Shown here: piece by piece, positions 1 through 64,000 of the stretch
How the letters are laid out: every line of letters begins with the position of its first letter
How positions within the stretch are numbered: position 1 is the stretch's first letter
NCBI RefSeq assembly: GCF_029633915.1
Contig: NZ_CP091092.1
Span: 682,001-746,000 of the forward strand
DNA from: Methanomicrobium antiquum
GTDB lineage: Archaea > Halobacteriota > Methanomicrobia > Methanomicrobiales > Methanomicrobiaceae
Direction of reading: 5' to 3'
DNA length: 64,000 bases
Program-made: the position numbers and the translations under genes
Notes under the pieces: generated by a model
Told to the model about the DNA's origin: nothing
Database searches by the model: none
The model's input: only the letters and a program-made list of their open reading frames with translations

Positions 1-267
1 TCTTCACAGCCGATGCAGGGGAGAAGGTCACCTCCGGCAAGCAAAAGTTCAGGTTCAATGGCCCGCTTTTTTGCTTTTAGAAGGTATGTTTTAACTCCGT
101 CTGACTTGTGGTCAATTCTTTCTATTTGATCAGCATCGGTGAGCTTTTTTACAATTCTTGAACACTTTCTGCTGTCAATATTCAGAAGTTTCCATAACTC
201 ACTCTGGAGTATACCCTTTGGATTTGACTGAATAAGTTTGAATGCTTCGTCTTCAATTTCTGACATA
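1..267 (-). CDS. Winged-helix transcriptional regulator, partial (C-terminus beyond window)
   Basis: Reading the minus strand from an ATG at 267 gives 89 residues, open to the window edge. Residues 1-60 look like a winged helix: LIQSNPKGILQSELWKLL followed by SRKCSRIVKKLTDADQIER, the usual helix-turn-helix plus recognition helix, then a wing (HKSDGVKTYLL). The visible end, LLPCIGCEE, has a CxxC pair that may begin a metal-binding segment. This resembles archaeal MarR/Lrp-like regulators with a cysteine-rich tail, but the C-terminal half is missing, so ligand and targets are unknown. It sits 18 bases downstream of the LSm gene on the same strand and may be cotranscribed. Confidence 0.75.
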
Positions 268-285
268 ACTACCAAAAAATACCTT

Positions 286-528
286 TTAGATTAATGGTGC
301 GATGGTCAGAATGTTGCTTCCACGGATTACAACAGTGCCCAGGTTTCTGCCCCTTTCACCATTTATAAATTCTGTTGCCTGATCCATCTGAATGTTTAAG
401 TGCTCATCGACAGCGACAAGCTTTCCCTGAAGTTTTTTGCCCTCGTCTTTGATTTCAACTGTAATTTTTGAGTCAACAAGAGCTGATACTTTTTTTATCG
501 GCAGAACAATGCTATTAACCATCGTCAT
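286..528 (-). CDS. Archaeal LSm (Sm-like) RNA-binding protein
   Basis: 80 residues, the normal length of an archaeal Sm-like archaeal protein. The Sm1 region (about 18-50: KITVEIKDEGKKLQGKLVAVD then HLNIQMDQA) and the Sm2 region (GTVVIRGSNILTI, about 64-76) are both present, with the RG pair typical of Sm2. Such proteins form heptameric rings that bind U-rich RNA and take part in RNA processing and turnover. Met-4 could also be the start. The stop lies 18 bases before the next minus-strand gene. Confidence 0.9.
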   Translation of the reverse strand: MTMVNSIVLPIKKVSALVDSKITVEIKDEGKKLQGKLVAVDEHLNIQMDQATEFINGERGRNLGTVVIRGSNILTIAPLI

Positions 529-745
529 TTATATGGTTTGTAATGTAATTAATTATTTCCCTTATTATTTTAAAGTCCGTTCTAAGTAGTTTTTGTCAGT
601 TACAAATCCGGCAGGAAAATGTATCTGTTAAAACTATTGCGTAAAATAGTATTGGCGTTTGCTGTAATCTATAATTCGTATGCTTATTATATACTGGCAG
701 TTTTGATATAGATTGTTTAACAAATCTGACTTTGGGATGTTTTTC

Positions 746-1726
746 ATGCGTAAAAGAATTGATATTATATATCCGGCGATAATAATTTTTGCACTGGTCT
801 TTGCAGTATTTTCTGCCGGATGCACAGGTAATACAGATTTTGAAACTCCTCTGCCTGAAAAAATTGAAGATACAACTCTTTCCAAAACGGACATTTTTGT
901 CTTTGATGATGCTCAACTAAAATTTGTATATGCAAATGGAGTCAAAATAGGTTACAAACAGGCAGGAAAAGGAGATTCTCTTGTAATGGTTATGGGATAT
1001 GCGGCGACGATGGATGCGTGGAGCCCTTATCTTCTAAATTCCCTTGCCGAAAATTACAGCGTTGTAATCTTTGACAACAGAGGAACAGGCTATACTGAAC
1101 CCGGGGGGATTTCGCCTGAAAACATGACATATGAGATTTATGCTGACGACACTGCCGCACTTATGGATGCTTTGGGGATAAAAAAAGCATATCTTATGGG
1201 ATGGTCGATGGGAACCGCTGTTTCACAGGAGATTATTTTAAAGTACCCGGAAAAGGTTGAAAAAGCCGTATTGTATGCACCTTATTCTGGTGTTTCATCT
1301 TCGGATGAAAAGCATCTGAGGGAATATCTGCGTCAGGTGGCTTATGGAGAGGTAAATAAAACAACTGTTATTGAAAATATGTTTCCAAAGACCTGGCTTT
1401 CATGCCACAATCCAGATGAATATCTGCCTGTTTCGTCTGAAACACTAAGTGAAAATGGAATTTTAGCCGCGTATAACGCAGGGCTTAACTGGAACGGTTC
1501 ATATGAGAGGCTTAATCATATAGATATTCCTGTGATTTTAATTGTCGGAACAGAAGATGTTCTAACACCTCCTGAGTTTTCAAAAGCAATGGCAGGGGAG
1601 ATTGACGGTGCATGGACAGCAGAATTTAAAGGCGCAGGCCATGGTCTGATGTACCAGAATCCTCAGGGCCTTTCTAAGACTGTAAAACTTTTTTTGGACA
1701 TTGATGAGGATATAAGCTGTTGCTGA
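746..1726 (+). CDS. Alpha/beta-hydrolase lipoprotein
   Basis: A secreted hydrolase anchored by lipid. The N-terminus is a basic stretch, a hydrophobic core and a lipobox FSAGC with Cys about residue 26. The mature part has an alpha/beta-hydrolase fold: the FDNRGTGYT oxyanion-side segment, the nucleophile elbow GWSMGT (Ser about 154), an acid in GTEDVLTPP (about 271) and the His in GAGHGL (about 299). The substrate is unknown. I chose ATG 746 rather than the upstream TTG at 713, because a TATA box at about 687-694 places the transcript start near 715-720; ATG 737 is also possible. Single gene, no operon partners. Confidence 0.82.
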   Translation: MRKRIDIIYPAIIIFALVFAVFSAGCTGNTDFETPLPEKIEDTTLSKTDIFVFDDAQLKFVYANGVKIGYKQAGKGDSLVMVMGYAATMDAWSPYLLNSLAENYSVVIFDNRGTGYTEPGGISPENMTYEIYADDTAALMDALGIKKAYLMGWSMGTAVSQEIILKYPEKVEKAVLYAPYSGVSSSDEKHLREYLRQVAYGEVNKTTVIENMFPKTWLSCHNPDEYLPVSSETLSENGILAAYNAGLNWNGSYERLNHIDIPVILIVGTEDVLTPPEFSKAMAGEIDGAWTAEFKGAGHGLMYQNPQGLSKTVKLFLDIDEDISCC

Positions 1727-1753
1727 ATGAAATCTGATACTAATTTTTAATTT

Positions 1754-1999
1754 TTGAGAGAACTACAACCAAAATATTTTTGTAATACTTTTTCTTTTTT
1801 TTTGGATGAACAATTCAACCTGCAAAACAAATACCTATACAACAAATACCTGCACAAATTAACGAAGACAGTTTTTTTAAAAAGCGAAATAATTTCAGGA
1901 CAGTACATAACAGAACTGGAACAAAAACGCAATAAACTTAGGATGATAAAAGAAGGAATGATGCAGGAGCTTTTGACAGGGAGGATACGGCTTGTATGA
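1754..1999 (+). pseudogene. Remnant of hsdS (type I restriction specificity subunit), C-terminal end
   Basis: The last 27 or so codons (from about 1915) encode LEQKRNKLRMIKEGMMQELL then TGRIRLV, the hallmark C-terminal helix end of HsdS proteins. The preceding 50 codons are open but not recognisable as a target-recognition domain, and there is no credible start. The stop TGA overlaps the ATG of the next short frame (ATGA at 1996-1999), the usual hsdS-hsdR coupling. I read this as the surviving 3' end of a deleted specificity gene. Confidence 0.7.
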
Positions 2000-2124
2000 A
2001 TTCATCGGTTCTGGTTGTGCAAAGGGAAAAAGATATACAAAACAGGGTTGTCGCACTCTTTCGTGACAAACCTGATTATGAATGTCCTTTGCATGCTGTC
2101 ATGAGAAGGGGGGGTTTTAGTTGA
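1996..2124 (+). pseudogene. Short HsdR-like N-terminal fragment
   Basis: 42 codons in frame from an ATG overlapping the hsdS stop. The first part, VVQREKDIQNRVVALFRDK, looks like the start of type I restriction HsdR proteins (T/V-E-x-x-x-Q-x-RV-x-x-LF). After about residue 26 the similarity ends and the frame stops at 2124, overlapping the TTG start of the next gene. It is either a coding scar of an hsdR 5' end, or a tiny gene kept for translational coupling. A second, longer hsdR 5' fragment lies at 3604, so the locus has two hsdR beginnings and no hsdR body. Confidence 0.5.
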
Positions 2125-3611
2125 AACCGGTCCGCCTCTTCATCAGCAGTGTTCAGAAAGAATTCGCTGAGGAAAGAGAGGCTCTTCGTGATTACCTCAC
2201 GGGTGATACACTGATGAGGCGTTTCTTTGAGGTATTTCTCTTTGAGGATGTGCCGGCCGCCGACCGCAGCCCTGATGATATGTACCTTAAAGAAGTGGAA
2301 AACTGTGACATTTACATCGGGCTTTTTGGCAGCAGTTATGGCTCCGTGGACGATAGCGGCAGATCGCCGACAGAAAAGGAGTTTGATTATGCAACCTCTC
2401 TTGGGAAATACAGGCTTATCTATGTCAAAGGAACAGATGATAAAGACCGCCATCCTAAGATGCAGGCACTCATTGACAGAGTTAAATCAGATCTGATAAG
2501 AAAAAGATTCAACACGGCATCAGAACTTAGGACAGGACTCTACGCAGCACTCATCGACTACCTTGCCGATAAACAGCTCATAAGATCCGGCCCGTTTGAT
2601 GCAGCACCCTGTATGAAAGCCGGATTTTCAGACCTTGATCCCGAACGGATGAGATGGTTTGTCCGTACCGCAGGAAAATCCCGGCATTTTCCGCTTACTG
2701 AAGATGTCGATGCTCATGAACTGCTTGAACACCTAAACCTTCTCGATGACGGGCGGCTGACAAATGCAGCAGTACTTCTCTTCGCAAAAAATCCCCAGCG
2801 TTACCTGATATCATCGGAAGTCAAATGTGCACACTTCCATGGTACAGAAGTAAGAAAACCCATTCCCTCGTACCAGGTGTACAAGGGTACTGTCTTTGAA
2901 CTGGTAGATCAGGCAATTGATTTCGTCATGAGCAAGATAGCACTCTCTGTCGGCACCCGCAATTTTGGCCCGCAGGCACCCGTGAAATATGAAATCCCGC
3001 GGGAAGTTGTCGCAGAAGCGATTGTCAATGCAGTCGTCCACCGCGATTATACAAGCAACGGCAGTGTTCAGGTGATGCTCTTTGCCGACCGGCTGGAGAT
3101 CTGGAATCCCGGTTCTCTGCCGCCTTCGCTGACACTGGACAAGCTAAGGGTCGCACACGCCTCTGTTCCCTTCAATCCGCTCCTGGCTGAACCGATGTAC
3201 CTGACACGTTACATCGAAAAAGTGGGTACAGGGACGAGAGATATTATCAGGTGGTGTGAGGAGGCAGGTCTTCCTGAACCTGAATTTGCCGTAACCGATG
3301 GTTTCCTGACAACTATCCGCAGGTTTCAGGAAGAAACCAGGGAAGAAACTAGGGAAGAAACTAGGGAAGAAACTAGGGAAGAAACCAGGGAAGAAACCAG
3401 GGAAGAAACCAGGGAAGAAACCAAAGATAAAATTCTCTCATTTATTGAGGCAGATCCATACATCAGCATGAACGAACTGGCCGTAAAGGTTGGTATTACA
3501 CCAAAGGGTATAGAGTGGCAGATCAGAAAACTAAAGCAGGCAGGCAGGCTTGAGAGGATCGGGCCGAACAAAGGCGGATACTGGAAGATAACCGGTGGTA
3601 AGGATGAGTAA
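2121..3611 (+). CDS. DUF4062 / GHKL-type ATPase / winged-helix protein of a type I restriction locus
   Basis: 496 residues. The N-terminus (1-100) is a DUF4062-like domain: RLFISSVQKEF, then DDMYLKEVENCDIYIGLFG. Residues about 170-400 match the RecG-like/Schlafen-associated ATP-binding protein family, with a GHKL-type ATP-binding core (EAIVNAVVHRDYTSNGSVQV, ADRLEIWNPGSLP). A run of EETR repeats (about 404-432) links to a C-terminal winged helix (about 433-485, ISMNELAVKVGITPKGIEWQ). In most relatives the N-terminus is AlbA_2; here DUF4062 occupies that place. These genes often lie between hsdS and hsdR, as here. Start TTG 2121 follows a G-rich site. GC content looks higher than in the island to the right. 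Its role (regulator or defence accessory) is not established. Confidence 0.75.
   Translation: MKPVRLFISSVQKEFAEEREALRDYLTGDTLMRRFFEVFLFEDVPAADRSPDDMYLKEVENCDIYIGLFGSSYGSVDDSGRSPTEKEFDYATSLGKYRLIYVKGTDDKDRHPKMQALIDRVKSDLIRKRFNTASELRTGLYAALIDYLADKQLIRSGPFDAAPCMKAGFSDLDPERMRWFVRTAGKSRHFPLTEDVDAHELLEHLNLLDDGRLTNAAVLLFAKNPQRYLISSEVKCAHFHGTEVRKPIPSYQVYKGTVFELVDQAIDFVMSKIALSVGTRNFGPQAPVKYEIPREVVAEAIVNAVVHRDYTSNGSVQVMLFADRLEIWNPGSLPPSLTLDKLRVAHASVPFNPLLAEPMYLTRYIEKVGTGTRDIIRWCEEAGLPEPEFAVTDGFLTTIRRFQEETREETREETREETREETREETREETREETKDKILSFIEADPYISMNELAVKVGITPKGIEWQIRKLKQAGRLERIGPNKGGYWKITGGKDE
3330..3425 (+). repeat. 12-bp coding tandem repeat, 8 copies
   Basis: Eight copies of GAAGAAAC(C/T)AGG start at 3330 and recur every 12 bases to 3414. 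They encode EETR seven times and EETK once, joining ATPase and winged-helix domains. Because the period is a multiple of three, copy number can change without a frameshift. Confidence 0.95.
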
Positions 3612-3822
3612 TATAGGAGAACTTGAGATTGTAACTCAGAAAAGGGTTATCAAATTATTCAAAAACACCCTCAAATATGAGTATCTCGGCAACTGGGAAG
3701 AGAGGGAGGATAATAAAAACATCGAAGAAGAACTACTCCGCTGCTATCTTAAGAAAACAGATCAATATGCCAGAGGGGAATATGACGATGAACTCATCAA
3801 TAAAGCTGTTTTTGAATTATAG
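3604..3822 (+). pseudogene. hsdR 5' fragment, truncated by IS630 insertion
   Basis: Starts with ATG at 3604, overlapping the upstream stop. The product IVTQKRVIKLFKNTLKYEYL followed by GNWEERE, NIEEELL and INKAVFEL is the N-terminal nuclease-domain beginning of type I restriction HsdR. The reading frame ends at TAG 3820-3822, and those bases are the first three of the IS630 terminal repeat. No HsdR coding sequence is visible beyond the element, so about 900 codons are missing. The enzyme is dead. Confidence 0.8.
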
Positions 3823-3864
3823 TCAGGAACCAAACATATATTACAATAAACCCCAATACTAAGT

Positions 3865-4359
3865 ATGCCCTGGTCTGAACAAATACCGATAGAGAAACAT
3901 ATGGCCTTAGATGAATTAAAATTAAAAATTAAAACTCTGGAAAAGGATGTCAAGATTCTTAAAAGGCTTTATTTTGTGAAATATCGATATGAAGGAACGA
4001 GTGTGGAAGAGTCCGCACAAAGAGTAGGAATTTCTAAGAACGAGGGATATATCTGGCAACGCAGGTGGAATATGGACGGATATGATGGAATTATTCCAAA
4101 ATATGCAGGAGGAAGGCCGATGAAACTCTCTCCCGAAGATTTCACTCAGCTAAAGGAGCTAATAAATCAAAAATCTACATGGACGACTGATGAAGTCTGT
4201 AAGCTAATATACGATGAATTTGGGGTGGAATATACTCTTAAACAAATTCGGATTATTATGAAGAAAAAATTTAAGATGAAATATGGGAAACCATTCACTC
4301 TTGATTATCGACGGCCTGATGATGCCGAATCTACCCTAAAAAAAACTTACCTGAAATAA
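3865..4359 (+). CDS. IS630-family transposase, 5' frame (helix-turn-helix part)
   Basis: 164 residues with an N-terminal coiled helix and two helix-turn-helix units: GTSVEESAQRVGISKNEGYIW, and LINQKSTWTTDEVCKLIYDE before a second recognition helix. This is the DNA-binding half of an IS630 transposase. The frame ends just after a run of eight A at about 4337-4344. A -1 slip there would read PKKNLPEINQGM and join the catalytic frame, so the full transposase is probably made by programmed frameshifting, which is known in this family. Confidence 0.85.
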   Translation: MPWSEQIPIEKHMALDELKLKIKTLEKDVKILKRLYFVKYRYEGTSVEESAQRVGISKNEGYIWQRRWNMDGYDGIIPKYAGGRPMKLSPEDFTQLKELINQKSTWTTDEVCKLIYDEFGVEYTLKQIRIIMKKKFKMKYGKPFTLDYRRPDDAESTLKKTYLK

Positions 4360-4367
4360 ATCAGGGC

Positions 4368-4853
4368 ATGGTTATTGGTTTTCTGGATGAAAAATCTCCA
4401 CAAACCACGGCAAATACTCAGAGATTGTGGTCTTGCGGTCACCCAACACTAATTAAAAACACCACGAAATTTCGGGCAAATACTTTTGGATTTTATTCAA
4501 TTAATGGAGTATCTACTCTCGAATTTCACGAACATTCTAAAAAGGAAGATGTTTGTAAGTTCCTTCAGACCATCAGGGAAATGAATCCTGGAAATGATAT
4601 TGTTATAATTCTCGATAATTTTCGTTCTCACCATGCAAATATAACCTGGCAATACGCAGAAAAAATTAATATTAAACTTGTATATTTGCCCCTGTATTCT
4701 CCAGATCTAAATCCGATAGAATACATCTGGAAAAGTATCCGGAGAATTATTTCCCGGACATTCATTCAAGATCTAGATAACCTAAAACAAGTAATTCTTG
4801 ATGCTTTTAAAAAATTTGGTTGCTCATTGAGTTTTGCTAAATCCTGGATTTAA
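4368..4853 (+). CDS. IS630-family transposase, 3' frame (DDE catalytic part)
   Basis: 161 residues carrying the catalytic DDE domain: first Asp in GFLDEKSPQT, second in VIILDNFRSHH, Glu in SPDLNPIEYIWKSIRR. It lies in the -1 phase relative to the upstream frame. The ATG at 4368 may be used, but fusion by slippage on the A8 run is more likely. All catalytic residues are intact, so the element may still move. Confidence 0.85.
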   Translation: MVIGFLDEKSPQTTANTQRLWSCGHPTLIKNTTKFRANTFGFYSINGVSTLEFHEHSKKEDVCKFLQTIREMNPGNDIVIILDNFRSHHANITWQYAEKINIKLVYLPLYSPDLNPIEYIWKSIRRIISRTFIQDLDNLKQVILDAFKKFGCSLSFAKSWI

Positions 4854-4986
4854 AAATTTCTTAGTAATGAAAGTTGTATTATTAATTAGGTTCTTGACTA
4901 TAAATTTTATCAGATAGATCTGATGTTGTGAAATATTAAAGAAATATATCCTAATTTTTAGAGAAAAACAATGAATTATTACTAAA

Positions 4987-5002
4987 AGTGCTGATATGGG
5001 GA
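4987..5002 (-). other. attachment-site-like copy of tRNA-Glu 3' end
   Basis: AGTGCTGATATGGGGA is identical to 24326-24341 and in the same orientation. It covers the 3' acceptor strand, discriminator and part of the T-arm of tRNA-Glu. The rest of a tRNA is absent, so it is a fragment and not a gene. Confidence 0.55.
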
Positions 5003-5542
5003 ACCCCTGTCCTTCCTGAAGTGCCTCGTTATTGCACTTGTTTTCCACGGTTCTCACCATATAGTTTTTATGTGGGTAATATTATTTAACGTTAATGTTG
5101 ACAATCTTTTTACTTATATGCCAATCTGACTGGAACAGATCCAGATTATCCTCTGGTATAAATAAAGAGAATAAAAAGCCTTAGTGAACCTAAGAGGTCC
5201 AAAGAATTATATCTGGCGTCAATAAAAACGGCCCTTCGCATTTTATGCAGTTAATGCGACCTTGAGTTTAGAAAGGAAGTGGCTGATAGAATTAACCTAG
5301 TAAAACAACTTGATAAAATGTTTGAAATGATATTCCTTAATTTAGACTGAAATATGTATAATTTTTGTTGGATTTTGTTTATTTCAATTCAAATCTCTGA
5401 TTTATAAAAAAATAGATCTCTCTTTAAATCTACAACATCTGAATTTTGATAATATAATGATATAAAAAAGAAGGAGTGTGGATATGAATGTGGAAACTAA
5501 TAATTAATAAAAAATACCAAATTCAGCTAATGTTACCTTGAA
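5003..5542. other. Gene-poor AT-rich stretch at left end of island
   Basis: No convincing gene. Short open stretches near 5190-5350 (for example LEFRKEVADRINLVKQLDKM in one plus frame) are broken by stops and could be relics. No tRNA, terminator or repeat array was recognised. Confidence 0.5.
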
Positions 5543-5959
5543 TTATTTTATTTTTTGCATGTGAATATTTTTTTGTTTCTCTAAATAATCTTCTTGTTCT
5601 TGAATTTTAAGTCTCAATTCTTTTATTTTTTCAATCAATTCACGCTCTTTATCAGTATTCATAATCCTTGTCTGTTGTTCCATCTCCAAGTGTTCAATTT
5701 GCTTATAAAAATCTTTTATTGCTCTTTTGCAATTTATTGATTTATTATTTTCATTTCTGGGAGGTTTTAAGATTTTATTTTGATTTGACTCTAATTTTTG
5801 ATGCAGATCATTTATCTGCATCTGGAGTGATTCGTATTGCAAATCACTGATTTCAAATCTGATTCTATATTCTTTTTCTGCACTCATTAGTGAACCCGCA
5901 AGTTGTTCCCTAAGATTCGTAATTTTTTCATTAATTTCAATAATTGTTTTTTTAGACAT
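5543..5959 (-). CDS. Coiled-coil protein, last gene of helicase-PLD operon
   Basis: 138 residues, nearly all predicted helix: heptads run through about 1-60 (KITNLREQLAGSLMSAEKEY and onward) and about 85-135 (ERELIEKIKELRLKIQEQED). A basic, proline-containing break (KILKPPRNENNK) separates them. No catalytic motif. It follows the PLD gene by 26 bases on the same strand, so it is probably the last gene of that operon. The first helix resembles the N-terminal coil of the protein at 16328-17182 (EQxxxxLMxxEKExxI pattern), suggesting a shared docking part. Function unknown. Confidence 0.7.
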   Translation of the reverse strand: MSKKTIIEINEKITNLREQLAGSLMSAEKEYRIRFEISDLQYESLQMQINDLHQKLESNQNKILKPPRNENNKSINCKRAIKDFYKQIEHLEMEQQTRIMNTDKERELIEKIKELRLKIQEQEDYLEKQKNIHMQKIK

Positions 5960-5985
5960 GTTAGATCCCCATTTGTTACTATTAT

Positions 5986-7536
5986 TTAGGCTTCTAAAAC
6001 AATTTTAGCGTTCAATTTTTGTGCAAATTCTTTTGCTGAGTTAATGTCTTCCCATTTTGAGATGGTAATGCATTTTAGTCCTTTCCCTGTGCTATATACC
6101 GGAAAAGGAATATCTTTATGCTCCTCTTTTTTAGCATTTTTTGCCAATTTTGGAGGAATTATTCTCTGAGATAATGTCAATTTTTTAATTTTTTTATCAT
6201 TTAGATTCCTTCTAATTTTTTCAGCCTGTCCCTTTTGAATTGTGTAGTTCATGATCAGTTCTAATGATTGAGGTGAAAAATCAGGAATTGATCTCTCTTC
6301 TTCAGTTATAATTGGAAAATCAATTAAATTATCTCCTGTTTTTGATAATTCTAATATTTTATCATCAGCAACTCCAAGAAGGAGGCTGTGGCTTAATTTC
6401 CAGGGACAACTTTTAAACCATTCTGAAACAATAGATTCGATTTTTTTGACTTCATCTTTATTTAATAAAACCGATGTTTCAAATCCGCTTTCAAGACCAA
6501 GTCTTGTAAAATTTGATGTAATAATAATTCCTGATTCTCCATCTACTAAAACACATTTTGCATGAAAACGTGAGTGACCCAAAATTGAGGCATTATGCTC
6601 TGCAAGTTTTAATAGTGCTTTTGTACTTTTAGGTGTCTGTTTTGTTCCGATTTGAATAGAAACACCACGGGAAGAGGCATCTTCTAATTCTTTAACAATT
6701 TGATAATCAGGATCAAATGACCATCCTGTAATATAAATTGATTTTTTAGCACCTGTAATTAATTCAATCAGGTATTTTCTTAATGTTTTAGATTTATTGG
6801 TCGTTACCGGCAGAGTAATTTCTCCCAAATCAGGTTTGAAAGAGAGATCTTTTTTCACAGCTCTTAATTTACCTGGTTCCAGAAGTTCATGATCTGCCAT
6901 CTCCCAAAAGCCATTAAGAAAATGTGAAAAAAATGATAATATTTCATTTTTCTTAAGTGAAACGGCTATTTCAATATTTGAACCTGTCATAGGATCAACA
7001 GTAGCATTACAGGTCATCATCAATCCAAATGGATTATCCGAAAGAGGATCAATCAGAATATATTTGGCATGAAAACTATCGCATGTCCTGACAAGTATCT
7101 TCCCAGCAAAAGAATTTAGAAGTGCAATGTGATCTTTTATTATATCACTCTCTTCTTCCAGATTTTCACTATTAATATTTTTGAGATCTTCTTCTCTTGC
7201 AGTTAATAGGAAAACTTTCACTCCCCTATTTTCAGCTTCTAGAAGAGCCTCAGTAACAGGACTTTTTTGAATAAGAAATGATGATAGATAAATTTCATCG
7301 TGAGCTTTTTCAATATTTTTAACTAAATATTTGATCAATTCACCCTTTTTAGAAGGTATGATAATATCCCGTTGGGTTTCTCTTATTATGTCGGCATTGA
7401 AAACCGCAAGGTTATTTAAATCCGCAACTTTTTTGCTTGCCCAGCATGTTCCAAGTGTCTCATCTTCAAAACTGAATGTTTCTTGGATTGGTTTTTCAAG
7501 AGATTTTAAGATATTACCAGAATAATTGATTGTCAT
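5986..7536 (-). CDS. Phospholipase-D-superfamily nuclease-like protein with two HKD motifs
   Basis: 516 residues. Two PLD catalytic motifs are visible: FHAKYILID about residue 157, and SRFHAKCVLVDG about 323 followed by GIIITSNFTRLG. Each repeat also has the downstream Asn/Thr strand (MMTCNATVDP, ITSNFT). Two motifs in one chain can form a complete active site. PLD proteins without membrane segments next to helicases are usually nucleases, so a nucleic acid substrate is likelier than a lipid. The C-terminal 120 residues are basic and unassigned. The gene begins one base after the 539-codon gene ends, so the two are tightly coupled. Confidence 0.85.
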   Translation of the reverse strand: MTINYSGNILKSLEKPIQETFSFEDETLGTCWASKKVADLNNLAVFNADIIRETQRDIIIPSKKGELIKYLVKNIEKAHDEIYLSSFLIQKSPVTEALLEAENRGVKVFLLTAREEDLKNINSENLEEESDIIKDHIALLNSFAGKILVRTCDSFHAKYILIDPLSDNPFGLMMTCNATVDPMTGSNIEIAVSLKKNEILSFFSHFLNGFWEMADHELLEPGKLRAVKKDLSFKPDLGEITLPVTTNKSKTLRKYLIELITGAKKSIYITGWSFDPDYQIVKELEDASSRGVSIQIGTKQTPKSTKALLKLAEHNASILGHSRFHAKCVLVDGESGIIITSNFTRLGLESGFETSVLLNKDEVKKIESIVSEWFKSCPWKLSHSLLLGVADDKILELSKTGDNLIDFPIITEEERSIPDFSPQSLELIMNYTIQKGQAEKIRRNLNDKKIKKLTLSQRIIPPKLAKNAKKEEHKDIPFPVYSTGKGLKCITISKWEDINSAKEFAQKLNAKIVLEA

Positions 7537-7537
7537 A

Positions 7538-9142
7538 TTATTTCACCCTCTTAAATGTAAGTAGTTCTGGAGCTGTAAAATACCAGTATTTTTGTGGATT
7601 TTTATCCTTTACTTCGATGATTTCATTTTTCAGTTCATTAAAAGAACTAACTCCCTTCATTAATTCATCATAATCAAATCTCTCTTTAAAACGCAGGATT
7701 ACTTTTTCACAGAGAGCATTATACGAGTCTCTATCTATGTAATAATTGATTGAACTGGAAATAAGAGAATTTGACCATAAAACAGCATCCTCTAAAGTTT
7801 TAGGGAGTAATGTTATATTTTGGATTGAAACATCATTGAAAGTTCCAAATCCTTCTATAACCGGGGATTTTATTTTCAATGACTTTTTTCCCGAATTTAT
7901 TTCAGAAGGATTATTTTTAATTTCAGAGAATTTTATTAGAAGAGTAGGTTCATTTTCAAATTCAATAATATCACTGGCATGTTCAGCAACCATTTTTTTC
8001 AGGATTTCAAGGAGTGATATATTTATCGCAGGTTGACAGACAGATTTTATCTTTGTTTCCTCTTTTTTTCTCTTATCATATGTAGATGTATAAACTTCCA
8101 TCTCCGGAGACTGTTTTGATGAGAATTTAAGACTAATTGATATTTTTTTACTTTGTTCGGAGTGGTTTACTTCTCCTTCAATATTTAGCAGTTGTATTTC
8201 TTCTCTGTTCTGTGCATCTAGTTCAACAATTTTAGGAGAATTTTGTAATGATTTTATTATTTGTTTTAGCCATTCCGGATTTTCGAATTTTTGATTCTTA
8301 TTTTTTTTATTTTCATTTTGAGCATTTTTCCTTGATTTTTCTTCAAAATCCTGTCTTTTATTTTCAGATTTAGGTTCACATGCAATCAGTTTTTCACGGA
8401 AAACCGGGTCCTCAGTAGTATAAAGAACAAATAGACCTTTTTCAGGGATGGGTATTTTTCCAGTTTCAAGTGCCTTCCTTCCAATTTCTGTCAATGTATA
8501 ATTATTATTATTATTATCTTTGAGATTTTCAAATTCAAAGGATTTGGCATTGTGATTGTTTTGAGAAACTCTCTCTATGAAGCCCATGGATTCAAGCGAA
8601 CTGAAGAGTTGATTCTCTTCTTCATTTTTAGGAGTGTATGGCCAGGAAGAAATTAATAGAGGTTTGCATTTATATGATTGTGAATAATATGATCGAGAAT
8701 ATTGGTCGTATTCATCTGGTTTGAATTTTAAAAGGCCTAATTGTGTAAGAGAATTTAGGAGTTCCTCATCAAAATCTTCATAAGTGTCCATGAATTTTTT
8801 ACTTTTCAGAAGATTTACAAATTTTTCTCCTCGATCATTGCGATCATACGTCAAATATTCTGAATGATTATTCTGCTCAATTTTGACGGATTCTTTTTTA
8901 ATCAGGCTGGATCCTTTTTCAATAAGCTTGTATTGTTCAATTCTGTCTAACAGGCGTTTCCCCATTATATTATTTGGAATTTTATTGAGAAGCTTAGTAT
9001 TTACCTGCTCTGCTGTAATTCCACCTTCTTCTTCTAATTTTAAGACAGGGAGAAGAAAGTCATAATCTTTGTTAAATGATGCAATCTCCATTATTGCCTC
9101 ATAAGATTTGACTGAAATATTCCGTTCAAGTTTAATTTCCAT
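7538..9142 (-). CDS. Winged-helix-containing protein between helicase and PLD genes
   Basis: 534 residues from ATG 9142, which follows GGAGGT by a normal spacing; an earlier ATG at 9157 would include the ribosome site. Residues about 20-75 (ITAEQVNTKLLNKIPNNIMG, RLLDRIEQYKLIEKG) and about 215-235 (YTLTEIGRKALETG) look like winged-helix elements. A charged Lys/Asn-rich linker follows (about 260-300). The C-terminal half is mixed alpha/beta and not recognised. No catalytic motif was found. Its start overlaps the helicase gene by 11 bases, so it likely works with helicase and PLD as an adaptor or DNA-recognition subunit (inference). Confidence 0.7.
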   Translation of the reverse strand: MEIKLERNISVKSYEAIMEIASFNKDYDFLLPVLKLEEEGGITAEQVNTKLLNKIPNNIMGKRLLDRIEQYKLIEKGSSLIKKESVKIEQNNHSEYLTYDRNDRGEKFVNLLKSKKFMDTYEDFDEELLNSLTQLGLLKFKPDEYDQYSRSYYSQSYKCKPLLISSWPYTPKNEEENQLFSSLESMGFIERVSQNNHNAKSFEFENLKDNNNNNYTLTEIGRKALETGKIPIPEKGLFVLYTTEDPVFREKLIACEPKSENKRQDFEEKSRKNAQNENKKNKNQKFENPEWLKQIIKSLQNSPKIVELDAQNREEIQLLNIEGEVNHSEQSKKISISLKFSSKQSPEMEVYTSTYDKRKKEETKIKSVCQPAINISLLEILKKMVAEHASDIIEFENEPTLLIKFSEIKNNPSEINSGKKSLKIKSPVIEGFGTFNDVSIQNITLLPKTLEDAVLWSNSLISSSINYYIDRDSYNALCEKVILRFKERFDYDELMKGVSSFNELKNEIIEVKDKNPQKYWYFTAPELLTFKRVK

Positions 9143-12104
9143 TTTTATAACCTCCAAATTCTATATCCCCGGGCGTACTTTCTGTTGCCAGTGCTTTGAG
9201 GAACACAGATTTACTTCTCTCAAAATTTTGTTTATCCCCAAACATAACCAGCTGATAACGTGCTCTTGTAACTGCTACATTCAGCCGATTCTGGAAATTC
9301 AGAAATCCAATGCTTGATTTTTTGCAGCGCTTATTATCCCTTCTACGACAGGACTGAACAAATGATAAGAAAACTAAATCAGCCTCATGACCCTGAAAGC
9401 GATCAACGGAGCATATTTTCACAGAAATATTGCAATCCTGGCGAACAAATTCAGATGAAATACCATTTTTTGCAGAAATATCAGCCAATTCATCTTTTAA
9501 CTTTTTTTCCTGTCCTTTATAGAAAGAAAGGACGGCTATTGACCAAAGACCATATTTATCGCCAGGATTTGGATTAGATTTAGCCCAATGAATAAATTCA
9601 TTGAGAGATTTTTTTATAGCTTTAACTTCTTTCAAATTGTACTTTGATTTCCCAAATCCCAAATCCTCTTTTGAGGGCTTTAGATCTATCCAGACACATC
9701 GTGAACTATATGTATTATATTTCCAATCTCGCTCATTTTTCATCCTTTCATCGCCGTTTGCGTTTTTTAAGGCCTTGCCTTCATAAATATACTTTCGTGG
9801 CAGATTGGATATATCAGGATGCATCCTGTGCTGATATGTCAAAAGGGTATGGCGAATATCTAAAATCTCAGGATTTTTCCCACCATAAGAAAGACCGCTG
9901 TATAAAGCTATAAGATCATGATCTCTCCTTTTTGAATGTGTCTCAAATCCTTCCTGAAGTAATTCAAGGACGGAAGGAAGAGCAATTCTCCGTATCTTAT
10001 CGATCTCATTTTTTACAAGATCAAACCTCGGTTTATGCTTTCTTGAATCATCCGTTTTGGGATTATCTCTTTCATATTTGGGAATGAGTAGATCCACTTC
10101 AGAGGAAAGCTGATCATAATCAGCAGAATTTTTTAACTCATGCATTCTGCTGATTCTCCAGGCGATCTCACCTTCCCAGGATTTGTTTTCATAAGTTTTA
10201 GCATTCCAGGCATTTCTTTTTCGAATGAATTGATCTGAAAAAAAACCATGAATTTCATTATCATTGAAATAAACATCAGGCGGCAGATATGATCCTATTT
10301 TAGAGACTAAATTTTTCTTGGCAATAAGGAAATTTGATCCAAGAATTTCAAGTTTTTCTGAATAACTACTTGGAGTTTGAGAAATCCCTTTACATGTAAG
10401 GATTTCATTTTTAATTTTATGCTCTTTGCAATAGTTATTTGTCTCTTCGGCTTGTTTTAGGGAATATTTATAAAAATCAGAAACATCTTCATCTGTTTCT
10501 TTAATCATAAGAACATTTTTTGGACCTCTATCAAATCCTGATGCCTGGAATGCTGCAAAACAAATTTCACGGTCTTTTTGTCCATTCTCCTTTGTAAATG
10601 ACGGAAGATTGCTAAGGTTCTCTTCTATCGGAGTCTGATCCACATATGGGGATAATTGTTTAACATCACCAGATAAAATCCATTTCCTGCCGTATAGAGC
10701 AGGTACAAGAAATTCCTGGAATGTTGTTTTGGAGGCTTCATCCAGTATCACAAGATCAAATAGAGGTTCTGTCAGGTGAGTGTTTTTTATGATTGGGGCT
10801 TGTAATATTCCAATGGTTGTGCCACAGATTAGATTCGCTACATCAAGAAGAAGCGTTTGAAGGTTCTTTTTTGCATCAGCCTTATTTTTTGTAAGTGATA
10901 GGTTCCATATTTTTTGTGATTCTGTCAAACTGCCTGATGTGGATTTACTGTTTAGAAAATTTATAAGATCATTTCTTTCATTTTCTACAAAATTATTAAG
11001 GCAGTAAGGTTTTATTAAATCCGAAACATTATCCTCATCACCTATCCTTAAAGGGATAGCCCCACATGCTTCTTTTAGAGTTTTTTCTCCTTCAGCTGTT
11101 TGAACATAGGTTTCAAGAAGTTTTTCAATAACATTATCAACTGCAACATGAGTCGAAGCTACCATTAAAACTCGCTGATTTCTCGATATAGCCTGTGCAA
11201 TTAATTCCAGAATTGTGGTTGTTTTTCCTGAACCCGGCGGTCCTTCAAGAATTGCGAAATCCGGCGTACCCCATGCTTTTCTAACGAATTCACGCTGTTC
11301 ATCGGTCCCATCCCTGTTTTTATCGGTGAGCAAAAACCACATTTTAGGATTAAATGATGTATCACTATTCCCCCAACTGAAATCACGCTCCTTTTGTCTG
11401 AAAAGATTTAAAAGGGGGATCTGATGTCTTTGAGGCGATAAGGCCAGATCTTCAATTGCCTGACGTTGTCTTTGAATTATGTAAGTATTGTATTTTGCCC
11501 AGAAGGTTCCATTTTCAGGTAATTCATTGACAATAATTGACTCTTCTCGTTTTAACTTATTTCTGAAACGGATATTCCTTGTTTTTCCTTTAGACTTTAT
11601 CTCAATTGTGTCTGAATCAGACAGAAAATTCAGAGCCAGATCCTCTTCATCTTCTCGTACTCTTTTTTCATCAGAATTCCCATTATCAGAAGTTGAGACC
11701 AATTCGGGATGAATATTGTTCAGAGTAAATTCCTGAGGAGTGAATTGAAAAGGATATGTCATTCCGTTGGATTTAACATAAACGATCTTGTTGATATAGG
11801 GCCCTTCAATTAGCTTAATGGTTTTTTTATCCCTGTTAATATGATTCTCCTGGATTCTGTTCGTCAGTTTCTCATCAAGAAATATGCCCTCTGAAGAAAA
11901 CGGGTTGAGATTAATATCTGCATCTGTAGCTGAAATTTTGCCTGTTGCATTTTTTGTGCTAAAAGAAAACTTATAGCGTTTTTTCTTCAATCTAAATTCA
12001 GCCTGGTTTAAAAAGATCTGAAAATCTTTGAGTCTTTGAACGACTCTATCCTCTAGTTGCTCTGGATCTTCCTCTCCAAGGTTGGCGTAGTATAGATTAT
12101 TCAT
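9132..12104 (-). CDS. Upf1-like superfamily 1 helicase (AAA_11/AAA_12)
   Basis: 990 residues. Walker A is GPPGSGKTTT about residue 290, followed by motif Ia (VLMVASTHVAVDNVIE). Walker B is DLVILDEASKTTF about 450 and motif III is WILSGDVKQLSPYV. The second RecA domain has LLTYQHRMHP, then RFQGHEADLVFLS about 900 and NVAVTRARYQLV about 943. These define the Upf1/DNA2/NAM7 group acting on RNA or DNA. The first 280 residues are a family-specific domain, and an insertion of about 250 residues lies between the RecA halves. It overlaps the CARF gene upstream by one base and the winged-helix gene downstream. Helicase plus PLD nuclease recalls Mokosh anti-phage systems, but with separate subunits and a CARF partner. 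Confidence 0.92.
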   Translation of the reverse strand: MNNLYYANLGEEDPEQLEDRVVQRLKDFQIFLNQAEFRLKKKRYKFSFSTKNATGKISATDADINLNPFSSEGIFLDEKLTNRIQENHINRDKKTIKLIEGPYINKIVYVKSNGMTYPFQFTPQEFTLNNIHPELVSTSDNGNSDEKRVREDEEDLALNFLSDSDTIEIKSKGKTRNIRFRNKLKREESIIVNELPENGTFWAKYNTYIIQRQRQAIEDLALSPQRHQIPLLNLFRQKERDFSWGNSDTSFNPKMWFLLTDKNRDGTDEQREFVRKAWGTPDFAILEGPPGSGKTTTILELIAQAISRNQRVLMVASTHVAVDNVIEKLLETYVQTAEGEKTLKEACGAIPLRIGDEDNVSDLIKPYCLNNFVENERNDLINFLNSKSTSGSLTESQKIWNLSLTKNKADAKKNLQTLLLDVANLICGTTIGILQAPIIKNTHLTEPLFDLVILDEASKTTFQEFLVPALYGRKWILSGDVKQLSPYVDQTPIEENLSNLPSFTKENGQKDREICFAAFQASGFDRGPKNVLMIKETDEDVSDFYKYSLKQAEETNNYCKEHKIKNEILTCKGISQTPSSYSEKLEILGSNFLIAKKNLVSKIGSYLPPDVYFNDNEIHGFFSDQFIRKRNAWNAKTYENKSWEGEIAWRISRMHELKNSADYDQLSSEVDLLIPKYERDNPKTDDSRKHKPRFDLVKNEIDKIRRIALPSVLELLQEGFETHSKRRDHDLIALYSGLSYGGKNPEILDIRHTLLTYQHRMHPDISNLPRKYIYEGKALKNANGDERMKNERDWKYNTYSSRCVWIDLKPSKEDLGFGKSKYNLKEVKAIKKSLNEFIHWAKSNPNPGDKYGLWSIAVLSFYKGQEKKLKDELADISAKNGISSEFVRQDCNISVKICSVDRFQGHEADLVFLSFVQSCRRRDNKRCKKSSIGFLNFQNRLNVAVTRARYQLVMFGDKQNFERSKSVFLKALATESTPGDIEFGGYKNGN

Positions 12105-12589
12105 TATAACTCTCCTTTAAAAAGATCTTTAAAAATTTGTATATTATCGCCATTTTTCACCATATTTTGAAAAATATCAATCGTAATAACATCATTATTT
12201 TCATTATTAACCACATAATGAGCTTTTAATCCGGCAGAAAAGCATAACATCCCCATCGAAAGAACCATTAGATTGGTTCCTCCGGTTAATCCTGCGATTA
12301 TGTGATTTATACCATCATTTGAATAAAGAGAATATGCATCAAGCATTTTTTTAGTCATATTCTCCAGAGCTTTTTCTTCAAAAGGATCAAGTAAAACGGT
12401 TTCCAGGACATTAATCTCTTTTTTCTTAATATCCTTAATAAATTCCAGGTTTTCGTTAATCAGATTGATTGATGTAAAAAACACAATATTACGTATCTCG
12501 TAGTATTCAATGACACGGTTTATATGCTCCTTAGAGTTTCCAAGGAGAAGAAAATGTATTATTTTAGATTTCTGTTTATTGTCTTTCAT
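12104..12589 (-). CDS. Stand-alone CARF-domain protein
   Basis: 161 residues forming one CARF-like Rossmann domain and nothing else. The first strand and loop are KIIHFLLLGNSKEH; the signature ligand loop is IIAGLTGGTNLMVLSMGMLC (about 93-112), as in Csm6/Csx1-type sensors where TGGT contacts a cyclic oligonucleotide. There is no effector domain, so it should pass a signal to a partner. The stop shares one base with the helicase start, making the helicase the obvious partner. No cas gene is nearby, so the ligand is unknown. Confidence 0.72.
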   Translation of the reverse strand: MKDNKQKSKIIHFLLLGNSKEHINRVIEYYEIRNIVFFTSINLINENLEFIKDIKKKEINVLETVLLDPFEEKALENMTKKMLDAYSLYSNDGINHIIAGLTGGTNLMVLSMGMLCFSAGLKAHYVVNNENNDVITIDIFQNMVKNGDNIQIFKDLFKGEL

Positions 12590-12723
12590 TTTATTCTTCC
12601 ATCATCTAAAAAATATTGTCCTAAATAGTTATCTGTTTGAAATTATTGAATTTAAATAATTCATATTCTGCTCTGAATTTACTTTTTTCATAAGTATATC
12701 CTGTTTTTAAAAATATCCAGATA

Positions 12724-13944
12724 TCAGGAACACAATGAAATAACATTCAAGCTATCTTCTACTGAAATATTATTATCCATATTTTGTAACCATTCAAATA
12801 ATCCTGCATTTCTCTGATTTTTTTTATTTTTAAAATGAAATTCATTATTTTTTGTGAAAATCATTTTCAGATATGATTTTTTTTCTTTTTCTTTCATATA
12901 TATTATTGGTAATTCATTTTCAATATCCATTGCAAGAATTATTTTATCGTGATTATTTCTTATTTCTGAAGCTGATAACCGGTTCTTATAATTGACTATG
13001 TTATGAATTGAAAGGAGAGTTTCTATGTCTTTAGGATTTATTATGCCTATAAAAACCTGTTTTTTTATCAATTCAATTCTATCTAAAAAATTCACAGAAT
13101 TAAAATCTTCAGATCTACATAATTTTATAATTTCTTTTACACATTCATCATGTATCTCTTTATAATCAAAATTAATTCCAAAATTTAATAAATTTAATTC
13201 TTTTGCTTTTTCAGAAAAAACAAGGCTATTAAGAGGGACAGATTCTGAATTGTTGTTGATTTTACTTTTAATCTCTTCGATTGAAGGAAAAGTAATAAAA
13301 GAATCGGATTCTTCTGTGAGTAAAAGATTTTTCCATTGAATTATTTTATTTTTTGAATTTTCTGCAATTATCAATAGAAAAGGTACTGACTCTTGGTTTA
13401 AAATCTTAGACAAAATTCGCTTTTTATATTTAATTTCGTTAGCCAGACTGATGATATGTCCTTTTGGAATCGCTGACATAATCTCACAGAAGCATACCTG
13501 GCCGGCTCCATCAACAAACAACATATCAAATTCGCCTAAATCCTGACCATTTCCTCTTAAAACAATATCACCTTCCCCATTATAAAATAAGCCATTTTGT
13601 CCATAAACGGCTTTCTGGCTAAAAATAATAGCATCATCCTTCTTTTTTACAATTGCCCTGACAAAGTCGCATTTGGTTAAGATCTCAAGCATTTGCTCAT
13701 ATACAACAGATTCAAATAATTTTCCCTGTGCGATTCCTTTCGCAGAATTATTATTTGAATCAAGATTTTTAAGACTCTGTTTGCTAAGATGCCTTAAGGA
13801 GCAGTTTATTAGTTCATCTGTCGGTTCAATATGGCCGAATAATTCGCTAATACATACAGGTAAGGATTTCATTTCATTTGAAAGTCCTTTGATGCTCATT
13901 ACATTCTGATAATCTGCTGAATTTATTGCTTCCATGTTTTCCAC
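12724..13944 (-). CDS. PD-(D/E)XK-nuclease-like protein, first gene of module 1
   Basis: 406 residues. Residues about 65-175 fit a restriction-endonuclease-like core: a helix with KGIAQGKLFESVVYEQML, then GEFDMLFVDGAGQVCFCEIM, where Asp and Glu take the usual metal positions. The lysine of the E-x-K half is replaced by Met, so either it has moved or activity is lost. Similar cores are fused to CARF in Card1/Can2-type nucleases, but no CARF is seen here. The C-terminal 200 residues are unassigned. It is 134 bases upstream of the CARF gene and divergent from the CARF-winged-helix gene, with a palindrome in between. Confidence 0.55.
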   Translation of the reverse strand: MENMEAINSADYQNVMSIKGLSNEMKSLPVCISELFGHIEPTDELINCSLRHLSKQSLKNLDSNNNSAKGIAQGKLFESVVYEQMLEILTKCDFVRAIVKKKDDAIIFSQKAVYGQNGLFYNGEGDIVLRGNGQDLGEFDMLFVDGAGQVCFCEIMSAIPKGHIISLANEIKYKKRILSKILNQESVPFLLIIAENSKNKIIQWKNLLLTEESDSFITFPSIEEIKSKINNNSESVPLNSLVFSEKAKELNLLNFGINFDYKEIHDECVKEIIKLCRSEDFNSVNFLDRIELIKKQVFIGIINPKDIETLLSIHNIVNYKNRLSASEIRNNHDKIILAMDIENELPIIYMKEKEKKSYLKMIFTKNNEFHFKNKKNQRNAGLFEWLQNMDNNISVEDSLNVISLCS

Positions 13945-13970
13945 CTCAATTTTTGAGAATTTTTAACTAT

Positions 13971-13988
13971 GTTCCATATATATGAAAC
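13971..13988. promoter_or_regulatory. Palindrome in the divergent promoter region of module 1
   Basis: GTTCCATATATATGAAAC is a near-perfect 18-bp palindrome that includes a TATATAT core, 27 bases upstream of the minus-strand operon start at 13944. It could be an operator over a TATA box, and the divergent CARF-winged-helix protein is the natural candidate to bind it. Confidence 0.5.
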
Positions 13989-14073
13989 ATTTTTCAGCCT
14001 TCAGGAGAATCTGGTTGATCACCTTTCAGGTTAATATTGAAATTATCCAGAAAACATTATAGCATATATTGAT

Positions 14074-14100
14074 GATATTCAATATTATATGTTGAATATC
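14074..14100. promoter_or_regulatory. Perfect 9-bp inverted repeat across the start of the CARF-winged-helix gene
   Basis: GATATTCAA at 14074-14082 and TTGAATATC at 14092-14100 are perfect inverted repeats with a 9-base spacer. The ATG (14089-14091) lies in the spacer. The site could be an autoregulatory operator or an mRNA hairpin hiding the start codon. Confidence 0.6.
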
Positions 14101-14754
14101 CACATTTTAACTGCAGGGGCAAATGTTGATAAAGGAATTCAAAGAATTACCCGTTTCTATCCTGTTGAAAAATATGTAATAATAACTGAAGAAAACCCAC
14201 CTGATGATGTTCAGATGAGTATTGAAAAAGTGATTGAAGTATGCCATTCAGCGCTTGATATTCCGTTAGATGTGATTCCTTATAAAAAAGGAGATTTAAA
14301 TGATCTAATGGAAAAAATTATTGAAATCAGAAAAAATTATCCTGAGGCGAAGTTATATTTCAATATAACATTTGGACGTAAGGATTTTGCCATAATGACA
14401 TTTATGGGGGCATTGTGGCTGGATGGAATTGGATATTATCTTCCAAAAGAGTTTGAAAAACCTTTGGAATTTCCTACTCCAAAAATGCCTATGAACACAC
14501 TTTCAAAGAATAAATTGTATCAGCAGATTCTGAGAGAGCTAGTTGGAAATACAAATCAAAGAATCAACCAGAGTATTCTAAAAAACAGGATTTCTAAAAA
14601 TCCAAATAATAATAAAACACTTAGTTCCCAGGTTCTCTCACAGGCAATTGGTGTTCTTGAGGAGGCATCTCTTGTTAATAAAGAAGTAAACGGCAGAGAG
14701 ACAATAATTTCTATCACGCTTGCCGGAAGGATTGCCTACTCCATGTTACCTTAA
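14089..14754 (+). CDS. CARF-winged-helix regulator (Csa3/DUF6293-like), module 1
   Basis: 221 residues. The N-terminal half is CARF-like: IHILTAGANVDKGIQRI, then strand and loop LYFNITFGRKDFAIMTFM (about 84-101) at the ligand site, where FGRK replaces the usual GGTK. Residues about 140-221 are a winged helix with LSQAIGVLEEASLVNKEV and a wing (ETIISITLAGRIAY). Csa3-type proteins use this layout to couple a cyclic-oligonucleotide signal to transcription. It is divergent from the module 1 operon, so it probably controls it. The start sits inside an inverted repeat. An IS66 element begins 12 bases after its stop. Confidence 0.78.
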   Translation: MLNIHILTAGANVDKGIQRITRFYPVEKYVIITEENPPDDVQMSIEKVIEVCHSALDIPLDVIPYKKGDLNDLMEKIIEIRKNYPEAKLYFNITFGRKDFAIMTFMGALWLDGIGYYLPKEFEKPLEFPTPKMPMNTLSKNKLYQQILRELVGNTNQRINQSILKNRISKNPNNNKTLSSQVLSQAIGVLEEASLVNKEVNGRETIISITLAGRIAYSMLP

Positions 14755-14766
14755 TTTTTATTCAAA

Positions 14767-16306
14767 TGTAACTATTCACCCCGTTAAACTATTTTAAGTC
14801 CATTTAACCGCCAGATCTTTATATAATGGTCGCAGATTAATTTTTAATGGATATGCTTTCTGATCGGGAACAGATATTACATTTTGTTCTAACCAATCCC
14901 CAAGCTGCAACTGATCTCATTTTGGATTTACATCAGATAGTTAAAAAACAGGCTGAAAAGATCATTGAACTTGAAGAACGAATCGAGAAACTAGAGGCAC
15001 AACTAAAACAAAATAGCCGCAATAGCAGCCTTCCGCCTTCAACTGACATTTACAAACCAAAACCAAAAAGCCTGCGGAAAAAAAGCGGCAGGAAACCCGG
15101 GGGTCAGAATAATCATAAGGGTAAAACCCTTAAAATGGTGAAAGATCCTGATGAAATCATCTCACATCCGGTTTCAATATGTAAATGTGGGCATACTCTC
15201 AGGAAAATTAAACCTTTTAAAATTTTGAAAAGACAGGAATTTGAAATTCCACCCGTTAAAATCAAAGTAATCGAGCACCAGGCAGAAGTAAAGATCTGTC
15301 CTGTCTGTGGAAAAAAGACTGTTGGCAAATTTCCATCATATGTTACAAATCCGGTTCAATACGGTCCTAATTTTAAGTCAGAAGTGATGTACCTGAAGGA
15401 TGAACTTATGCTGCCATTCGAAAAAACATCAACATATTTCAAAGATAAATATGGTCAAAAGATTAGTCCGGCTACAATTCTGAATATTTGCATGGAGGCA
15501 TATGAATCTCTGGATAAATTTGAACATGAGGTCGAAGAAAATTTACTCCAATCGCCTGTTTTACATGCAGATGAAACCGGATTAAGAGTTCTTGGAAACA
15601 GATGGTGGCTGCATACGATAGGTAATGAGAGATTGACTTTGTACGCTGTTCATCAAAAAAGAGGATCAAAAGCGGTTGATGATATTGGAATTATTTCAAA
15701 ATTCAAAGGAATTCTGGTACATGATTTCTGGGCAACATATTTCAGATACGATTGTAAGCATTCTCTTTGTAATGCTCATATTATGAGGGAATTAGAAGGA
15801 ATTGTCGACGGTTACAAACAAAAATGGGCTGGAAAGATGAAGTCTCTCTTAGAAAATATTTATGATTTCATATTTGTTAAGAAAAAACGAGACCAAGAGA
15901 AACTGATTGAATTTAAACAGATTTATCAGACTGTTTTAAAGGGAGGGTTTGAAGAAAATCCACCGCCAGTACGGCCTGATGATAAAAAGAGGGGACGGAT
16001 TAAGAAGTCAAAACCACTTAATCTTCTGATGAGGATGGATGAGTATCGCGAAGATATTCTGAGGTTTATGTACAATTCTATCGTACCATTTACAAACAAT
16101 CTGGCAGAACGAGATGTCAGAATGATGAAAGTACAACAGAAAATTTCAGGGACGTTTAGATCAAGAGAGGGAGCAGAGATTTTCTGCAGAATCAGAGGGT
16201 ATATCTCAACTGTCAGGAAAAATGGGAAGTCAGTGTATGAGGCTCTGAAAAAACTGGCCGAAGGTCAGCCCTTCAATGTTCAGGATCTCATAGCTGAATA
16301 GTTACA
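14767..16306 (+). mobile_element. IS66-family insertion sequence
   Basis: Terminal inverted repeats TGTAACTATTCA (14767-14778) and TGAATAGTTACA (16295-16306) match perfectly over 12 bp. TTCAAA flanks both sides (14761-14766, 16307-16312) and is probably the target duplication, although 8 bp is commoner in IS66. It contains a single transposase gene and no small accessory genes, as in archaeal IS66 members. It appears intact. Confidence 0.88.
14847..16301 (+). CDS. IS66-family transposase
   Basis: 484 residues, full length. The N-terminus is a leucine-zipper-like coil (QIVKKQAEKIIELEERIEKL) followed by the IS66 sequence LKQNSRNSSLPPSTD and a basic GRKPGGQNNHKG segment. A zinc-binding region follows (CKCGHTLRK, CPVCGKK). 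The DDE core has VLHADETGLRVLG (Asp), LVHDFWATY (Asp) and FTNNLAERDVRMMK (Glu). The TAG stop lies in the right terminal repeat. It is plausibly active. Confidence 0.93.
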   Translation: MDMLSDREQILHFVLTNPQAATDLILDLHQIVKKQAEKIIELEERIEKLEAQLKQNSRNSSLPPSTDIYKPKPKSLRKKSGRKPGGQNNHKGKTLKMVKDPDEIISHPVSICKCGHTLRKIKPFKILKRQEFEIPPVKIKVIEHQAEVKICPVCGKKTVGKFPSYVTNPVQYGPNFKSEVMYLKDELMLPFEKTSTYFKDKYGQKISPATILNICMEAYESLDKFEHEVEENLLQSPVLHADETGLRVLGNRWWLHTIGNERLTLYAVHQKRGSKAVDDIGIISKFKGILVHDFWATYFRYDCKHSLCNAHIMRELEGIVDGYKQKWAGKMKSLLENIYDFIFVKKKRDQEKLIEFKQIYQTVLKGGFEENPPPVRPDDKKRGRIKKSKPLNLLMRMDEYREDILRFMYNSIVPFTNNLAERDVRMMKVQQKISGTFRSREGAEIFCRIRGYISTVRKNGKSVYEALKKLAEGQPFNVQDLIAE

Positions 16307-16327
16307 TTCAAATTATAAATCAAGTGT

Positions 16328-17182
16328 TCAATTATTAATGATCTGAGTCTCTATTGAACTTTTTCGTAGAACCTCTTGTCCAAAGGACCCTATTGGATTA
16401 TATTCTATATATTCAGGCTTTTTTCCATTTCCAATAATTATTTTTTTGGCAGATATTTTACTTGCGTAACTTATTATTTGATCTGCCCCTTCACGCTCCA
16501 AATTATCCGGGTTTCCGGAAAATTGAAGAATCTCACAACTGCAATTTTTGTAATTGAAATTATTAATAAAATTTTCAATAATAATGAGATTTCGGTCTGA
16601 TTTGAGTGTTTCTTGTCTTGATTGTAAAGAACAATCCGGTCCACCATTAAATTTTTTACCACATCCAAATACCAGCATATGTAAATTTGGATTGCTAAAA
16701 ACAGGATGCTCTATTTTTTTCCCTAGATCTTTTGAATTAGGCATTATATAAAGTGCCTGAATGTCATAACCTAAATATTTTGAATATTCTGATGCGGTTT
16801 CCATTATTTTTATATCAGTTTTAGTGTCTTCCAAAACTGCAAGAATTGTAGGTTTTTGTTTAGATTTAGATGTCTCCAATAATTCATCTTTTTGTGTAGA
16901 ATTATTCTCCCCTGTAAAAATATGTCCTGTTCTATAAAGTAATCCCCCTTTTTTATAACTATTTTTATTAGCATTGACTGAACCTGAATTCGCAACTTCA
17001 TTAGATTCCTCAATATGTTCATATTGTGTTTTTAAATCCATGAGTTTACCTTTAAGTTCAACAATTTCAGATTGAATTTTCAACTCCTTTTCTTCAGTCA
17101 TTAATTTTAATAAGGCCTGTTCTTTTGAGAGGATTTTTTGTTCAATATCCTGAATTTCTTTCTCTAACTGCAAATTATTCAT
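16328..17182 (-). CDS. Coiled-coil / UspA-like domain protein downstream of viperin
   Basis: 284 residues. Residues 1-60 are a charged coiled coil (LEKEIQDIEQKILSKEQALL and onward), followed by a Ser/Asn-rich linker. Residues about 110-284 resemble a universal-stress-protein fold: PTILAVLEDTKTDIKIMETA at the first strand and helix, and EGADQIISYASKISAKKIII before GNGKK, then a C-terminal GSFGQEVLRKSS. UspA domains often bind ATP through a GxGS-type loop; the form here is degenerate, so nucleotide binding is uncertain. It lies 62 bases after the viperin gene and is probably cotranscribed. A nucleotide-handling partner, in the place where a kinase accompanies other prokaryotic viperins, is one idea; I cannot show it. 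Confidence 0.6.
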   Translation of the reverse strand: MNNLQLEKEIQDIEQKILSKEQALLKLMTEEKELKIQSEIVELKGKLMDLKTQYEHIEESNEVANSGSVNANKNSYKKGGLLYRTGHIFTGENNSTQKDELLETSKSKQKPTILAVLEDTKTDIKIMETASEYSKYLGYDIQALYIMPNSKDLGKKIEHPVFSNPNLHMLVFGCGKKFNGGPDCSLQSRQETLKSDRNLIIIENFINNFNYKNCSCEILQFSGNPDNLEREGADQIISYASKISAKKIIIGNGKKPEYIEYNPIGSFGQEVLRKSSIETQIINN

Positions 17183-17244
17183 TTAAAGCCTGCCACGTTT
17201 AGTATATTTTAATACAATAAAAATTATTAAAATTGCCTTTTATT

Positions 17245-18084
17245 TTAATTAATCCAGTTGTAAATTCCACCTCTCTGAAAGTAGTGATTAGAATTAATCA
17301 ATTCGGAAATATTATCCCTGGTTACACTTTCAAGTGGAATGTCGATACCTGGATATTCAGTGTTTATATGAACACACCCCGATGGAGAAAGCATGAAATA
17401 TGAATCCAGCATTTCTGCAGAACTTTCAAAAACAGGGAATTTTCCATTTTTCAACCTAATCTCCGAATTACGTTTTTTATAATTATTAAACTCTTCATCA
17501 GTAATCGAAAATAACTCGCATGCTTCATCATTTTGTCCGGGAACGTGCATGAACTGAAATACTTTCCATCTTTCAGGATTAAGTTCGTTTATTAATCCCC
17601 CCATATATTCATTTATTGATAATTTTGTAACGGTTGTGTTTATTTTTAATTTAATTTCACATTTTTCTGCTAATCTGGCAACCTGAATTGAATTTTGAAT
17701 ATGTTTGCCCAAACCCCTGCCTAGTTTTTTTTCTACAATTTCTGAAGCTGAATCGACTGATATGCCTATCCAGTCAAGATAAGGAGATATTCTCTTCAGT
17801 TTTTCATTATCAACAAGTGATCCATTAGTCACGATACTTGTTGTAAACCCCATTTCTTTGGCTTTTTCTACAAGTTCAAAGATTCTTGGACTCATGAAAG
17901 GTTCTCCACCAACAAAATTTACTTTTTCAATTCCAAGATCGTTTAATTTTTCATAAATATTCTCTGGTTTCAGAGATGCTTCCATTTCTCCTTTCATTTT
18001 TTGAGTACAACAAAACTTGCAATTGTAGTTGCATTTCGAAGTGAAATGCCAGTTTACTGAACGGATCATCTTATTGAATGTCAT
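17245..18084 (-). CDS. Prokaryotic viperin (radical SAM, ddh-nucleotide synthase)
   Basis: 279 residues. The N-terminus SVNWHFTSKCNYNCKFCC holds the radical-SAM CxxxCxxC motif (Cys 18, 22, 25). It also carries viperin-specific sequence: KVNFVGGEPF, VTNGSL, LDWIGISVDS, GRGLGKH, LNPERWKVFQ, a DSYFMLSP segment and the C-terminal end FQRGGIYNWIN, each with a near-identical counterpart in animal viperin. Viperins remove water from CTP, GTP or UTP to give 3'-deoxy-3',4'-didehydro nucleotides that terminate phage RNA synthesis. The N-terminal amphipathic helix of animal viperin is absent, as in other prokaryotic forms. GGAGATAAA precedes the ATG. It is divergent from a CARF-winged-helix gene. Confidence 0.9.
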   Translation of the reverse strand: MTFNKMIRSVNWHFTSKCNYNCKFCCTQKMKGEMEASLKPENIYEKLNDLGIEKVNFVGGEPFMSPRIFELVEKAKEMGFTTSIVTNGSLVDNEKLKRISPYLDWIGISVDSASEIVEKKLGRGLGKHIQNSIQVARLAEKCEIKLKINTTVTKLSINEYMGGLINELNPERWKVFQFMHVPGQNDEACELFSITDEEFNNYKKRNSEIRLKNGKFPVFESSAEMLDSYFMLSPSGCVHINTEYPGIDIPLESVTRDNISELINSNHYFQRGGIYNWIN

Positions 18085-18099
18085 TTTATCTCCATACCG

Positions 18100-18135
18100 G
18101 GTAAAGCTGTAGAATTTAGGTCTACAGGCATTACC
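18100..18135. promoter_or_regulatory. Extended inverted repeat upstream of viperin
   Basis: GGTAAAGCTGTAG (left) pairs with CTACAGGCATTACC (right) around a 9-base spacer, with perfect CTGTAG/CTACAG inner arms at 18107-18112 and 18122-18127. It lies 16 bases before the viperin ATG, so it may be an operator or a 5' leader hairpin. Confidence 0.5.
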
Positions 18136-18172
18136 TCAATGATAGTTTTAAAAAATACAGATAAAATTAAAT

Positions 18173-18204
18173 TTAGAAATAATTTCCAAAATTAGAAATA
18201 ATTT
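18173..18204. promoter_or_regulatory. Direct repeats upstream of the second CARF-winged-helix gene
   Basis: TTAGAAATAATTT occurs at 18173-18185 and 18192-18204, spaced 19 bases apart. The second copy runs into the AT-rich TTTATATTT just before ATG 18212. They may be binding sites for an autoregulator. Confidence 0.45.
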
Positions 18205-18211
18205 TATATTT

Positions 18212-19033
18212 ATGATTGAAATTACTTTTATGGTAGAACCAGAGGAAAAACATATTCATATTATGGCTGCAGGGGCCAGTATAGAAGAAACTTATCGTCA
18301 TATTGTGATGAATATTAAATCTCCTTATGGAAAACCAATTGATATAACCTATGTCCTGATTGAATCTGATGTTCTCAAAAATAATAATGATCCCAAAAAA
18401 ATCAGAATTAAACAGGCATATGATAATGTCAGAATCCTATCAGATCAATATAAAATAGAATATTATCCGGCAGAATTTGATAAATTAGATATTAATTCTA
18501 TAAGACATGCAATTGCTGACATTAAACTCAAATATCCAAATGCCTATTTCTCATTTAATATAACCGGTGGAACAAAAATCCACACAATAGGACTTTTATT
18601 AATGTCCATTTGGTTAATTGGTGATGCTTATTATGTATCCGAAGATTCAGAAATTCAGAAAATTTCAATTCCTAAAATGTATGTCGAAGATGTATCTTCA
18701 AATCCAAATTATATTTCAATTTTAAAAATATTGTCCGGGAAAAAAGAAGGAGAGTTAAGGAAATCTCTTGAAAGTAAAATGAGAGAGTTATATCGACCTG
18801 TTAGAAATACCGGAGATAAAAAAACAGACAGAGTAATGCACGGAGGTACCCTTACTAAAATGACTGAGGTTTTAGAAAACTGGGAATTAATTCAGGAAAC
18901 TGAGGTCTTTAAAACCAGTATGAAAGGTAAACAAAAAAGATCTGTTAAATCGGTTAATAAAAAAGAAAAACGATTTATTATAACAGAAAATGGAGAACTG
19001 GCTTTAAAATTTGCTTTAGCTAATAATAAATGA
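18212..19033 (+). CDS. CARF-winged-helix regulator (Csa3/DUF6293-like), module 2
   Basis: 273 residues. KHIHIMAAGASIEETYRHIV matches the first strand and loop of the module 1 regulator, and AYFSFNITGGTKIHTIGLLL (about 111-130) is a classic CARF ligand loop with GGTK intact. Residues about 165-273 are a winged helix with a long basic wing (VFKTSMKGKQKRSVKSVNKK). It should sense a cyclic nucleotide or similar ligand and act on DNA. It is divergent from the viperin operon, 127 bases away, and is likely its regulator. It is a paralogue of 14089-14754. The only unusual feature is the basic insertion in the wing. Confidence 0.78.
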   Translation: MIEITFMVEPEEKHIHIMAAGASIEETYRHIVMNIKSPYGKPIDITYVLIESDVLKNNNDPKKIRIKQAYDNVRILSDQYKIEYYPAEFDKLDINSIRHAIADIKLKYPNAYFSFNITGGTKIHTIGLLLMSIWLIGDAYYVSEDSEIQKISIPKMYVEDVSSNPNYISILKILSGKKEGELRKSLESKMRELYRPVRNTGDKKTDRVMHGGTLTKMTEVLENWELIQETEVFKTSMKGKQKRSVKSVNKKEKRFIITENGELALKFALANNK

Positions 19034-19127
19034 ATGATTTTGTTGATAAAAACAGAAATGATTTCCAAGTATGGTTTTATTAAATCTCTGTTCATTATTT
19101 GTTATCAAGAAAAGGAGGTGAAAATAA

Positions 19128-19256
19128 GTGAGTAAAAAAGCAATGACACCATCAGCGGCTGGACGTATTCAGGCTGCTGCAGCAAAGACGGGGAACAATT
19201 CAGGTTTTGCATCAAGAGCACAATCCGCTGCTGCTAAAAATGCAGGGAAAAAATAA
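19128..19256 (+). CDS. Small Ala-rich SMP-like protein, 42 aa
   Basis: A small gene with an excellent ribosome site (AAAGGAGGTGA) 8 bases before GTG 19128. The product reads SKKAMTPSAAGRIQAAAAK, then NSGFASRAQSAAAKNAGKK. This MTPxxAxRIQ...FAxRAQSAAAKN pattern recurs in short bacterial and archaeal proteins resembling the plant seed-maturation (SMP) motif, often on plasmids and islands; their role is unknown. It follows the CARF-winged-helix gene by 94 bases on the same strand. Confidence 0.75.
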   Translation: MSKKAMTPSAAGRIQAAAAKTGNNSGFASRAQSAAAKNAGKK

Positions 19257-19292
19257 CCTGTTTGATTCTTTAAATTCAACTTTTTTTTAATG

Positions 19293-19748
19293 TCATCCTC
19301 TCGGAGTCTCAGCAGCCTTCAGAATAAATTCATAATCCTCTTCCGGAATAATCCGCATTGCCGTTCTCAGATGTCCGGTCCACTGTATTTTATTTGTGAT
19401 GAACTCCAAGTTTGGTATCAGGGATTTAAAATCCAGAGGTTCATTGAATATTTTTACAGGCTTTAATTTTATGCGGAAAGGAAAATTCTCTTCACCTGGC
19501 ATCGTTGATGGTTTGATAAAAACCTGCGATACATCTTCAAAAGGTTTTGATGTAATCTCAAAAGCGGCGGTTATTGCTGATGGAAGAATTGTGTCTCCCA
19601 CATTTTCCTGTTTGACAAATATCAGAATTTTATCTTCGGGTTTCGATCTCTCAATGCTATTTTTATTCCTCTTTGGAACACCCCAGAGATTCTTCTTTTT
19701 TATAACTTCCCAGTTATCCCGGTTGGTTGATGCAATCCAGATTGTCAT
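19293..19748 (-). CDS. EVE-domain protein
   Basis: 151 residues, a complete EVE (PUA-like) domain: TIWIASTNRDNWEVIKKKNL, WGVPKR, then a strand with EDKILIFVKQE and the later ITAAFEITSKPFED and PFRIKLKPVKI. The C-terminal segment WTGHLRTAMRIIPEEDYEFI closes the fold. EVE domains have an aromatic pocket suited to modified bases and are commonly linked to modification-dependent restriction. It lies next to the GmrSD-like gene on the same strand, 120 bases beyond it, so recognition of modified phage DNA is the natural reading. Confidence 0.85.
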   Translation of the reverse strand: MTIWIASTNRDNWEVIKKKNLWGVPKRNKNSIERSKPEDKILIFVKQENVGDTILPSAITAAFEITSKPFEDVSQVFIKPSTMPGEENFPFRIKLKPVKIFNEPLDFKSLIPNLEFITNKIQWTGHLRTAMRIIPEEDYEFILKAAETPRG

Positions 19749-19868
19749 TAAATAATAATTAAAACTTATATCTTATTAAAATCCTTTTGAATTAAATTAA
19801 TTATTATCAATTAAAAGAGTGAAAATAAGGGATTTTGATACCAGGACAAACCACCAATTTTGATACTT

Positions 19869-21638
19869 TTATAAAGATTCAAATCCCTGTTTGATTATAT
19901 CTGTCATTAAGAGTCGTCGTCTTTCAAGGAATTCAGTATATTCCATATTTTCCCAATTATCGGGCAATGCATGATTTATGTGCATGAGTCTCCATTGTTC
20001 CTCTGTAAATTTTTTTTCTTCTTTAATTTTTAGAAGGTATTCTTGCGGCGGAGTGTCGCTAATTCTTATATTATCTGGCCATTCTACGAATGAGAAATTT
20101 GCCACCTGATTTATTAGTTTAAAATCTTCTATTCCTTCACGCATTAAGTAAGCTTTTGGAAAGAGATGATGCCTATCCATAAATTTCTTTTTAGCTTTTA
20201 TTGAAGGGTCAAGGAGATTGGATATGTACTTATTTGAAAATAATGCTGTTGAATTTTGCTTTATTTGTGAGGCATAAAATGCATATATTACAGGATTACG
20301 TACAGAAGAGGTAATTAATTCATTTGGAAGAGATATTGTCCAAAAATCAGGTGTCAGAGTATTATTTATTGCATTTTCCAGAACGCTTTTAAACTCTTCT
20401 TCTGTTTGAAGATCTTTTATGAGATTTAAATCACTGTCCATCATTGATTCTGGGGAACTGCTATATCTTCCAGAGAGAGTTATTGTATAGAACCATCTTG
20501 AGATTAACCTATCAAGTTCATATTGTGCAAGTTTGAACTGATTTTTTCCAATAAGATAGAATGCATATGCAAATAGAAGGGCATTTTCCGATGATATCAG
20601 ATTGCCACTCTTAAAACCTGCACCCTGTAGAGCTGAGAAAAACTGATGCCAATTTGTTAAATCAAGTACAGATTTCTGGCTGATTCTTAGTTTTTCAAAT
20701 TGTTCATTTCTTTTTTCTTCCGAATATTTTCCTGTAGTATGATCCTTGCCTCTGAGTATTTGATAGACACTTTGTAATTTTCCACGCTTAAAAGCAAGAG
20801 CAACTGATACTCTTAGCAATTGATCAGGAGACGGTGTTATGAAATGATTATAGGGTGAGGGTTTTCCGCCAGGTTTTACAGGGAATCGCGATTCGTAACA
20901 GAATGTTTCAAGTTCTTTCCTTAAATCTTCGCCGAATACTGAAAGTAATGTAAGGATAAAATCAGATTGATTGAGTTTGACACCTTCACTGTTTATTCTT
21001 ACAAATATATCGGCTACCTGCGCTTCATCAACTGTTGAGGCGATTTCAAGGGCAGTAAAGGGGTACTTCTGAAGATCAAACAATCTGTCAAGATTATGGC
21101 TTATTTTGTCTTCTTCTTCATCGGAAATCTCCCTTTTTTCCTTTATTTTGTTTAGGAAATCCTTTACAATTGTATAACTAGATTTTCCATCTGACCAAAT
21201 TTTTGATATATCATCTATAAATTCAGTATCCTTTTTTGTAGCGGCATCAGATACACTAAACTTTCCATCTGTTGGTCTAAATGCAATTTCTATTATCTTT
21301 TCCTGATAATTTTCATCCTTTACAGGTTGTCCACGAAATACAGAATAAAGAGATGTTAACCTTTGCTGGCCGTCAATGATAAGTAGATTTGGAATTTTAT
21401 GCTGTTTTCCTTCAGTTCCAATCTGCCTAACATCTGTTCTTGAAGGATTGTTCCAAAACAGGAGGTACCCAATTGGAAATCCCCGATACATGGAATCAAA
21501 CAGATCCCTGACTTTAGATGCAGACCATACAAAAGGACGCTGAATATCCGGAAGACCAATGTCTCCTATCTCAATATATGTAAGCAGACTTGAGAGATCC
21601 ATATCCACTTTTTTAAAAATTGTTCTATCTTCATTCAT
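19869..21638 (-). CDS. GmrSD-type modified-DNA restriction enzyme (DUF262-DUF1524)
   Basis: 589 residues from ATG 21638 (an in-frame start at 21677 adds 13 unlikely residues). The N-terminal DUF262 (GmrS-like) shows LPDIQRPFVWSASKVRDLFD and IIDGQQRLTSLY, the DGQQR motif that binds and hydrolyses nucleotides. The C-terminal DUF1524 (GmrD-like) has an HNH-type motif, DRHHLFPKAYL (about 486), followed by NQVANFSFVEW. One chain holds both halves, as in GmrSD fusions that cleave glucosylated hydroxymethylcytosine DNA; the modification recognised here is unknown. It is followed by the EVE gene. Confidence 0.9.
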   Translation of the reverse strand: MNEDRTIFKKVDMDLSSLLTYIEIGDIGLPDIQRPFVWSASKVRDLFDSMYRGFPIGYLLFWNNPSRTDVRQIGTEGKQHKIPNLLIIDGQQRLTSLYSVFRGQPVKDENYQEKIIEIAFRPTDGKFSVSDAATKKDTEFIDDISKIWSDGKSSYTIVKDFLNKIKEKREISDEEEDKISHNLDRLFDLQKYPFTALEIASTVDEAQVADIFVRINSEGVKLNQSDFILTLLSVFGEDLRKELETFCYESRFPVKPGGKPSPYNHFITPSPDQLLRVSVALAFKRGKLQSVYQILRGKDHTTGKYSEEKRNEQFEKLRISQKSVLDLTNWHQFFSALQGAGFKSGNLISSENALLFAYAFYLIGKNQFKLAQYELDRLISRWFYTITLSGRYSSSPESMMDSDLNLIKDLQTEEEFKSVLENAINNTLTPDFWTISLPNELITSSVRNPVIYAFYASQIKQNSTALFSNKYISNLLDPSIKAKKKFMDRHHLFPKAYLMREGIEDFKLINQVANFSFVEWPDNIRISDTPPQEYLLKIKEEKKFTEEQWRLMHINHALPDNWENMEYTEFLERRRLLMTDIIKQGFESL

Positions 21639-22562
21639 AATTATATCCCAATAAAAAAGGAATGAAATATTATCCAATCCCCAAAATGCATATTAATAAC
21701 CTAATATAGTAATTATTTGCAGGCATTGAAAATCTTTTTCTTTATTAGAGCTTTTTCTTTATTAGAGTATAAAAAAACCAAGCTATTCTATATAAATTAA
21801 ATTATTCAGGAAAATACTCTTCAATTGACCTATTTAATATTTCTTCTGTATTATCATATATCTCTTGAGAAGATTTTTTTAAAATCATTAAAAATGAATA
21901 TTGTGTATCGGCATGAATTTGTCTAACCTCATCTGAAATTTTGAATCCAAATTCCATAGAGGCTTCATATTGTATATTTTTTACATTTAATGGGAGATTC
22001 GGATGACAAAGTTCAGAAAGAGTATTATAGATGCTCAAAACAGGAAACCCATATAAATTTGCATCCATTTTTTTAATCATCGTTAAACAATTAATACTTT
22101 CATATTTTACATCAGGTTCTTTATTTTCCTGGTCTTGAGGATAATCAGAATATTTTAATCCATAGAACAAGCGATTTAAAGTGTTGAAAAATAATTTTTC
22201 CTTTTCAGGAGACTGATCAGAATTATAAAAAGTATCCAATCCTTTTTTGAGGTATTCTATAGCACTCCATAATTCTATTTGATGCCTGATTAGAAGAGGT
22301 ATGGAAATATAATTTTCTGATTGAAATAATGTGAGTGTGCCTATTTTTATCTCTGATGCTCTGGATAGACAATTTCGTAAATAATCAAATGTAAGATATA
22401 CAGGATACTTATGGTTTGGATGGCCGCTTTCTTCTACAATTTTTTTTAATATAACCTAAGTTTGCCAGTTTCCTCTCCTAACCTTTAGGAGATTTCATCT
22501 ATCTCAATCAAATTTTTGTCAGGAAACTGTATTTGACAGTTAGTTATTTTTCGTGAATCTGA

Positions 22563-23150
22563 TCATGAAACTGCCCAATTCAACCTTAGAATCATGGTGT
22601 TTATGGGGTCAAAGTTAGAATAGATCCACTTTTTTGTCTTCCGTTGCCACGAATCCACAGTAACTGTCAAATTCGATATTGATTTTTTGATGAATTTTGT
22701 TGACGTATGCTTTAGTTCTGCAATCTCATATCTCAACAGTGAGATGAATAACTGGGCAATAAATCCTATTAGAATCGCTCCATAAATGCTTTCATCTGTC
22801 CATACTCTCAAGGGTTTGATTTCGATTTCATTTTTAAGGGAATGGAATATCTTCTCAATCGAGTCTTTTTTTCTGTAAGTCAGAAGTGCTTCATGAAGTG
22901 TCAAATTCTTACTTGATTTCAGGCAAAAAAATCCTTCTCTGCCGGTGATTATCTTATCTTCAAGTAGTCTTACAGCCTCATCTTCCGAAAGTTCAACCAG
23001 TTTTGTCTGGACAAAGTAATCCACATCTATGAGCAGATTATTGATTCTGAATTTTTTTGGAAGTTTTTTCTTTTTTTCAATACATTCCTGAATATTTTTT
23101 GGGCTCTTCGCTGTTTTGAATGGGTGAAATTTAATCAGTTGGATCAGCAA
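22563..23150 (-). pseudogene. IS1634-like transposase, C-terminal part
   Basis: 195 codons in a different phase, with similarity visible upstream of the ATG to about 23215 (PGFQQDYNTFLNLTDQFLRF). LPKKFRINNLLIDVDYF, then ITGREGFFCLKSSKNLTLHE, and YRKKDSIEKIFHSLKN with the catalytic Glu (Y-R-E-K signature), then GFIAQLFISLLRYE. About one base must be lost or gained to restore the full transposase. Confidence 0.8.
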
Positions 23151-23224
23151 TTCAGCCAGAAATCTCAGGAATTGATCAGTTAGATTAAGGAATGTGTTAT
23201 AATCCTGCTGAAAACCCGGATGAT

Positions 23225-24196
23225 TCAGTAGAAGTTGTAATAACTACCCACACGATCTGACGAAGAGCCATTTTTTGCCTCTTTAATCTGTCTTAGGACT
23301 TTTCGAGCTCTTGAATCCAGTTGTTCTTTCTGTAATTTTTTTGAAAAGTAGAGATAATTGATACTGTTTGGTTTTTTGATTTTAATTCCGCAAATTCCGG
23401 TTTCCTCATCAATGGTCTCGGGATGATAATTCTCGAAATTTGCAATTATCTTATCATCACTCTTGTTTAGCTTCTTTGCAGTTATGTACTGCATATTATC
23501 TGCCCGGATCATTGCAGTATTTTTGATACTGTTAGCTCCCTTATCAAAAATCACAAGTGATTCAGGTTTTAGCCTTTTTCTTACCTGGCTGTATGTTTTT
23601 TTGAAATGACTCTGATCATTTGTGTTTCCGGGTTCAATAGTAAGTCCTATTGGAATGTTTATGGGTTCTGCAAGTTCAGTAACGCCAATAGTTATTTGTT
23701 TTTTATCCGGTCTGTGATCACGGCTGTAACCATATTTCCCAAGTCCTGCTTTATTTCCATGGAGTACCAGGCTTGTCCAGTCCATGTTGATGTTCGTATG
23801 CTCGAAGTCATATCTCTCAAATATTACATCCTGTATGTCTGAGAGTATTTCTTCTCTGTTTGTCCCGATGATTTCAAGAACACGGTACAGGGTTCTTTCA
23901 CTAAATGGATTTAGATCAAACAATTCAAGGACTTCAATTCTGTTGATCCATTCATGACTTCTTTTAATGCTAAAGTTATCACTCAGTTTGTAACTAATAA
24001 GGGCCTTGAGTAATTTATTGATATCAACCCCATGTCTCTTATGTTTCCCAAATATCCCGTTGAAATTGAGACTTTCATACAGTCTTTTGACAAGGCAAAT
24101 GGTACCAATAGGAAAGGATATATTTTCGTTAGGCTCAATTTCATTAGTTCTTAGTTTTGTTTGCATTTTGCTCGATTCAAACATCGCTAAGAACAC
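23225..24196 (-). pseudogene. IS1634-like transposase, N-terminal part
   Basis: 323 codons. FGKHKRHGVDINKLLKALIS and FSERTLYRVLEIIG precede the first catalytic Asp in NMDWTSLVLHG. GKYGYSRDHRPDKKQITIGV and VIFDKGANSIKN (second Asp) are family signatures. The frame ends at YYNFY, where homologues continue into the C-terminal part. It is frameshifted near 23210. Confidence 0.8.
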
Positions 24197-24327
24197 TATT
24201 AATTTTTATCAACTGGCAAAGTTAGGTGAGAAGACAAAAAATCAGGATTATTCTGGATGAATAATTTAAAAGAATCTAAAAGTTTTTGCTCGTCAAAATC
24301 GTTTGAGCTCTTCACTTTAGACAGGAG

Positions 24328-24402
24328 TGCTGATATGGGGATTCGAACCCCAGTCGTCGGCGTGAGAGGCCGACATGATTGGCCGGACTACACTATATCA
24401 GC
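24328..24402 (-). tRNA. tRNA-Glu (anticodon CTC)
   Basis: Acceptor arms GCTGATA and TATCAGC pair perfectly. The anticodon stem-loop is GTCGGCCTCTCACGCCGAC with CTC at the anticodon, and the T-arm CTGGGGTTCGAATCCCCAT is canonical. The discriminator is A (24328) and no CCA is encoded. A TATA-like stretch at about 24424-24434 gives an archaeal promoter for the minus strand. Its 3' end is duplicated at 4987-5002, marking it as the island's integration site. Confidence 0.96.
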
Positions 24403-24799
24403 TAAAAATTGTGTCTAAATTGCGTATATTATATCGTCCTGAATAGTACTTAAAGATTGATAATTTGATTTTGGAAAATTCTGTTCTTTTGTGGTTAGTT
24501 CTCTGTGTGCTTTTCTCTCTGTCACGTTCTCTTTATCATGTTCTTTGTATGATGCCCGGATAAAATGTCTGATGCCAAAAGAAAGCCAAAAAAAGAATTA
24601 AAAAAACAGATCTTTTAGTCCTTTTACATGAAAGTTAATTTGTAACTTACATGAAACCGGTGCATGAAAAAAATTATCATGGACGTTTTTAGAGAAGATC
24701 TGACTACAAAACCGCCCCTGCCTTTATTTTAAAATGTTATTTTAAAGAGTTATTATTGATTATTATTTCTAAGTGGTATTTTAAAGAGTTATTTTAGTG
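24403..24799. other. Intergenic region between tRNA-Glu and trpA
   Basis: Holds the tRNA-Glu promoter (about 24424-24434), a copy of a 60-bp imperfect repeat at 24628-24688, and three short copies of TATTTTAAAGA near 24736, 24777 and 24799 at the end of the trp operon, the last within trpA. No gene seen. The AT-rich tract after trpA may serve as terminator. Confidence 0.6.
24628..24688 (+). repeat. 60-bp intergenic repeat, copy 1 (near tRNA-Glu)
   Basis: ATGAAAGTTAATTTGTAACT and the following TACATGAAAC match 42202 onward almost base for base. The core AAGTTA-ATTTG-TAACTT is an inverted repeat. Similarity continues more weakly to ATGGACGTTTTT. Confidence 0.7.
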
Positions 24800-25636
24800 T
24801 TATTTTAAAGACACCGCCTGCTTCATCATCCCGACGTAATTTCTAAGTTCACTACAGGCACGGCTTATATCTTCCCTGTTTTTCTCAATAATTGATACAA
24901 TCGCACTTCCGACAATAACACCGTCAGCACCTGCCCGGATAATCTCTTCTGCATGCAAAGGCTCTGATATTCCAAACCCTACTGCAACAGGTACATCCTT
25001 TCCGGCTAAATCAAGTGCTCTTCTGACTCTTTGAAGAAGATAATATGCTTCCCCTGAAACCTCAGAACGCTTTCCGGTAACGCCAAGCGCTGAAACGAGA
25101 TAAATAAATCCAAAAGCCATCTCTAAAATGCCGTAAAGCCTCTCATCCGATGTGGTCTGTGTCACAAGAAAAATCTGTGCAATTCCGGTTTTAAGAGATG
25201 CAGAGTACACTTCTCCTGCCTCTTCAGGCGGCATATCAACGATTAAAATTCCGTCAACGCCGGCCTCTTTCGCCTCATTGTAAAACCTGTCAATCCCCCG
25301 CTGGTAAACAATATTTGCATATACAAGAAAAACAACCGCAACATCTGAATATTTCCTGATATCTTTTACAATCTCAAATACACCATCAACACTAATTCCC
25401 GCATCAATAGCCCTTTTATCTCCTGCCTGGATTACACCTCCGTCTGCAACAGGATCTGAAAAAGGCACACCAAGCTCCAGAACATCACACCCGCCGTCAA
25501 TCAAAGCCTTTGCTATTTGAACAGAATCTGAAATTGTCGGATCTCCGGCGACTGTGTATGCCACAAATCCGGGCTTTTCAAATGCACGTGAAAGTCTTTC
25601 CCTTCCCAAAATTCCTTTTGCCAAAACACCGTCCAT
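24800..25636 (-). CDS. trpA: Tryptophan synthase alpha subunit
   Basis: 278 residues. It cleaves indole-3-glycerol phosphate to indole and glyceraldehyde-3-phosphate and passes indole to TrpB. GGCDVLELGVPFSDPVADGG contains the catalytic Glu and the substrate loop, and DGILIVDMPPEE contains the catalytic Asp. VGFGISEP and GADGVIVGSAIV form the phosphate site. It is the last gene of the trp operon; its ATG overlaps the trpB stop by one base (TAATG). Confidence 0.96.
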   Translation of the reverse strand: MDGVLAKGILGRERLSRAFEKPGFVAYTVAGDPTISDSVQIAKALIDGGCDVLELGVPFSDPVADGGVIQAGDKRAIDAGISVDGVFEIVKDIRKYSDVAVVFLVYANIVYQRGIDRFYNEAKEAGVDGILIVDMPPEEAGEVYSASLKTGIAQIFLVTQTTSDERLYGILEMAFGFIYLVSALGVTGKRSEVSGEAYYLLQRVRRALDLAGKDVPVAVGFGISEPLHAEEIIRAGADGVIVGSAIVSIIEKNREDISRACSELRNYVGMMKQAVSLK

Positions 25637-26814
25637 TAAAAATCCCTCCCATACATCTTAGAAACCGATGCCACATCCTTATCTCCCCTTCCTGAAAGAC
25701 AGATTACAACTATGTCATCCTCTGAAAACTCATCCTTATTTTTAAGAACATATGATACTGCATGGGAGGATTCAAGTGCCGGAATAATTCCTTCTGTCCT
25801 TGAAAGATACGAAAAAGCCTCCAAGACCTCATCATCCATAGCATATGAGTATAAAACCCTTCCCTCATCAAAAAGCATACTGTGTTCAGGGCCGACTCCG
25901 GGATAGTCAAGTCCGGCTGAAACAGAATGTGTCTCTCCAATCTGGCCGTCTTCATCCTGGATTAGGTAAGATAATGCCCCGTGAAGAATTCCGGGCCTTC
26001 CGGTATTCAGAGTCGCACCATTATCACTGGCTTTTAGCCCTCTTCCGCCTGCCTCAACGCCAATCATTTTTACATCATCAGAGAGCATGGGGTAAAACAT
26101 ACCGATTGCATTTGAGCCTCCGCCGACACATGCAACAAGTGCGGATGGAAGCCTCCCCTCTTTTTTTAAGCACTGCTCTTTTGTCTCATCTCCAATAACT
26201 GACTGAAAATCCCTGACAATCTCCGGGAAAGGATGCGGGCCGACAACTGATCCTATAAGATAATGTGTGAAGTCCACACTTCCTGCCCATTCGCGAAGAG
26301 CCTCGTTTGTCGCATCCTTAAGAGTCCTTGTCCCCGATTTTACCGGATGGACTTTGGCGCCCATAAGCTCCATTCTAAAAACATTGAGCTTTTGCCTCTC
26401 GCAGTCCTCCTCGCCCATGAACACTTCGACAGGAAGGCCAAGAACTGCTCCTGCAATCGCTGTTGCAACACCGTGCTGACCGGCGCCGGTCTCTGCAATC
26501 AGCCGCTTTTTTCCAATCGCCTTTGCAAGAATTGCCTGTCCTAATGTATTGTTTAATTTGTGTGCTCCGCCGTGGAGAAGATCCTCTCTTTTAAGATAGA
26601 CTTTACAGCCGCAGTCTTCTGACATGTTTTTACAAAATGTAAGGGGCGTCTTTCGTCCGGCGTACTCACAGAGATAATAATCAAGCTCGGACTTAAATCC
26701 GGCATCATCTTTTAGTCTTTTGTATTCTCTCTCAAGCTCATACAAAGCCTCCATAAGAGTCTCAGGCACAAACCGCCCGCCGTAATTGCCATAGTATCCT
26801 CTTTTCGCACTCAT
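25636..26814 (-). CDS. trpB: Tryptophan synthase beta subunit
   Basis: 392 residues, standard TrpB1 length. It joins indole and serine to make tryptophan using PLP. The PLP lysine is in [15 protein letters not shown], the phosphate loop is VGGGSNAIG, and [12 protein letters not shown] is the COMM-domain side of the active site. It begins one base after the trpF stop and is coupled to trpA. Confidence 0.97.
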
Positions 26815-26815
26815 T

Positions 26816-27385
26816 TCATGCCTCCCTGCAAATTTCTATGAATTTTCGTAATTTTTGCCTGTCTTTTACTCCCTTTGACTTCTCAACACCTGATGAGACA
26901 TCAACAGCAAAAGGGGAAATATCTTTTATTGCATCAAAAACATTATCGGGTGTAAGCCCTCCTGCAAGAATTATCGGAACTTTTGAAATTTTTGCAACTT
27001 TCAATGCAAAATCCCTGTCATACGCTATTCCCATTCCTTTGCTGTTGTCAATTACTAAGGCATCGCAGAGTGGAATATCTCCATAGTCAGAGATATAGCG
27101 GTAAACTTTTGTTTTTATATTTTCCGGGATGATCAAATCTCTCGAAATCTGAAGGGCATCAGGCTTTAGAGACATAATCACATCAACATCTGAATTATTA
27201 ATCGTGTTTGTGACACAGATCTTCTCTGTTTTTGGTGAGAGAGCCTCAAAAATTTCTCTTGCACGTTTAATTGTAATACAGCGCTTAGAATCCGAACAGA
27301 CTATTACTCCTATTGCATCTGCCCCTTCTTCTTCAGCGATTAATGCATCACGGATAGTTGTGATGCCGCAAATTTTTACGCGAAT
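26816..27385 (-). CDS. trpF: Phosphoribosylanthranilate isomerase, ATT start codon
   Basis: 189 residues if started at ATT 27385, which gives (M)RVKICGIT, the canonical TrpF beginning with the catalytic Cys. No ATG, GTG or TTG exists in this frame before an internal ATG at 27181, which would delete the first third including the catalytic Cys. GGAGGG at 27392-27397 lies 6-7 bases before the ATT, an ideal ribosome site. The middle shows [20 protein letters not shown], and the end [11 protein letters not shown] and [16 protein letters not shown], with the Asp and phosphate loops. It overlaps the end of trpC by 10 bases. The AUU start is unusual; a sequencing error is the alternative. Confidence 0.9.
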
Positions 27386-28143
27386 ACAAATCCCTCCAGC
27401 ACTTCTTTTGGATCTTTGGCTTTCATAAGCGCCGTTCCAATCAAAAATCCATTACAATATTTTTTAAGCGCAGAAATATCTGCATTTGTCTTAATGCCAC
27501 TTTCAGAGACTGCCAAAACTCCTGAATCAGATAAAATTTCAGAGATCTCTTTTGTTTTATTAAGATCAATTTTCATATCCACAAGATTTCTGTTGTTAAT
27601 CCCCACAATTTTTGCATCTGAATTCAGAGCATTTTCAGCCTCAGAAAAACTTCTGACTTCAACCAGAGGCTCGATTGCAAATGACTGACAAAGTGAGATA
27701 AAATCTTTCAAATTCTCCTTTAAAACTTTGGAAATCAAAAGAACAGAGTCTGCCCCACATACATATGATTCATAAATCTGGATTTTAGATACAATGAAAT
27801 CCTTTCTTAATACAGGAAGTTTAGTTGACTCTTTGACCTGCATTAAGTAATCAACAGACCCTTCAAAGAAGAAAGGCTCAGTCAAAACCGATATTGCACA
27901 TGCCCCTCCTGCCTCATAAATGCCTGCCAGTTCATTTGGCTTTTTTTGAGAGTTAATTGACTTATCTGAGGGTGTTTTGTATTTAATCTCTGCAATTACT
28001 GCGTTTTTATCAGTACTGCAGTTATCAAAGGCTTCTTTAATGTTTAGAGGGTGTCTTTTTTCATCCTCTGCTCTCACTATTATCTCAGGATTTATTGCTG
28101 ATGCACGTATGTGTGATTTCGCACAAATTTCGGCTAAAATCAT
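27376..28143 (-). CDS. trpC: Indole-3-glycerol phosphate synthase
   Basis: 255 residues. It closes the indole ring. VIAEIKYKTPSDKSINSQ has the catalytic Glu and Lys, ISVLTEPFFFEGS and LPVLRKDFIVSKIQIYESYV include the second Lys, GINNRNL and VSESGIKTNADI complete the barrel. Overlaps trpD by 4 bases. The stop codon lies within trpF. Confidence 0.96.
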   Translation of the reverse strand: MILAEICAKSHIRASAINPEIIVRAEDEKRHPLNIKEAFDNCSTDKNAVIAEIKYKTPSDKSINSQKKPNELAGIYEAGGACAISVLTEPFFFEGSVDYLMQVKESTKLPVLRKDFIVSKIQIYESYVCGADSVLLISKVLKENLKDFISLCQSFAIEPLVEVRSFSEAENALNSDAKIVGINNRNLVDMKIDLNKTKEISEILSDSGVLAVSESGIKTNADISALKKYCNGFLIGTALMKAKDPKEVLEGFVFA

Positions 28144-29162
28144 ATTTTGCCTCCTGAAAGCTCAATTAAATTCTCAAGCTTCAAAAGAGCCTCTCCTGAG
28201 TCAATTGACTTTTCACAAAGTCTGATTCCATCCTTTAGGCTTCCTGCCTTTTCTCCAAGATATACTGCCGCTCCTGCATTTAAAACGACAATGTCTCTTT
28301 TTGGCCCTTCTTCGCCTTTTAGAACTCTTTTTATTATGGAAGCGTTTAAAGTTGCATCCCCGCCTGAAAGACTTTTTTCATCTGCCCTTTCAAATCCAAA
28401 TTCTTCTGCATCAAGGATGTATGTTGATACTTTGCCTCGTTTAAGTTCAGATACTGTTGTAGGGCCGGTAGTTGCTATCTCATCATATCCGTCACCGTGG
28501 ACAACCATCGCCCTTTTTGTACCTAAAATATTAAGAACATCTGCTATTTTTTCAGTAAGCGAATTGTCATATACTCCCAAAAGCTGTGCTGAAGCACCTG
28601 CAGGGTTTGAAAGAGGGCCTGTGATATTAAAAAAACTCCGAATCCCAATCTCCTTTCTTGCCCTTCCTGCATACTTCATCGCCGGATGATAAGCCTGGGC
28701 AAATAAAAATCCGATTCCGTTACTTTCTGTAATCTCACAAACCTTCTTTGGGGATATGTCAATATTAACTCCGAGTGCTTCTAAAACATCAGCCGAACCG
28801 CATCTGCTTGAAACCCCGCGGTTTCCATGCTTTACGACAAAAGCTCCTGCTCCTGCGGCAGTAAATGCCGCGGCAGTGCTTATATTAAATGTGTTTTTCA
28901 AATCACCTCCTGTTCCGCAGGTGTCAACAAGCATCCCTCCTGATTTGGGCTTTGGTGAGATTGAAACCGCATTTTTTCTGACAATCGATGCAAAAGCGGC
29001 AATTTCAAGGCTTGTTTCCCCTTTCATTGCAAGAGCTGTCAGAAAAGCACCGATCTGGCTGTCTGATGCATTGCCGGTGATTATATCATTCATCGCACCT
29101 TCTGCTTCAGGTGTGCTTAAGTCAAATCTCCGGGATGCCTTTTGGATGCACTCTGCAATCAT
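28140..29162 (-). CDS. trpD: Anthranilate phosphoribosyltransferase
   Basis: 340 residues. Transfers phosphoribose from PRPP to anthranilate. VDTCGTGGDLKNTFNISTAA is the PRPP pyrophosphate loop, KHGNRGVSSRCGSADVLEAL is the anthranilate site. N-terminal helical domain ends in ALAMKGET. Four-base overlaps with trpG and trpC show tight translational coupling. Confidence 0.97.
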   Translation of the reverse strand: MIAECIQKASRRFDLSTPEAEGAMNDIITGNASDSQIGAFLTALAMKGETSLEIAAFASIVRKNAVSISPKPKSGGMLVDTCGTGGDLKNTFNISTAAAFTAAGAGAFVVKHGNRGVSSRCGSADVLEALGVNIDISPKKVCEITESNGIGFLFAQAYHPAMKYAGRARKEIGIRSFFNITGPLSNPAGASAQLLGVYDNSLTEKIADVLNILGTKRAMVVHGDGYDEIATTGPTTVSELKRGKVSTYILDAEEFGFERADEKSLSGGDATLNASIIKRVLKGEEGPKRDIVVLNAGAAVYLGEKAGSLKDGIRLCEKSIDSGEALLKLENLIELSGGKI

Positions 29163-29737
29163 TGCATCACTCCCTGAGAGAGGAAATTCCTGATGATTTT
29201 ATCGCCGTTTTTTGTCATGATGCTTTCAGGATGAAACTGGAGGCCAAAAACAGGGTAACTGCTGTGAGAAACTGCCATTATCATCTTGTCATCGGCACTT
29301 CTTGCAGTAACAGTTAAGCAATCAGGCAGGGTATTTTCATCAACTGCGAGGGAATGATATCTTGTTGCAGTAAATGAATTTTTAATTCCACTAAAAATCC
29401 CGGAGCAGTTATGATTTATTTCTGATGTCATACCGTGAACCGGTTTTCCTGTGCAGACTACATCTCCGCCAAAGAAATGGCAGATTGCCTGATGGCCAAG
29501 ACAAACTCCAAGTATCGGAATTTTTCTGTGAAAGTCCTTTAAAACCTTAAGACAGAGTTTTGTATCCTCCGGCTTTCCGGGACCTGGTGATAGAACAATT
29601 CTGTCAAATTGTGAAATATAAGAAAAATCCTCCGAAGAATCACATTTTATAACCTCGCATTCGGCACCGAGTGAGCCAATCTGCTGGCAGAGGTTGTATG
29701 TGAAACTGTCATAGCAGTCAATAATCAAAACCTTCAT
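29159..29737 (-). CDS. trpG: Anthranilate synthase glutamine amidotransferase component
   Basis: 192 residues from ATG 29737, which overlaps the trpE stop as ATGA; the longer frame from 29776 is within trpE and unlikely. Class I amidotransferase: VLIIDCYDSFTYNL at the start, catalytic Cys in LGVCLGHQAI, and His-Glu in LQFHPESIM. It supplies ammonia to TrpE. HGMTSEI is the usual TrpG/PabA loop. Confidence 0.95.
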   Translation of the reverse strand: MKVLIIDCYDSFTYNLCQQIGSLGAECEVIKCDSSEDFSYISQFDRIVLSPGPGKPEDTKLCLKVLKDFHRKIPILGVCLGHQAICHFFGGDVVCTGKPVHGMTSEINHNCSGIFSGIKNSFTATRYHSLAVDENTLPDCLTVTARSADDKMIMAVSHSSYPVFGLQFHPESIMTKNGDKIIRNFLSQGVMQ

Positions 29738-31344
29738 TTTATCCCCCCTGCCGATAAAATAGCAGACATCATGCAAAAGGCCTTGTTCTCTGATTCGAGA
29801 AATTCAGATTCAGGAACAGAATCGGCAACAATACCTGCACCTGACTGAAAATAAGCAGTTTTGTTTTTGACTACCACTGTTCTTATTGTAATTGCAAAAT
29901 CAATATTTCCGTTAAGTCCAATATATCCCACAGCGCCTGCATAAAGGCCTCTTTTTGTCTTTTCAAGCTCTTCTATTATCTCAATCGCCCGAATCTTTGG
30001 TGCTCCTGATACAGTTCCGGCAGGAAAGCATGACATGAAGGCATCAAGAGAAGTTTTACCCTCTAAGAGTTCACCCTCAACTGTTGATACGATATGCTGA
30101 ACATGTGAGAATTTCTCAACTGTCATAAAATCCCTGACACGGACACTTCCATATTTAGATATCCGGCCGATATCGTTTCTTGAAAGATCTACAAGCATCA
30201 GATGTTCTGCGCATTCTTTTTTATCAGATAAAAGCTCATGTTCAAGCAAAACGTCTTCTTTTGGTGTTGCACCTCTTTTTCTTGTTCCTGCAATCGGTAC
30301 TGATTCAACCCTTCTTTCCTCAACTTTGATAAGCATCTCAGGACTTGCGCCGGCGATTTGCATATCCGAAAAATCAAGGTAATACATGTAAGGACCAGGA
30401 TTGATTCTTCTCATCTCGCGGTATATCAGAAATGGATCAGAACTGAAGGGACATTTAGATCCCTTTGACAAAACAACCTGGAAAATATCTCCGTTTTTGA
30501 TATAATCCTTTGCAGTCCTGACAATCTCTTCAAACTCTTCTTTAGAAACACTGCTGATACATTCAGGATTTTTTTCCATTTCATTTGAAAAGAAAGTGCT
30601 TTTTTTCTCATTATTTTTCTTTAGATGCTTTAGAACTCTATCCAGGGTTTTTGTAATTTCATTTTGGTCTTTTTCAAAACAAAAGTCTGATTCTTTTTCA
30701 TCAGATTTTTTAATGCCATTTTCTTCAGGATTTAGTAGCAAACTTTTTTCTATATCATCTGACTTTGTCTGGAAATGGAGAATTGTTATTGTATCTTTGA
30801 TATGATCAAAGACCAAAAGCTCTTTTGGAAGTAAGAATTCTGCAAGAGGAAAATCATAATTTTCTTCTTTGTCTTTTTTAAATCCTTCAATTTTTTTGTC
30901 TTTTGACAAATCCAATGCAAAATCATATGAAAAGTATCCTGCAAGACCTCCTGAATATCCCGGGATTTGTGGAGATTCATAATCTATGCTTTTTAGAATC
31001 GATTGCAGATTTTCAGTCGAAAAAGTTTCTCCTTCGAAATCGAAGAAATTGCCAAACGGCCCTGTTATCCGGATATCGGGATCTGCTTTAATGTGCAGTA
31101 AAAGACCTGTTCCTACAACAGAATATCTAGTATTTCGCCCTGTATTTTCCATTGATTCAAGCAAAAAACCATAATCGGATCGAAGCGCCTCATATGCCAA
31201 AACAGGAGAAATCCTTGGATTTTTAAATGTCTTATATACCGCAGTTAAGAAATTTTTAAAATCTTTTTTTTCCTGACCTGAACTCTTATTATATGAAGAT
31301 AAATGGGATTTATCCTCAAATGCTGGTTTTATGCCGCTGTCCAT
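29734..31344 (-). CDS. trpE: Anthranilate synthase component I
   Basis: 536 residues. Converts chorismate to anthranilate with TrpG. DYGFLLESMENTGRNTRYSV contains the LLES tryptophan-binding motif for feedback inhibition. The catalytic half has EEIVRTAKDYIKNGDIFQVV, IAGTRKRGATPKED, and AGTVSGAPKIRAIEIIEELE. The start ATG 31344 is preceded by GGTGAT 10 bases away. First structural gene of trpEGDCFBA; a TATA box with TGTACA sites lies upstream. Confidence 0.96.
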   Translation of the reverse strand: MDSGIKPAFEDKSHLSSYNKSSGQEKKDFKNFLTAVYKTFKNPRISPVLAYEALRSDYGFLLESMENTGRNTRYSVVGTGLLLHIKADPDIRITGPFGNFFDFEGETFSTENLQSILKSIDYESPQIPGYSGGLAGYFSYDFALDLSKDKKIEGFKKDKEENYDFPLAEFLLPKELLVFDHIKDTITILHFQTKSDDIEKSLLLNPEENGIKKSDEKESDFCFEKDQNEITKTLDRVLKHLKKNNEKKSTFFSNEMEKNPECISSVSKEEFEEIVRTAKDYIKNGDIFQVVLSKGSKCPFSSDPFLIYREMRRINPGPYMYYLDFSDMQIAGASPEMLIKVEERRVESVPIAGTRKRGATPKEDVLLEHELLSDKKECAEHLMLVDLSRNDIGRISKYGSVRVRDFMTVEKFSHVQHIVSTVEGELLEGKTSLDAFMSCFPAGTVSGAPKIRAIEIIEELEKTKRGLYAGAVGYIGLNGNIDFAITIRTVVVKNKTAYFQSGAGIVADSVPESEFLESENKAFCMMSAILSAGGIK

Positions 31345-31385
31345 TCCACCGGCATCACCAAACCTGTTTTTTCAATTGCTTTCAT
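31329..31385 (-). CDS. Possible 18-codon leader ORF of the trp operon
   Basis: ATG 31385 opens MKAIEKTGLVMPVEWTAA and stops within trpE, overlapping it by 16 bases. It starts about 8 bases after the transcript start predicted from the TATA box, so it would be read nearly leaderless. It has one Trp codon and contains the trpE ribosome site. It could couple trpE translation to a leader, or be chance. Confidence 0.3.
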   Translation of the reverse strand: MKAIEKTGLVMPVEWTAA

Positions 31386-31408
31386 AATTAACAATAAATA
31401 TTTCCCTT

Positions 31409-31434
31409 TGTACATATTTATACATTATTGTACT
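31409..31434 (-). promoter_or_regulatory. trp promoter: TATA box flanked by TGTACA-type operators
   Basis: On the minus strand TATAAATA (31415-31422) sits about 37 bases before ATG 31385. TGTACA at 31409-31414 abuts it and AGTACA at 31429-31434 lies on the other side. TGTACA is the TRP box bound by the archaeal repressor TrpY in Methanothermobacter, so tryptophan-dependent repression is likely here; no trpY gene is in the window. Confidence 0.6.
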
Positions 31435-31738
31435 AATTTGTAAAAATGATTTTTTGCATTGAATTTTAGCATGAATAATTCACAAGCAGATTTGGTATGG
31501 AAAAAGAGGATAAATCTGATTTGGATTTTATATGAAAATCACGCTGTTATTTACAGGAAATTATTGTATGAAAAATTATTTCATGAATCTATTTCCTGAA
31601 ATCAAATTTCTGTTTTTATGATAGCTGCGCATGAAAAATCGTTTTGATAACCTTTTTTTAATAAAATCAAATCCTGATTTGCCGGCAAAAAAAGACTTGT
31701 ATTCAAAAGTGAAAAAAGATTTAATTTTTATAAGCAAA
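31435..31738. other. AT-rich spacer between trp promoter and Ca2+-ATPase
   Basis: About 300 bases with no gene, RNA or repeat that I can support. It lies upstream of trpE and downstream of the ATPase stop, both on the minus strand. Confidence 0.5.
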
Positions 31739-34456
31739 TTAAAAAGCTAAATTAGTGCTTAATTTATCAGAAGCATTATTCTCAGCGATTTTACCGGAAA
31801 ATAATTTGTATATTTCTCCTGATAATACAAGCAAAATTCCAAAAAATGCGATCACCAGCCAGTCTGATAAATTAAGTGCCACTGTTTTAAAAACGGCCTG
31901 GAATGGTGGAGAATATACTACAATTAACTGTAAAACAAGACTTGAGAGTATTGCAATAATAATATAAGGATTTGAGAAAAATCCACGTGTTCTTAAGGTC
32001 TGTCTGAATGACCTGAAATTCAGAACATTTAACAACTCAATTATAATAATTCCCGTAAATGCAATTGTTCTTGCCTTTTCAAGGTCAAAATCATACAGCA
32101 GGAAAAGGGCAAGTGTTGAAAGACCAATATAAATTCCTGCGACAAGAATCATCAGGAGTGTTTTTTTTCCAAGAACAGGTTCATTAGGATTTTTTGGTTG
32201 TTGGCGCATGATGTCTTTTTCTGCAGGCTCAAGTCCAAGTGCAAGTGCTGATACACCATCTGTTACAAGGTTCATCCATAAAATCTGAAGAGGAAGAAGG
32301 ATTAAAGGAAGACCCATAAGCATTCCGGATATTATCGCTATTACCTCTCCTACGTTTGAAGACAAAAGATAACGTGTGAATTTCTGGATATTGTCATACT
32401 CACGCCTTCCCTCGTGTATTCCTGAGACGATACTTTCGAAATTATCATCCAGAAGAATCATATCACCAGCTTCTTTTGCAACATCGCTTCCCTTAATACC
32501 CATTGCAATTCCGATATCAGCTTTTTTAAGCGCCGGAGCATCGTTTACTCCGTCCCCTGTCATTGCAACAATATGGCCGTCCTGATTCAAAACATCAATT
32601 ATTCTTAGTTTATGTTCAGCATTTACCCTTGCAAGAATTTTTACATGTGACAATTTGTCCAAAAGAGCTTTGTCATCGAGATTGTCTATATCAGTGCCTT
32701 TCAAGACACCATCGCTTTTTAGTTCGACAGATTCTGCAACAGCTTTTGCAGTAATCTCAAAATCACCTGTAATCATTATTACATCAACATCTGCTGTCCG
32801 GCAAAGAGCTATTGCATCTTTTGCCTCAGAACGGGGAGGATCTATTATTCCTGCAAATCCAAAAAATACCAGACTGCTTTCAGCCTCTTCTGAATTATCC
32901 GGGATTTTGTCCAGCCTTTTTGAGGCAATCGCCAGGACTCTTAGCCCTTCACGGGCGAATGACTCATAAACGTCTTTTAAAATCTCTCTGTCATTATCTA
33001 ATAAGGGCACAGCAGTTTTATTTTTGTAAATATGACTGCAAAGTTTCAGTATTATCTCAGGAGCGCCTTTTGAATAGGCAACGAATCCTTCATCTCTTTC
33101 ATATATAGTTGTCATCCTCTTTCTGGATGAGTCAAATGAAAATTCCTTTGCGATCTTTTGCATGGGAAGTTTATATTCCGGAATATCTGCTTTGTGCGCC
33201 GCAGTAACTAGTGCTCCTTCGGTCGGAGTTCCGATAACTGACCATTCACCCTTGCTTTTTTTAAGAATTGCATGATTGCAGAAAAGACCTGCCTGCAGAA
33301 ATTTTAAAAGTCCGTCATATTCATTTGGAGGTACAGGTTTTTCATTTAGGAAAAATTCACCTTTAGGGTCATATCCGCTTCCGCTTACAAAAAAAACCAT
33401 GTCAGGAACATAAATTTTTGTTAAAGTCATCTCATTTTTAGTAAGTGTTCCTGTCTTGTCAGTGCAGATAACTGAAACCGAACCTAATGTTTCAGAAGCC
33501 GACAAATGCCTGATAAGGCACTTTTTTTTGTACATGCTCTTTATTCCGACTGCCAAAGTCAGTGTCACAACCGCAGGAAGCCCTTCGGGGATAACCGCAA
33601 CTGCAAGAGAGACAGTTGTCATAAACATCTCCATCAGATTGCGACTCTGAAAAATTCCAAGAATAACTATTAAAAAAGCTACAAATACAGATATTGCACT
33701 GATATTTTTGCCAAGTGTATTCATCTGCCTTGAAAGGACAGTTTCATCCTCTGATATTTTAGAGGTAAGGCCTGCAATCTTTCCAAATTCTGTATTCATT
33801 CCGGTTTCAACAACTATTCCGCGTCCGCGTCCGTTTGTGACAACTGTTCCCATAAAAGCCATATTGTATTTATCGCCTGTCATTGCGTCAGGCTCTGATG
33901 GAGAAGTGTTTTTCAAAACAGGAGCAGATTCGCCTGTAAGAACCGATTCATCGATTTGAAGGGTCGTTTCCTCAAACAAAAAAATGTCCGCCGGGACTTT
34001 TCTTCCGCTTTCCAAAATAACTATGTCTCCCAAAACCACATCTTCAGAATTTATAACTGTCTCTGTATTGTTTTTAAGAACATAAGCAGACAGACCAAGC
34101 ATCTTTTTTAGTGCATCAATTGCTTTTCTTGCCTGCCATTCCTGGAAAAAACCAAGAATTGCATTTAGTAAAATTATAGCAATAATTGCTGAAAAATCAA
34201 TTAATTCTCCGACTGCAAACGATGCCAGTGCGGCAAAAATAAGTATTCCTATTAAAATGCTTTTAAACTGGGAGATAAATATTTCAAAAGCAGATAATTT
34301 TACCTCTTCTTCTAATTTGTTTGGACCATACTCTAAAAGCCTTTTATCTCTTTCTTCATCTGATATTCCGGACATATCTGCATTGAGGCTTTTAAAAACC
34401 TCTTCTTTTGAAAGAGTATGCCATAAGATTTTTTCAGAGTCAGATTTTTGATCCAC
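31739..34456 (-). CDS. Calcium-type P-type ATPase (P2A, PacL/PMR1-like)
   Basis: 905 residues with about ten membrane helices. The phosphorylation site is ICTDKTGTLTKNEM (Asp about 330), the actuator loop is VLTGESAPVLKN (about 177), and the hinge is MTGDGVNDAPALKKADIGIA (about 640). VIPEGLPAVVTLTLAVG is the metal-binding fourth helix of SERCA/PMR1-type pumps, and N-terminal LSKEEVFKSLNAD with LLEYGPNKLEEE is the cation-ATPase N-terminal domain. It should export Ca2+ (perhaps Mn2+) from the cytoplasm. No heavy-metal domains. Single gene. Confidence 0.92.
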   Translation of the reverse strand: MDQKSDSEKILWHTLSKEEVFKSLNADMSGISDEERDKRLLEYGPNKLEEEVKLSAFEIFISQFKSILIGILIFAALASFAVGELIDFSAIIAIILLNAILGFFQEWQARKAIDALKKMLGLSAYVLKNNTETVINSEDVVLGDIVILESGRKVPADIFLFEETTLQIDESVLTGESAPVLKNTSPSEPDAMTGDKYNMAFMGTVVTNGRGRGIVVETGMNTEFGKIAGLTSKISEDETVLSRQMNTLGKNISAISVFVAFLIVILGIFQSRNLMEMFMTTVSLAVAVIPEGLPAVVTLTLAVGIKSMYKKKCLIRHLSASETLGSVSVICTDKTGTLTKNEMTLTKIYVPDMVFFVSGSGYDPKGEFFLNEKPVPPNEYDGLLKFLQAGLFCNHAILKKSKGEWSVIGTPTEGALVTAAHKADIPEYKLPMQKIAKEFSFDSSRKRMTTIYERDEGFVAYSKGAPEIILKLCSHIYKNKTAVPLLDNDREILKDVYESFAREGLRVLAIASKRLDKIPDNSEEAESSLVFFGFAGIIDPPRSEAKDAIALCRTADVDVIMITGDFEITAKAVAESVELKSDGVLKGTDIDNLDDKALLDKLSHVKILARVNAEHKLRIIDVLNQDGHIVAMTGDGVNDAPALKKADIGIAMGIKGSDVAKEAGDMILLDDNFESIVSGIHEGRREYDNIQKFTRYLLSSNVGEVIAIISGMLMGLPLILLPLQILWMNLVTDGVSALALGLEPAEKDIMRQQPKNPNEPVLGKKTLLMILVAGIYIGLSTLALFLLYDFDLEKARTIAFTGIIIIELLNVLNFRSFRQTLRTRGFFSNPYIIIAILSSLVLQLIVVYSPPFQAVFKTVALNLSDWLVIAFFGILLVLSGEIYKLFSGKIAENNASDKLSTNLAF

Positions 34457-34681
34457 GATAACGGTAATTAATCAGCCACAATAATAATTCTATTGTGTGA
34501 ATTATGATAAATGTAAAAAAAATTCTTTTTTTAATCTTTTTTTAGTTAAGACTTTAAAAAAGGGATATCTCATGTTTTGTTTGAGGTAAAATATTTTGTT
34601 TAATCTTTAAATTTTCAGGTTTTTTAATATTTTATTCACTACCAATAAGTATCAGTTTAACCCCATTAATAACAACACAAT

Positions 34682-35794
34682 ATGGCCTCCATCGAAGAAG
34701 AAATCAAAGCAATTGAAGACGAGATCTCCAATACAAAATACAACAAAGCCACATCCAACCATATCGGCAGACTTAAAGCGAAACTTGCAAAGATAAAAGA
34801 CGAGGCAGTATCCCGTGCAATGGCCTCTTCCGGCGGCGGAGAAGGCTACGCTGTTAAAAAATCAGGTGACGGGACTGTAGTTTTGGTTGGATTTCCGTCT
34901 GTTGGTAAATCCACACTTTTAAACAAGCTTACAGGTACAGAAAGCGAGACTGCAAGTTATGCCTTTACAACATTAACTGTAGTGCCCGGGTCAATGGAGC
35001 ATAAAGGCGCAAACATTCAGATTCTTGATATCCCCGGACTTATTGCAGGTGCGGCGATGGGCAAGGGACGCGGAAAGGAGGTAATCGCGGTTGTCAGAAG
35101 TGCTGATCTTATTCTTCTTTTAGGTGATGTTTACAATGAAAAGCACATCAACGTCCTCATAAAAGAGCTCAACGATGCCGGAATAAGGCTGAATAAGGAA
35201 AAACCCGATATTACAATTAAAAAGACTTCAAACGGCGGTATAAGATTTAATACTGTTGGACGTGCCGGGCTTGATCTTGAAGAGATAAGATCGATGCTTG
35301 CCGAAAACAAGGTAATGAATGCAGATGTCTTAACCCGTGGCAATGTCACACAGGACGATTTTGTTGATGCAATGATGGGAAGCAGAGTATATATTCCTGC
35401 ATTCTTCGCTGTCAATAAAGTTGATCTGGTAGATGAAGAGAGAAGGCAGGAGATAATTGGAGATGTTACAGACAGATTTGGACGTCCTCCTATTATGCTT
35501 TCTGCCCACAGCGGATATAATATCGAGCATTTAAAAGATGAAATCTATAATCAGCTTGGATTCATTAGAATTTATTTAAAGCCTGTCGGCGGAAAGGCAG
35601 ATTTAAAAGAGCCTTTAATCATAAGAGCGCCTGCAACTGTTGAGTCAGTATGCAACAAGCTTCACCGCGAATTTGTTGAAAAATTCAGGTATGCAAAAGT
35701 ATGGGGTGATTCTGTAAAGCACGATGCACAGCGTGTCGGACTTAACCACACATTAGAAGACGGAGATATTTTAACAGTTGTAACAAAAGCGTGA
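34682..35794 (+). CDS. DRG-family (Obg-related) GTPase with TGS domain
   Basis: 370 residues, full length for archaeal DRG. N-terminal helices IEDEISNTKYNKATSNHIGR precede the G domain: G1 GFPSVGKST, a G2-like TTLTVVPG, G3 DIPGLI, G4 NKVD and G5 near LSAHSG. A C-terminal TGS domain (about 290-370) ends GLNHTLEDGDILTVVTKA. DRG proteins bind ribosomes and support translation. It is transcribed alone, divergent from the ATPase. Confidence 0.95.
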   Translation: MASIEEEIKAIEDEISNTKYNKATSNHIGRLKAKLAKIKDEAVSRAMASSGGGEGYAVKKSGDGTVVLVGFPSVGKSTLLNKLTGTESETASYAFTTLTVVPGSMEHKGANIQILDIPGLIAGAAMGKGRGKEVIAVVRSADLILLLGDVYNEKHINVLIKELNDAGIRLNKEKPDITIKKTSNGGIRFNTVGRAGLDLEEIRSMLAENKVMNADVLTRGNVTQDDFVDAMMGSRVYIPAFFAVNKVDLVDEERRQEIIGDVTDRFGRPPIMLSAHSGYNIEHLKDEIYNQLGFIRIYLKPVGGKADLKEPLIIRAPATVESVCNKLHREFVEKFRYAKVWGDSVKHDAQRVGLNHTLEDGDILTVVTKA

Positions 35795-35912
35795 GAAAGT
35801 TCAGGTCCGGGCAAAATAGTTTTTTTTCTTTGATTTAATTTTCAATCAAAGAATTGAACCGGTTTTTTGTAGCTACTATACTCTTAAATTCTCGAACAGA
35901 TAATTAGTCTTT

Positions 35913-36116
35913 ATGAATATTCGTATAGTCCTTGAACCCAGTGAGGAAGGAGGATATACAGTCTATGTTCCTTCACTCCCCGGTTGTATCAGTGAGGGTG
36001 ATACAAGGGAAGAGGCGATAGAGAATATTAAAGAGGCAATTGATCTTTTCCTTGAACCGATCGAAGATGAAGTAATTCTCGGTGAAAGAGCAGAACAGAT
36101 CGAGATAGCTGTATGA
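35913..36116 (+). CDS. hicB: HicB-family antitoxin
   Basis: 67 residues. IRIVLEPSEEGGYTVYVPSL and PGCISEGDTREEAIENIKEA form the HicB partial RNase H fold that blocks HicA. There is no C-terminal DNA-binding domain, so autoregulation would need another protein or be absent. Its stop overlaps the hicA ATG by 4 bases. TATA-like sequence lies at about 35876-35884. Confidence 0.88.
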   Translation: MNIRIVLEPSEEGGYTVYVPSLPGCISEGDTREEAIENIKEAIDLFLEPIEDEVILGERAEQIEIAV

Positions 36117-36340
36117 AGAAAGTTCCCTTTCTGGATTACGACAAAGTAGTGCGAGCACTTCAAAGAGACGGTTTTGTTATAGTCAGAACAAAGGGAAGTC
36201 ATATCCGTCTTCATAAAAACATGGCTGATGAGACTATTAAACTTACAATTCCAATGCATAAACCAATAAAGAGATCAACTCTTTCCCATATCCTGAAACA
36301 GGCTGATATGACTCTAAAAGATTTGGAAGAACTTATTTGA
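36113..36340 (+). CDS. hicA: HicA-family toxin (mRNA interferase)
   Basis: 75 residues. FLDYDKVVRALQRDGFVIVR followed by TKGSHIRLHK is the double-stranded-RNA-binding-like HicA fold with its catalytic His. It would cut mRNA unless held by HicB. The antitoxin-first order is common. The gene looks intact. Confidence 0.88.
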   Translation: MKKVPFLDYDKVVRALQRDGFVIVRTKGSHIRLHKNMADETIKLTIPMHKPIKRSTLSHILKQADMTLKDLEELI

Positions 36341-36463
36341 CTGATTTGCTTTGTCTCAAAAAGATCAGGATCAAAGTCCAGAAAATATTTTTTTTCTTTT
36401 GGGGTTTTGTTTTTTAATAAATTAAAGATAATTTTATAGAATTATAGTTGTATATTATCAAAT

Positions 36464-37438
36464 ATGCAAGAATTTTATCTTTCTGATAATATAGTTCAGG
36501 GAGAAGAAATTCCCTTCTATATTCTGTGGAAGGGAGATGAAATTAAATCATTAAAATTAGAAATTACAGGTTTTTCTAAATTTATTGAAATATATAATGC
36601 TGATGATTACGAACTATCCTCAAATTCTCTTTTCGTATCAAAGACCGAAACACCTGGTTATCTTGGAGGATTGATTTCAACCTGTATTTCAGATGTACCG
36701 CAGGTGTCAGCTTCTATGAAAGTAAATTTAGAATATGCTAATGGTCAAAAAAAAGAGTTTTTTGAAAATAGGATATTATATACTACGAAAATAATCCCTA
36801 AATCTATTCCTGAAATAATCGATCTTTCAAATCCCGAATATGAAAAGATATTAATTGATTTAAAGGGAGAAACATCTGTTTTTTTTAAAGTAAATAAGCT
36901 AGATGAAAATGAATGTGAAATGGATTATTTACCTGAGGTAAAAATGCTATTTCTCAATATCGGTGAGGTAATTCATTCTGGGTTGATTGATTTAAAGGCT
37001 GAATATCCAGCTTATACTGATTTTATTGATTATATACTTGAATTTGACAATTCAAAAACTATTAGTACACTTTCTGAAGAGGTTGAAAGAGAGATTGAAT
37101 CTAAATATTCAGATGCAATTAGTGATGAAATTTTTTTATCAACTATTGCTGATATTTTTATAACAGCAATGCTGGGGAATGCTGATTTTAAAAAGAATAT
37201 ATTGGGTTCTACTTATGAATATTTTAAAGAAACCAGAAATACAAATAGAGTTTTTTTCAACGATCCTTTATTAAATATTTATTCTCCGAAAGGATTATGC
37301 AATATGGCTCTTGAACTTGTTGCTTTAGATGTTCTTAAACAACAATCTGATACAATTAAATTAAAAATAATGATTGAAGGGGAGGAGGAGATTTTCGTTC
37401 CTATTGTTGATCTCTTTTCCTTTAGGAGGGTTTCATGA
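36464..37438 (+). CDS. Unknown protein, first of a coupled pair
   Basis: 324 residues, not recognised. The first 120 look beta-rich (FYLSDNIVQGEEIPFYILWK, LKLEITGFSKFIEIYNADDY), like an immunoglobulin or arrestin-type sandwich. The second half is helical and acidic. No signal peptide, membrane helix or catalytic motif. It overlaps the next gene by 4 bases, so the two products are probably made together. The block is more AT-rich than the core genes around it, suggesting recent acquisition. Confidence 0.6.
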   Translation: MQEFYLSDNIVQGEEIPFYILWKGDEIKSLKLEITGFSKFIEIYNADDYELSSNSLFVSKTETPGYLGGLISTCISDVPQVSASMKVNLEYANGQKKEFFENRILYTTKIIPKSIPEIIDLSNPEYEKILIDLKGETSVFFKVNKLDENECEMDYLPEVKMLFLNIGEVIHSGLIDLKAEYPAYTDFIDYILEFDNSKTISTLSEEVEREIESKYSDAISDEIFLSTIADIFITAMLGNADFKKNILGSTYEYFKETRNTNRVFFNDPLLNIYSPKGLCNMALELVALDVLKQQSDTIKLKIMIEGEEEIFVPIVDLFSFRRVS

Positions 37439-38376
37439 TTACAGAAGTAGCTACTGCAACATATTTAGAAACAAAAGAATTCATTAAAATCGCCAAACAT
37501 ATCCAAAACCAGATTGAGTCAAATAAAAAACAAAGTCTTAGAATTGAATGCAATAAAGGTATAGGGACAATTTCTACATTCGTGAAAATAGATGGTAAAT
37601 TCGATAAATGGTATCGAAAGATTACTGGAGGGAAAATAGTAATACCTTCTTTACATTTATATGATGTAAAAACAACCATTTATTCCCCATTTCCAGATAG
37701 AATTACTAATAACTCTACTATCCACGGTGATAAGTGTATTATTGATTTAAATCCCGCCTTGGAAGCGGATTTTTTTAGTTTTGATTTATCATATAGAATA
37801 GATCCTGACTACTCTCGTCAATTAGTAAAATCAAGATCTCCTGCAGAATTAATTAAAGGGAAAGTAAAATATGATTTAACTGCACAGTTGAAAAATCCAA
37901 AATCATTACAAATGGGTTTATCAGAAGTAGATATTGAAAATTTTCCAGTTACAGCCCGGATACATATAAATGAAAAAATAAATTCCCAAATTCCTGAGTA
38001 TATTAAAAGATTAACAGAATTAGAATTTAGTGATGATAGAAATCCTCATAATTTTAAAATTGAAATAAAAAATAAACAAGAAATTGCCCGGTTAAGAAAA
38101 AAATTAGGGAATGAAAAGTTAGAGGACAAAATAAATAACTTGTCTCATCTTCTATCTGAAAGAAATTTTATTAATTACATAAATATGGATGGTGAATTTA
38201 AATTAAATGGTTGTGAGAGAGGAAGTGATTTCTTTAAAGCTTTTGGTAGGTATCAATTACCAAAATACATGAATGTTGTTTCTTTAACTGATTTAAGTCT
38301 GGAAAAAATGGCTGCTAAAGGAACTCTAATATATGATTCAAAATCATTTGATCGAGATGTAAAAAATTCCTTTTAA
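37435..38376 (+). CDS. Unknown protein, second of a coupled pair
   Basis: 313 residues, not recognised. It is mixed alpha/beta with a helical start (TKEFIKIAKHIQNQIESNKK), beta strands in the middle (HLYDVKTTIYSPFPDRITN, CIIDLNPALEADFFSFDLSY) and a basic coiled stretch about 190-240. Cytoplasmic by appearance. The ribosome site AGGAGG lies just before its ATG inside the upstream gene. Function unknown. Confidence 0.6.
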   Translation: MITEVATATYLETKEFIKIAKHIQNQIESNKKQSLRIECNKGIGTISTFVKIDGKFDKWYRKITGGKIVIPSLHLYDVKTTIYSPFPDRITNNSTIHGDKCIIDLNPALEADFFSFDLSYRIDPDYSRQLVKSRSPAELIKGKVKYDLTAQLKNPKSLQMGLSEVDIENFPVTARIHINEKINSQIPEYIKRLTELEFSDDRNPHNFKIEIKNKQEIARLRKKLGNEKLEDKINNLSHLLSERNFINYINMDGEFKLNGCERGSDFFKAFGRYQLPKYMNVVSLTDLSLEKMAAKGTLIYDSKSFDRDVKNSF

Positions 38377-38449
38377 TATTTCATTTTCGCCCTTTAAATA
38401 CATTATTTTATGTGGCATAATCCCTAACTATTATTTATCAGGAGCATTT

Positions 38450-39262
38450 ATGGATTCAGTGAAAAATAGAATACGGGCTCATAAGAATGCAAAAAAGGGA
38501 ATAAATGATATTATAAATAAAAAAGAATACGTCCTTATAATCCATTATTCTTGTGAGGGGTTTAATGATGTTTTTGAATCTAAAACACCTAGAATTGCCT
38601 CTATTGTAGTAAAAAATTTTGATAATGGGCAAACTAAATCATTTTCAATTGACACCACTGCTGAAAAAGAAGATGTGGGTAATTCGAGAATTATGCAAAA
38701 TTATGATTCATTGGAAAAAAAATTTTTAGACGGTTTTTTTGCATATGTGAAAGAACACCCTCAGAATTATTGGATAAATTGGAATATGAGGAATATAAAA
38801 TATGGATTTGAAGCTATAAATCAAAGATATAGAGTTCTAGGAGGGACACCCTTTGAAATTGATGAAAACCATCGACTGGATCTATCAAGGATCTTTGATG
38901 AATTGTATGGTGAAAAATATATCAAGGACTCTAAGTTAATAGCACTAGCACAAAAAAATAATTTTAATCAAAGTGATTTATTAAACGGAAAAGAGGAGGC
39001 TGAGGCTTTTCAAAATGGTGAATTCGCAAAAATACATCTCTCCACTTTAAGAAAAGTTGAACTAATTGATAAGTATTTGAGACATTCTGCAGAAAGTCGA
39101 TTAAAAACTGATACAAGCATAAGACAAATCTATGGCTTAACTCCTCAAGGTATTTTTGAGTTAGCTAAGGAGAATTGGGTTATCAGCTTGGTATTTACTA
39201 TTATTGGTATAATTATTTGTACAATAATAACAATGGTGATCTCAAAATTATTCACTTTTTAA
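38450..39262 (+). CDS. Unknown protein with possible RNase H-like domain and C-terminal membrane helix
   Basis: 270 residues. Residues about 25-150 read as alternating strands and helices: KKEYVLIIHYSCEGFNDVFE, PRIASIVVKNFDNGQTKSFS, and NYWINWNMRNIKYGFEAINQ RYRVLGG, loosely like a 3'-5' exonuclease/RNase H fold, but acidic catalytic residues are not certain. The last 25 residues (WVISLVFTIIGIIICTIITM) form one membrane helix. AGGAG precedes the ATG. The membrane-anchored layout recalls defence effectors, but that is speculation. Confidence 0.55.
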   Translation: MDSVKNRIRAHKNAKKGINDIINKKEYVLIIHYSCEGFNDVFESKTPRIASIVVKNFDNGQTKSFSIDTTAEKEDVGNSRIMQNYDSLEKKFLDGFFAYVKEHPQNYWINWNMRNIKYGFEAINQRYRVLGGTPFEIDENHRLDLSRIFDELYGEKYIKDSKLIALAQKNNFNQSDLLNGKEEAEAFQNGEFAKIHLSTLRKVELIDKYLRHSAESRLKTDTSIRQIYGLTPQGIFELAKENWVISLVFTIIGIIICTIITMVISKLFTF

Positions 39263-39378
39263 TGAATATAGATAATTCTTAAAACAAAATCGTCTTTGAT
39301 AGAATTTTAGCTTGTGGGAAAATATATGCTTCGGATAATCTTCTGCCCTTTGAAAAAAAGGATGGATTTTATTTGATT

Positions 39379-40506
39379 TTAGAGATTTTCTTCAATTTGA
39401 TTTATCATCCAATCGTAGATATCACAGAATTTCTCGAAATTTTCTTCTCTCGAAAGACCTGTAAGCGGTGTATTTGATGAAGTATCTGTTTTTTCCATGT
39501 TAAAGGCAAATCCATCTATTTCATTAAATCGTTTGAGAAGATCTATCCTGTTTTTCTGGTCATCAAACGGGGGATATTTCTGAAGGTTGTAAAACACGAT
39601 TCTGAGATACTTAGGCTCAAGTTCGAAGAATTTGTAAGTGTCAGCATTTACTGAAGTAAAACCAAGATTGACCGAACCAACCTTTGCTCCTTTTCCATAC
39701 TGAATCCAGTAACCCTTATCCTCGCACCAGTCAAGCAGTCTGGCTGTGGCAGATGCAGACCCGGCGTAATCCCTTTCGCGAATCTGGTCGAGAAGCATCT
39801 CCCTGTTCCATTCTTTTTTATTCTCAGCCTTCAGATCAGTAGCCTTCATTGTTCTTCCGACAACACGCGAAATAAGCGTTTTAAGATTTTGTCCGGTGTA
39901 TTGCTTGACCTCCATTACCAAAACTTCTGTACTGACCATCTGTTCATTTAAATATTCTATAATTCTCTGGAGTTCGGAAGGGATCTCATCTGCGATAAAG
40001 AGAAGTCGGATATTGCTGTTTTTTAGATTATTTTCAACAATGTTCCAGTAATCTTCGATTTCTCTCTCTTTATCAAGAAATCTGGCAAGATGGGAAACAG
40101 GATCAATATTTTTTTCGGAGCATGTGTCTTCATAATCCATTCTAATTTACCCAATATCGCAGTTAGTGACTGAATTGGAAGCATATTCAAGCATCTGTCC
40201 GATAACTTCCCTTCGGATTCTTGTATCAGTGCTTCTTTTTACTTCGATAAATGTGGGGATTCCATCCTGATCTAAAAAGAAATGATCTATTGACCATCTA
40301 TTGCTCCCGTTTTTCTTATCGCTTATCCCCATCTCTCTTTTTACCAAAATCCAGCGTCTTGGAGAATCGGGATCAATCTGGGATCCAGAGATGAGATTGG
40401 GATAGTCTTCAAGAAGTGATTGTAAAAGATCCTTTGAATCGTATTTTTCTTCTTTCATCTCCAGAAAGCTCTTGTCTTCTTGTAAAAGAAATATTTCACC
40501 CCTCAT
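39379..40506 (-). pseudogene. PD-(D/E)XK-like nuclease gene split by one in-frame TAA
   Basis: Two frames in the same phase: 40506-40147 (119 codons) and 40140-39379 (253 codons), separated by TAA and two codons. The first has WSIDHFFLDQDGIPTFIEVK RS, a D-x(n)-E-x-K nuclease core, then RREVIGQMLEYASN. The second continues with RLLFIADEIPSELQRIIEYL and VLVMEVKQY, as in full-length relatives that carry both parts. A single nonsense change explains it. Translation could restart at ATG 40140. TAA is not a pyrrolysine codon. Confidence 0.65.
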
Positions 40507-40790
40507 AATAGAGTTTTTATATTTTGCTGATAATTTGTTTTTGGTTCGAAGATGTCAATCGGTCCCTTGTCGCATATTCTGAAACATCCGGTATTGTTGA
40601 CGTACACTTCTCCGTCAACGTCTATTTCATCTATCTCTTCAACGAATTTTATTAGGATGTCAACTCCTTTCTGTGAGTGGCAATATACTTTCTGCTGGCC
40701 GTTAGACCTTGAACTTAAACATACAAAGATGTGGTTTTTCGGATCAGTTATATATGAATAAATATCTCTGCTAAACCTGTTAAAATTTAA
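40503..40790 (-). pseudogene. Remnant of a thioredoxin-like [2Fe-2S] ferredoxin
   Basis: The minus strand encodes HIFVCLSSRSNGQQKVYCHS, then VDGEVYVNNTGCFRICDKGP. The spacing of four Cys (VC..., YC..., GC..., IC) matches thioredoxin-like [2Fe-2S] ferredoxins found in methanogens. No ATG, GTG or TTG precedes it in frame, and the C-terminus departs from the family after IDIFEP and ends in TGA overlapping the next gene's ATG. I read it as decayed or started on a non-standard codon. Confidence 0.55.
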
Positions 40791-40937
40791 AAATCTCGCA
40801 TAAGAATTGTTACTGTCATACTTATAAAATCAGCAAAAATGTTGAAAAAAAAATTATTCCTGTAATAGGGACATGATAGGGTATTAATCGAATATTCATG
40901 CCTAAATTTTCATAGTCATAATTTAAACGCGACTTTG

Positions 40938-42065
40938 TCAGGTCAGTACCTTTCTGATCTCATCTAAAGGTGCATCTGTTTTTATTCCTGTACCTGCATA
41001 GTGAACCCTAGAAGCACGGTATCCTGCATCTTTTAAGCGCTCAATTACAGTATCGATTGCAACCGGTGATACTTTCCAGTAGCGGCTTAGGACATGGTAG
41101 TCATAAAATGTGGATGTCTCAAGCTCGTTTCTGCAGGTGTTAAGGAGCTTTTCAATTTTTGGAGCTGTTCCAAACATTGGTTCTGATTCCGTTTTTGACT
41201 GGTTAATTTTAGTAAGCATTTCATCTATTATATCAGTCCTGCTTACAGCTCCAAGCCACAGCGGGCCTGCGGCAGTCAATTTTTCTCCGCATTCCGGGCA
41301 GGTATGTGTCTCTGCCAAAAGACCCTTCTGCTCTGTTCTATACGGGCATTTTTTGCACTGGTGAATATAGCCTATGCTTGAAATTGCCTTGTCAGCCTTT
41401 CCTGCCCCATATGAGAGCTTTAGATATATTCTTACAAAATGCTCGCGGGCAAATGAGAACAAAGGCTCAACACCCCTGTCATACTTGACAATCTCCCTTA
41501 CTGCATAACCAAGAAGTATCCTAAGACCCATCTCGCTGTGGTATTCGTTGTTTATGGGTCGTGCAAAATATCTTCTTATGCCGGCCTTTAAGTGTGAACC
41601 ACAAAGCGGTGCAGTGTCTGTCGCTGTTATGAAAAGATATTTTTTTGCACATCCGGCCGCGGCGTTTAAAAAAGGTGCAGGTGTTCCGAAGGGATCGATA
41701 TCAACAGCATCAAAACGTCTCTCATGCATTATTGCATTTGCATCGCGGTTTGTAATCTCAAGTACCGGTGCATAAGTGTCACGGTTGTATTCAAGAAGAG
41801 GAATTGCCCCTGAGCTTTTGTCATTGACCGTTGCATTAATCCCGCATTCGTTAAAGACGCGGATTCCACGAACACCTGTTGCACTCATTGCATCAAGGTA
41901 GCTTTCGGCATCAAGGCATTTTAGCATTAAAATGGTTGTATCCCTGTTCAGCTCCATTCTCTTATTGAAGAAGACAGGCGCACCTGAGGGCGGAAAATTC
42001 AGGTTTTCATCCATTTCCGGCGCTAAAAATTTGGTTTTGCCCTCTTTTACTTCAACAAGCTTCAT
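40938..42065 (-). CDS. trm1: tRNA (guanine26-N2)-dimethyltransferase
   Basis: 375 residues. Trm1 methylates G26 of tRNAs using S-adenosylmethionine. The SAM site is LDAMSATGVRGIRVFNECGI, and the catalytic DPFG appears in DAVDIDPFGTPAPFLN. A C-terminal zinc-binding region has CKKCPYRTE and CPECGEKL. N-terminal VKEGKTKFLAP and VFFNKRMELNRD are typical. Intact and on its own. Confidence 0.95.
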   Translation of the reverse strand: MKLVEVKEGKTKFLAPEMDENLNFPPSGAPVFFNKRMELNRDTTILMLKCLDAESYLDAMSATGVRGIRVFNECGINATVNDKSSGAIPLLEYNRDTYAPVLEITNRDANAIMHERRFDAVDIDPFGTPAPFLNAAAGCAKKYLFITATDTAPLCGSHLKAGIRRYFARPINNEYHSEMGLRILLGYAVREIVKYDRGVEPLFSFAREHFVRIYLKLSYGAGKADKAISSIGYIHQCKKCPYRTEQKGLLAETHTCPECGEKLTAAGPLWLGAVSRTDIIDEMLTKINQSKTESEPMFGTAPKIEKLLNTCRNELETSTFYDYHVLSRYWKVSPVAIDTVIERLKDAGYRASRVHYAGTGIKTDAPLDEIRKVLT

Positions 42066-42201
42066 CTGGTAAATTATTACACCGCATCAAAAATAGACAT
42101 TTGTTTTTATCTGTTAATCGCGGCAACTTTTCATGACTGAAATGAAAAAGGTATTGTAATAATTTTTTTTCAGATTTGCAGATATTCACATGATTTTTTA
42201 G

Positions 42202-42265
42202 ATGAAAGTTACTTTGTAACTTACATGAAACTGTTGCCTGAAATATAATTCCATGAACGCTTTTT
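42202..42265 (+). repeat. 60-bp intergenic repeat, copy 2 (near tRNA-Arg)
   Basis: ATGAAAGTTACTTTGTAACT and TACATGAAAC match 24628 onward. The core AAGTTAC-TTT-GTAACTT is a 7-bp inverted repeat. It lies between trm1 and the tRNA-Arg gene. Role unknown. Confidence 0.7.
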
Positions 42266-42331
42266 CTGCAGATATTTAGGAAATCTTATAGCTTATCCTG
42301 TACAATTTATATTAGCACAAATGAAACCTGA

Positions 42332-42406
42332 GGGCTTGTGGCCTAGCCTGGATATGGCGTTAGCCTCCTAAGCTAAAAGTCGGGGGTTCGAATCCCCCCA
42401 AGCCCG
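42332..42406 (+). tRNA. tRNA-Arg (anticodon CCT)
   Basis: Acceptor arms GGGCTTG and CAAGCCC pair. The anticodon stem TTAGC/GCTAA holds loop CTCCTAA with anticodon CCT. The T-arm is CGGGGGTTCGAATCCCCCC, and the discriminator is G (42406). CCA is not encoded. TTTATATTA at about 42306-42314 is a fitting TATA box. Confidence 0.96.
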
Positions 42407-42499
42407 TTTTAAATTTTCATTTTTTTGGTTTTTCTTAAGCTTATTTTGAATCAGTTTTCCAAAAGAATAATTCAGTTTAAAAAAAGATATTCTTTATAG

Positions 42500-43345
42500 A
42501 TGCTGAAAAAAGGATATCTGGATATTACACGCCCTGTCAATTCAGTTGTTGCAGGTTTCGCCGTAATACTTGGAATAATTATTGCAAAAGGGCTTGTACC
42601 TGCAGAATCACTCATAATGATCCCTGTTGTAGCTTTAATTACCGCCGCCGGAAATACAATAAATGACTATTACGACAGGGAAATTGATGCTGTAAACAGG
42701 CCTGAGAGGCCAATTCCAAAAGGTCTTGTAACACCTAAAGGAGCTTTAATATTTAGTGCCGCGCTTTTCATTTTGGGAATATTCTTAAGCATCTTTATAA
42801 ATGTCTTATGCCTTGCAATTGCAGTTTTTAACTCTTTGATTCTCGTATATTATGCAAAAAAGTTAAAGATGATGCCTTTTATTGGAAACGTTGCCGTATC
42901 ATATCTTTCAGCGTCAGTTTTTTTATTTGGCGGCGCTTTCTTTGGTCTGGAAGGTCTTTATCAGAATGCTGTTGTTTTTGCAATAACATTTTTTGCTATG
43001 CTTTCACGTGAGCTTTTAAAGGATGCGGAAGACATCGAAGGTGACATGAAAGGAGGTGCAAAAACCCTTCCAATCATAATCGGAGTTAAAAAAACAGGAT
43101 TTTTAAGTTTTATACTGGCTCTTACAGGAGTAATTATCAGTCTGTTACCTCTCCTTCGTTTCTGGGGTGTATATTACCTCTCATTAATCATCATAGCAGA
43201 CGCTGTTATCCTTTATGCGGCATTAAAAGGCATTAAAGCAGAGGATTCAGAATCATTAAAAAATTCCGGTGCAACATCGGTTCTTAAAAAAGGCATGTTT
43301 CTTGCACTTGTGATTTTTCTGATTTCCGCAGTCTTTTTTGGATAA
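42500..43345 (+). CDS. UbiA-family prenyltransferase, probable digeranylgeranylglyceryl phosphate synthase
   Basis: 281 residues with about nine membrane helices. The first Asp-rich site is NTINDYYDREIDAVNRPERP and the second is ELLKDAEDIEGDMKGGAKTL, both binding Mg-prenyl diphosphate. In archaea this family member adds the second geranylgeranyl chain to GGGP in membrane lipid synthesis. The protein begins LDITRPVNSVVAGFAVILG, as archaeal DGGGP synthases do. Intact. Confidence 0.92.
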   Translation: MLKKGYLDITRPVNSVVAGFAVILGIIIAKGLVPAESLIMIPVVALITAAGNTINDYYDREIDAVNRPERPIPKGLVTPKGALIFSAALFILGIFLSIFINVLCLAIAVFNSLILVYYAKKLKMMPFIGNVAVSYLSASVFLFGGAFFGLEGLYQNAVVFAITFFAMLSRELLKDAEDIEGDMKGGAKTLPIIIGVKKTGFLSFILALTGVIISLLPLLRFWGVYYLSLIIIADAVILYAALKGIKAEDSESLKNSGATSVLKKGMFLALVIFLISAVFFG

Positions 43346-43380
43346 TACTTATATTGTATGCGCCTGAATCTCATTTAGCA

Positions 43381-43905
43381 ATGAAATTATACAGAGACGG
43401 GGACACTTTCATAGCCCCTAAAGGCTCTTATTTTGAAGGCAATGTTAAAATAAATGGCAATTTTATCGTTCCTCCATGTACTCATTTCTGGGGTCACCTG
43501 GCAGTTGACGGAAACCTGGAGTTGGGCCCGCACTCATCAGTAAGGTATAAAGTAACCTGCCGGAATGCAGTTATTGGTTCAGACGTTAAAATTGGAGGGG
43601 ATGTCAATGTCGAAGGTGATATTACGGTATGTGATAATGCAAAAATGCCTCTTATCAATGCCGGGGGAGATGTAATCCTTCGTCCCGGTGTTGAAACAGG
43701 TGATGTGAAAAGCAGTGGAACAATCTACATATTTGGAAAAGTCAAATCAGGAAAACTTCTTGGAAGACAGGTAAAAGTGCTTAGAAATCCTGCAGACGAA
43801 TATAGAGGAGATTACGCAGTAAAACAGGATGTCATTTCCGAATCTGAAGAATCCGGCTTTTCATTTGAAAAAACACAGGAAGAATACCAACAGGAAGATT
43901 ACTGA
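43381..43905 (+). CDS. Polymer-forming (bactofilin-like) beta-solenoid protein
   Basis: 174 residues from ATG 43381; a TTG at 43354 would add nine residues. The core is a run of hexapeptide-like beta rungs: GSYFEGNVKINGNFIVPPCT, GHLAVDGNLELG, GSDVKIGGDVNVEGDITVCD and SGTIYIFGKVKSGKLLG. It resembles bactofilin/polymer-forming cytoskeletal proteins more than acyltransferases, as no catalytic His is placed. The acidic tail is disordered. It starts 35 bases after the UbiA gene, perhaps cotranscribed. Confidence 0.7.
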   Translation: MKLYRDGDTFIAPKGSYFEGNVKINGNFIVPPCTHFWGHLAVDGNLELGPHSSVRYKVTCRNAVIGSDVKIGGDVNVEGDITVCDNAKMPLINAGGDVILRPGVETGDVKSSGTIYIFGKVKSGKLLGRQVKVLRNPADEYRGDYAVKQDVISESEESGFSFEKTQEEYQQEDY

Positions 43906-44061
43906 ATCTAAGAATTAGTCTAAAAAGTGTAAATATTTTTAAAAATATTTTAAAATTGGGTTTTAAGTTCATTTAAGGCCATTATCGCCTCTTTTTGAAA
44001 AAATAAAAGCATTTATAAAGCTTTTTTTTCAATATAAATTTTCATTATCAATCTTTCAGTT

Positions 44062-44805
44062 TTATCCCTGGATTTCTTCTTCAATTCCAAGAACTGCAAC
44101 GTCCATTAAATCATGCCAGTTTAAAAGAGTCTCAACACAGCCGTCTTTTAGGGTAACAACTCCCATCCCAACCAGATTGATTTTGTCAAGAAGTTCAAGC
44201 CCTTCTCTTACCTCAACAATGCATCCAACTCCGATAACCGCTTCAGGCTTGTATTTTTTAACCATTCGCTTAATCAGTGTTGAACCAGGCGCAATCCATA
44301 TCTTATAGCCCATCTTTTCAAGCACATCAATGTGGGCGCCAATCTCGCATCTTCCACAGCGCCGGCAGATAAGACCTTCAGGAGTCAGATTTGCAGGACA
44401 GGCGGAATTTCTAAGGCACTGTGGCAGAAAAATGGCCCGTTTCTCAGGCAAAACATTTGAAAATGCCGTCTGGTTCATTGTATTGTGAAGATTAATAGAA
44501 AAAGCAGTAAGCTCTTTGTCATCAAGACCAAAAAACTTGCAGATTCCCTTGGCCATTCCTTCTGTCATGACAATTCCTGACTTTACAAGACTAGGAAAAT
44601 AAAAACGGCCTTTTTTAATTGAATAAAATGATATCCCTACAACAATCAGTGAGAAAAGAAAAAAGCCGATAACTAAGATTATCGCAATCTCGCCGATTGT
44701 AAAAATGAGTTGCTCCCAGATATTTTCAGATATCATTTTTGTCAGAGATAGATTGTGTGCTGTGCAGTTAAATATCTCTTGATTAAGGCATCTTAAGATT
44801 TTCAT
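44062..44805 (-). CDS. DUF116 membrane protein with Cys-rich site
   Basis: 247 residues from ATG 44805; ATG 44736 is an alternative. One or two membrane helices at the N-terminus (LIFTIGEIAIILVIGFFLFS) precede a soluble DUF116 domain with Cys clusters: FLPQCLRNSACPANLTPEGL and ICRRCGRCEIG, likely Fe-S or zinc ligands, then IGVGCIVEVREGLELL. Role unknown in the family. It overlaps the end of mtnA. Confidence 0.85.
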   Translation of the reverse strand: MKILRCLNQEIFNCTAHNLSLTKMISENIWEQLIFTIGEIAIILVIGFFLFSLIVVGISFYSIKKGRFYFPSLVKSGIVMTEGMAKGICKFFGLDDKELTAFSINLHNTMNQTAFSNVLPEKRAIFLPQCLRNSACPANLTPEGLICRRCGRCEIGAHIDVLEKMGYKIWIAPGSTLIKRMVKKYKPEAVIGVGCIVEVREGLELLDKINLVGMGVVTLKDGCVETLLNWHDLMDVAVLGIEEEIQG

Positions 44806-45808
44806 CAAAAGAAGGCCTTATAATTCCTCTTTCGGTAATTATTGCAGTTATAAGCTCAAGAGGAGTCGGGTCAAAAGCATAGTTTAAAGTATCAACACAA
44901 TCCGGCATCAACTGTTTATTTCCGCAGAAAGCAAGTTCGTTTCGGTTTCTGATTTCAATTTCAATCTCATTTTCTCTGTGCTCTTTGTCAAACGTCGACG
45001 AAGGAGCGGCAACGAAGAATGGAATATTGTGATATTTCGCGCAGACTGCATGCATATATGTTCCAATTTTGTTAAATACGGCATCCTGTGTAATTCTGTC
45101 AGCGCCGACAATAACTGCATCAATTTCACCTTTTCGCATAAGAAATGCGGCAGAAGAGTCTGGAATTGTCTTTACAGGAATATTATCCCTGGAAAGTTCC
45201 CATGCAGTAAGTCTTGAACCCTGATTTAAAGGTCTTGTCTCACATGAGATTACAGATACATCTTTTCCCATTGCAACTGCTGAACGAATTACACCCAGTG
45301 CTGTTCCCCAAGTGTAGCAGGCAAGGGCTCCTGCATTACAGTGTGTCAAAACCGTGCATTTATCCGGCAGAAGTTCTGCTCCAAAATCTCCTATCTGCCG
45401 GCACATTTTTTCATCCTCTTCTGCTATGCTGACAGCCTCGGATAGTGCATTCTCTCTTGCCTCTTCCGGGCTTTTTGCATTCTGAATCGATTGTAAAACC
45501 CGTTTTATTCCCCATGAAAGATTAATTGCAGTAGGTCTTGTTCTTGAAAGGTAATCTCCATCATCAAAAACCAGTTTTAAAAAACCGTCCATGTTTTTGT
45601 CGTCATGAATGAATGTTGACAATGAAACGCCAAATGCTCCTGCAACCCCGAGTGCAGGCGCACCTCTGACCTCCAGATTTTTTATCGCTTTTGCAAGCCT
45701 TTCTATGCTGTCACACGAGATTATTTTATATTCTGCAGGAAGAAGAGTCTGTTCAACAAACTTTATGCAGTTGTTGTCAAAATCCCAAAAGATTGTCTTT
45801 TCGCTCAT
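44783..45808 (-). CDS. mtnA: S-methyl-5-thioribose-1-phosphate isomerase (eIF2B-alpha-like)
   Basis: 341 residues from ATG 45808. IKNLEVRGAPALGVAGAFGV, TVLTHCNAGALACYTWGTAL (catalytic Cys), ETRPLNQGSRLTAWEL and VGADRITQDAVFNKIGTY (catalytic Asp) are the MtnA signature. It converts MTR-1-P to MTRu-1-P in methionine salvage; a ribose-1,5-bisphosphate isomerase is the main alternative, but the C-terminal PTPLELITAIITERG favours MtnA. Confidence 0.92.
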   Translation of the reverse strand: MSEKTIFWDFDNNCIKFVEQTLLPAEYKIISCDSIERLAKAIKNLEVRGAPALGVAGAFGVSLSTFIHDDKNMDGFLKLVFDDGDYLSRTRPTAINLSWGIKRVLQSIQNAKSPEEARENALSEAVSIAEEDEKMCRQIGDFGAELLPDKCTVLTHCNAGALACYTWGTALGVIRSAVAMGKDVSVISCETRPLNQGSRLTAWELSRDNIPVKTIPDSSAAFLMRKGEIDAVIVGADRITQDAVFNKIGTYMHAVCAKYHNIPFFVAAPSSTFDKEHRENEIEIEIRNRNELAFCGNKQLMPDCVDTLNYAFDPTPLELITAIITERGIIRPSFDENLKMP

Positions 45809-45891
45809 AAAAATCAAAAATATAATGTTTTAGCAGTTTCAATTACAGGATATTTATTCTCTTTTAAATAAATTAATCAGTCAGGTTCTGG

Positions 45892-47172
45892 TTAATTTTT
45901 GATTGCATCCGAAAATGCCTTCATGGCCGCCGCACCGCCCTGCATAACACTGTCCGGAATATCTTTTGGAGATACAGCCGCTCCTGCAACGTAAATTCCC
46001 GGTCTTATTGTTCCAACCGGGTTTATTTTCATATTCTCCTGAGAGAAAAATCCTGATTCGTCCTTTTCTATTCCAAGAATTTTAGCTGTCTCATCAGAAT
46101 TTTTGGCAGGCTCCATTCCAACCGACAAAACAACAAGACCCGGATTAAGCGTTAAAAGAGCTCTTGTTTCTGTATTTTCAACAGTAAGCTGTATAGTATT
46201 GTCTGGCCCTGCAATTATCTCTCCGGGAAGTCCCCTTATGAAATTGATTCCCAAATCCTGTGCCCTCTGGTAATATTCCTCATAGCCTTTTCCATATGCA
46301 CGAATATCCATGTAGAGCATGAAAATGTCTAAATCCTTGTTCTTTTCTTTTAGAAGGATTGCATTTTTGATTGCAAACATACAGCATACACATGAACAAT
46401 ATGGCCTGTCTATTGTAATGTCACGTGAACCAACACACTGAACAAATACAATTGAATCAGGCTTTTCTCCATCAGAAAGCCTTCTTGGAATACCTCCCGT
46501 AGGTCCGCTTGCACAGATTAGCCTTTCAAACTCAAGACTTGTTATTACATCCGGAATCCTAAGATAATTGAGATTTCTCTTTTTTTGTGCATCAAATATC
46601 TCAAAGCCTGTTGCAACAATAATGCTTGAAACATCAAGTGTAAACTCATGCTCAAAATCCTCATCTGTATGTAAAACAGCCTCCGGTCCGCACACGTCAT
46701 AACAAAGTCCGCACTCGATGCAGTGTTCTGCATCGCGGATTGTAACATTTGGAACAATCTGCGGGTGCGGTTTGTAAATCGCTTTTCTGACACCCACACC
46801 TGCATCATATTTGTTGTATACCTCAACAGGACAGACTTCCATGCAGTCTCCACAGCCGTTGCATTTTGTTTCGCTTACATAACGCGGGTGTTTTACAAGA
46901 CTTAGCGTGAAATTTCCAACATCGCCTGTTACACCTTTAACTTCAGTCAGAGTGTAGAGTGTGATATTTGGGTTTCTCTCAGCGTCTACCATCTTTGGTG
47001 ATAAAATGCACATTGAACAATCGTTTGTCGGAAAAGTCTTGTCAAGCTGCGACATGTGCCCGCCGATTGAGGGCTCTCTTTCTATTAAGTGCACTTTGAC
47101 GCCATGATTTGCTATGTCAAGCGCCGCCTGAATACCTGCAACTCCGGCACCTATTACTGCAACTTCACCCAT
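45892..47172 (-). CDS. HdrA-like FAD/Fe-S oxidoreductase, short form
   Basis: 426 residues from ATG 47172. FAD binding is by AVIGAGVAGIQAALDIANHG, followed by the HdrA-specific LDKTFPTNDCSMCILSPKMV. Two ferredoxin clusters are seen: CNGCGDCMEVCPVEVYNKYD and CIECGLCYDVCGPEA. VFVQCVGSRD and YCSCVCCMFAIKNA follow. Compared with HdrA of heterodisulfide reductase (about 650 residues) it lacks the N-terminal domain and the C-terminal ferredoxin. No hdrB or hdrC is adjacent, so its electron partner is open. It overlaps the gamma-carbonic anhydrase gene. Confidence 0.85.
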   Translation of the reverse strand: MGEVAVIGAGVAGIQAALDIANHGVKVHLIEREPSIGGHMSQLDKTFPTNDCSMCILSPKMVDAERNPNITLYTLTEVKGVTGDVGNFTLSLVKHPRYVSETKCNGCGDCMEVCPVEVYNKYDAGVGVRKAIYKPHPQIVPNVTIRDAEHCIECGLCYDVCGPEAVLHTDEDFEHEFTLDVSSIIVATGFEIFDAQKKRNLNYLRIPDVITSLEFERLICASGPTGGIPRRLSDGEKPDSIVFVQCVGSRDITIDRPYCSCVCCMFAIKNAILLKEKNKDLDIFMLYMDIRAYGKGYEEYYQRAQDLGINFIRGLPGEIIAGPDNTIQLTVENTETRALLTLNPGLVVLSVGMEPAKNSDETAKILGIEKDESGFFSQENMKINPVGTIRPGIYVAGAAVSPKDIPDSVMQGGAAAMKAFSDAIKN

Positions 47173-47656
47173 TTGCATACTCCTTTGCAAGATCTATATA
47201 TATCTCCGCATTTTTTACAATGCTTTGTTTTTGTTCGTCACTTAATTCACGAACAACTTTTCCCGGGACTCCCATTACAAGAGATCCTGGAGGAATTACT
47301 TTATTTTCAGTTATAACAGAACCTGCGGCAATAATTGAATCCTCACCTATGACAGCCCCGTTTAGGACTATAGCACCCATTCCGACAAGTACGCGGTCTT
47401 TTATTGTACAGCCGTGAACAACTGCTCCATGCCCTATTGTTACGTATTTTCCAATATTTACAGGATGGCAGGATGATTCATGAACTACACAGTTGTCCTG
47501 AACATTTGAGCCTTTACCTATTGTTATCTCATCCCTGTCTGCCCTAAGCACTGCGCCGAACCAGATGCCGGTATCCTGTCCCAGATTTACCTTCCCTACT
47601 ATTTTTGCATTGTCTGCTATGAAAGTGGCATTGCCCGGAGGGATGTTACTGCTCAT
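47165..47656 (-). CDS. Gamma-class carbonic anhydrase family protein
   Basis: 163 residues, a left-handed beta helix of hexapeptide repeats (ATFIADNAKIVGKVNLGQDT, WFGAVLRADRDEITIGKGSN). Potential metal ligands are His in CVVHES and in YVTIGHGAVVHGC. The C-terminal helix KQSIVKNAEIYIDLAKEY is typical. Without the acidic loop of Cam it is closer to CamH/YrdA-type, whose activity varies. Coupled to the HdrA-like gene by an 8-base overlap. Confidence 0.88.
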   Translation of the reverse strand: MSSNIPPGNATFIADNAKIVGKVNLGQDTGIWFGAVLRADRDEITIGKGSNVQDNCVVHESSCHPVNIGKYVTIGHGAVVHGCTIKDRVLVGMGAIVLNGAVIGEDSIIAAGSVITENKVIPPGSLVMGVPGKVVRELSDEQKQSIVKNAEIYIDLAKEYANG

Positions 47657-48031
47657 AATACTTACAGGTTGTACTTATATTTCAAAAAAACTTTGTGAAC
47701 GTATCCAACAGGAATTGTTTGCAGAAGAGACAATTGTAATAATTATAGTATTGGTTGATTACCTATAAATCCGGGCAGACATTATTTTAAGTTACCACTA
47801 TATTTCAGACAAATTTTTTATGAGCAATTCTTTGGATCGGAATCTTTCTGGATATAAATAAACAACAATCAGGCATTTAAAAGCGACTAATGCATAATCT
47901 GCATCTTAACAACTATTTTTGGCCTAAAGATGTAATTCTTCGACACCTTTTATTCCCTGACAAATCTCTGAAATTATCAAAAGTGTATTAAAAAAATACA
48001 TTAAGTCAGGCAGTCATAGAGATATACTCAG
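47657..48031. other. Divergent intergenic region
   Basis: About 375 AT-rich bases between the gamma-carbonic anhydrase gene (minus) and coaD (plus). It must hold both promoters. I saw no gene, RNA or clear repeat. Confidence 0.5.
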
Positions 48032-48505
48032 ATGAAAGTAATGGTCGGGGGCACATTCGATCCCCTTCACGACGGACACAAAAAATTGCTGGAGCGCTCC
48101 TTTGAAATAGCCGGAGATTTGGGACTTGTAACAATAGGTCTTTCGGGAGATAAATTTGCAAACAGAAAAAACCACCCAATAAGGCCTTTTTTGGAGAGAA
48201 GAAATGATCTCTTTGAATATCTTAAGTCGAAAAATTACAGCACAAAATGGGAGATAGAAGAGCTTTCAGACAGATTTGGCTCAACACTTGAGAAGGATTT
48301 TGATGCGATAGTTGTAAGCGAGGAGACTTTCCCGACAGCTGTTGAGATAAACAAATTAAGAAAAGAAAAGAAGATGAAAAAAGTGGATATTCACCAGATA
48401 ACATGCGTCCTTGCCGCTGACGGAAGATGGATATCAAGCACAAGAATCTGGAAAGGTGAAATTGATGTCCATGGAAGCCTTTTAAAATCCAAAAATAATG
48501 AATAA
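48032..48505 (+). CDS. coaD: Archaeal phosphopantetheine adenylyltransferase
   Basis: 157 residues. Nucleotidyltransferase motifs are GGTFDPLHDGHKKLLERSF (HxGH) and the C-terminal ISSTRI-like RWISSTRIWKGEID. It makes dephospho-CoA from phosphopantetheine and ATP in CoA synthesis. The archaeal enzyme is distinct from bacterial CoaD but uses the same fold. Preceded by a clear ATG; single gene. Confidence 0.92.
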   Translation: MKVMVGGTFDPLHDGHKKLLERSFEIAGDLGLVTIGLSGDKFANRKNHPIRPFLERRNDLFEYLKSKNYSTKWEIEELSDRFGSTLEKDFDAIVVSEETFPTAVEINKLRKEKKMKKVDIHQITCVLAADGRWISSTRIWKGEIDVHGSLLKSKNNE

Positions 48506-48692
48506 TTTTTAATCATTCAATTTAAATCATTTATTTGCTTAAGAAGACGTCCCGGAAAAATTAGGTTTGGAAACTTTTTTTCTGTGTAAATATTCTGAAA
48601 TTTAGATATGGATTGTTTAAAAACCCGGATTTCGAATTAAAAAAAATTAGATGATGAATTAATCTAACCAATATCCGTCAGACAAAATTCAT

Positions 48693-49169
48693 TCAGACAA
48701 TATACTCAACAAAATCCGAAGTGATAATATTGTCGCAGTACAGGCAGTGGAGTGTTTCATCAACTACCTCAAACTTAGTCTCAATTGGTTCATTTGAGTT
48801 TGTTATACAGCCAGGATTTGGGCATTTGACAACTCCTGTTAAAACATCCGGAATTTCAACACCTACTTTTTCAACAACTCTGTAGTTTCTGATGATATTT
48901 ATTGTTGCATTAGGAGATATAAGCGCAATTTTGTTGACTTCTCCTTTTGAAAGTTCCCTGTCTGAAATTTTCACAATATCCTTTTTGGTTCCGGTTGTAT
49001 TGCTAAGCACATTTGTTGCAATTGAAAGTGACTCTTCAGTAGAGCCCGTTATTCCAAGGATCTTTAAAACAGTCAGTGCTTCTCCGGCTTTTATATGATC
49101 AATCACAGTTCCGTTCTGAATCGGGCTTATCAAAAGTCCGTTTTCCGGTCTTTTCTTACTTTCTTTCAA
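48693..49169 (-). CDS. pyrI: Aspartate carbamoyltransferase regulatory subunit
   Basis: 158 residues. The N-terminal allosteric domain NGTVIDHIKAGEALTVLKIL binds nucleotides, and the C-terminal zinc domain has CPNPGCITN and LHCLYCDN, four Cys. It confers feedback control on PyrB. Its start overlaps the pyrB stop by 4 bases. Confidence 0.96.
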   Translation of the reverse strand: MKESKKRPENGLLISPIQNGTVIDHIKAGEALTVLKILGITGSTEESLSIATNVLSNTTGTKKDIVKISDRELSKGEVNKIALISPNATINIIRNYRVVEKVGVEIPDVLTGVVKCPNPGCITNSNEPIETKFEVVDETLHCLYCDNIITSDFVEYIV

Positions 49170-50062
49170 AGCATCACATCCTCAAGCATTGCCATTCTCA
49201 CTGGAATCCCATTCTCCGCCTGCCTGAAATACTTTGCATTTGGAAGAGAGTCAACTTCAGGGTCAATTTCTCCTGCACGGGGAAGAGGGTGCAGAAGAAT
49301 AAGATTTGAGCGTGTATTTTCAAGAGTCTCAGCTGTGATTCTGTATGAATGTGCAACCTTTGAATAGCTTGCAGAATCCGGAAACCTCTCGCGCTGAATT
49401 CGAGTTGCATACAAAACATCCAGTTCATCGATAACATCCTCAATATTTGTATGCTCAATTATAGGTGTATCGCGGTCTTTAAGCTCTTTTGCAAGCCCCT
49501 GTGGCATCTCAAGTCCTTTTGGAGCAATTGTGTGAATCCTTACGTTGTAGTTTGAAAGTGCATATGACAGAGAGTGCGCTGTTCTTCCATACCTTAGATC
49601 GCCCAAAAGGCCGACATCAATGTCATCTATTGGCATATTTTCCTTGATTGTATAAAGGTCAAGAAGAGTCTGTGAAGGATGCTGTCCTGCACCGTCTCCT
49701 GCGTTTATCACAGGAACAGTTGAAAAATCCGATGCAAGACGTGCCGCACCCTCCTTTGGATGGCGAAGGACTATTGCATCGACATAACTGCTTACTACAC
49801 GAATTGTATCTGCAAGAGTCTCTCCTTTTGAAATAGAGCTTCCCTCAACGCTGTCAACTGTTATAGCATCGCCTCCAAGCCGCGATAATGCAGATGCAAA
49901 AGACATTTTTGTTCTGGTGCTTGGTTCAAAAAATAAAAGAGCGACAAGTTTTCCTGACAATGTCCGCTTATAGCTTCCAAGACTCTGGATTTTTTCTGCC
50001 TTGTCCAGCAAAGCGTCAATGTCATCCCTTTCAAAGTCCCTGATGGATATTATGTGATGCAT
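49166..50062 (-). CDS. pyrB: Aspartate carbamoyltransferase catalytic subunit
   Basis: 298 residues. FFEPSTRTKMSFASALSRLG is the carbamoyl-phosphate site, GDGAGQHPSQTLLDLYTI and LHPLPRAGEI are further active-site segments. It catalyses the first committed step of pyrimidine synthesis. The pyrBI pair is on the minus strand. Confidence 0.97.
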   Translation of the reverse strand: MHHIISIRDFERDDIDALLDKAEKIQSLGSYKRTLSGKLVALLFFEPSTRTKMSFASALSRLGGDAITVDSVEGSSISKGETLADTIRVVSSYVDAIVLRHPKEGAARLASDFSTVPVINAGDGAGQHPSQTLLDLYTIKENMPIDDIDVGLLGDLRYGRTAHSLSYALSNYNVRIHTIAPKGLEMPQGLAKELKDRDTPIIEHTNIEDVIDELDVLYATRIQRERFPDSASYSKVAHSYRITAETLENTRSNLILLHPLPRAGEIDPEVDSLPNAKYFRQAENGIPVRMAMLEDVML

Positions 50063-50165
50063 ATGACTGCCTAAATGTTATCTGTGCTATGTAATGAAAA
50101 AACTGATCTGATGCTGTCAGAAAAAATAAAAACCCGGATGAAAAAAATCATATTTCAGTCTGACA

Positions 50166-53100
50166 TTATCTTCTTCTTTTCACAATAAATATGGCCATTA
50201 CAATAAAAACAAGGATTATTGCGTCAATTATCAAAATATCCTTCAAAGAAACTCCGGATATTTTAGTATTTTCATCTGTTTTTATATCACTATCCAAAAA
50301 AGCGGATGTCTGTTTCTGCTCCGAAAAAAGATAATTCCCTGTTTCAGACAGCTTGGAATTATCAAATTCAGAATTATTTTCATCAGTTTTCAAATCATCA
50401 TATGACTGATTATCATTATATTCAGAATTTTTGTATTCCGATATTTTATCACCTGAGTTTTTTGCAATTGCAAAAAGGGAAAAGCCGGGACTTTGGGCGG
50501 TATAAGTAATCATGCCGTTTTTTGTGGTCACAGGAACTGTAAAAAGAGCAGTCCATCCGTTTTCTTTAGAATTAGTATATTTATTGGTGTTTTTAGAATT
50601 AGTCCCGGTATTGTTGAAGGTATTGTTATAGTGGAATAGAGAAACATCACGCGGGGAAATATTGTTTTTCTGAACCCAGATAACAGGAAGGTCAAATGTA
50701 ATCTGACAATCTTTTATTGTCACATATCCTGCAGGAACAAGTTCGATGTATTCATAAACAACAGATGAAGGAGGTACAACTCCACTGCCAGGTGACTGCT
50801 TCTTTAGTCCTGTAACAACCAGACTGGAAATTCCTGTACCGGTTGCCTCAATTTTAGTAATATGAGAATCTCCGCCAACATTAACCTCCCTTTTTAATAC
50901 AGGAAGCTCGGTAGGTTTTTGTGTAAAATCCCTGTCAGAACCGGACTTTGCCGGTGCAGATATACTGTCAAGAGCTACTAAGCCAAATGCACAAAGTCCG
51001 TCTGGTGAAACTGCCTTAAAATATACTTTTTGACCATCGTAAGAGACATAACTGGTTTTTAGAATATGTGCCGTTCCATCATCAGCATATCTTAATATCC
51101 GGATTTTCTTTTCAATTTCATATTTTTTTTCTGTGATGTATGAACCGGCATCAGAAACTTCTGATGGACTTTTGCCAAGATGTCTGATAACCCAGTCGGC
51201 ACTAACTGCCATATTTATTACAGCACTATCTGCGTTTACAAAATTTTCTTTTAAAATATCAGTTAAATAAGCGATATCATAAACAATCAGACCGTTATCT
51301 GATGCAGTTTTCACGAATGCATATTTTATTGCCTCAGGTGTTCTTTGGAGGATATTTTGCTGTATTAATGCATTTTCAGGATAGGGCGAATCAAAATTCA
51401 AAGTAATTGAAAACTCGATTGCTCCAGTATCACCTGAAAGATGTGCTGATAGTGGTTTTGTTGTTGCAGTAATATTTATGATACTGGCAGTGATTGCCGA
51501 TGATGTATTGACTGCATTATCAGTATTATAGATGATACTCTCCCATCCGTTTAAACCCTGACCTGTCAGAGTAATAACATCTCCCAAATCTGACATTGTG
51601 ACAATAGTGCCGTTTGACTCTGCCAGAGATTTGTCGATTATTACAACATCTGCGCTAATCACTGTTCCGTTGATTTTAAAGGTGCAGTTTTTAGATACCG
51701 TAGGAATTCTCACTTCTTTTGAGAGGGTGTCTGAAAGACCAAAAGAATTTGTAACCGTAAGAACTGCTTCATAATATCCTGATTCTTCGTAAGTATGTTC
51801 TGGGTTTTCATCTGTTGATATTTCCCCGTCGCCAAACGACCATTCCCACCCTGTAATTTGTATTCCTGAAGAATTGTCGCTGAATAAAATTTTGTATGAA
51901 TCGCCGAAGGGGATTGCAGAGTAATCAAAATCTGCCTGTGGGCCTTCTGATAGTTCCTCCATCAAAAGTGCATCAGCCCTTCCATAGCCAAATATATTGT
52001 CCCGTCCTGAATCTCCAAGATCAATTGCTGAATAGTAAAGAGCAGTTCTCACCTGTTCTGCTGAAAAATCCGGATGTGCGCCCCAAATCTGTGCGGCAAC
52101 AGCTGCAATATGGGGTGCAGAAGCACTTGTTCCACTAAAAGGATTAGAAAAGCCTCCTGCACCGGTTATGCTTACATTATCAACACCGGTAATATCCGGC
52201 TTTGGCCTAATCTCATCTTCAGGCCAGGAAATAGTGCTTGGTCCGTGAGAGGAGTACGGCTCTATTGTCTCAGGAGTTATCCAGTCAACTGCGGCAACCG
52301 TGACCACATCACAGACCGCACCATGTCCATATACAGAGTCTCGTGCAACAATGTTATTATTGTAAACCGTGGTTTCGCCCCGCGGATAGATGAAAATTTC
52401 AAGGATTTTTGCATCTCCACTTATCTTCTGAACATCAATTATACCGGTGACTGAAGAAGAACCAGTGTTGGTGTAGGTTATGTATTCTATTGGATCCTGT
52501 GTTCCATTCTGGAAATTAGCAGAAATTGCCAAATCTCCTGGAGATGAGTCGGAAAGGTATAAATCATAGTCATTTTCGGAATTGCCGAATTTATCATTCC
52601 ATTCAAGTACAACCCAGACGCCTGAGCCTGAAGGTATGTTCACATACAGGGATTTTCTATCTTCACTTGTTCCACTGCTAAAATCATGAAAGTTATCCCC
52701 TCTTTCATAAAAATCTCCCTGATAATGCCTTTCTGCTACATTCGTTGCTGAAGTGACATAAATCAGCTCATTTTCTGATAAAAGTTCTGCAACATGGCTT
52801 GCGATTATTCCATCCTCAAAGAAAGGTTCAGTTAACCAGTTAATATCATCACAGATTATTGTGCATCCATTTGAGAACAAAGAATCAATTGCCTGATTGA
52901 ACTCTAAAGTACTGCTTCCACAGTCATGAAAGAAAAGTCTGGCATACGGAACCATGTCATGAACTATTTCAAGCATTGCTGTGCCTTCATCACCCCCCAT
53001 AGTATTTCTCAGGACTCCGACATCTGCAGGAATATCCCCGCTTGCTATTGAAGAATTAATATTGTCAACTCCGTCTGAGATGATTCCGATATTTAGCCCT

Positions 53101-53969
53101 TCGCCATAATACCCATAATCCAGACGTACATCTTCGGTTTTGTGGACAAAGTCTCCTTCAGTAGTTACAAGACCTGTATTGATGTTTGGCGCGATGACTT
53201 CACTAACACTTCTGACGCCTCTTAATCCAGCAATATCCATAAGATTTTCAGCATTTACCCATGCTACAGCAAGATTGTTTTCTTCATCACGGTTTGTAAC
53301 TTCAATCACATGAGAATCTATTATTTCAGTTGAAAACTTTGGATATGTATGAACATATACATGCAAAGGACTGTTTGCAGAAGATAGAGAGTTTTTTTGT
53401 GCACTGCTTTTAAGTGTTCTTAAGGAAGGCTCAGCGGGCTGATTTTTTGTTATGAGATTATCTGGATGTAGATTACTGTATGACTGGTTAACTTTTGAGA
53501 GTAGTTGTGTGGATAATTTTTTCTGGGTTTCGTTAAATGAATTTTTATCAACATCAGCCTGTGATGTATCGTATTTTATTTGATTGTCCGGAATAACAAC
53601 AGAGATGTCTTCAACAGAATTTTTGTAAGAACTGGTAACTCCGCCTGTTTTTAGTTTTTCATCAGCAGAAAAAAGCATTTTTAATTCTGAATCCGGGTTA
53701 TCAATATTCTGCAGATTTGACAGAATCAATGCAGAATGTTGCTTTGCAAATTCCAATAATCTAAAAGAATCTGAGAAATAATCACCATTTTTTAAATAAT
53801 CAAAGTATTTTTTCTCTTCATATGCGTTATTGTATGAATTATTATCATCCGGATTATTCTTCTTAAAACAATCCGGATTTGCAAAAATACCAAAATTTAC
53901 TAAATTTGCATGAAAAACCAGACAGCATACAAAAAATATGACAAACAATATTTTTTTAATATCTTCCAA
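50166..53969 (-). CDS. Large surface-anchored S8 (subtilisin-like) protease with PKD and PGF-pre-PGF-type region
   Basis: 1267 residues. A signal segment (KKILFVIFFVCCLVFHANLV) starts the protein and a single membrane helix (ILIIDAIILVFIVMAIFIVK) ends it before RRR, so the bulk lies outside the cell. The peptidase domain has GIISDGVDNINSS (Asp about 297) and PFSGTSASAPHIAAVAAQIW (Ser about 613). Where the catalytic His usually precedes GT, the chain reads GGDEGTAMLEIVHD, giving Glu. A PKD domain (about 680-755, WEWSFGDGEISTDENPEHTY) follows. Residues about 1010-1190 resemble the PGF-pre-PGF domain of methanogen surface proteins. It could process or degrade proteins at the cell surface. Confidence 0.85.
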   Translation of the reverse strand: MEDIKKILFVIFFVCCLVFHANLVNFGIFANPDCFKKNNPDDNNSYNNAYEEKKYFDYLKNGDYFSDSFRLLEFAKQHSALILSNLQNIDNPDSELKMLFSADEKLKTGGVTSSYKNSVEDISVVIPDNQIKYDTSQADVDKNSFNETQKKLSTQLLSKVNQSYSNLHPDNLITKNQPAEPSLRTLKSSAQKNSLSSANSPLHVYVHTYPKFSTEIIDSHVIEVTNRDEENNLAVAWVNAENLMDIAGLRGVRSVSEVIAPNINTGLVTTEGDFVHKTEDVRLDYGYYGEGLNIGIISDGVDNINSSIASGDIPADVGVLRNTMGGDEGTAMLEIVHDMVPYARLFFHDCGSSTLEFNQAIDSLFSNGCTIICDDINWLTEPFFEDGIIASHVAELLSENELIYVTSATNVAERHYQGDFYERGDNFHDFSSGTSEDRKSLYVNIPSGSGVWVVLEWNDKFGNSENDYDLYLSDSSPGDLAISANFQNGTQDPIEYITYTNTGSSSVTGIIDVQKISGDAKILEIFIYPRGETTVYNNNIVARDSVYGHGAVCDVVTVAAVDWITPETIEPYSSHGPSTISWPEDEIRPKPDITGVDNVSITGAGGFSNPFSGTSASAPHIAAVAAQIWGAHPDFSAEQVRTALYYSAIDLGDSGRDNIFGYGRADALLMEELSEGPQADFDYSAIPFGDSYKILFSDNSSGIQITGWEWSFGDGEISTDENPEHTYEESGYYEAVLTVTNSFGLSDTLSKEVRIPTVSKNCTFKINGTVISADVVIIDKSLAESNGTIVTMSDLGDVITLTGQGLNGWESIIYNTDNAVNTSSAITASIINITATTKPLSAHLSGDTGAIEFSITLNFDSPYPENALIQQNILQRTPEAIKYAFVKTASDNGLIVYDIAYLTDILKENFVNADSAVINMAVSADWVIRHLGKSPSEVSDAGSYITEKKYEIEKKIRILRYADDGTAHILKTSYVSYDGQKVYFKAVSPDGLCAFGLVALDSISAPAKSGSDRDFTQKPTELPVLKREVNVGGDSHITKIEATGTGISSLVVTGLKKQSPGSGVVPPSSVVYEYIELVPAGYVTIKDCQITFDLPVIWVQKNNISPRDVSLFHYNNTFNNTGTNSKNTNKYTNSKENGWTALFTVPVTTKNGMITYTAQSPGFSLFAIAKNSGDKISEYKNSEYNDNQSYDDLKTDENNSEFDNSKLSETGNYLFSEQKQTSAFLDSDIKTDENTKISGVSLKDILIIDAIILVFIVMAIFIVKRRR

Positions 53970-54144
53970 CAGCAGTTCCTCTTTTGATTATTAAAATATG
54001 AATCATGCATAGGTTATGCCTGAATCATGCAGGAAATTATGTACACAGTTTTGAATTTTAATGATTTAACATTAGTTATGTGAATATTGAATGAATCCGT
54101 TATCAAATCCTAAAAAAAAAAAAAATTTTAATTCTATGTAAAAA

Positions 54145-55716
54145 TCAGTCTGTTTTTATAACAGCACATTCTTTTTTCTGATTTTCAATAAAAATTGCTA
54201 TAATAAGCGCTGCTATTGAAACAGGAAGTGCAATCACAATTGGATTTACTACTCCCCAGGGCATTGGAAGAACAGAATTAACTCCAAAAATTGCATTCGA
54301 TAATCCAAGAACTGACGACTCCTTTACATGAACAAATGCCGTCCACAAAAACCACGAACAGGCGCCTGTTATGATACTTATCTTTGCTGCATAAAGTGAT
54401 GGCTTTTTGGAATAAATTGCATGTGTAAATGCCGGAATAAACGCCGCCGCACAAAGTCCCATGAAAATCACAGTTGCCCTTGCAATTATATTTTCCGGAA
54501 GAACATATGCAACAACAGTGCTTGCCGCAATCATCAGAAGCGTTCCAGCCTGTATTGCTTTCATCGAAGGCTTGTTGCTTTTTGTTCGTGGATTTAAATC
54601 ATATCCGATTGTTGTTCCCATCGTATGGAATAAAGAACTAAGAGTAGACATTGCCGCCGCAAGCAGTGCAAGCATAAATACAATAATGAAAGCATCAGGC
54701 ATTGCAGAGTTGATGAAAAGCGGAATTATACTATCAACGTTTCCTCCGGCGGCATCAACTGCAAGCTGACCGCTTTCTCTCATAAACCATACATTTGTCA
54801 AAGGTCCGACTGTGAATGCAACACCTGTCATGACAAGTACAAACGGACCACCGACCATTACTGCACGGTGAATAGAACGATTGTCCTTTACAGTCATGAA
54901 TCTGACTGCAAGCTGTGGCTGTGCAAGAACACCTATTCCCACTCCCAGAACCATTGTTGTAATCATCGTAAGCCAGATTGGAGATAAAAATTCTGGCATT
55001 GACGCCCAGCCGGTCATTCCTGAGGCCAAAAGCGCTTCCGGTACAAGTGAAGACATTGAATCAAGTGCAGTGTTAGCCGCATTCACTCCGCCAAGATAGA
55101 CATATGTAAGCACTAAAAGGATAGTCATTCCGACAAACATGATTGCACCCTGAAGAGCATCAGTATACATAACGGCAATAAGTCCTCCGGCAACAACATA
55201 AACTGCTACAACTGCGGCAAATGCCAAAAGAGCAGTGTCATATGGAATTGAGAGTGTTGTTTCAATAAATCTTGCACCGCCGATTAAAATTGCGGCTGTG
55301 TATATCGGCATGCTTACAATTATAATAAGAGCCGAAATTTTTCGAATGAAATGTGAATTATAGCATTTTCCCAGGAGATCCGGATATGTAACAGCGCCGG
55401 TCTTCTGTCCGAGAGTTCTTGTTTTTTTGCCGTATATGACAAATGCAATCAAAACGCCGACACCGATGCAGAGGACTGTAAGCCACACAAGACCCATTCC
55501 AAGCTGGGCGGCAATTCCTCCGAAACCAACAATTGCAGAGGTGCTGATAAATGTGGCGCCGTATGAAAGGGCAAGAACAAGAGGATTTATTCTTCTTCCG
55601 GCAACAAGGAAATCATCACTTCCCTTTGTTTTTTTGTATCCGAGATAACCTAAGAAGATCACAGCTGCCAGATAAACAACCGTAATTATGGAAAAAGACA
55701 GCGTATCAACTGTCAT
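54145..55716 (-). CDS. Sodium:solute symporter (SSS family)
   Basis: 523 residues from ATG 55716, preceded by AGGAGGATAAAG. About 13 membrane helices. The N-terminal DDFLVAGRRINPLVLALSYG and TFISTSAIVGFGGIAAQLG and the middle MYTDALQGAIMFVGMTILLV are family signatures, near PutP/PanF. The solute is not predictable; an amino acid or organic acid is likely. It overlaps an upstream small membrane gene by 11 bases. Confidence 0.92.
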   Translation of the reverse strand: MTVDTLSFSIITVVYLAAVIFLGYLGYKKTKGSDDFLVAGRRINPLVLALSYGATFISTSAIVGFGGIAAQLGMGLVWLTVLCIGVGVLIAFVIYGKKTRTLGQKTGAVTYPDLLGKCYNSHFIRKISALIIIVSMPIYTAAILIGGARFIETTLSIPYDTALLAFAAVVAVYVVAGGLIAVMYTDALQGAIMFVGMTILLVLTYVYLGGVNAANTALDSMSSLVPEALLASGMTGWASMPEFLSPIWLTMITTMVLGVGIGVLAQPQLAVRFMTVKDNRSIHRAVMVGGPFVLVMTGVAFTVGPLTNVWFMRESGQLAVDAAGGNVDSIIPLFINSAMPDAFIIVFMLALLAAAMSTLSSLFHTMGTTIGYDLNPRTKSNKPSMKAIQAGTLLMIAASTVVAYVLPENIIARATVIFMGLCAAAFIPAFTHAIYSKKPSLYAAKISIITGACSWFLWTAFVHVKESSVLGLSNAIFGVNSVLPMPWGVVNPIVIALPVSIAALIIAIFIENQKKECAVIKTD

Positions 55717-55837
55717 CTTTATCCTCCTCATTCAAACCGTTTTTCCAGTTGATTATGCCGTACGCTATACATGCTGCTGTCAGAAGAAATGACAACAGAT
55801 AACCTGCCCATATGCCAGGATCAGTAATACCAAACAT
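55706..55837 (-). CDS. Small symporter accessory membrane protein, 43 aa
   Basis: ATG 55837 opens MFGITDPGIWAGYLLSFLLT, then AACIAYGIINWKN and an acidic tail ending at TGA 55706. One membrane helix with the DPxxWxxY start is characteristic of the short proteins encoded just before SSS transporters. It overlaps the symporter gene by 11 bases, so the two are coupled and probably form a complex (inference). Confidence 0.85.
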   Translation of the reverse strand: MFGITDPGIWAGYLLSFLLTAACIAYGIINWKNGLNEEDKDDS

Positions 55838-56156
55838 AGTAAAAACCTCACGGTATTTGAGAATTATGACCAAAATACAGGGACTATCGGTTTTTTATTT
55901 TATCCGATAGTCCTATCTAAAGAAGAAAAAGAAAAAAAAGCCAAAGAAAAATGAATTATTAAAGCAGAGGGATGAAAAACCCGGACTACTGTAATTAATG
56001 ATATCTCTGGCCATATTCTAAATACCTAAGTTAATATTTGATCAAATTCTATTTAAAGATGATTCTGTATATATAATTAAGAGAAATTAGGATAAAGCAA
56101 AAATAGCAGAAAGCCTTTTTTTTAAAATTTTTGATTAAATTGTCAGAGTGAATAGT
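55838..56156. other. Divergent intergenic region
   Basis: About 320 AT-rich bases between the symporter small protein and the TMEM175-like gene. No gene or repeat was seen; it should hold both promoters. Confidence 0.5.
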
Positions 56157-56792
56157 ATGAGTAAAAATGAGATGCTTGGAAAAGGAAGAACAGAAGCTTT
56201 AACTGACGGAATATTTGCTATTGCACTTACTCTTGGTGTTTTGTCAATAGATATCTCAAAACTTCCCAAACCTTCAAATGGCAGTGATATGTATTTTTCT
56301 CTTATTTCTTTTCTGCCGCAGATACTCTATTATGCAATTGCATTTTTTATCCTTATATCATTCTGGATTGCGCACCACCGGATTATGGAAAAAGTAAGGT
56401 ATGTGGATTCTGTCTTTAACTGGATTAATGTAGCAGTCCTTTTCTTTGTTGCTCTTGTTCCGTTTACAACCGATCTTATGGGATATTATGACGAATACCC
56501 CCTGGCAGTAGAGGCATTTTCTGCAAACCTTTTGATAATCGGTGTTTTGCAGATGGCAGGATGGCTGTATATCACATCCAAAAAGGAGCTTTTAAAAGAG
56601 GATACTGATTCTGAAGTAATTCTTGAATACAGTCTTAGAAGCCTTTCATGCCCGGCTGTGGCAGTTATTGTAATTATTTATGCCTATTTTGTCAGCCCTT
56701 CTCATGCAGCATATTTCTTCTTCCTTATCCCGGTATTTAAAATTCTGACAAAAAAAGCGTTCTCCGGGAGAAAAATTAAAAACCAAAATTAA
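56157..56792 (+). CDS. TMEM175/DUF1211-family potassium channel-like protein
   Basis: 211 residues from ATG 56157; GTG 56148 would add three. Six membrane helices. The first helix GRTEALTDGIFAIALTLGVL matches the R-x3-(F/L)-(S/T)-D-x2-FAI-x2-TL motif of TMEM175, whose prokaryotic members are K+ channels; only one repeat of the motif is present, so it would assemble as a tetramer. The last codons (KIKNQN) and stop are part of a 13-bp tandem repeat. Confidence 0.87.
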   Translation: MSKNEMLGKGRTEALTDGIFAIALTLGVLSIDISKLPKPSNGSDMYFSLISFLPQILYYAIAFFILISFWIAHHRIMEKVRYVDSVFNWINVAVLFFVALVPFTTDLMGYYDEYPLAVEAFSANLLIIGVLQMAGWLYITSKKELLKEDTDSEVILEYSLRSLSCPAVAVIVIIYAYFVSPSHAAYFFFLIPVFKILTKKAFSGRKIKNQN

Positions 56793-56980
56793 AAACCAAA
56801 ATTAAAAACCAAAATTAAAAACCAAAATTAAAAACCAAAATTAAAAACCAAAATTAAAAACCAAAATTAAAAACCAAAATTAAAAACCAAAATTAAAAAC
56901 CAAAATTAAAAGCCAAAATTAAAAACCAAAATTAAAAACCAAAATTAAAAACCAAAATTAAAAACCAAAATTAAAAAATG
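56771..56980. repeat. 13-bp tandem repeat, about 15 copies
   Basis: AAAATTAAAAACC recurs every 13 bases from 56771 to about 56980, with one variant (AGCC at 56911). The first copies encode the end of the TMEM175-like protein and supply its stop. A degenerate version (AAATTAAAAACCGAATTAAA) occurs near 62277. Confidence 0.95.
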
Positions 56981-56989
56981 CATTTTTTT

Positions 56990-57715
56990 TTATTTTCTGC
57001 AGATTGTTATATAGCCTGTATGGCAGACACGTGTTGATGGTCTTGTGCCTCTCTCAGTCCTTGAAATTTCCCTTTCGATAAGCTCGTGGCAGACAACCTC
57101 TGAAAAAAGCCCTTCTGCCGCATCCATTACGCAGAATGTCTGCTCAAGAAAAGGAGTATATGTAGAGAGATATCCTCCGGATTTCAAAAGACTGTGTGCA
57201 TGAAGGACATGCTCTTTTTCAATCTGCATATCCAGATGCACTATATCATAAAGACCCTCAGCCTGAAGAATATCGCCGGCGATTACTTCAACGTTTAAAA
57301 GCCCTGCATCCTCAATATTTTTTTTGCAGACTGCCGAAAATTCCTCTCTTTTTTCATAGGAGACGACCTTTTCTGCAATATTTCCAAAATATATCGTGGC
57401 AACAGCACTTCCGGTTCCTGCCTCCAAAACCACGTCTTTTTTGTTCATTCCTGTGTATGCAATGACCATTCCAATATCTTTTGGAGGCATTGGAGCACCT
57501 GTTCGTTTGGCATAAGAATAGTAGTCAACCGGCCTTGGAACAATGACTTTAAATGGCTTATTCAGATGAGTATAAATAATATCTCCTGAATTCATCCCGA
57601 TTAACTCAGAAAGTTTAATTATTCCCTTATCGGTTGAAAGCTCTTTATCATGAGCTCTCACAAAAAATTCACGCTTCTCTCCTGAGAGAAGTACCCTTTC
57701 GTTTTCTGAAATCAT
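56990..57715 (-). CDS. trmI: tRNA (adenine-57/58-N1)-methyltransferase
   Basis: 241 residues. An N-terminal beta domain (SGEKREFFVRAHDKELSTDK GII) precedes a SAM-dependent Rossmann domain: VVLEAGTGSAVATIYFG, VVSYEKREEFSAVCKKNI, VHLDMQIEKEHVLHA. This is the archaeal TrmI layout, methylating A57/A58 in the T-loop. It is 9 bases after the NAC gene on the same strand. Confidence 0.93.
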   Translation of the reverse strand: MISENERVLLSGEKREFFVRAHDKELSTDKGIIKLSELIGMNSGDIIYTHLNKPFKVIVPRPVDYYSYAKRTGAPMPPKDIGMVIAYTGMNKKDVVLEAGTGSAVATIYFGNIAEKVVSYEKREEFSAVCKKNIEDAGLLNVEVIAGDILQAEGLYDIVHLDMQIEKEHVLHAHSLLKSGGYLSTYTPFLEQTFCVMDAAEGLFSEVVCHELIEREISRTERGTRPSTRVCHTGYITICRK

Positions 57716-57724
57716 AAAAGTGTT

Positions 57725-58060
57725 TTATTCTGAAAGTTTCAGAATTGCCTCAGCAATATCACCGTTTGTCTCTTTTAGAGCCAAAAGTGCTTCATCTTCT
57801 GAAACTGATGCCTGCTCTGCAACCATTTTTACGTCATCTTCAGGAATTTCTACATCTGCCGGCTCAAAAACAGGTGTTCCCTGAACCTGATATGTAGTAG
57901 TTCCCTGCATTGTTGTAATAATAAACTCTGCATCTTCAAAGACGTAATTTCCATTTTTTGTATAGACAACAACCCGCTCGACATCTTCTACTTCTTCCAT
58001 CTTCATGCCAAGCTTTTTCATCATCTGTTTCATCTGTTTTGGGTTTACTCCCGGAATCAT
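57725..58060 (-). CDS. nac: Nascent polypeptide-associated complex protein
   Basis: 111 residues. IPGVNPKQMKQMMKKLGMKM begins the archaeal NAC, NAC domain about 20-70 (VVVYTKNGNYVFEDAEFIIT), and a C-terminal UBA domain (MVAEQASVSEDEALLALKET). It forms homodimers at the ribosome exit. Operon order PUA gene, nac, trmI. Confidence 0.96.
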   Translation of the reverse strand: MIPGVNPKQMKQMMKKLGMKMEEVEDVERVVVYTKNGNYVFEDAEFIITTMQGTTTYQVQGTPVFEPADVEIPEDDVKMVAEQASVSEDEALLALKETNGDIAEAILKLSE

Positions 58061-58066
58061 ATCTAA

Positions 58067-58540
58067 TCAACTTCCTTTTCTAATTTGTACTGCTACACCG
58101 TAATTAAATGCAGACATTTCTTCTGCTGATAAAAGTGCACTTCCTGTAGCTAAAAGAGCGCCTTTTTCATCGCAGACTAAAACTTCATCTCCTGCCCGAA
58201 TTTGATTATCGGCAAAAATAACATGTTTTGCCATTGCATTTTTGCCCTGCGAGATAAATTCTTTCACCTCGTCTTTGATAACAACCCTGTAAGCAGGCGC
58301 AGGCAGGCAGTCAAAAAGGCGCTTTGCGCCTTCATTGCTTAAGGTCAGCCTGCCATCGTTTGCCCTTATTGTTGCAATCCTTTCTTTTCCAAGCATTACA
58401 TATCTGATTCTTTTGGTAGATGAGAGTTTAAACTCACATTCCTCAGGAAAAAGACTGTTGCCTGTTTCTCTTCCAAACTGGTAATCAGCAATTACCCTGA
58501 CACGTCTAAGATGACTGTTCTTTAAGGATTCTGTTGACAC
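58067..58540 (-). CDS. Archaeal PUA-domain RNA-binding protein
   Basis: 157 residues from GTG 58540, giving the usual HLRRVRVIADYQFGRETGNS beginning; the in-frame ATG at 58582 lies deeper in the upstream gene. The C-terminal PUA domain spans about 75-157 (YRVVIKDEVKEFISQGKNAM, IRAGDEVLVCDEKGALLATG). No catalytic domain, so likely an RNA-binding factor. It overlaps the DHH gene by 35 bases. Confidence 0.85.
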   Translation of the reverse strand: MSTESLKNSHLRRVRVIADYQFGRETGNSLFPEECEFKLSSTKRIRYVMLGKERIATIRANDGRLTLSNEGAKRLFDCLPAPAYRVVIKDEVKEFISQGKNAMAKHVIFADNQIRAGDEVLVCDEKGALLATGSALLSAEEMSAFNYGVAVQIRKGS

Positions 58541-59885
58541 TTTCTGCAAACCCCTCTTCTGCACTTCTGGATATATATGCACCCGCAGCTATCTTATGCC
58601 CTCCGCCTGCACCGCCAACTTTTTCGGATGCCTCCAAAAGGGCCGCCTGTAGATCAACTCCGGCTGAAACCATTCTTTCATTTGTTCTCATTGAAATTTT
58701 TACAAGTTCAGGATCGTCCGGGAGATAACAGAGTATCATTATCGGAAGCTTCCAGTTTAGCTTTGAAAGCGCCATTCCTGCACCTATCCCAACGATTGTA
58801 TCGGGAAACCTGTCACCGATATGAAGATACTGAAGATGACTTAGTTCTTCTACACCTGTATCCAGAATATATTCCATCATCTCGCGAATCACAGAACGAT
58901 GATGCCTTAACATATTTTCAGCTTCCCTGTATGCATCTCCCCTGTCGCCGCAACACACGCTGCTTCCGGTCTTTGGCTTTACCCATCTTCCGCATGCATT
59001 AAGCATTGTTGCAAATTCTGATGCGTTTCGAAGCGGTGTGTATTTTTTCTCATCTGGAAATATGTAATGCTCGGCTTTTAGCCTTTCAACAGGCTCTCCT
59101 GCATCGTAAAGGCGAAGGGCAAGGCGTCCGATAATTGCTCTTCTCTCCTCCGATGATAAATCCTCCCATACACGCCATTTGCCATTTCTCTTTCGTAAAT
59201 CAATCCCTGCATCACGTTCAATAAGTTTTTGTGCGTTTTGTGGATTATTTGTAATTCCGGAAACGAATGGATCATCAGAGAAGGAAAGACAAAGGTGAAG
59301 AGGCCTTGTTGAAATTCCATAGCAGTTCAGATCGTCTTTTACAACCTCGACATTGCCGCATAAAACTCCGTCATCTACAATCTCTCTTGCAGGGCCGATA
59401 AGTCCCCTGTGCTCTCTTGCCATCATATCGCCAACATTTCCAATAACGGCAAGCTTTGCAAGATCTGTGTTGTAGTCATCAGTCTCCTTTGCAACCAGAT
59501 ATCCTGTACCGGCGGCGGAGAGCTTTTCATAACCGTATTTAAGCCCGTTTACCTGCATATATGGTGTGTTAGTATCCTGTGTTATGTGATGATCAATTAT
59601 TAAGACCTCTTTTTCCAAAAGTCCTCTTTCTTCCAAAAGATTCTGTTGGCCGGCTCCCAGATCAATAAAGATTTTTAAACTGTCGTCATCGGGAACGTAT
59701 TTCATGGTCATAGGTTCAAGTTGTCTTACAAAAACAGAATTTATCTGTATTCCGCATCTTGAAACTGCCTGGCGCATGATTGCTTCGCTTGTAATGCCGT
59801 CAGCGTCTATATGGGATATTATTGTGACCTTTTCGGCATCTTTTATAACTTCTGCGGCCTCAGAAATTTCCTGATTAAAACCCAT
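58506..59885 (-). CDS. DHH-family single-strand exonuclease (archaeal RecJ/GAN-like)
   Basis: 459 residues from ATG 59885; the ATG at 59930 would add a hydrophobic stretch and is less likely. Motifs: TIISHIDADGITSEAIMRQA, an Asp in KIFIDLGAG, IDHHIT (about 97), and a C-terminal DHHA1 domain with GGAGGGHKIAAGAYI. Archaeal RecJ-like proteins act in replication with GINS and in RNA/DNA end trimming. First gene of the operon with the PUA protein, NAC and TrmI. Confidence 0.9.
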   Translation of the reverse strand: MGFNQEISEAAEVIKDAEKVTIISHIDADGITSEAIMRQAVSRCGIQINSVFVRQLEPMTMKYVPDDDSLKIFIDLGAGQQNLLEERGLLEKEVLIIDHHITQDTNTPYMQVNGLKYGYEKLSAAGTGYLVAKETDDYNTDLAKLAVIGNVGDMMAREHRGLIGPAREIVDDGVLCGNVEVVKDDLNCYGISTRPLHLCLSFSDDPFVSGITNNPQNAQKLIERDAGIDLRKRNGKWRVWEDLSSEERRAIIGRLALRLYDAGEPVERLKAEHYIFPDEKKYTPLRNASEFATMLNACGRWVKPKTGSSVCCGDRGDAYREAENMLRHHRSVIREMMEYILDTGVEELSHLQYLHIGDRFPDTIVGIGAGMALSKLNWKLPIMILCYLPDDPELVKISMRTNERMVSAGVDLQAALLEASEKVGGAGGGHKIAAGAYISRSAEEGFAESVNRILKEQSS

Positions 59886-60262
59886 CTGTATAAATATGGA
59901 ATCTGAATACAGAAAAATAATGACATACAATCACCATATCCTACATCAATTATGCATACATCTTAATGATAAAAGAAGAAAATAAAAATCAAACAAAACA
60001 GAAAGTAGAAAATCGGCATCAAAATCAGCTGAAACATTAAGCAGGAACAATCTGTATCAAAATCAGCGAAAGATAAGTATCCAGAAAAAAAAATTCAGCA
60101 TAAAATCAGTCTCCAAATAAAAATTCAGTCTCCAAATAAAAATTCACTTTCCAGATTACTATACAACTCATAAAAAGTCAAATCTGATTTTCATGTCATT
60201 TGTTGCATTAAAAAATTGGATTAGTGAACGTAATTAAAAAAAAACAAATCCGGGTGTAAAAT
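59886..60262. other. Divergent intergenic region with short direct repeats
   Basis: About 375 AT-rich bases. CAGTCTCCAAATAAAAATT occurs twice in tandem near 60108-60145. No gene found. It should contain promoters for the recJ-like and nnr genes. Confidence 0.5.
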
Positions 60263-61681
60263 ATGATAGATAATTTACAGGGTATAAAAAAGCTTGAGGA
60301 GTTTAAAAAATCAGGTATTATAAGTCCTCAAAGAATGAGGGCTGTTGATATCAATGCAATGGAACTTGGAGTTTCAGCCGCGGCTTTGATGGAAAGCGCA
60401 GGGAAATCTCTTGCTCTATGTGCAGAAAAATATGCCCCCTCTGATGTGCTTGTGCTCTGCGGCGGCGGAAAGAATGGCGGAGACGGATTCGTTGCGGCAA
60501 GATATCTGGCAGGATCTTCAACTGTCCATGTGATATATCCTCATGATTCCCGGCACTCACCTGAGAGCAGAACAAATCTTAAGGCACTGTCTCATTCAGG
60601 TGCATATTTATATCCTGTCAGGTGCCCTGAGGACGTATCCGGGCTTTCTTATCTCTTCAGCTCCGCTGATATAATAATTGATGCAATTCTTGGAACTGGA
60701 CTTAGCGGAGAGTTAAGAGAGCCTTACAAAACATTTGTTGCGCTTGCAAACAAGTCCGGTGCTTTGATAATCTCGGCTGATATCCCTACACCGGGCATTC
60801 ATGCAGATACAATCTGCGCTTTTCATCGTCCCAAGCAGGAAGGATGTGATATATTTAATATAGGAATCCCGTTAGAGGCGGAAATCTGCACGGGGAAAGG
60901 GGATCTGACTCTGATATCGAGAAAAAAGAAAGATGCCCATAAAGGGGAGGGAGGCCGTGTCCTTGTAATCGGCGGAGGGCCGTATCAGGGTGCGCCTTAC
61001 CTTGCCGCTCTTTCTGCCTTAAGAGCCGGTGCTGATATTGTCAGGATTGCAACTCCTAATCTGATGCAGTATCCTGATCTTATAATTGAGAAATTAGATG
61101 GCAAATTCATAACAGATGAACATACAGAAAAATTAATTGAGCTTGCAAAGGCATCAGATTCTGTTGTAACAGGGTGTGGTCTTGGTGATAAAAGCCACAA
61201 TGTAATAAGCGATATTGCACCCTACTGCAGAAAGGCTGTGTTTGACGCTGATGCCCTGAGAACACCCATAATAAAAGCCGGTGAATGCATATATACTCCT
61301 CATTCCGGCGAATTTGAAAGAATGTCCGGGATTAATCTTTCATCTTCCCTTTATGAGCGTGCCCTTTGCCTTCGTGATTTCGCAAAAGAAAATGGCGGAA
61401 CTTTTATTCTTAAGGGTAATACTGACATAATAACAGACGGGGATAATGTCCGTTTCAACAAAAGCGGTTCTCCGGCAATGACAAAAGGTGGAACCGGTGA
61501 TGTTCTTGCAGGGCTTTGCGGTGCACTTTTATGCAGACTTTCATCATTTGATGCCGCATGTATCGCGTCTTATGTAAACGGATGTGCAGGTGAAATTGCA
61601 TCAGAAAAGTCAGGTGACGGAATATTTGCATCGGATGTTATTGAGAACATTGCACAGGTAATTTATAAAGAGAATCAATAA
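60263..61681 (+). CDS. nnr: Bifunctional NAD(P)H-hydrate epimerase / dehydratase
   Basis: 472 residues. The N-terminal NnrE-like epimerase (about 20-215) has SPQRMRAVDINAMELGVSAA and LCGGGKNGGDGFVAARYL. The C-terminal NnrD ribokinase-like dehydratase (about 225-472) has GGRVLVIGGGPYQGAPYLAA, FDADALRTP, LTPHSGEF-like YTPHSGEFER and GSPAMTKGGTGDVLAGLCGA. Together they repair hydrated NAD(P)H. Followed 56 bases on by moaC. Confidence 0.95.
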   Translation: MIDNLQGIKKLEEFKKSGIISPQRMRAVDINAMELGVSAAALMESAGKSLALCAEKYAPSDVLVLCGGGKNGGDGFVAARYLAGSSTVHVIYPHDSRHSPESRTNLKALSHSGAYLYPVRCPEDVSGLSYLFSSADIIIDAILGTGLSGELREPYKTFVALANKSGALIISADIPTPGIHADTICAFHRPKQEGCDIFNIGIPLEAEICTGKGDLTLISRKKKDAHKGEGGRVLVIGGGPYQGAPYLAALSALRAGADIVRIATPNLMQYPDLIIEKLDGKFITDEHTEKLIELAKASDSVVTGCGLGDKSHNVISDIAPYCRKAVFDADALRTPIIKAGECIYTPHSGEFERMSGINLSSSLYERALCLRDFAKENGGTFILKGNTDIITDGDNVRFNKSGSPAMTKGGTGDVLAGLCGALLCRLSSFDAACIASYVNGCAGEIASEKSGDGIFASDVIENIAQVIYKENQ

Positions 61682-61737
61682 TAAGTGGATAACAATCAAA
61701 AATAATAGGATAATAATCTAAAAAAAGGAGGATAATT

Positions 61738-62211
61738 ATGGCAGAATTCACTCACATAAAAGATGACAAGGCATACATGGTTGATGTAACAGAAAAGCCT
61801 GATGTTGGAAGAATTGCAGTTGCAAGCGGAAGAATCTACCTTCGTGAAGAAACAATTGAGAATATAAGAACAGGTGAGTCGCTTAAAGGAAATGTACTTT
61901 CAACAGCAAGAGTTGCGGCGATAATGGGGGTCAAAGAGACATCAAAGCTTATTCCTATGTGTCATCCGCTTCCAATAGGTGGTGTTTCGGTGGATTTTGA
62001 GGATGGCGGTGATGAAAACTACATCGAGGCAGTCTGCACGGTAAAAACCTATGGAAAAACAGGTGTTGAGATGGAAGCTCTGACAGGTGCATCAATTGCT
62101 CTTCTTACAATATGGGATATGGTAAAATCAGCTGAGAAAGATGAAGAAGGGCAGTACCCGGAAACCGGAATTGAAGATATTCATGTTGTAAAGAAAGAAA
62201 AGTTTGTCTGA
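61738..62211 (+). CDS. moaC: Cyclic pyranopterin monophosphate synthase
   Basis: 157 residues. [20 protein letters not shown] starts the domain; [17 protein letters not shown] carries the catalytic site and [20 protein letters not shown] completes it. It acts in molybdopterin/tungstopterin synthesis. GGAGG precedes the ATG by a normal spacing. Possibly cotranscribed with nnr. Confidence 0.96.
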
Positions 62212-62506
62212 CCTGAATGTTTTTGATATTAAAACCGGATATCTGATTTGACTTGTGGAAATAGAAATCAGAAACCAAATTAAAAACCGAATTAAAAATC
62301 AAAATAGTGAGCAAATAAAATAACAAAAAAGGAGAATAAAGAATCCTGTTCTATTTTTTTGAATGTATTAATTTTGTTCTTTGTAAAAACCTTTTTTTTG
62401 TCAAAGATACAATATGTAAAGAACCTCAGGGATACCTTTCCCTTTTGGTTATAAAAGGAATGTGGCCAATAGGAAATTCTTAGGCTGAACCTTTCAGGTG
62501 AAAACC

Positions 62507-63097
62507 ATGTCAAAATCAATGTACAGCTATGTCCGTGACGCATGGAAATGCCCGGACCAAACTGAAGTAAAAAGCCTTCTCTGGCACCGTATGCAGGGAT
62601 GGCGTAAAGAAGGAAGCGTTGTCCGTATCGAAAGACCGACAAGAATCGATCGTGCAAGAAGTCTTGGATATCGTGCAAAGCAGGGTATTATTGTAGCACG
62701 TGTAAAAGTCCGCCGTGGTGGACTTAGAAAAGCACGCTACATTCGTGGACGTCGTACAGCCCGTATGGGAATGCGCAAAAAAACAATGGGAAAGAGCATT
62801 CAGAGAATTGCAGAGGAGCGTGCTTCACGCAAATTTGTGAATATGGAAGCTTTAAACTCCTACTGGGTCGGTGAAGACGGCAGATCAAAATGGTTTGAAG
62901 TCATTCTTGTTGACGGCAATCATCCTGCAATCAAAAGCGATGCACATCTCTCATGGATGTCAAGTCCAAAACACAGAGGACGTGCAGAACGTGGTCTTAC
63001 AAGTGCAGGTCTGAAAGGCCGTGGTATGAGCAAGAGAGGCAAGGGTACAGAACACACCCGTCCAAGTATCCGTTCAAATCAGAACAGAGGAAAATAA
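62507..63097 (+). CDS. rpl15e: 50S ribosomal protein L15e
   Basis: 196 residues from ATG 62507, giving [20 protein letters not shown]; the GTG at 62498 is part of the ribosome site AGGTGA. Basic throughout, with [20 protein letters not shown] and [20 protein letters not shown] typical of archaeal/eukaryotic L15e. It heads the conserved L15e-rnp3-rnp2 cluster. Confidence 0.97.
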
Positions 63098-63127
63098 TTT
63101 CTTCTTTTTTTTCTAATAATAAATACG

Positions 63128-63769
63128 ATGGTATTTTCTGACGCCTGCGTATTTGTATATCCTGCAGGCAATACTTCACTTAGACGAATGGCGCTTGAAG
63201 CAAAGTACCTGGGTCTAAAAAGGCTTGTTTGTGCAGGCTCAAATATATCTGGCAGTTACTTTGGAGTGGAGGTTTTATCCGGGTTAAATTTGCGCCCCGG
63301 AGACTTTCGGGATTTTTCAAGACAGGTTAAATCTGCAAAAAAATCAGATATTGTAATGGCGCATGCAGGAGATGCCGGATTAAACCGATCTCTTCTCACA
63401 TCCGGAAAGCTTCAAATCCTCCGCGGGCTTGAATGCGCACCCAAAAAAGCTTTTGATGATGTCTGCGCAAAATCTGCATATGAAAAGGACGTTGCAATAG
63501 ATATAGATCTTTCTGCAATCACAAGGAAAAGAGAGATATCAAGGCAAAAAGCACTCATATCATTTGAGGAGATACTTAAATTTCAGCGAAAATATGGATT
63601 TTCACTAACAATATCGTCAGGTGCACATTCGTACATTGAACTTTTGTCAGTCTGTGATATTGAGAATTTATGTGGTCTTTTTGGAATGGAAAAAGATGAG
63701 GTCCGGGGGGCTTTAAATACAATAGATGGTATTTTAAGTCCGTATAGTCCTGTAGAGGTGATTAATTAG
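63128..63769 (+). CDS. rnp3: RNase P protein component 3 (Rpp30)
   Basis: 213 residues, a PHP-like barrel. FSDACVFVYPAGNTSLRRMA at the start, KKSDIVMAHAGDAGLNRSLL, and CAKSAYEKDVAIDIDLSAIT are Rpp30 features. It supports RNase P RNA in tRNA 5' processing, pairing with Pop5 (next gene), whose ATG overlaps this gene's stop. Confidence 0.93.
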   Translation: MVFSDACVFVYPAGNTSLRRMALEAKYLGLKRLVCAGSNISGSYFGVEVLSGLNLRPGDFRDFSRQVKSAKKSDIVMAHAGDAGLNRSLLTSGKLQILRGLECAPKKAFDDVCAKSAYEKDVAIDIDLSAITRKREISRQKALISFEEILKFQRKYGFSLTISSGAHSYIELLSVCDIENLCGLFGMEKDEVRGALNTIDGILSPYSPVEVIN

Positions 63770-64000
63770 ATGAAACCGCTTCCAAAAAGTCTCAGGGGGA
63801 GCAAAAGATATGTTCTTGGAAGAATCGTTCCGTCAAACATATCTGCGGACGGAAAAGAGATTTATTATGCAATCTATGATGCAATAGCATCCCTATACGG
63901 CGACTATGGTGCTGCAAAAATAAGCATGAGTGTTGTTTTTTCAGAAGATGACCGGGTTATAATAAAATGCAGCAGAGGCTTTGAAGATAAACTCAGAACT
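63770..64000 (+). CDS. rnp2: RNase P protein component 2 (Pop5), partial
   Basis: ATG 63770 opens 77 codons to the window end. KPLPKSLRGSKRYVLGRIVP and YAIYDAIASLYGDYGAAKIS match archaeal Pop5. The stop of rnp3 overlaps the start (TAGATG region), as in other archaea where rnp2 precedes proteasome alpha. Confidence 0.93.
   Translation, partial: MKPLPKSLRGSKRYVLGRIVPSNISADGKEIYYAIYDAIASLYGDYGAAKISMSVVFSEDDRVIIKCSRGFEDKLRT

What the first reader, a model, noticed from the sequence alone, without database searches (positions are those of the whole stretch)
13971..14100. Paired operator candidates between the PD-(D/E)XK-like gene and its divergent CARF regulator
An 18-bp palindrome over a TATATAT core faces the operon, and a perfect 9-bp inverted repeat surrounds the regulator's own ATG. 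One site per promoter is what a dual auto-and-operon repressor would need.
Basis: partly seen in the sequence, partly recalled or inferred. Interest (0 to 1): 0.55.

Follow-up and report, generated by a model that had tools for sequence, protein, structure and literature searches.

The report
Misread operators beside archaeal defence genes
Both DNA repeats are really there, but they are not a matched pair of switches: one looks like the control site of an antiviral-gene regulator carried over from another location, the other mostly overlaps an ordinary promoter, and the convincing regulator switch of this region lies about 4,000 bases away.

Summary
Both repeats exist. The palindrome (13969-13990, 22 bp, one mismatched pair) overlaps the probable TATA box of the leftward PD-(D/E)XK-like gene (PDX). 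The perfect 9-bp inverted repeat (14074-14082/14092-14100) spans the ATG of the CARF-wHTH gene (CARFreg1). They are not copies of one operator. The gene pair is not ancestral: relative G001 carries CARFreg1 divergent from viperin, and an uninterrupted copy of the neighbouring viperin operon, so window 12645-17213 is an insertion. Homology with G001 covers CARFreg1 and its promoter and stops at 14040, where G001's viperin begins. The inverted repeat lies inside it (block 29/30 identical) and sits 35 or 41 bp from G001's viperin start. That is nearly where a two-dyad operator (GAAAYWRTTTC-N8/9-GAAACAATTT) sits in related viperin-regulator loci: 16 of 17 regulator-linked viperins against 0 of 5 unlinked, 38-39 bp from the start in 14 of 16. 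The window's copy of that operator is at 18176-18205. Best reading: 14074-14100 is CARFreg1's single shared site for both divergent promoters; 13969-13990 is PDX's TATA region, weakly resembling half of the other operator. Fixed spacing argues for an activator at the effector promoter. No binding has been shown.

The parts
13969..13990 (.). 22-bp palindrome, one mismatched pair; core ATATATAT is the probable TATA box of the leftward PDX gene
   Evidence: TATA centre to predicted start site about 26 bp, then GAGGTGG and ATG 13935 (inference from sequence; rule in PMC4333418)
14074..14100 (.). GATATTCAA-N9-TTGAATATC around the CARFreg1 ATG; candidate CARFreg1 operator
   Evidence: left arm 8/9 and right arm 9/9 kept in G001; ends 35 or 41 bp before viperin in G001
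14040..14073 (.). overlapping divergent promoter region inherited from a CARFreg1-viperin locus; leftward promoter now without its viperin gene
   Evidence: homology to L046 begins at 14040; TTATAG-(C)ATATA kept
14089..14754 (+). CARFreg1, CARF-wHTH regulator, 221 aa
   Evidence: PADLOC Csa3 2.2e-21; Pfam HFX_2341_N 2.6e-5 and DUF6293_C 0.003, both under cut-off; low-confidence model, best PDB match Csa3 2wte
12724..13935 (-). PDX, PD-(D/E)XK-like protein, 403 aa; start probably ATG 13935, not GTG 13944
   Evidence: relatives in 115 of 120 genomes, best 34% identical; invariant E75, D101, D137, E151, K171/K172; no Pfam, PADLOC or NCBIfam match
12645..17213 (.). insertion relative to G001 copy L047 (PDX, CARFreg1, IS66 transposase, UspA-like gene), splitting viperin from the rest of its operon
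   Evidence: blastn blocks 5579-12644 and 17214-19256 abut in L047 at 10478/10482
12104..12589 (-). stand-alone CARF protein, 161 aa
   Evidence: PADLOC CARF models, best 6.5e-11
9132..12104 (-). SF1 helicase, MkoA-like
   Evidence: AAA_11/AAA_12; MkoA 5.4e-88
7538..9157 (-). 539-aa protein of unknown family
   Evidence: no significant match
5986..7536 (-). PLD-family protein, DrmC/MkoB-like
   Evidence: PLDc_2 2.4e-27; DrmC 7.2e-23, MkoB 5.9e-13
17245..18084 (-). prokaryotic viperin, C-terminus altered by the insertion (279 aa against 300 in L047)
   Evidence: NF038283 3.3e-73 over cut-off
18176..18205 (+). two-dyad operator GAAATAATTTC-N8-GAAATAATTTT between viperin and CARFreg2: the best-supported operator of this region
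   Evidence: best match of the 64-kb window to a matrix made without G000/G001 (22.5; next separate site 12.9)
18212..19033 (+). CARFreg2, CARF-wHTH regulator, Csa3-like
   Evidence: PADLOC Csa3 2.8e-53

Best explanation
The interval is a recombined divergent promoter, not an evolved operator pair. Rightward, CARFreg1 kept the promoter it has in G001, where it faces viperin. The inverted repeat 14074-14100 is most likely CARFreg1's own DNA site. It lies over the regulator's predicted start site and ATG, where binding would limit the regulator's own expression, and just upstream of the leftward core promoter, where binding could recruit or hinder TBP/TFB for leftward transcription. One shared site would thus do both jobs. 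Leftward, viperin has been replaced by PDX, which brings its own TATA box; that TATA box with its symmetrical flanks is the 13969-13990 palindrome. Leftward transcription through PDX into the CARF-helicase-PLD genes may start at PDX's own promoter, at the old viperin promoter near 14055-14070, or both. Shown: the sequences, the insertion, the G001 arrangement, the conserved operator class and its spacing elsewhere. Inferred: binding by CARFreg1, start sites, sign of regulation, ligand.
For: Insertion and native partner. Conservation of 14073-14102 at 29/30 against a mean of 22.2/30 along the CARFreg1 alignment. In G001 the repeat ends 35 bp (first ATG) or 41 bp (second ATG) before viperin; the operators of the related CARFreg2 family end 38-39 bp before viperin in 14 of 16 loci. 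That operator is present at 16 of 17 viperins with a neighbouring CARF regulator and 0 of 5 without (right strand and position; Fisher p 0.0002, sequences not independent). The 17th is the CARFreg1 locus of G001, whose regulator is far off in the tree (branch 2.71). 0 of 29 relatives of PDX have the palindrome or operator upstream. Csa3a precedent: sites upstream of BRE/TATA, and over TATA and start codon (PMC4333418; passages, section 21).
Against: Only one ortholog of CARFreg1 was found (searches of 120 and 392 genomes, partly the same ones), so conservation rests on a single comparison. A coding stretch at 14459 is just as conserved (29/30), and the right arm is coding. The repeat is not rare in this AT-rich DNA. 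TATA boxes and start sites are predicted by eye. No binding or expression data exist.
Confidence: 0.55

Rival explanations
1. One reading: CARFreg1 is a repressor with two operators of its own, 13969-13990 for PDX and its operon and 14074-14100 for itself.
For: Both repeats are real; arms ATGTTCCATAT and ATATTCAATAT agree at 9 of 11. In two relatives (G006, G016 second locus) where regulator and viperin are not divergent, each promoter does carry its own operator.
Against: The 9/11 agreement is reached by 354 of 2000 shuffles; spacing and symmetry differ; PDX is not the native partner; the palindrome lies outside the DNA that came with CARFreg1.
Confidence: 0.15
2. The palindrome at 13969-13990 is an operator for CARFreg2 (18212-19033), resembling the inner half of its family's site (RTTTC-N8-GAAAC), and keeps the displaced effector genes under the old regulator.
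For: GTTCC-ATATATAT-GAAAC has the same N8 geometry; inner-dyad score second-best site in 64 kb and p 0.003 by shuffles, full site p 0.014.
Against: The comparison was made after seeing the likeness. The outer half-sites are missing; the full score (12.4) is about fourth among separate sites in the window. It lies over TATA rather than upstream of it. RTTYC-N8-GRAAY occurs 62 times in the genome against 43 for the control.
Confidence: 0.2
3. Both repeats are chance symmetry in AT-rich promoter DNA: a self-complementary TATA box, and a coding arm that happens to match upstream sequence.
For: 24 comparable 9-bp repeats in the window; TATATATA is its own complement; right arm encodes MLNI.
Against: Flanks beyond the TATA core are also symmetrical (such palindromes expected 0.002-0.007 per 144 bp); left arm, non-coding, is 8/9 kept in G001 inside a 29/30 block and sits near the family's operator position.
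Confidence: 0.25

Closest known systems
Csa3a of Sulfolobus islandicus and its csa1/cas1 sites (PMC4333418; passages and section 21 read)
   Same: CARF-wHTH protein encoded divergently from the genes it controls; imperfect palindromes upstream of BRE/TATA and over the start codon; published site has TTC and GAAA ends
   Different: Controls cas adaptation genes; here the family faces viperin-led operons, and 17 of 20 such genomes, G000 included, show no Cas10 palm domain. Site spacing differs.
MM_0565 of Methanosarcina mazei (PMC7465815; passages read)
   Same: Methanogen CARF protein that binds its own promoter over BRE/TATA
   Different: Linked to a type I-B CRISPR locus; no distinct binding motif was identified there
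Csa3 of Saccharolobus solfataricus with cA4 (PMC8844856; passages read)
   Same: Fold of the nearest solved structures (2wte, 6wxq); expected to bind two palindromes
   Different: Its CARF pocket binds cA4, yet cA4 did not change specific DNA binding; CARFreg1 has NITFGRK where CARFreg2 has NITGGTK
Mokosh defence (MkoA helicase, MkoB PLD; PADLOC models)
   Same: Helicase and PLD-family genes in one operon
   Different: Here with an added CARF gene, a 539-aa unknown between them and viperin, under a CARF regulator

Membership tests
Csa3-type CARF-wHTH regulator (CARFreg1) | N-terminal CARF domain | tested here: met
   PADLOC Csa3 2.2e-21; best Foldseek match Csa3 2wte E 3e-6, model of low confidence, first 130 residues pLDDT about 56-83. 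Pfam hits below cut-off.
Csa3-type CARF-wHTH regulator (CARFreg1) | C-terminal winged helix | tested here: inconclusive
   DUF6293_C 0.003 under cut-off; C-terminal part of the model has pLDDT under 50
Csa3-type CARF-wHTH regulator (CARFreg1) | binds cyclic oligoadenylate | not testable with these tools
   Pocket motif deviates (NITFGRK); no Cas10 palm match in G000
Two-dyad operator of the viperin-linked regulators | GAAAY-W-RTTTC, N8/9, GAAACAATTT, for 18176-18205 | tested here: met
   Score 23.7, p<=0.005; its distance to the viperin ATG is 91 bp rather than the usual 38-39
Two-dyad operator of the viperin-linked regulators | same motif, for 13969-13990 | tested here: not met
   Inner half only; full score 10.9-12.4
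Two-dyad operator of the viperin-linked regulators | same motif, for 14074-14100 | tested here: not met
   Different sequence; the G001 counterpart region scores -0.6; only its position is similar
Archaeal TATA promoter (PDX) | A/T box centred about 26 bp before the start site | tested here: inconclusive
   Sequence fits; no start site mapped
PD-(D/E)XK nuclease (PDX) | catalytic D...ExK core in the fold | tested here: inconclusive
   Invariant E135xD137...FxE151 and K171/K172; no profile or PDB match; model unusable, pLDDT 34
Mokosh type I | MkoA plus MkoB | tested here: inconclusive
   MkoA 5.4e-88; PLD nearer DrmC models than MkoB

The most novel reading that the evidence does not exclude
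Methanogen viperin operons are switched by a family of CRISPR-independent CARF-wHTH activators that bind a two-dyad operator fixed 38-39 bp before the viperin start and sense a nucleotide signal not made by Cas10; CARFreg1 is a diverged branch with its own operator sequence at nearly the same position, and a recombination in this genome has handed that switch to a new gene, PDX, and the effector half of a split viperin operon.
Probability: 0.35. Interest if true: 0.7.

Novelty: new variant of a known kind. Interest (0 to 1): 0.48.

Why it matters
How archaeal viperins are switched on is, as far as I know, an open matter. I found no description of a CARF or Csa3 regulator for them in the library searched (the only paper holding both 'viperin' and 'Csa3' names Csa3b in its reference list; subscription papers are mostly not held). 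A conserved operator at a fixed distance gives defined DNA probes and a defined regulator. Since 17 of 20 genomes with such regulators show no Cas10 palm domain, it also makes the question of what CARF proteins sense outside type III CRISPR testable.

Tried and rejected
One shared motif for the two repeats: rejected, 9/11 agreement is common in shuffles. PDX palindrome as an ancestral PDX feature: rejected, 0 of 29 relatives. CARFreg1 using the GAAAC operator: rejected, G001 region scores -0.6. Wider homologs of the pair: genome contigs and viral-contig scans found none, nor did the searches of 120 and 392 genomes. Structure of PDX from one sequence failed (pLDDT 34); profile against PDB gave nothing. 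phmmer of both regulators against PDB gave nothing useful. The first motif search found viperin coding sequence instead and was repeated on non-coding parts. No target-site duplication could be defined at the insertion.

Results against the reading, restated: the operator matrix finds nothing in 4 viperin-facing regions of family f8 (L059, L062, L065, L069; p over 0.17); L056 and L064 reach p 0.025 only. One regulator-less viperin (L100) scores 15.0, on the other strand and at another place. Nine of 30 CARFreg2-like loci have no viperin beside them. The two own-genus copies have 91 bp, not 38. The 10 matrix sites were picked by eye; leave-one-genus-out scoring covers them, and 7 loci outside the set (two of them nearly identical) all reach p 0.01 or less. 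In one search, L083, L085, L086 and L100 gave 42-58-aa hits to the long L034 row, which I counted as no regulator.

Full report
OBSERVATION. Both repeats are in the sequence as described. The palindrome is longer than stated, 22 bp (13969-13990), and has one mismatched pair; the inverted repeat is perfect (14074-14082, 14092-14100) with the ATG at the end of its spacer. Arms of 11 with at most one mismatch occur twice in 64 kb; expected 0.002-0.007 per 144 bp. Perfect 9-bp arms with gaps up to 20 occur 24 times; expected 0.03-0.08 per 144 bp.

THE WINDOW. It is 64 kb of a 2.44-Mb chromosome (G000), archaeal by its gene content and relatives (inference). Leftward from the interval run PDX, a 161-aa CARF protein, an SF1 helicase like MkoA, a 539-aa unknown and a PLD protein like DrmC/MkoB; rightward runs a Csa3-like CARF regulator (CARFreg1). 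About 4 kb on lie viperin (leftward) and a second Csa3-like regulator, CARFreg2 (rightward).

THE LOCUS IS A RECOMBINANT. Relative G001 (same genus) has two loci. On L047, CARFreg2 (99% identical) faces viperin-CARF-helicase-539-PLD without interruption; the flanking DNA is 94-98% identical to window 5579-12644 and 17214-19256, which abut there. So 12645-17213 (PDX, CARFreg1, IS66 transposase, UspA-like gene) is an insertion relative to G001, and it has altered the end of viperin. On L046, CARFreg1 (76%) faces another viperin-CARF-helicase-539-PLD operon, and no PDX relative is within the 16 kb read. Homology between window and L046 on the CARFreg1 side covers 14040-14753 and stops where viperin begins in L046. 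PDX has relatives in 115 of 120 genomes, the best 34% identical, and no closer one among 392; CARFreg1 has one ortholog, in G001. The gene pair was therefore seen only here.

THE PALINDROME. On the minus strand its ATATATAT core is followed after about 26 bp by a predicted start site, then a purine-rich GAGGTGG and ATG 13935, which fits an archaeal TATA box at -26/-27 (rule quoted in PMC4333418). PDX therefore probably starts at ATG 13935, the GTG at 13944 being part of the ribosome-binding site. None of 29 relatives of PDX has such a palindrome or operator upstream.

THE REAL OPERATOR OF THE REGION. A CARFreg2 search found 33 places in 27 of 392 genomes; 30 became loci and 21 of these have viperin beside the regulator. 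A de novo search of the intergenic parts of 18 such loci (without G000 and G001) returned GAAAYWGTTTC-N-GAAAC in its best sites (18-mer score over the best 10: 207.7; shuffles 140-143). Of 25 upstream regions scored with leave-one-genus-out matrices, 17 carry the two-dyad site at p 0.01 or less, among them 7 of 7 outside the training set; the others are 6 loci of family f8 and the two CARFreg1 regions. In a separate census, 22 viperin places lie in 19 of 120 genomes; 17 have a CARF regulator nearby and 16 of these have the operator on the same strand, against 0 of 5 without regulator (Fisher p 0.0002, with related sequences). It ends 38 or 39 bp before the viperin start in 14 of 16, and 91 bp before it in the two copies of this genus. 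In two loci where the genes are not divergent (G006 and the second of G016), regulator and viperin each have a copy. In the window this matrix's best hit is 18176-18205 (22.5; next separate site 12.9).

THE TWO REPEATS AGAINST THAT OPERATOR. The PDX palindrome GTTCC-ATATATAT-GAAAC resembles the inner half (RTTTC-N8-GAAAC): second-best inner dyad in the window, p 0.003 by shuffles, 0.014 for the whole site. The likeness was noticed first and tested afterwards, the outer halves are missing, and it lies on TATA. The repeat at 14074-14100 has another sequence, in line with the long branch (2.71) to CARFreg1. But its block 14073-14102 is 29/30 identical in G001 (mean 22.2; one coding stretch equals it), and in G001 it ends 35 or 41 bp before viperin's two candidate ATGs. 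Position, not sequence, is what it shares with the family operator. This is the best evidence that it is CARFreg1's site.

HOW IT MOST LIKELY WORKS. One CARFreg1 site, over the regulator's own start and just upstream of the leftward core promoter, serves both directions: probably autorepression rightward and activation leftward. Fixed spacing to the effector start suggests an activator, as for Csa3a on csa1 (protected -81 to -42). Csa3a on cas1 also covers TATA and the start codon. In this genome the leftward target has become PDX and, through it, perhaps the displaced effector genes. Binding, start sites, sign and ligand are inferred.

LIGAND. Of 20 genomes with such regulators, 3 have a Cas10 palm match and 17 do not, G000 among the 17 (only this one domain was searched). 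CARFreg1 reads NITFGRK where CARFreg2 reads NITGGTK; that this loop lines the ligand pocket is recalled.

LITERATURE. Read: passages of PMC7465815, PMC8844856, PMC12988326, PMC4333418 and its section 21. Searches for viperin with CARF, Csa3, regulator or helix-turn-helix listed no paper that, by title and abstract start, describes such a regulator for viperin; a search joining Mokosh, phospholipase D, helicase and CARF gave none.

Noticed in passing
12645-17213: Insertion splits a viperin-CARF-helicase-539-PLD operon that is intact in G001 and leaves viperin at 279 instead of 300 aa; no target-site duplication was evident.
   Followed up: partly
7538-9157: The 539-aa protein is 78% identical between G000 and G001 (L047), while its neighbours are 94-98% identical; it has no family match.
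   Followed up: no
L046, L047: G001 carries two diverged copies of the same viperin-CARF-helicase-539-PLD operon, each with its own CARF regulator.
   Followed up: partly
L059, L062, L064 (viperin-regulator intergenic regions): These three lack the GAAAC operator and share another dyad-rich stretch, about TATTTAATAAATAGATTTATTA, perhaps their own operator.
   Followed up: no
L094 and L102 with L072 and L079: Where the regulator is not divergent from viperin, a separate operator stands before each gene, the viperin one again 38 bp from the ATG.
   Followed up: partly
19869-21677: Protein matching PADLOC HEC-05 models (1.8e-33), a further defence candidate next to the viperin locus.
   Followed up: no
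L050 7592-8665 and 115 of 120 genomes: The PDX family is a nearly universal protein without a Pfam, NCBIfam or PADLOC match in this order; the window copy is a diverged extra one.
   Followed up: partly
43930-43951: The only other near-perfect 22-bp palindrome of the window.
   Followed up: no
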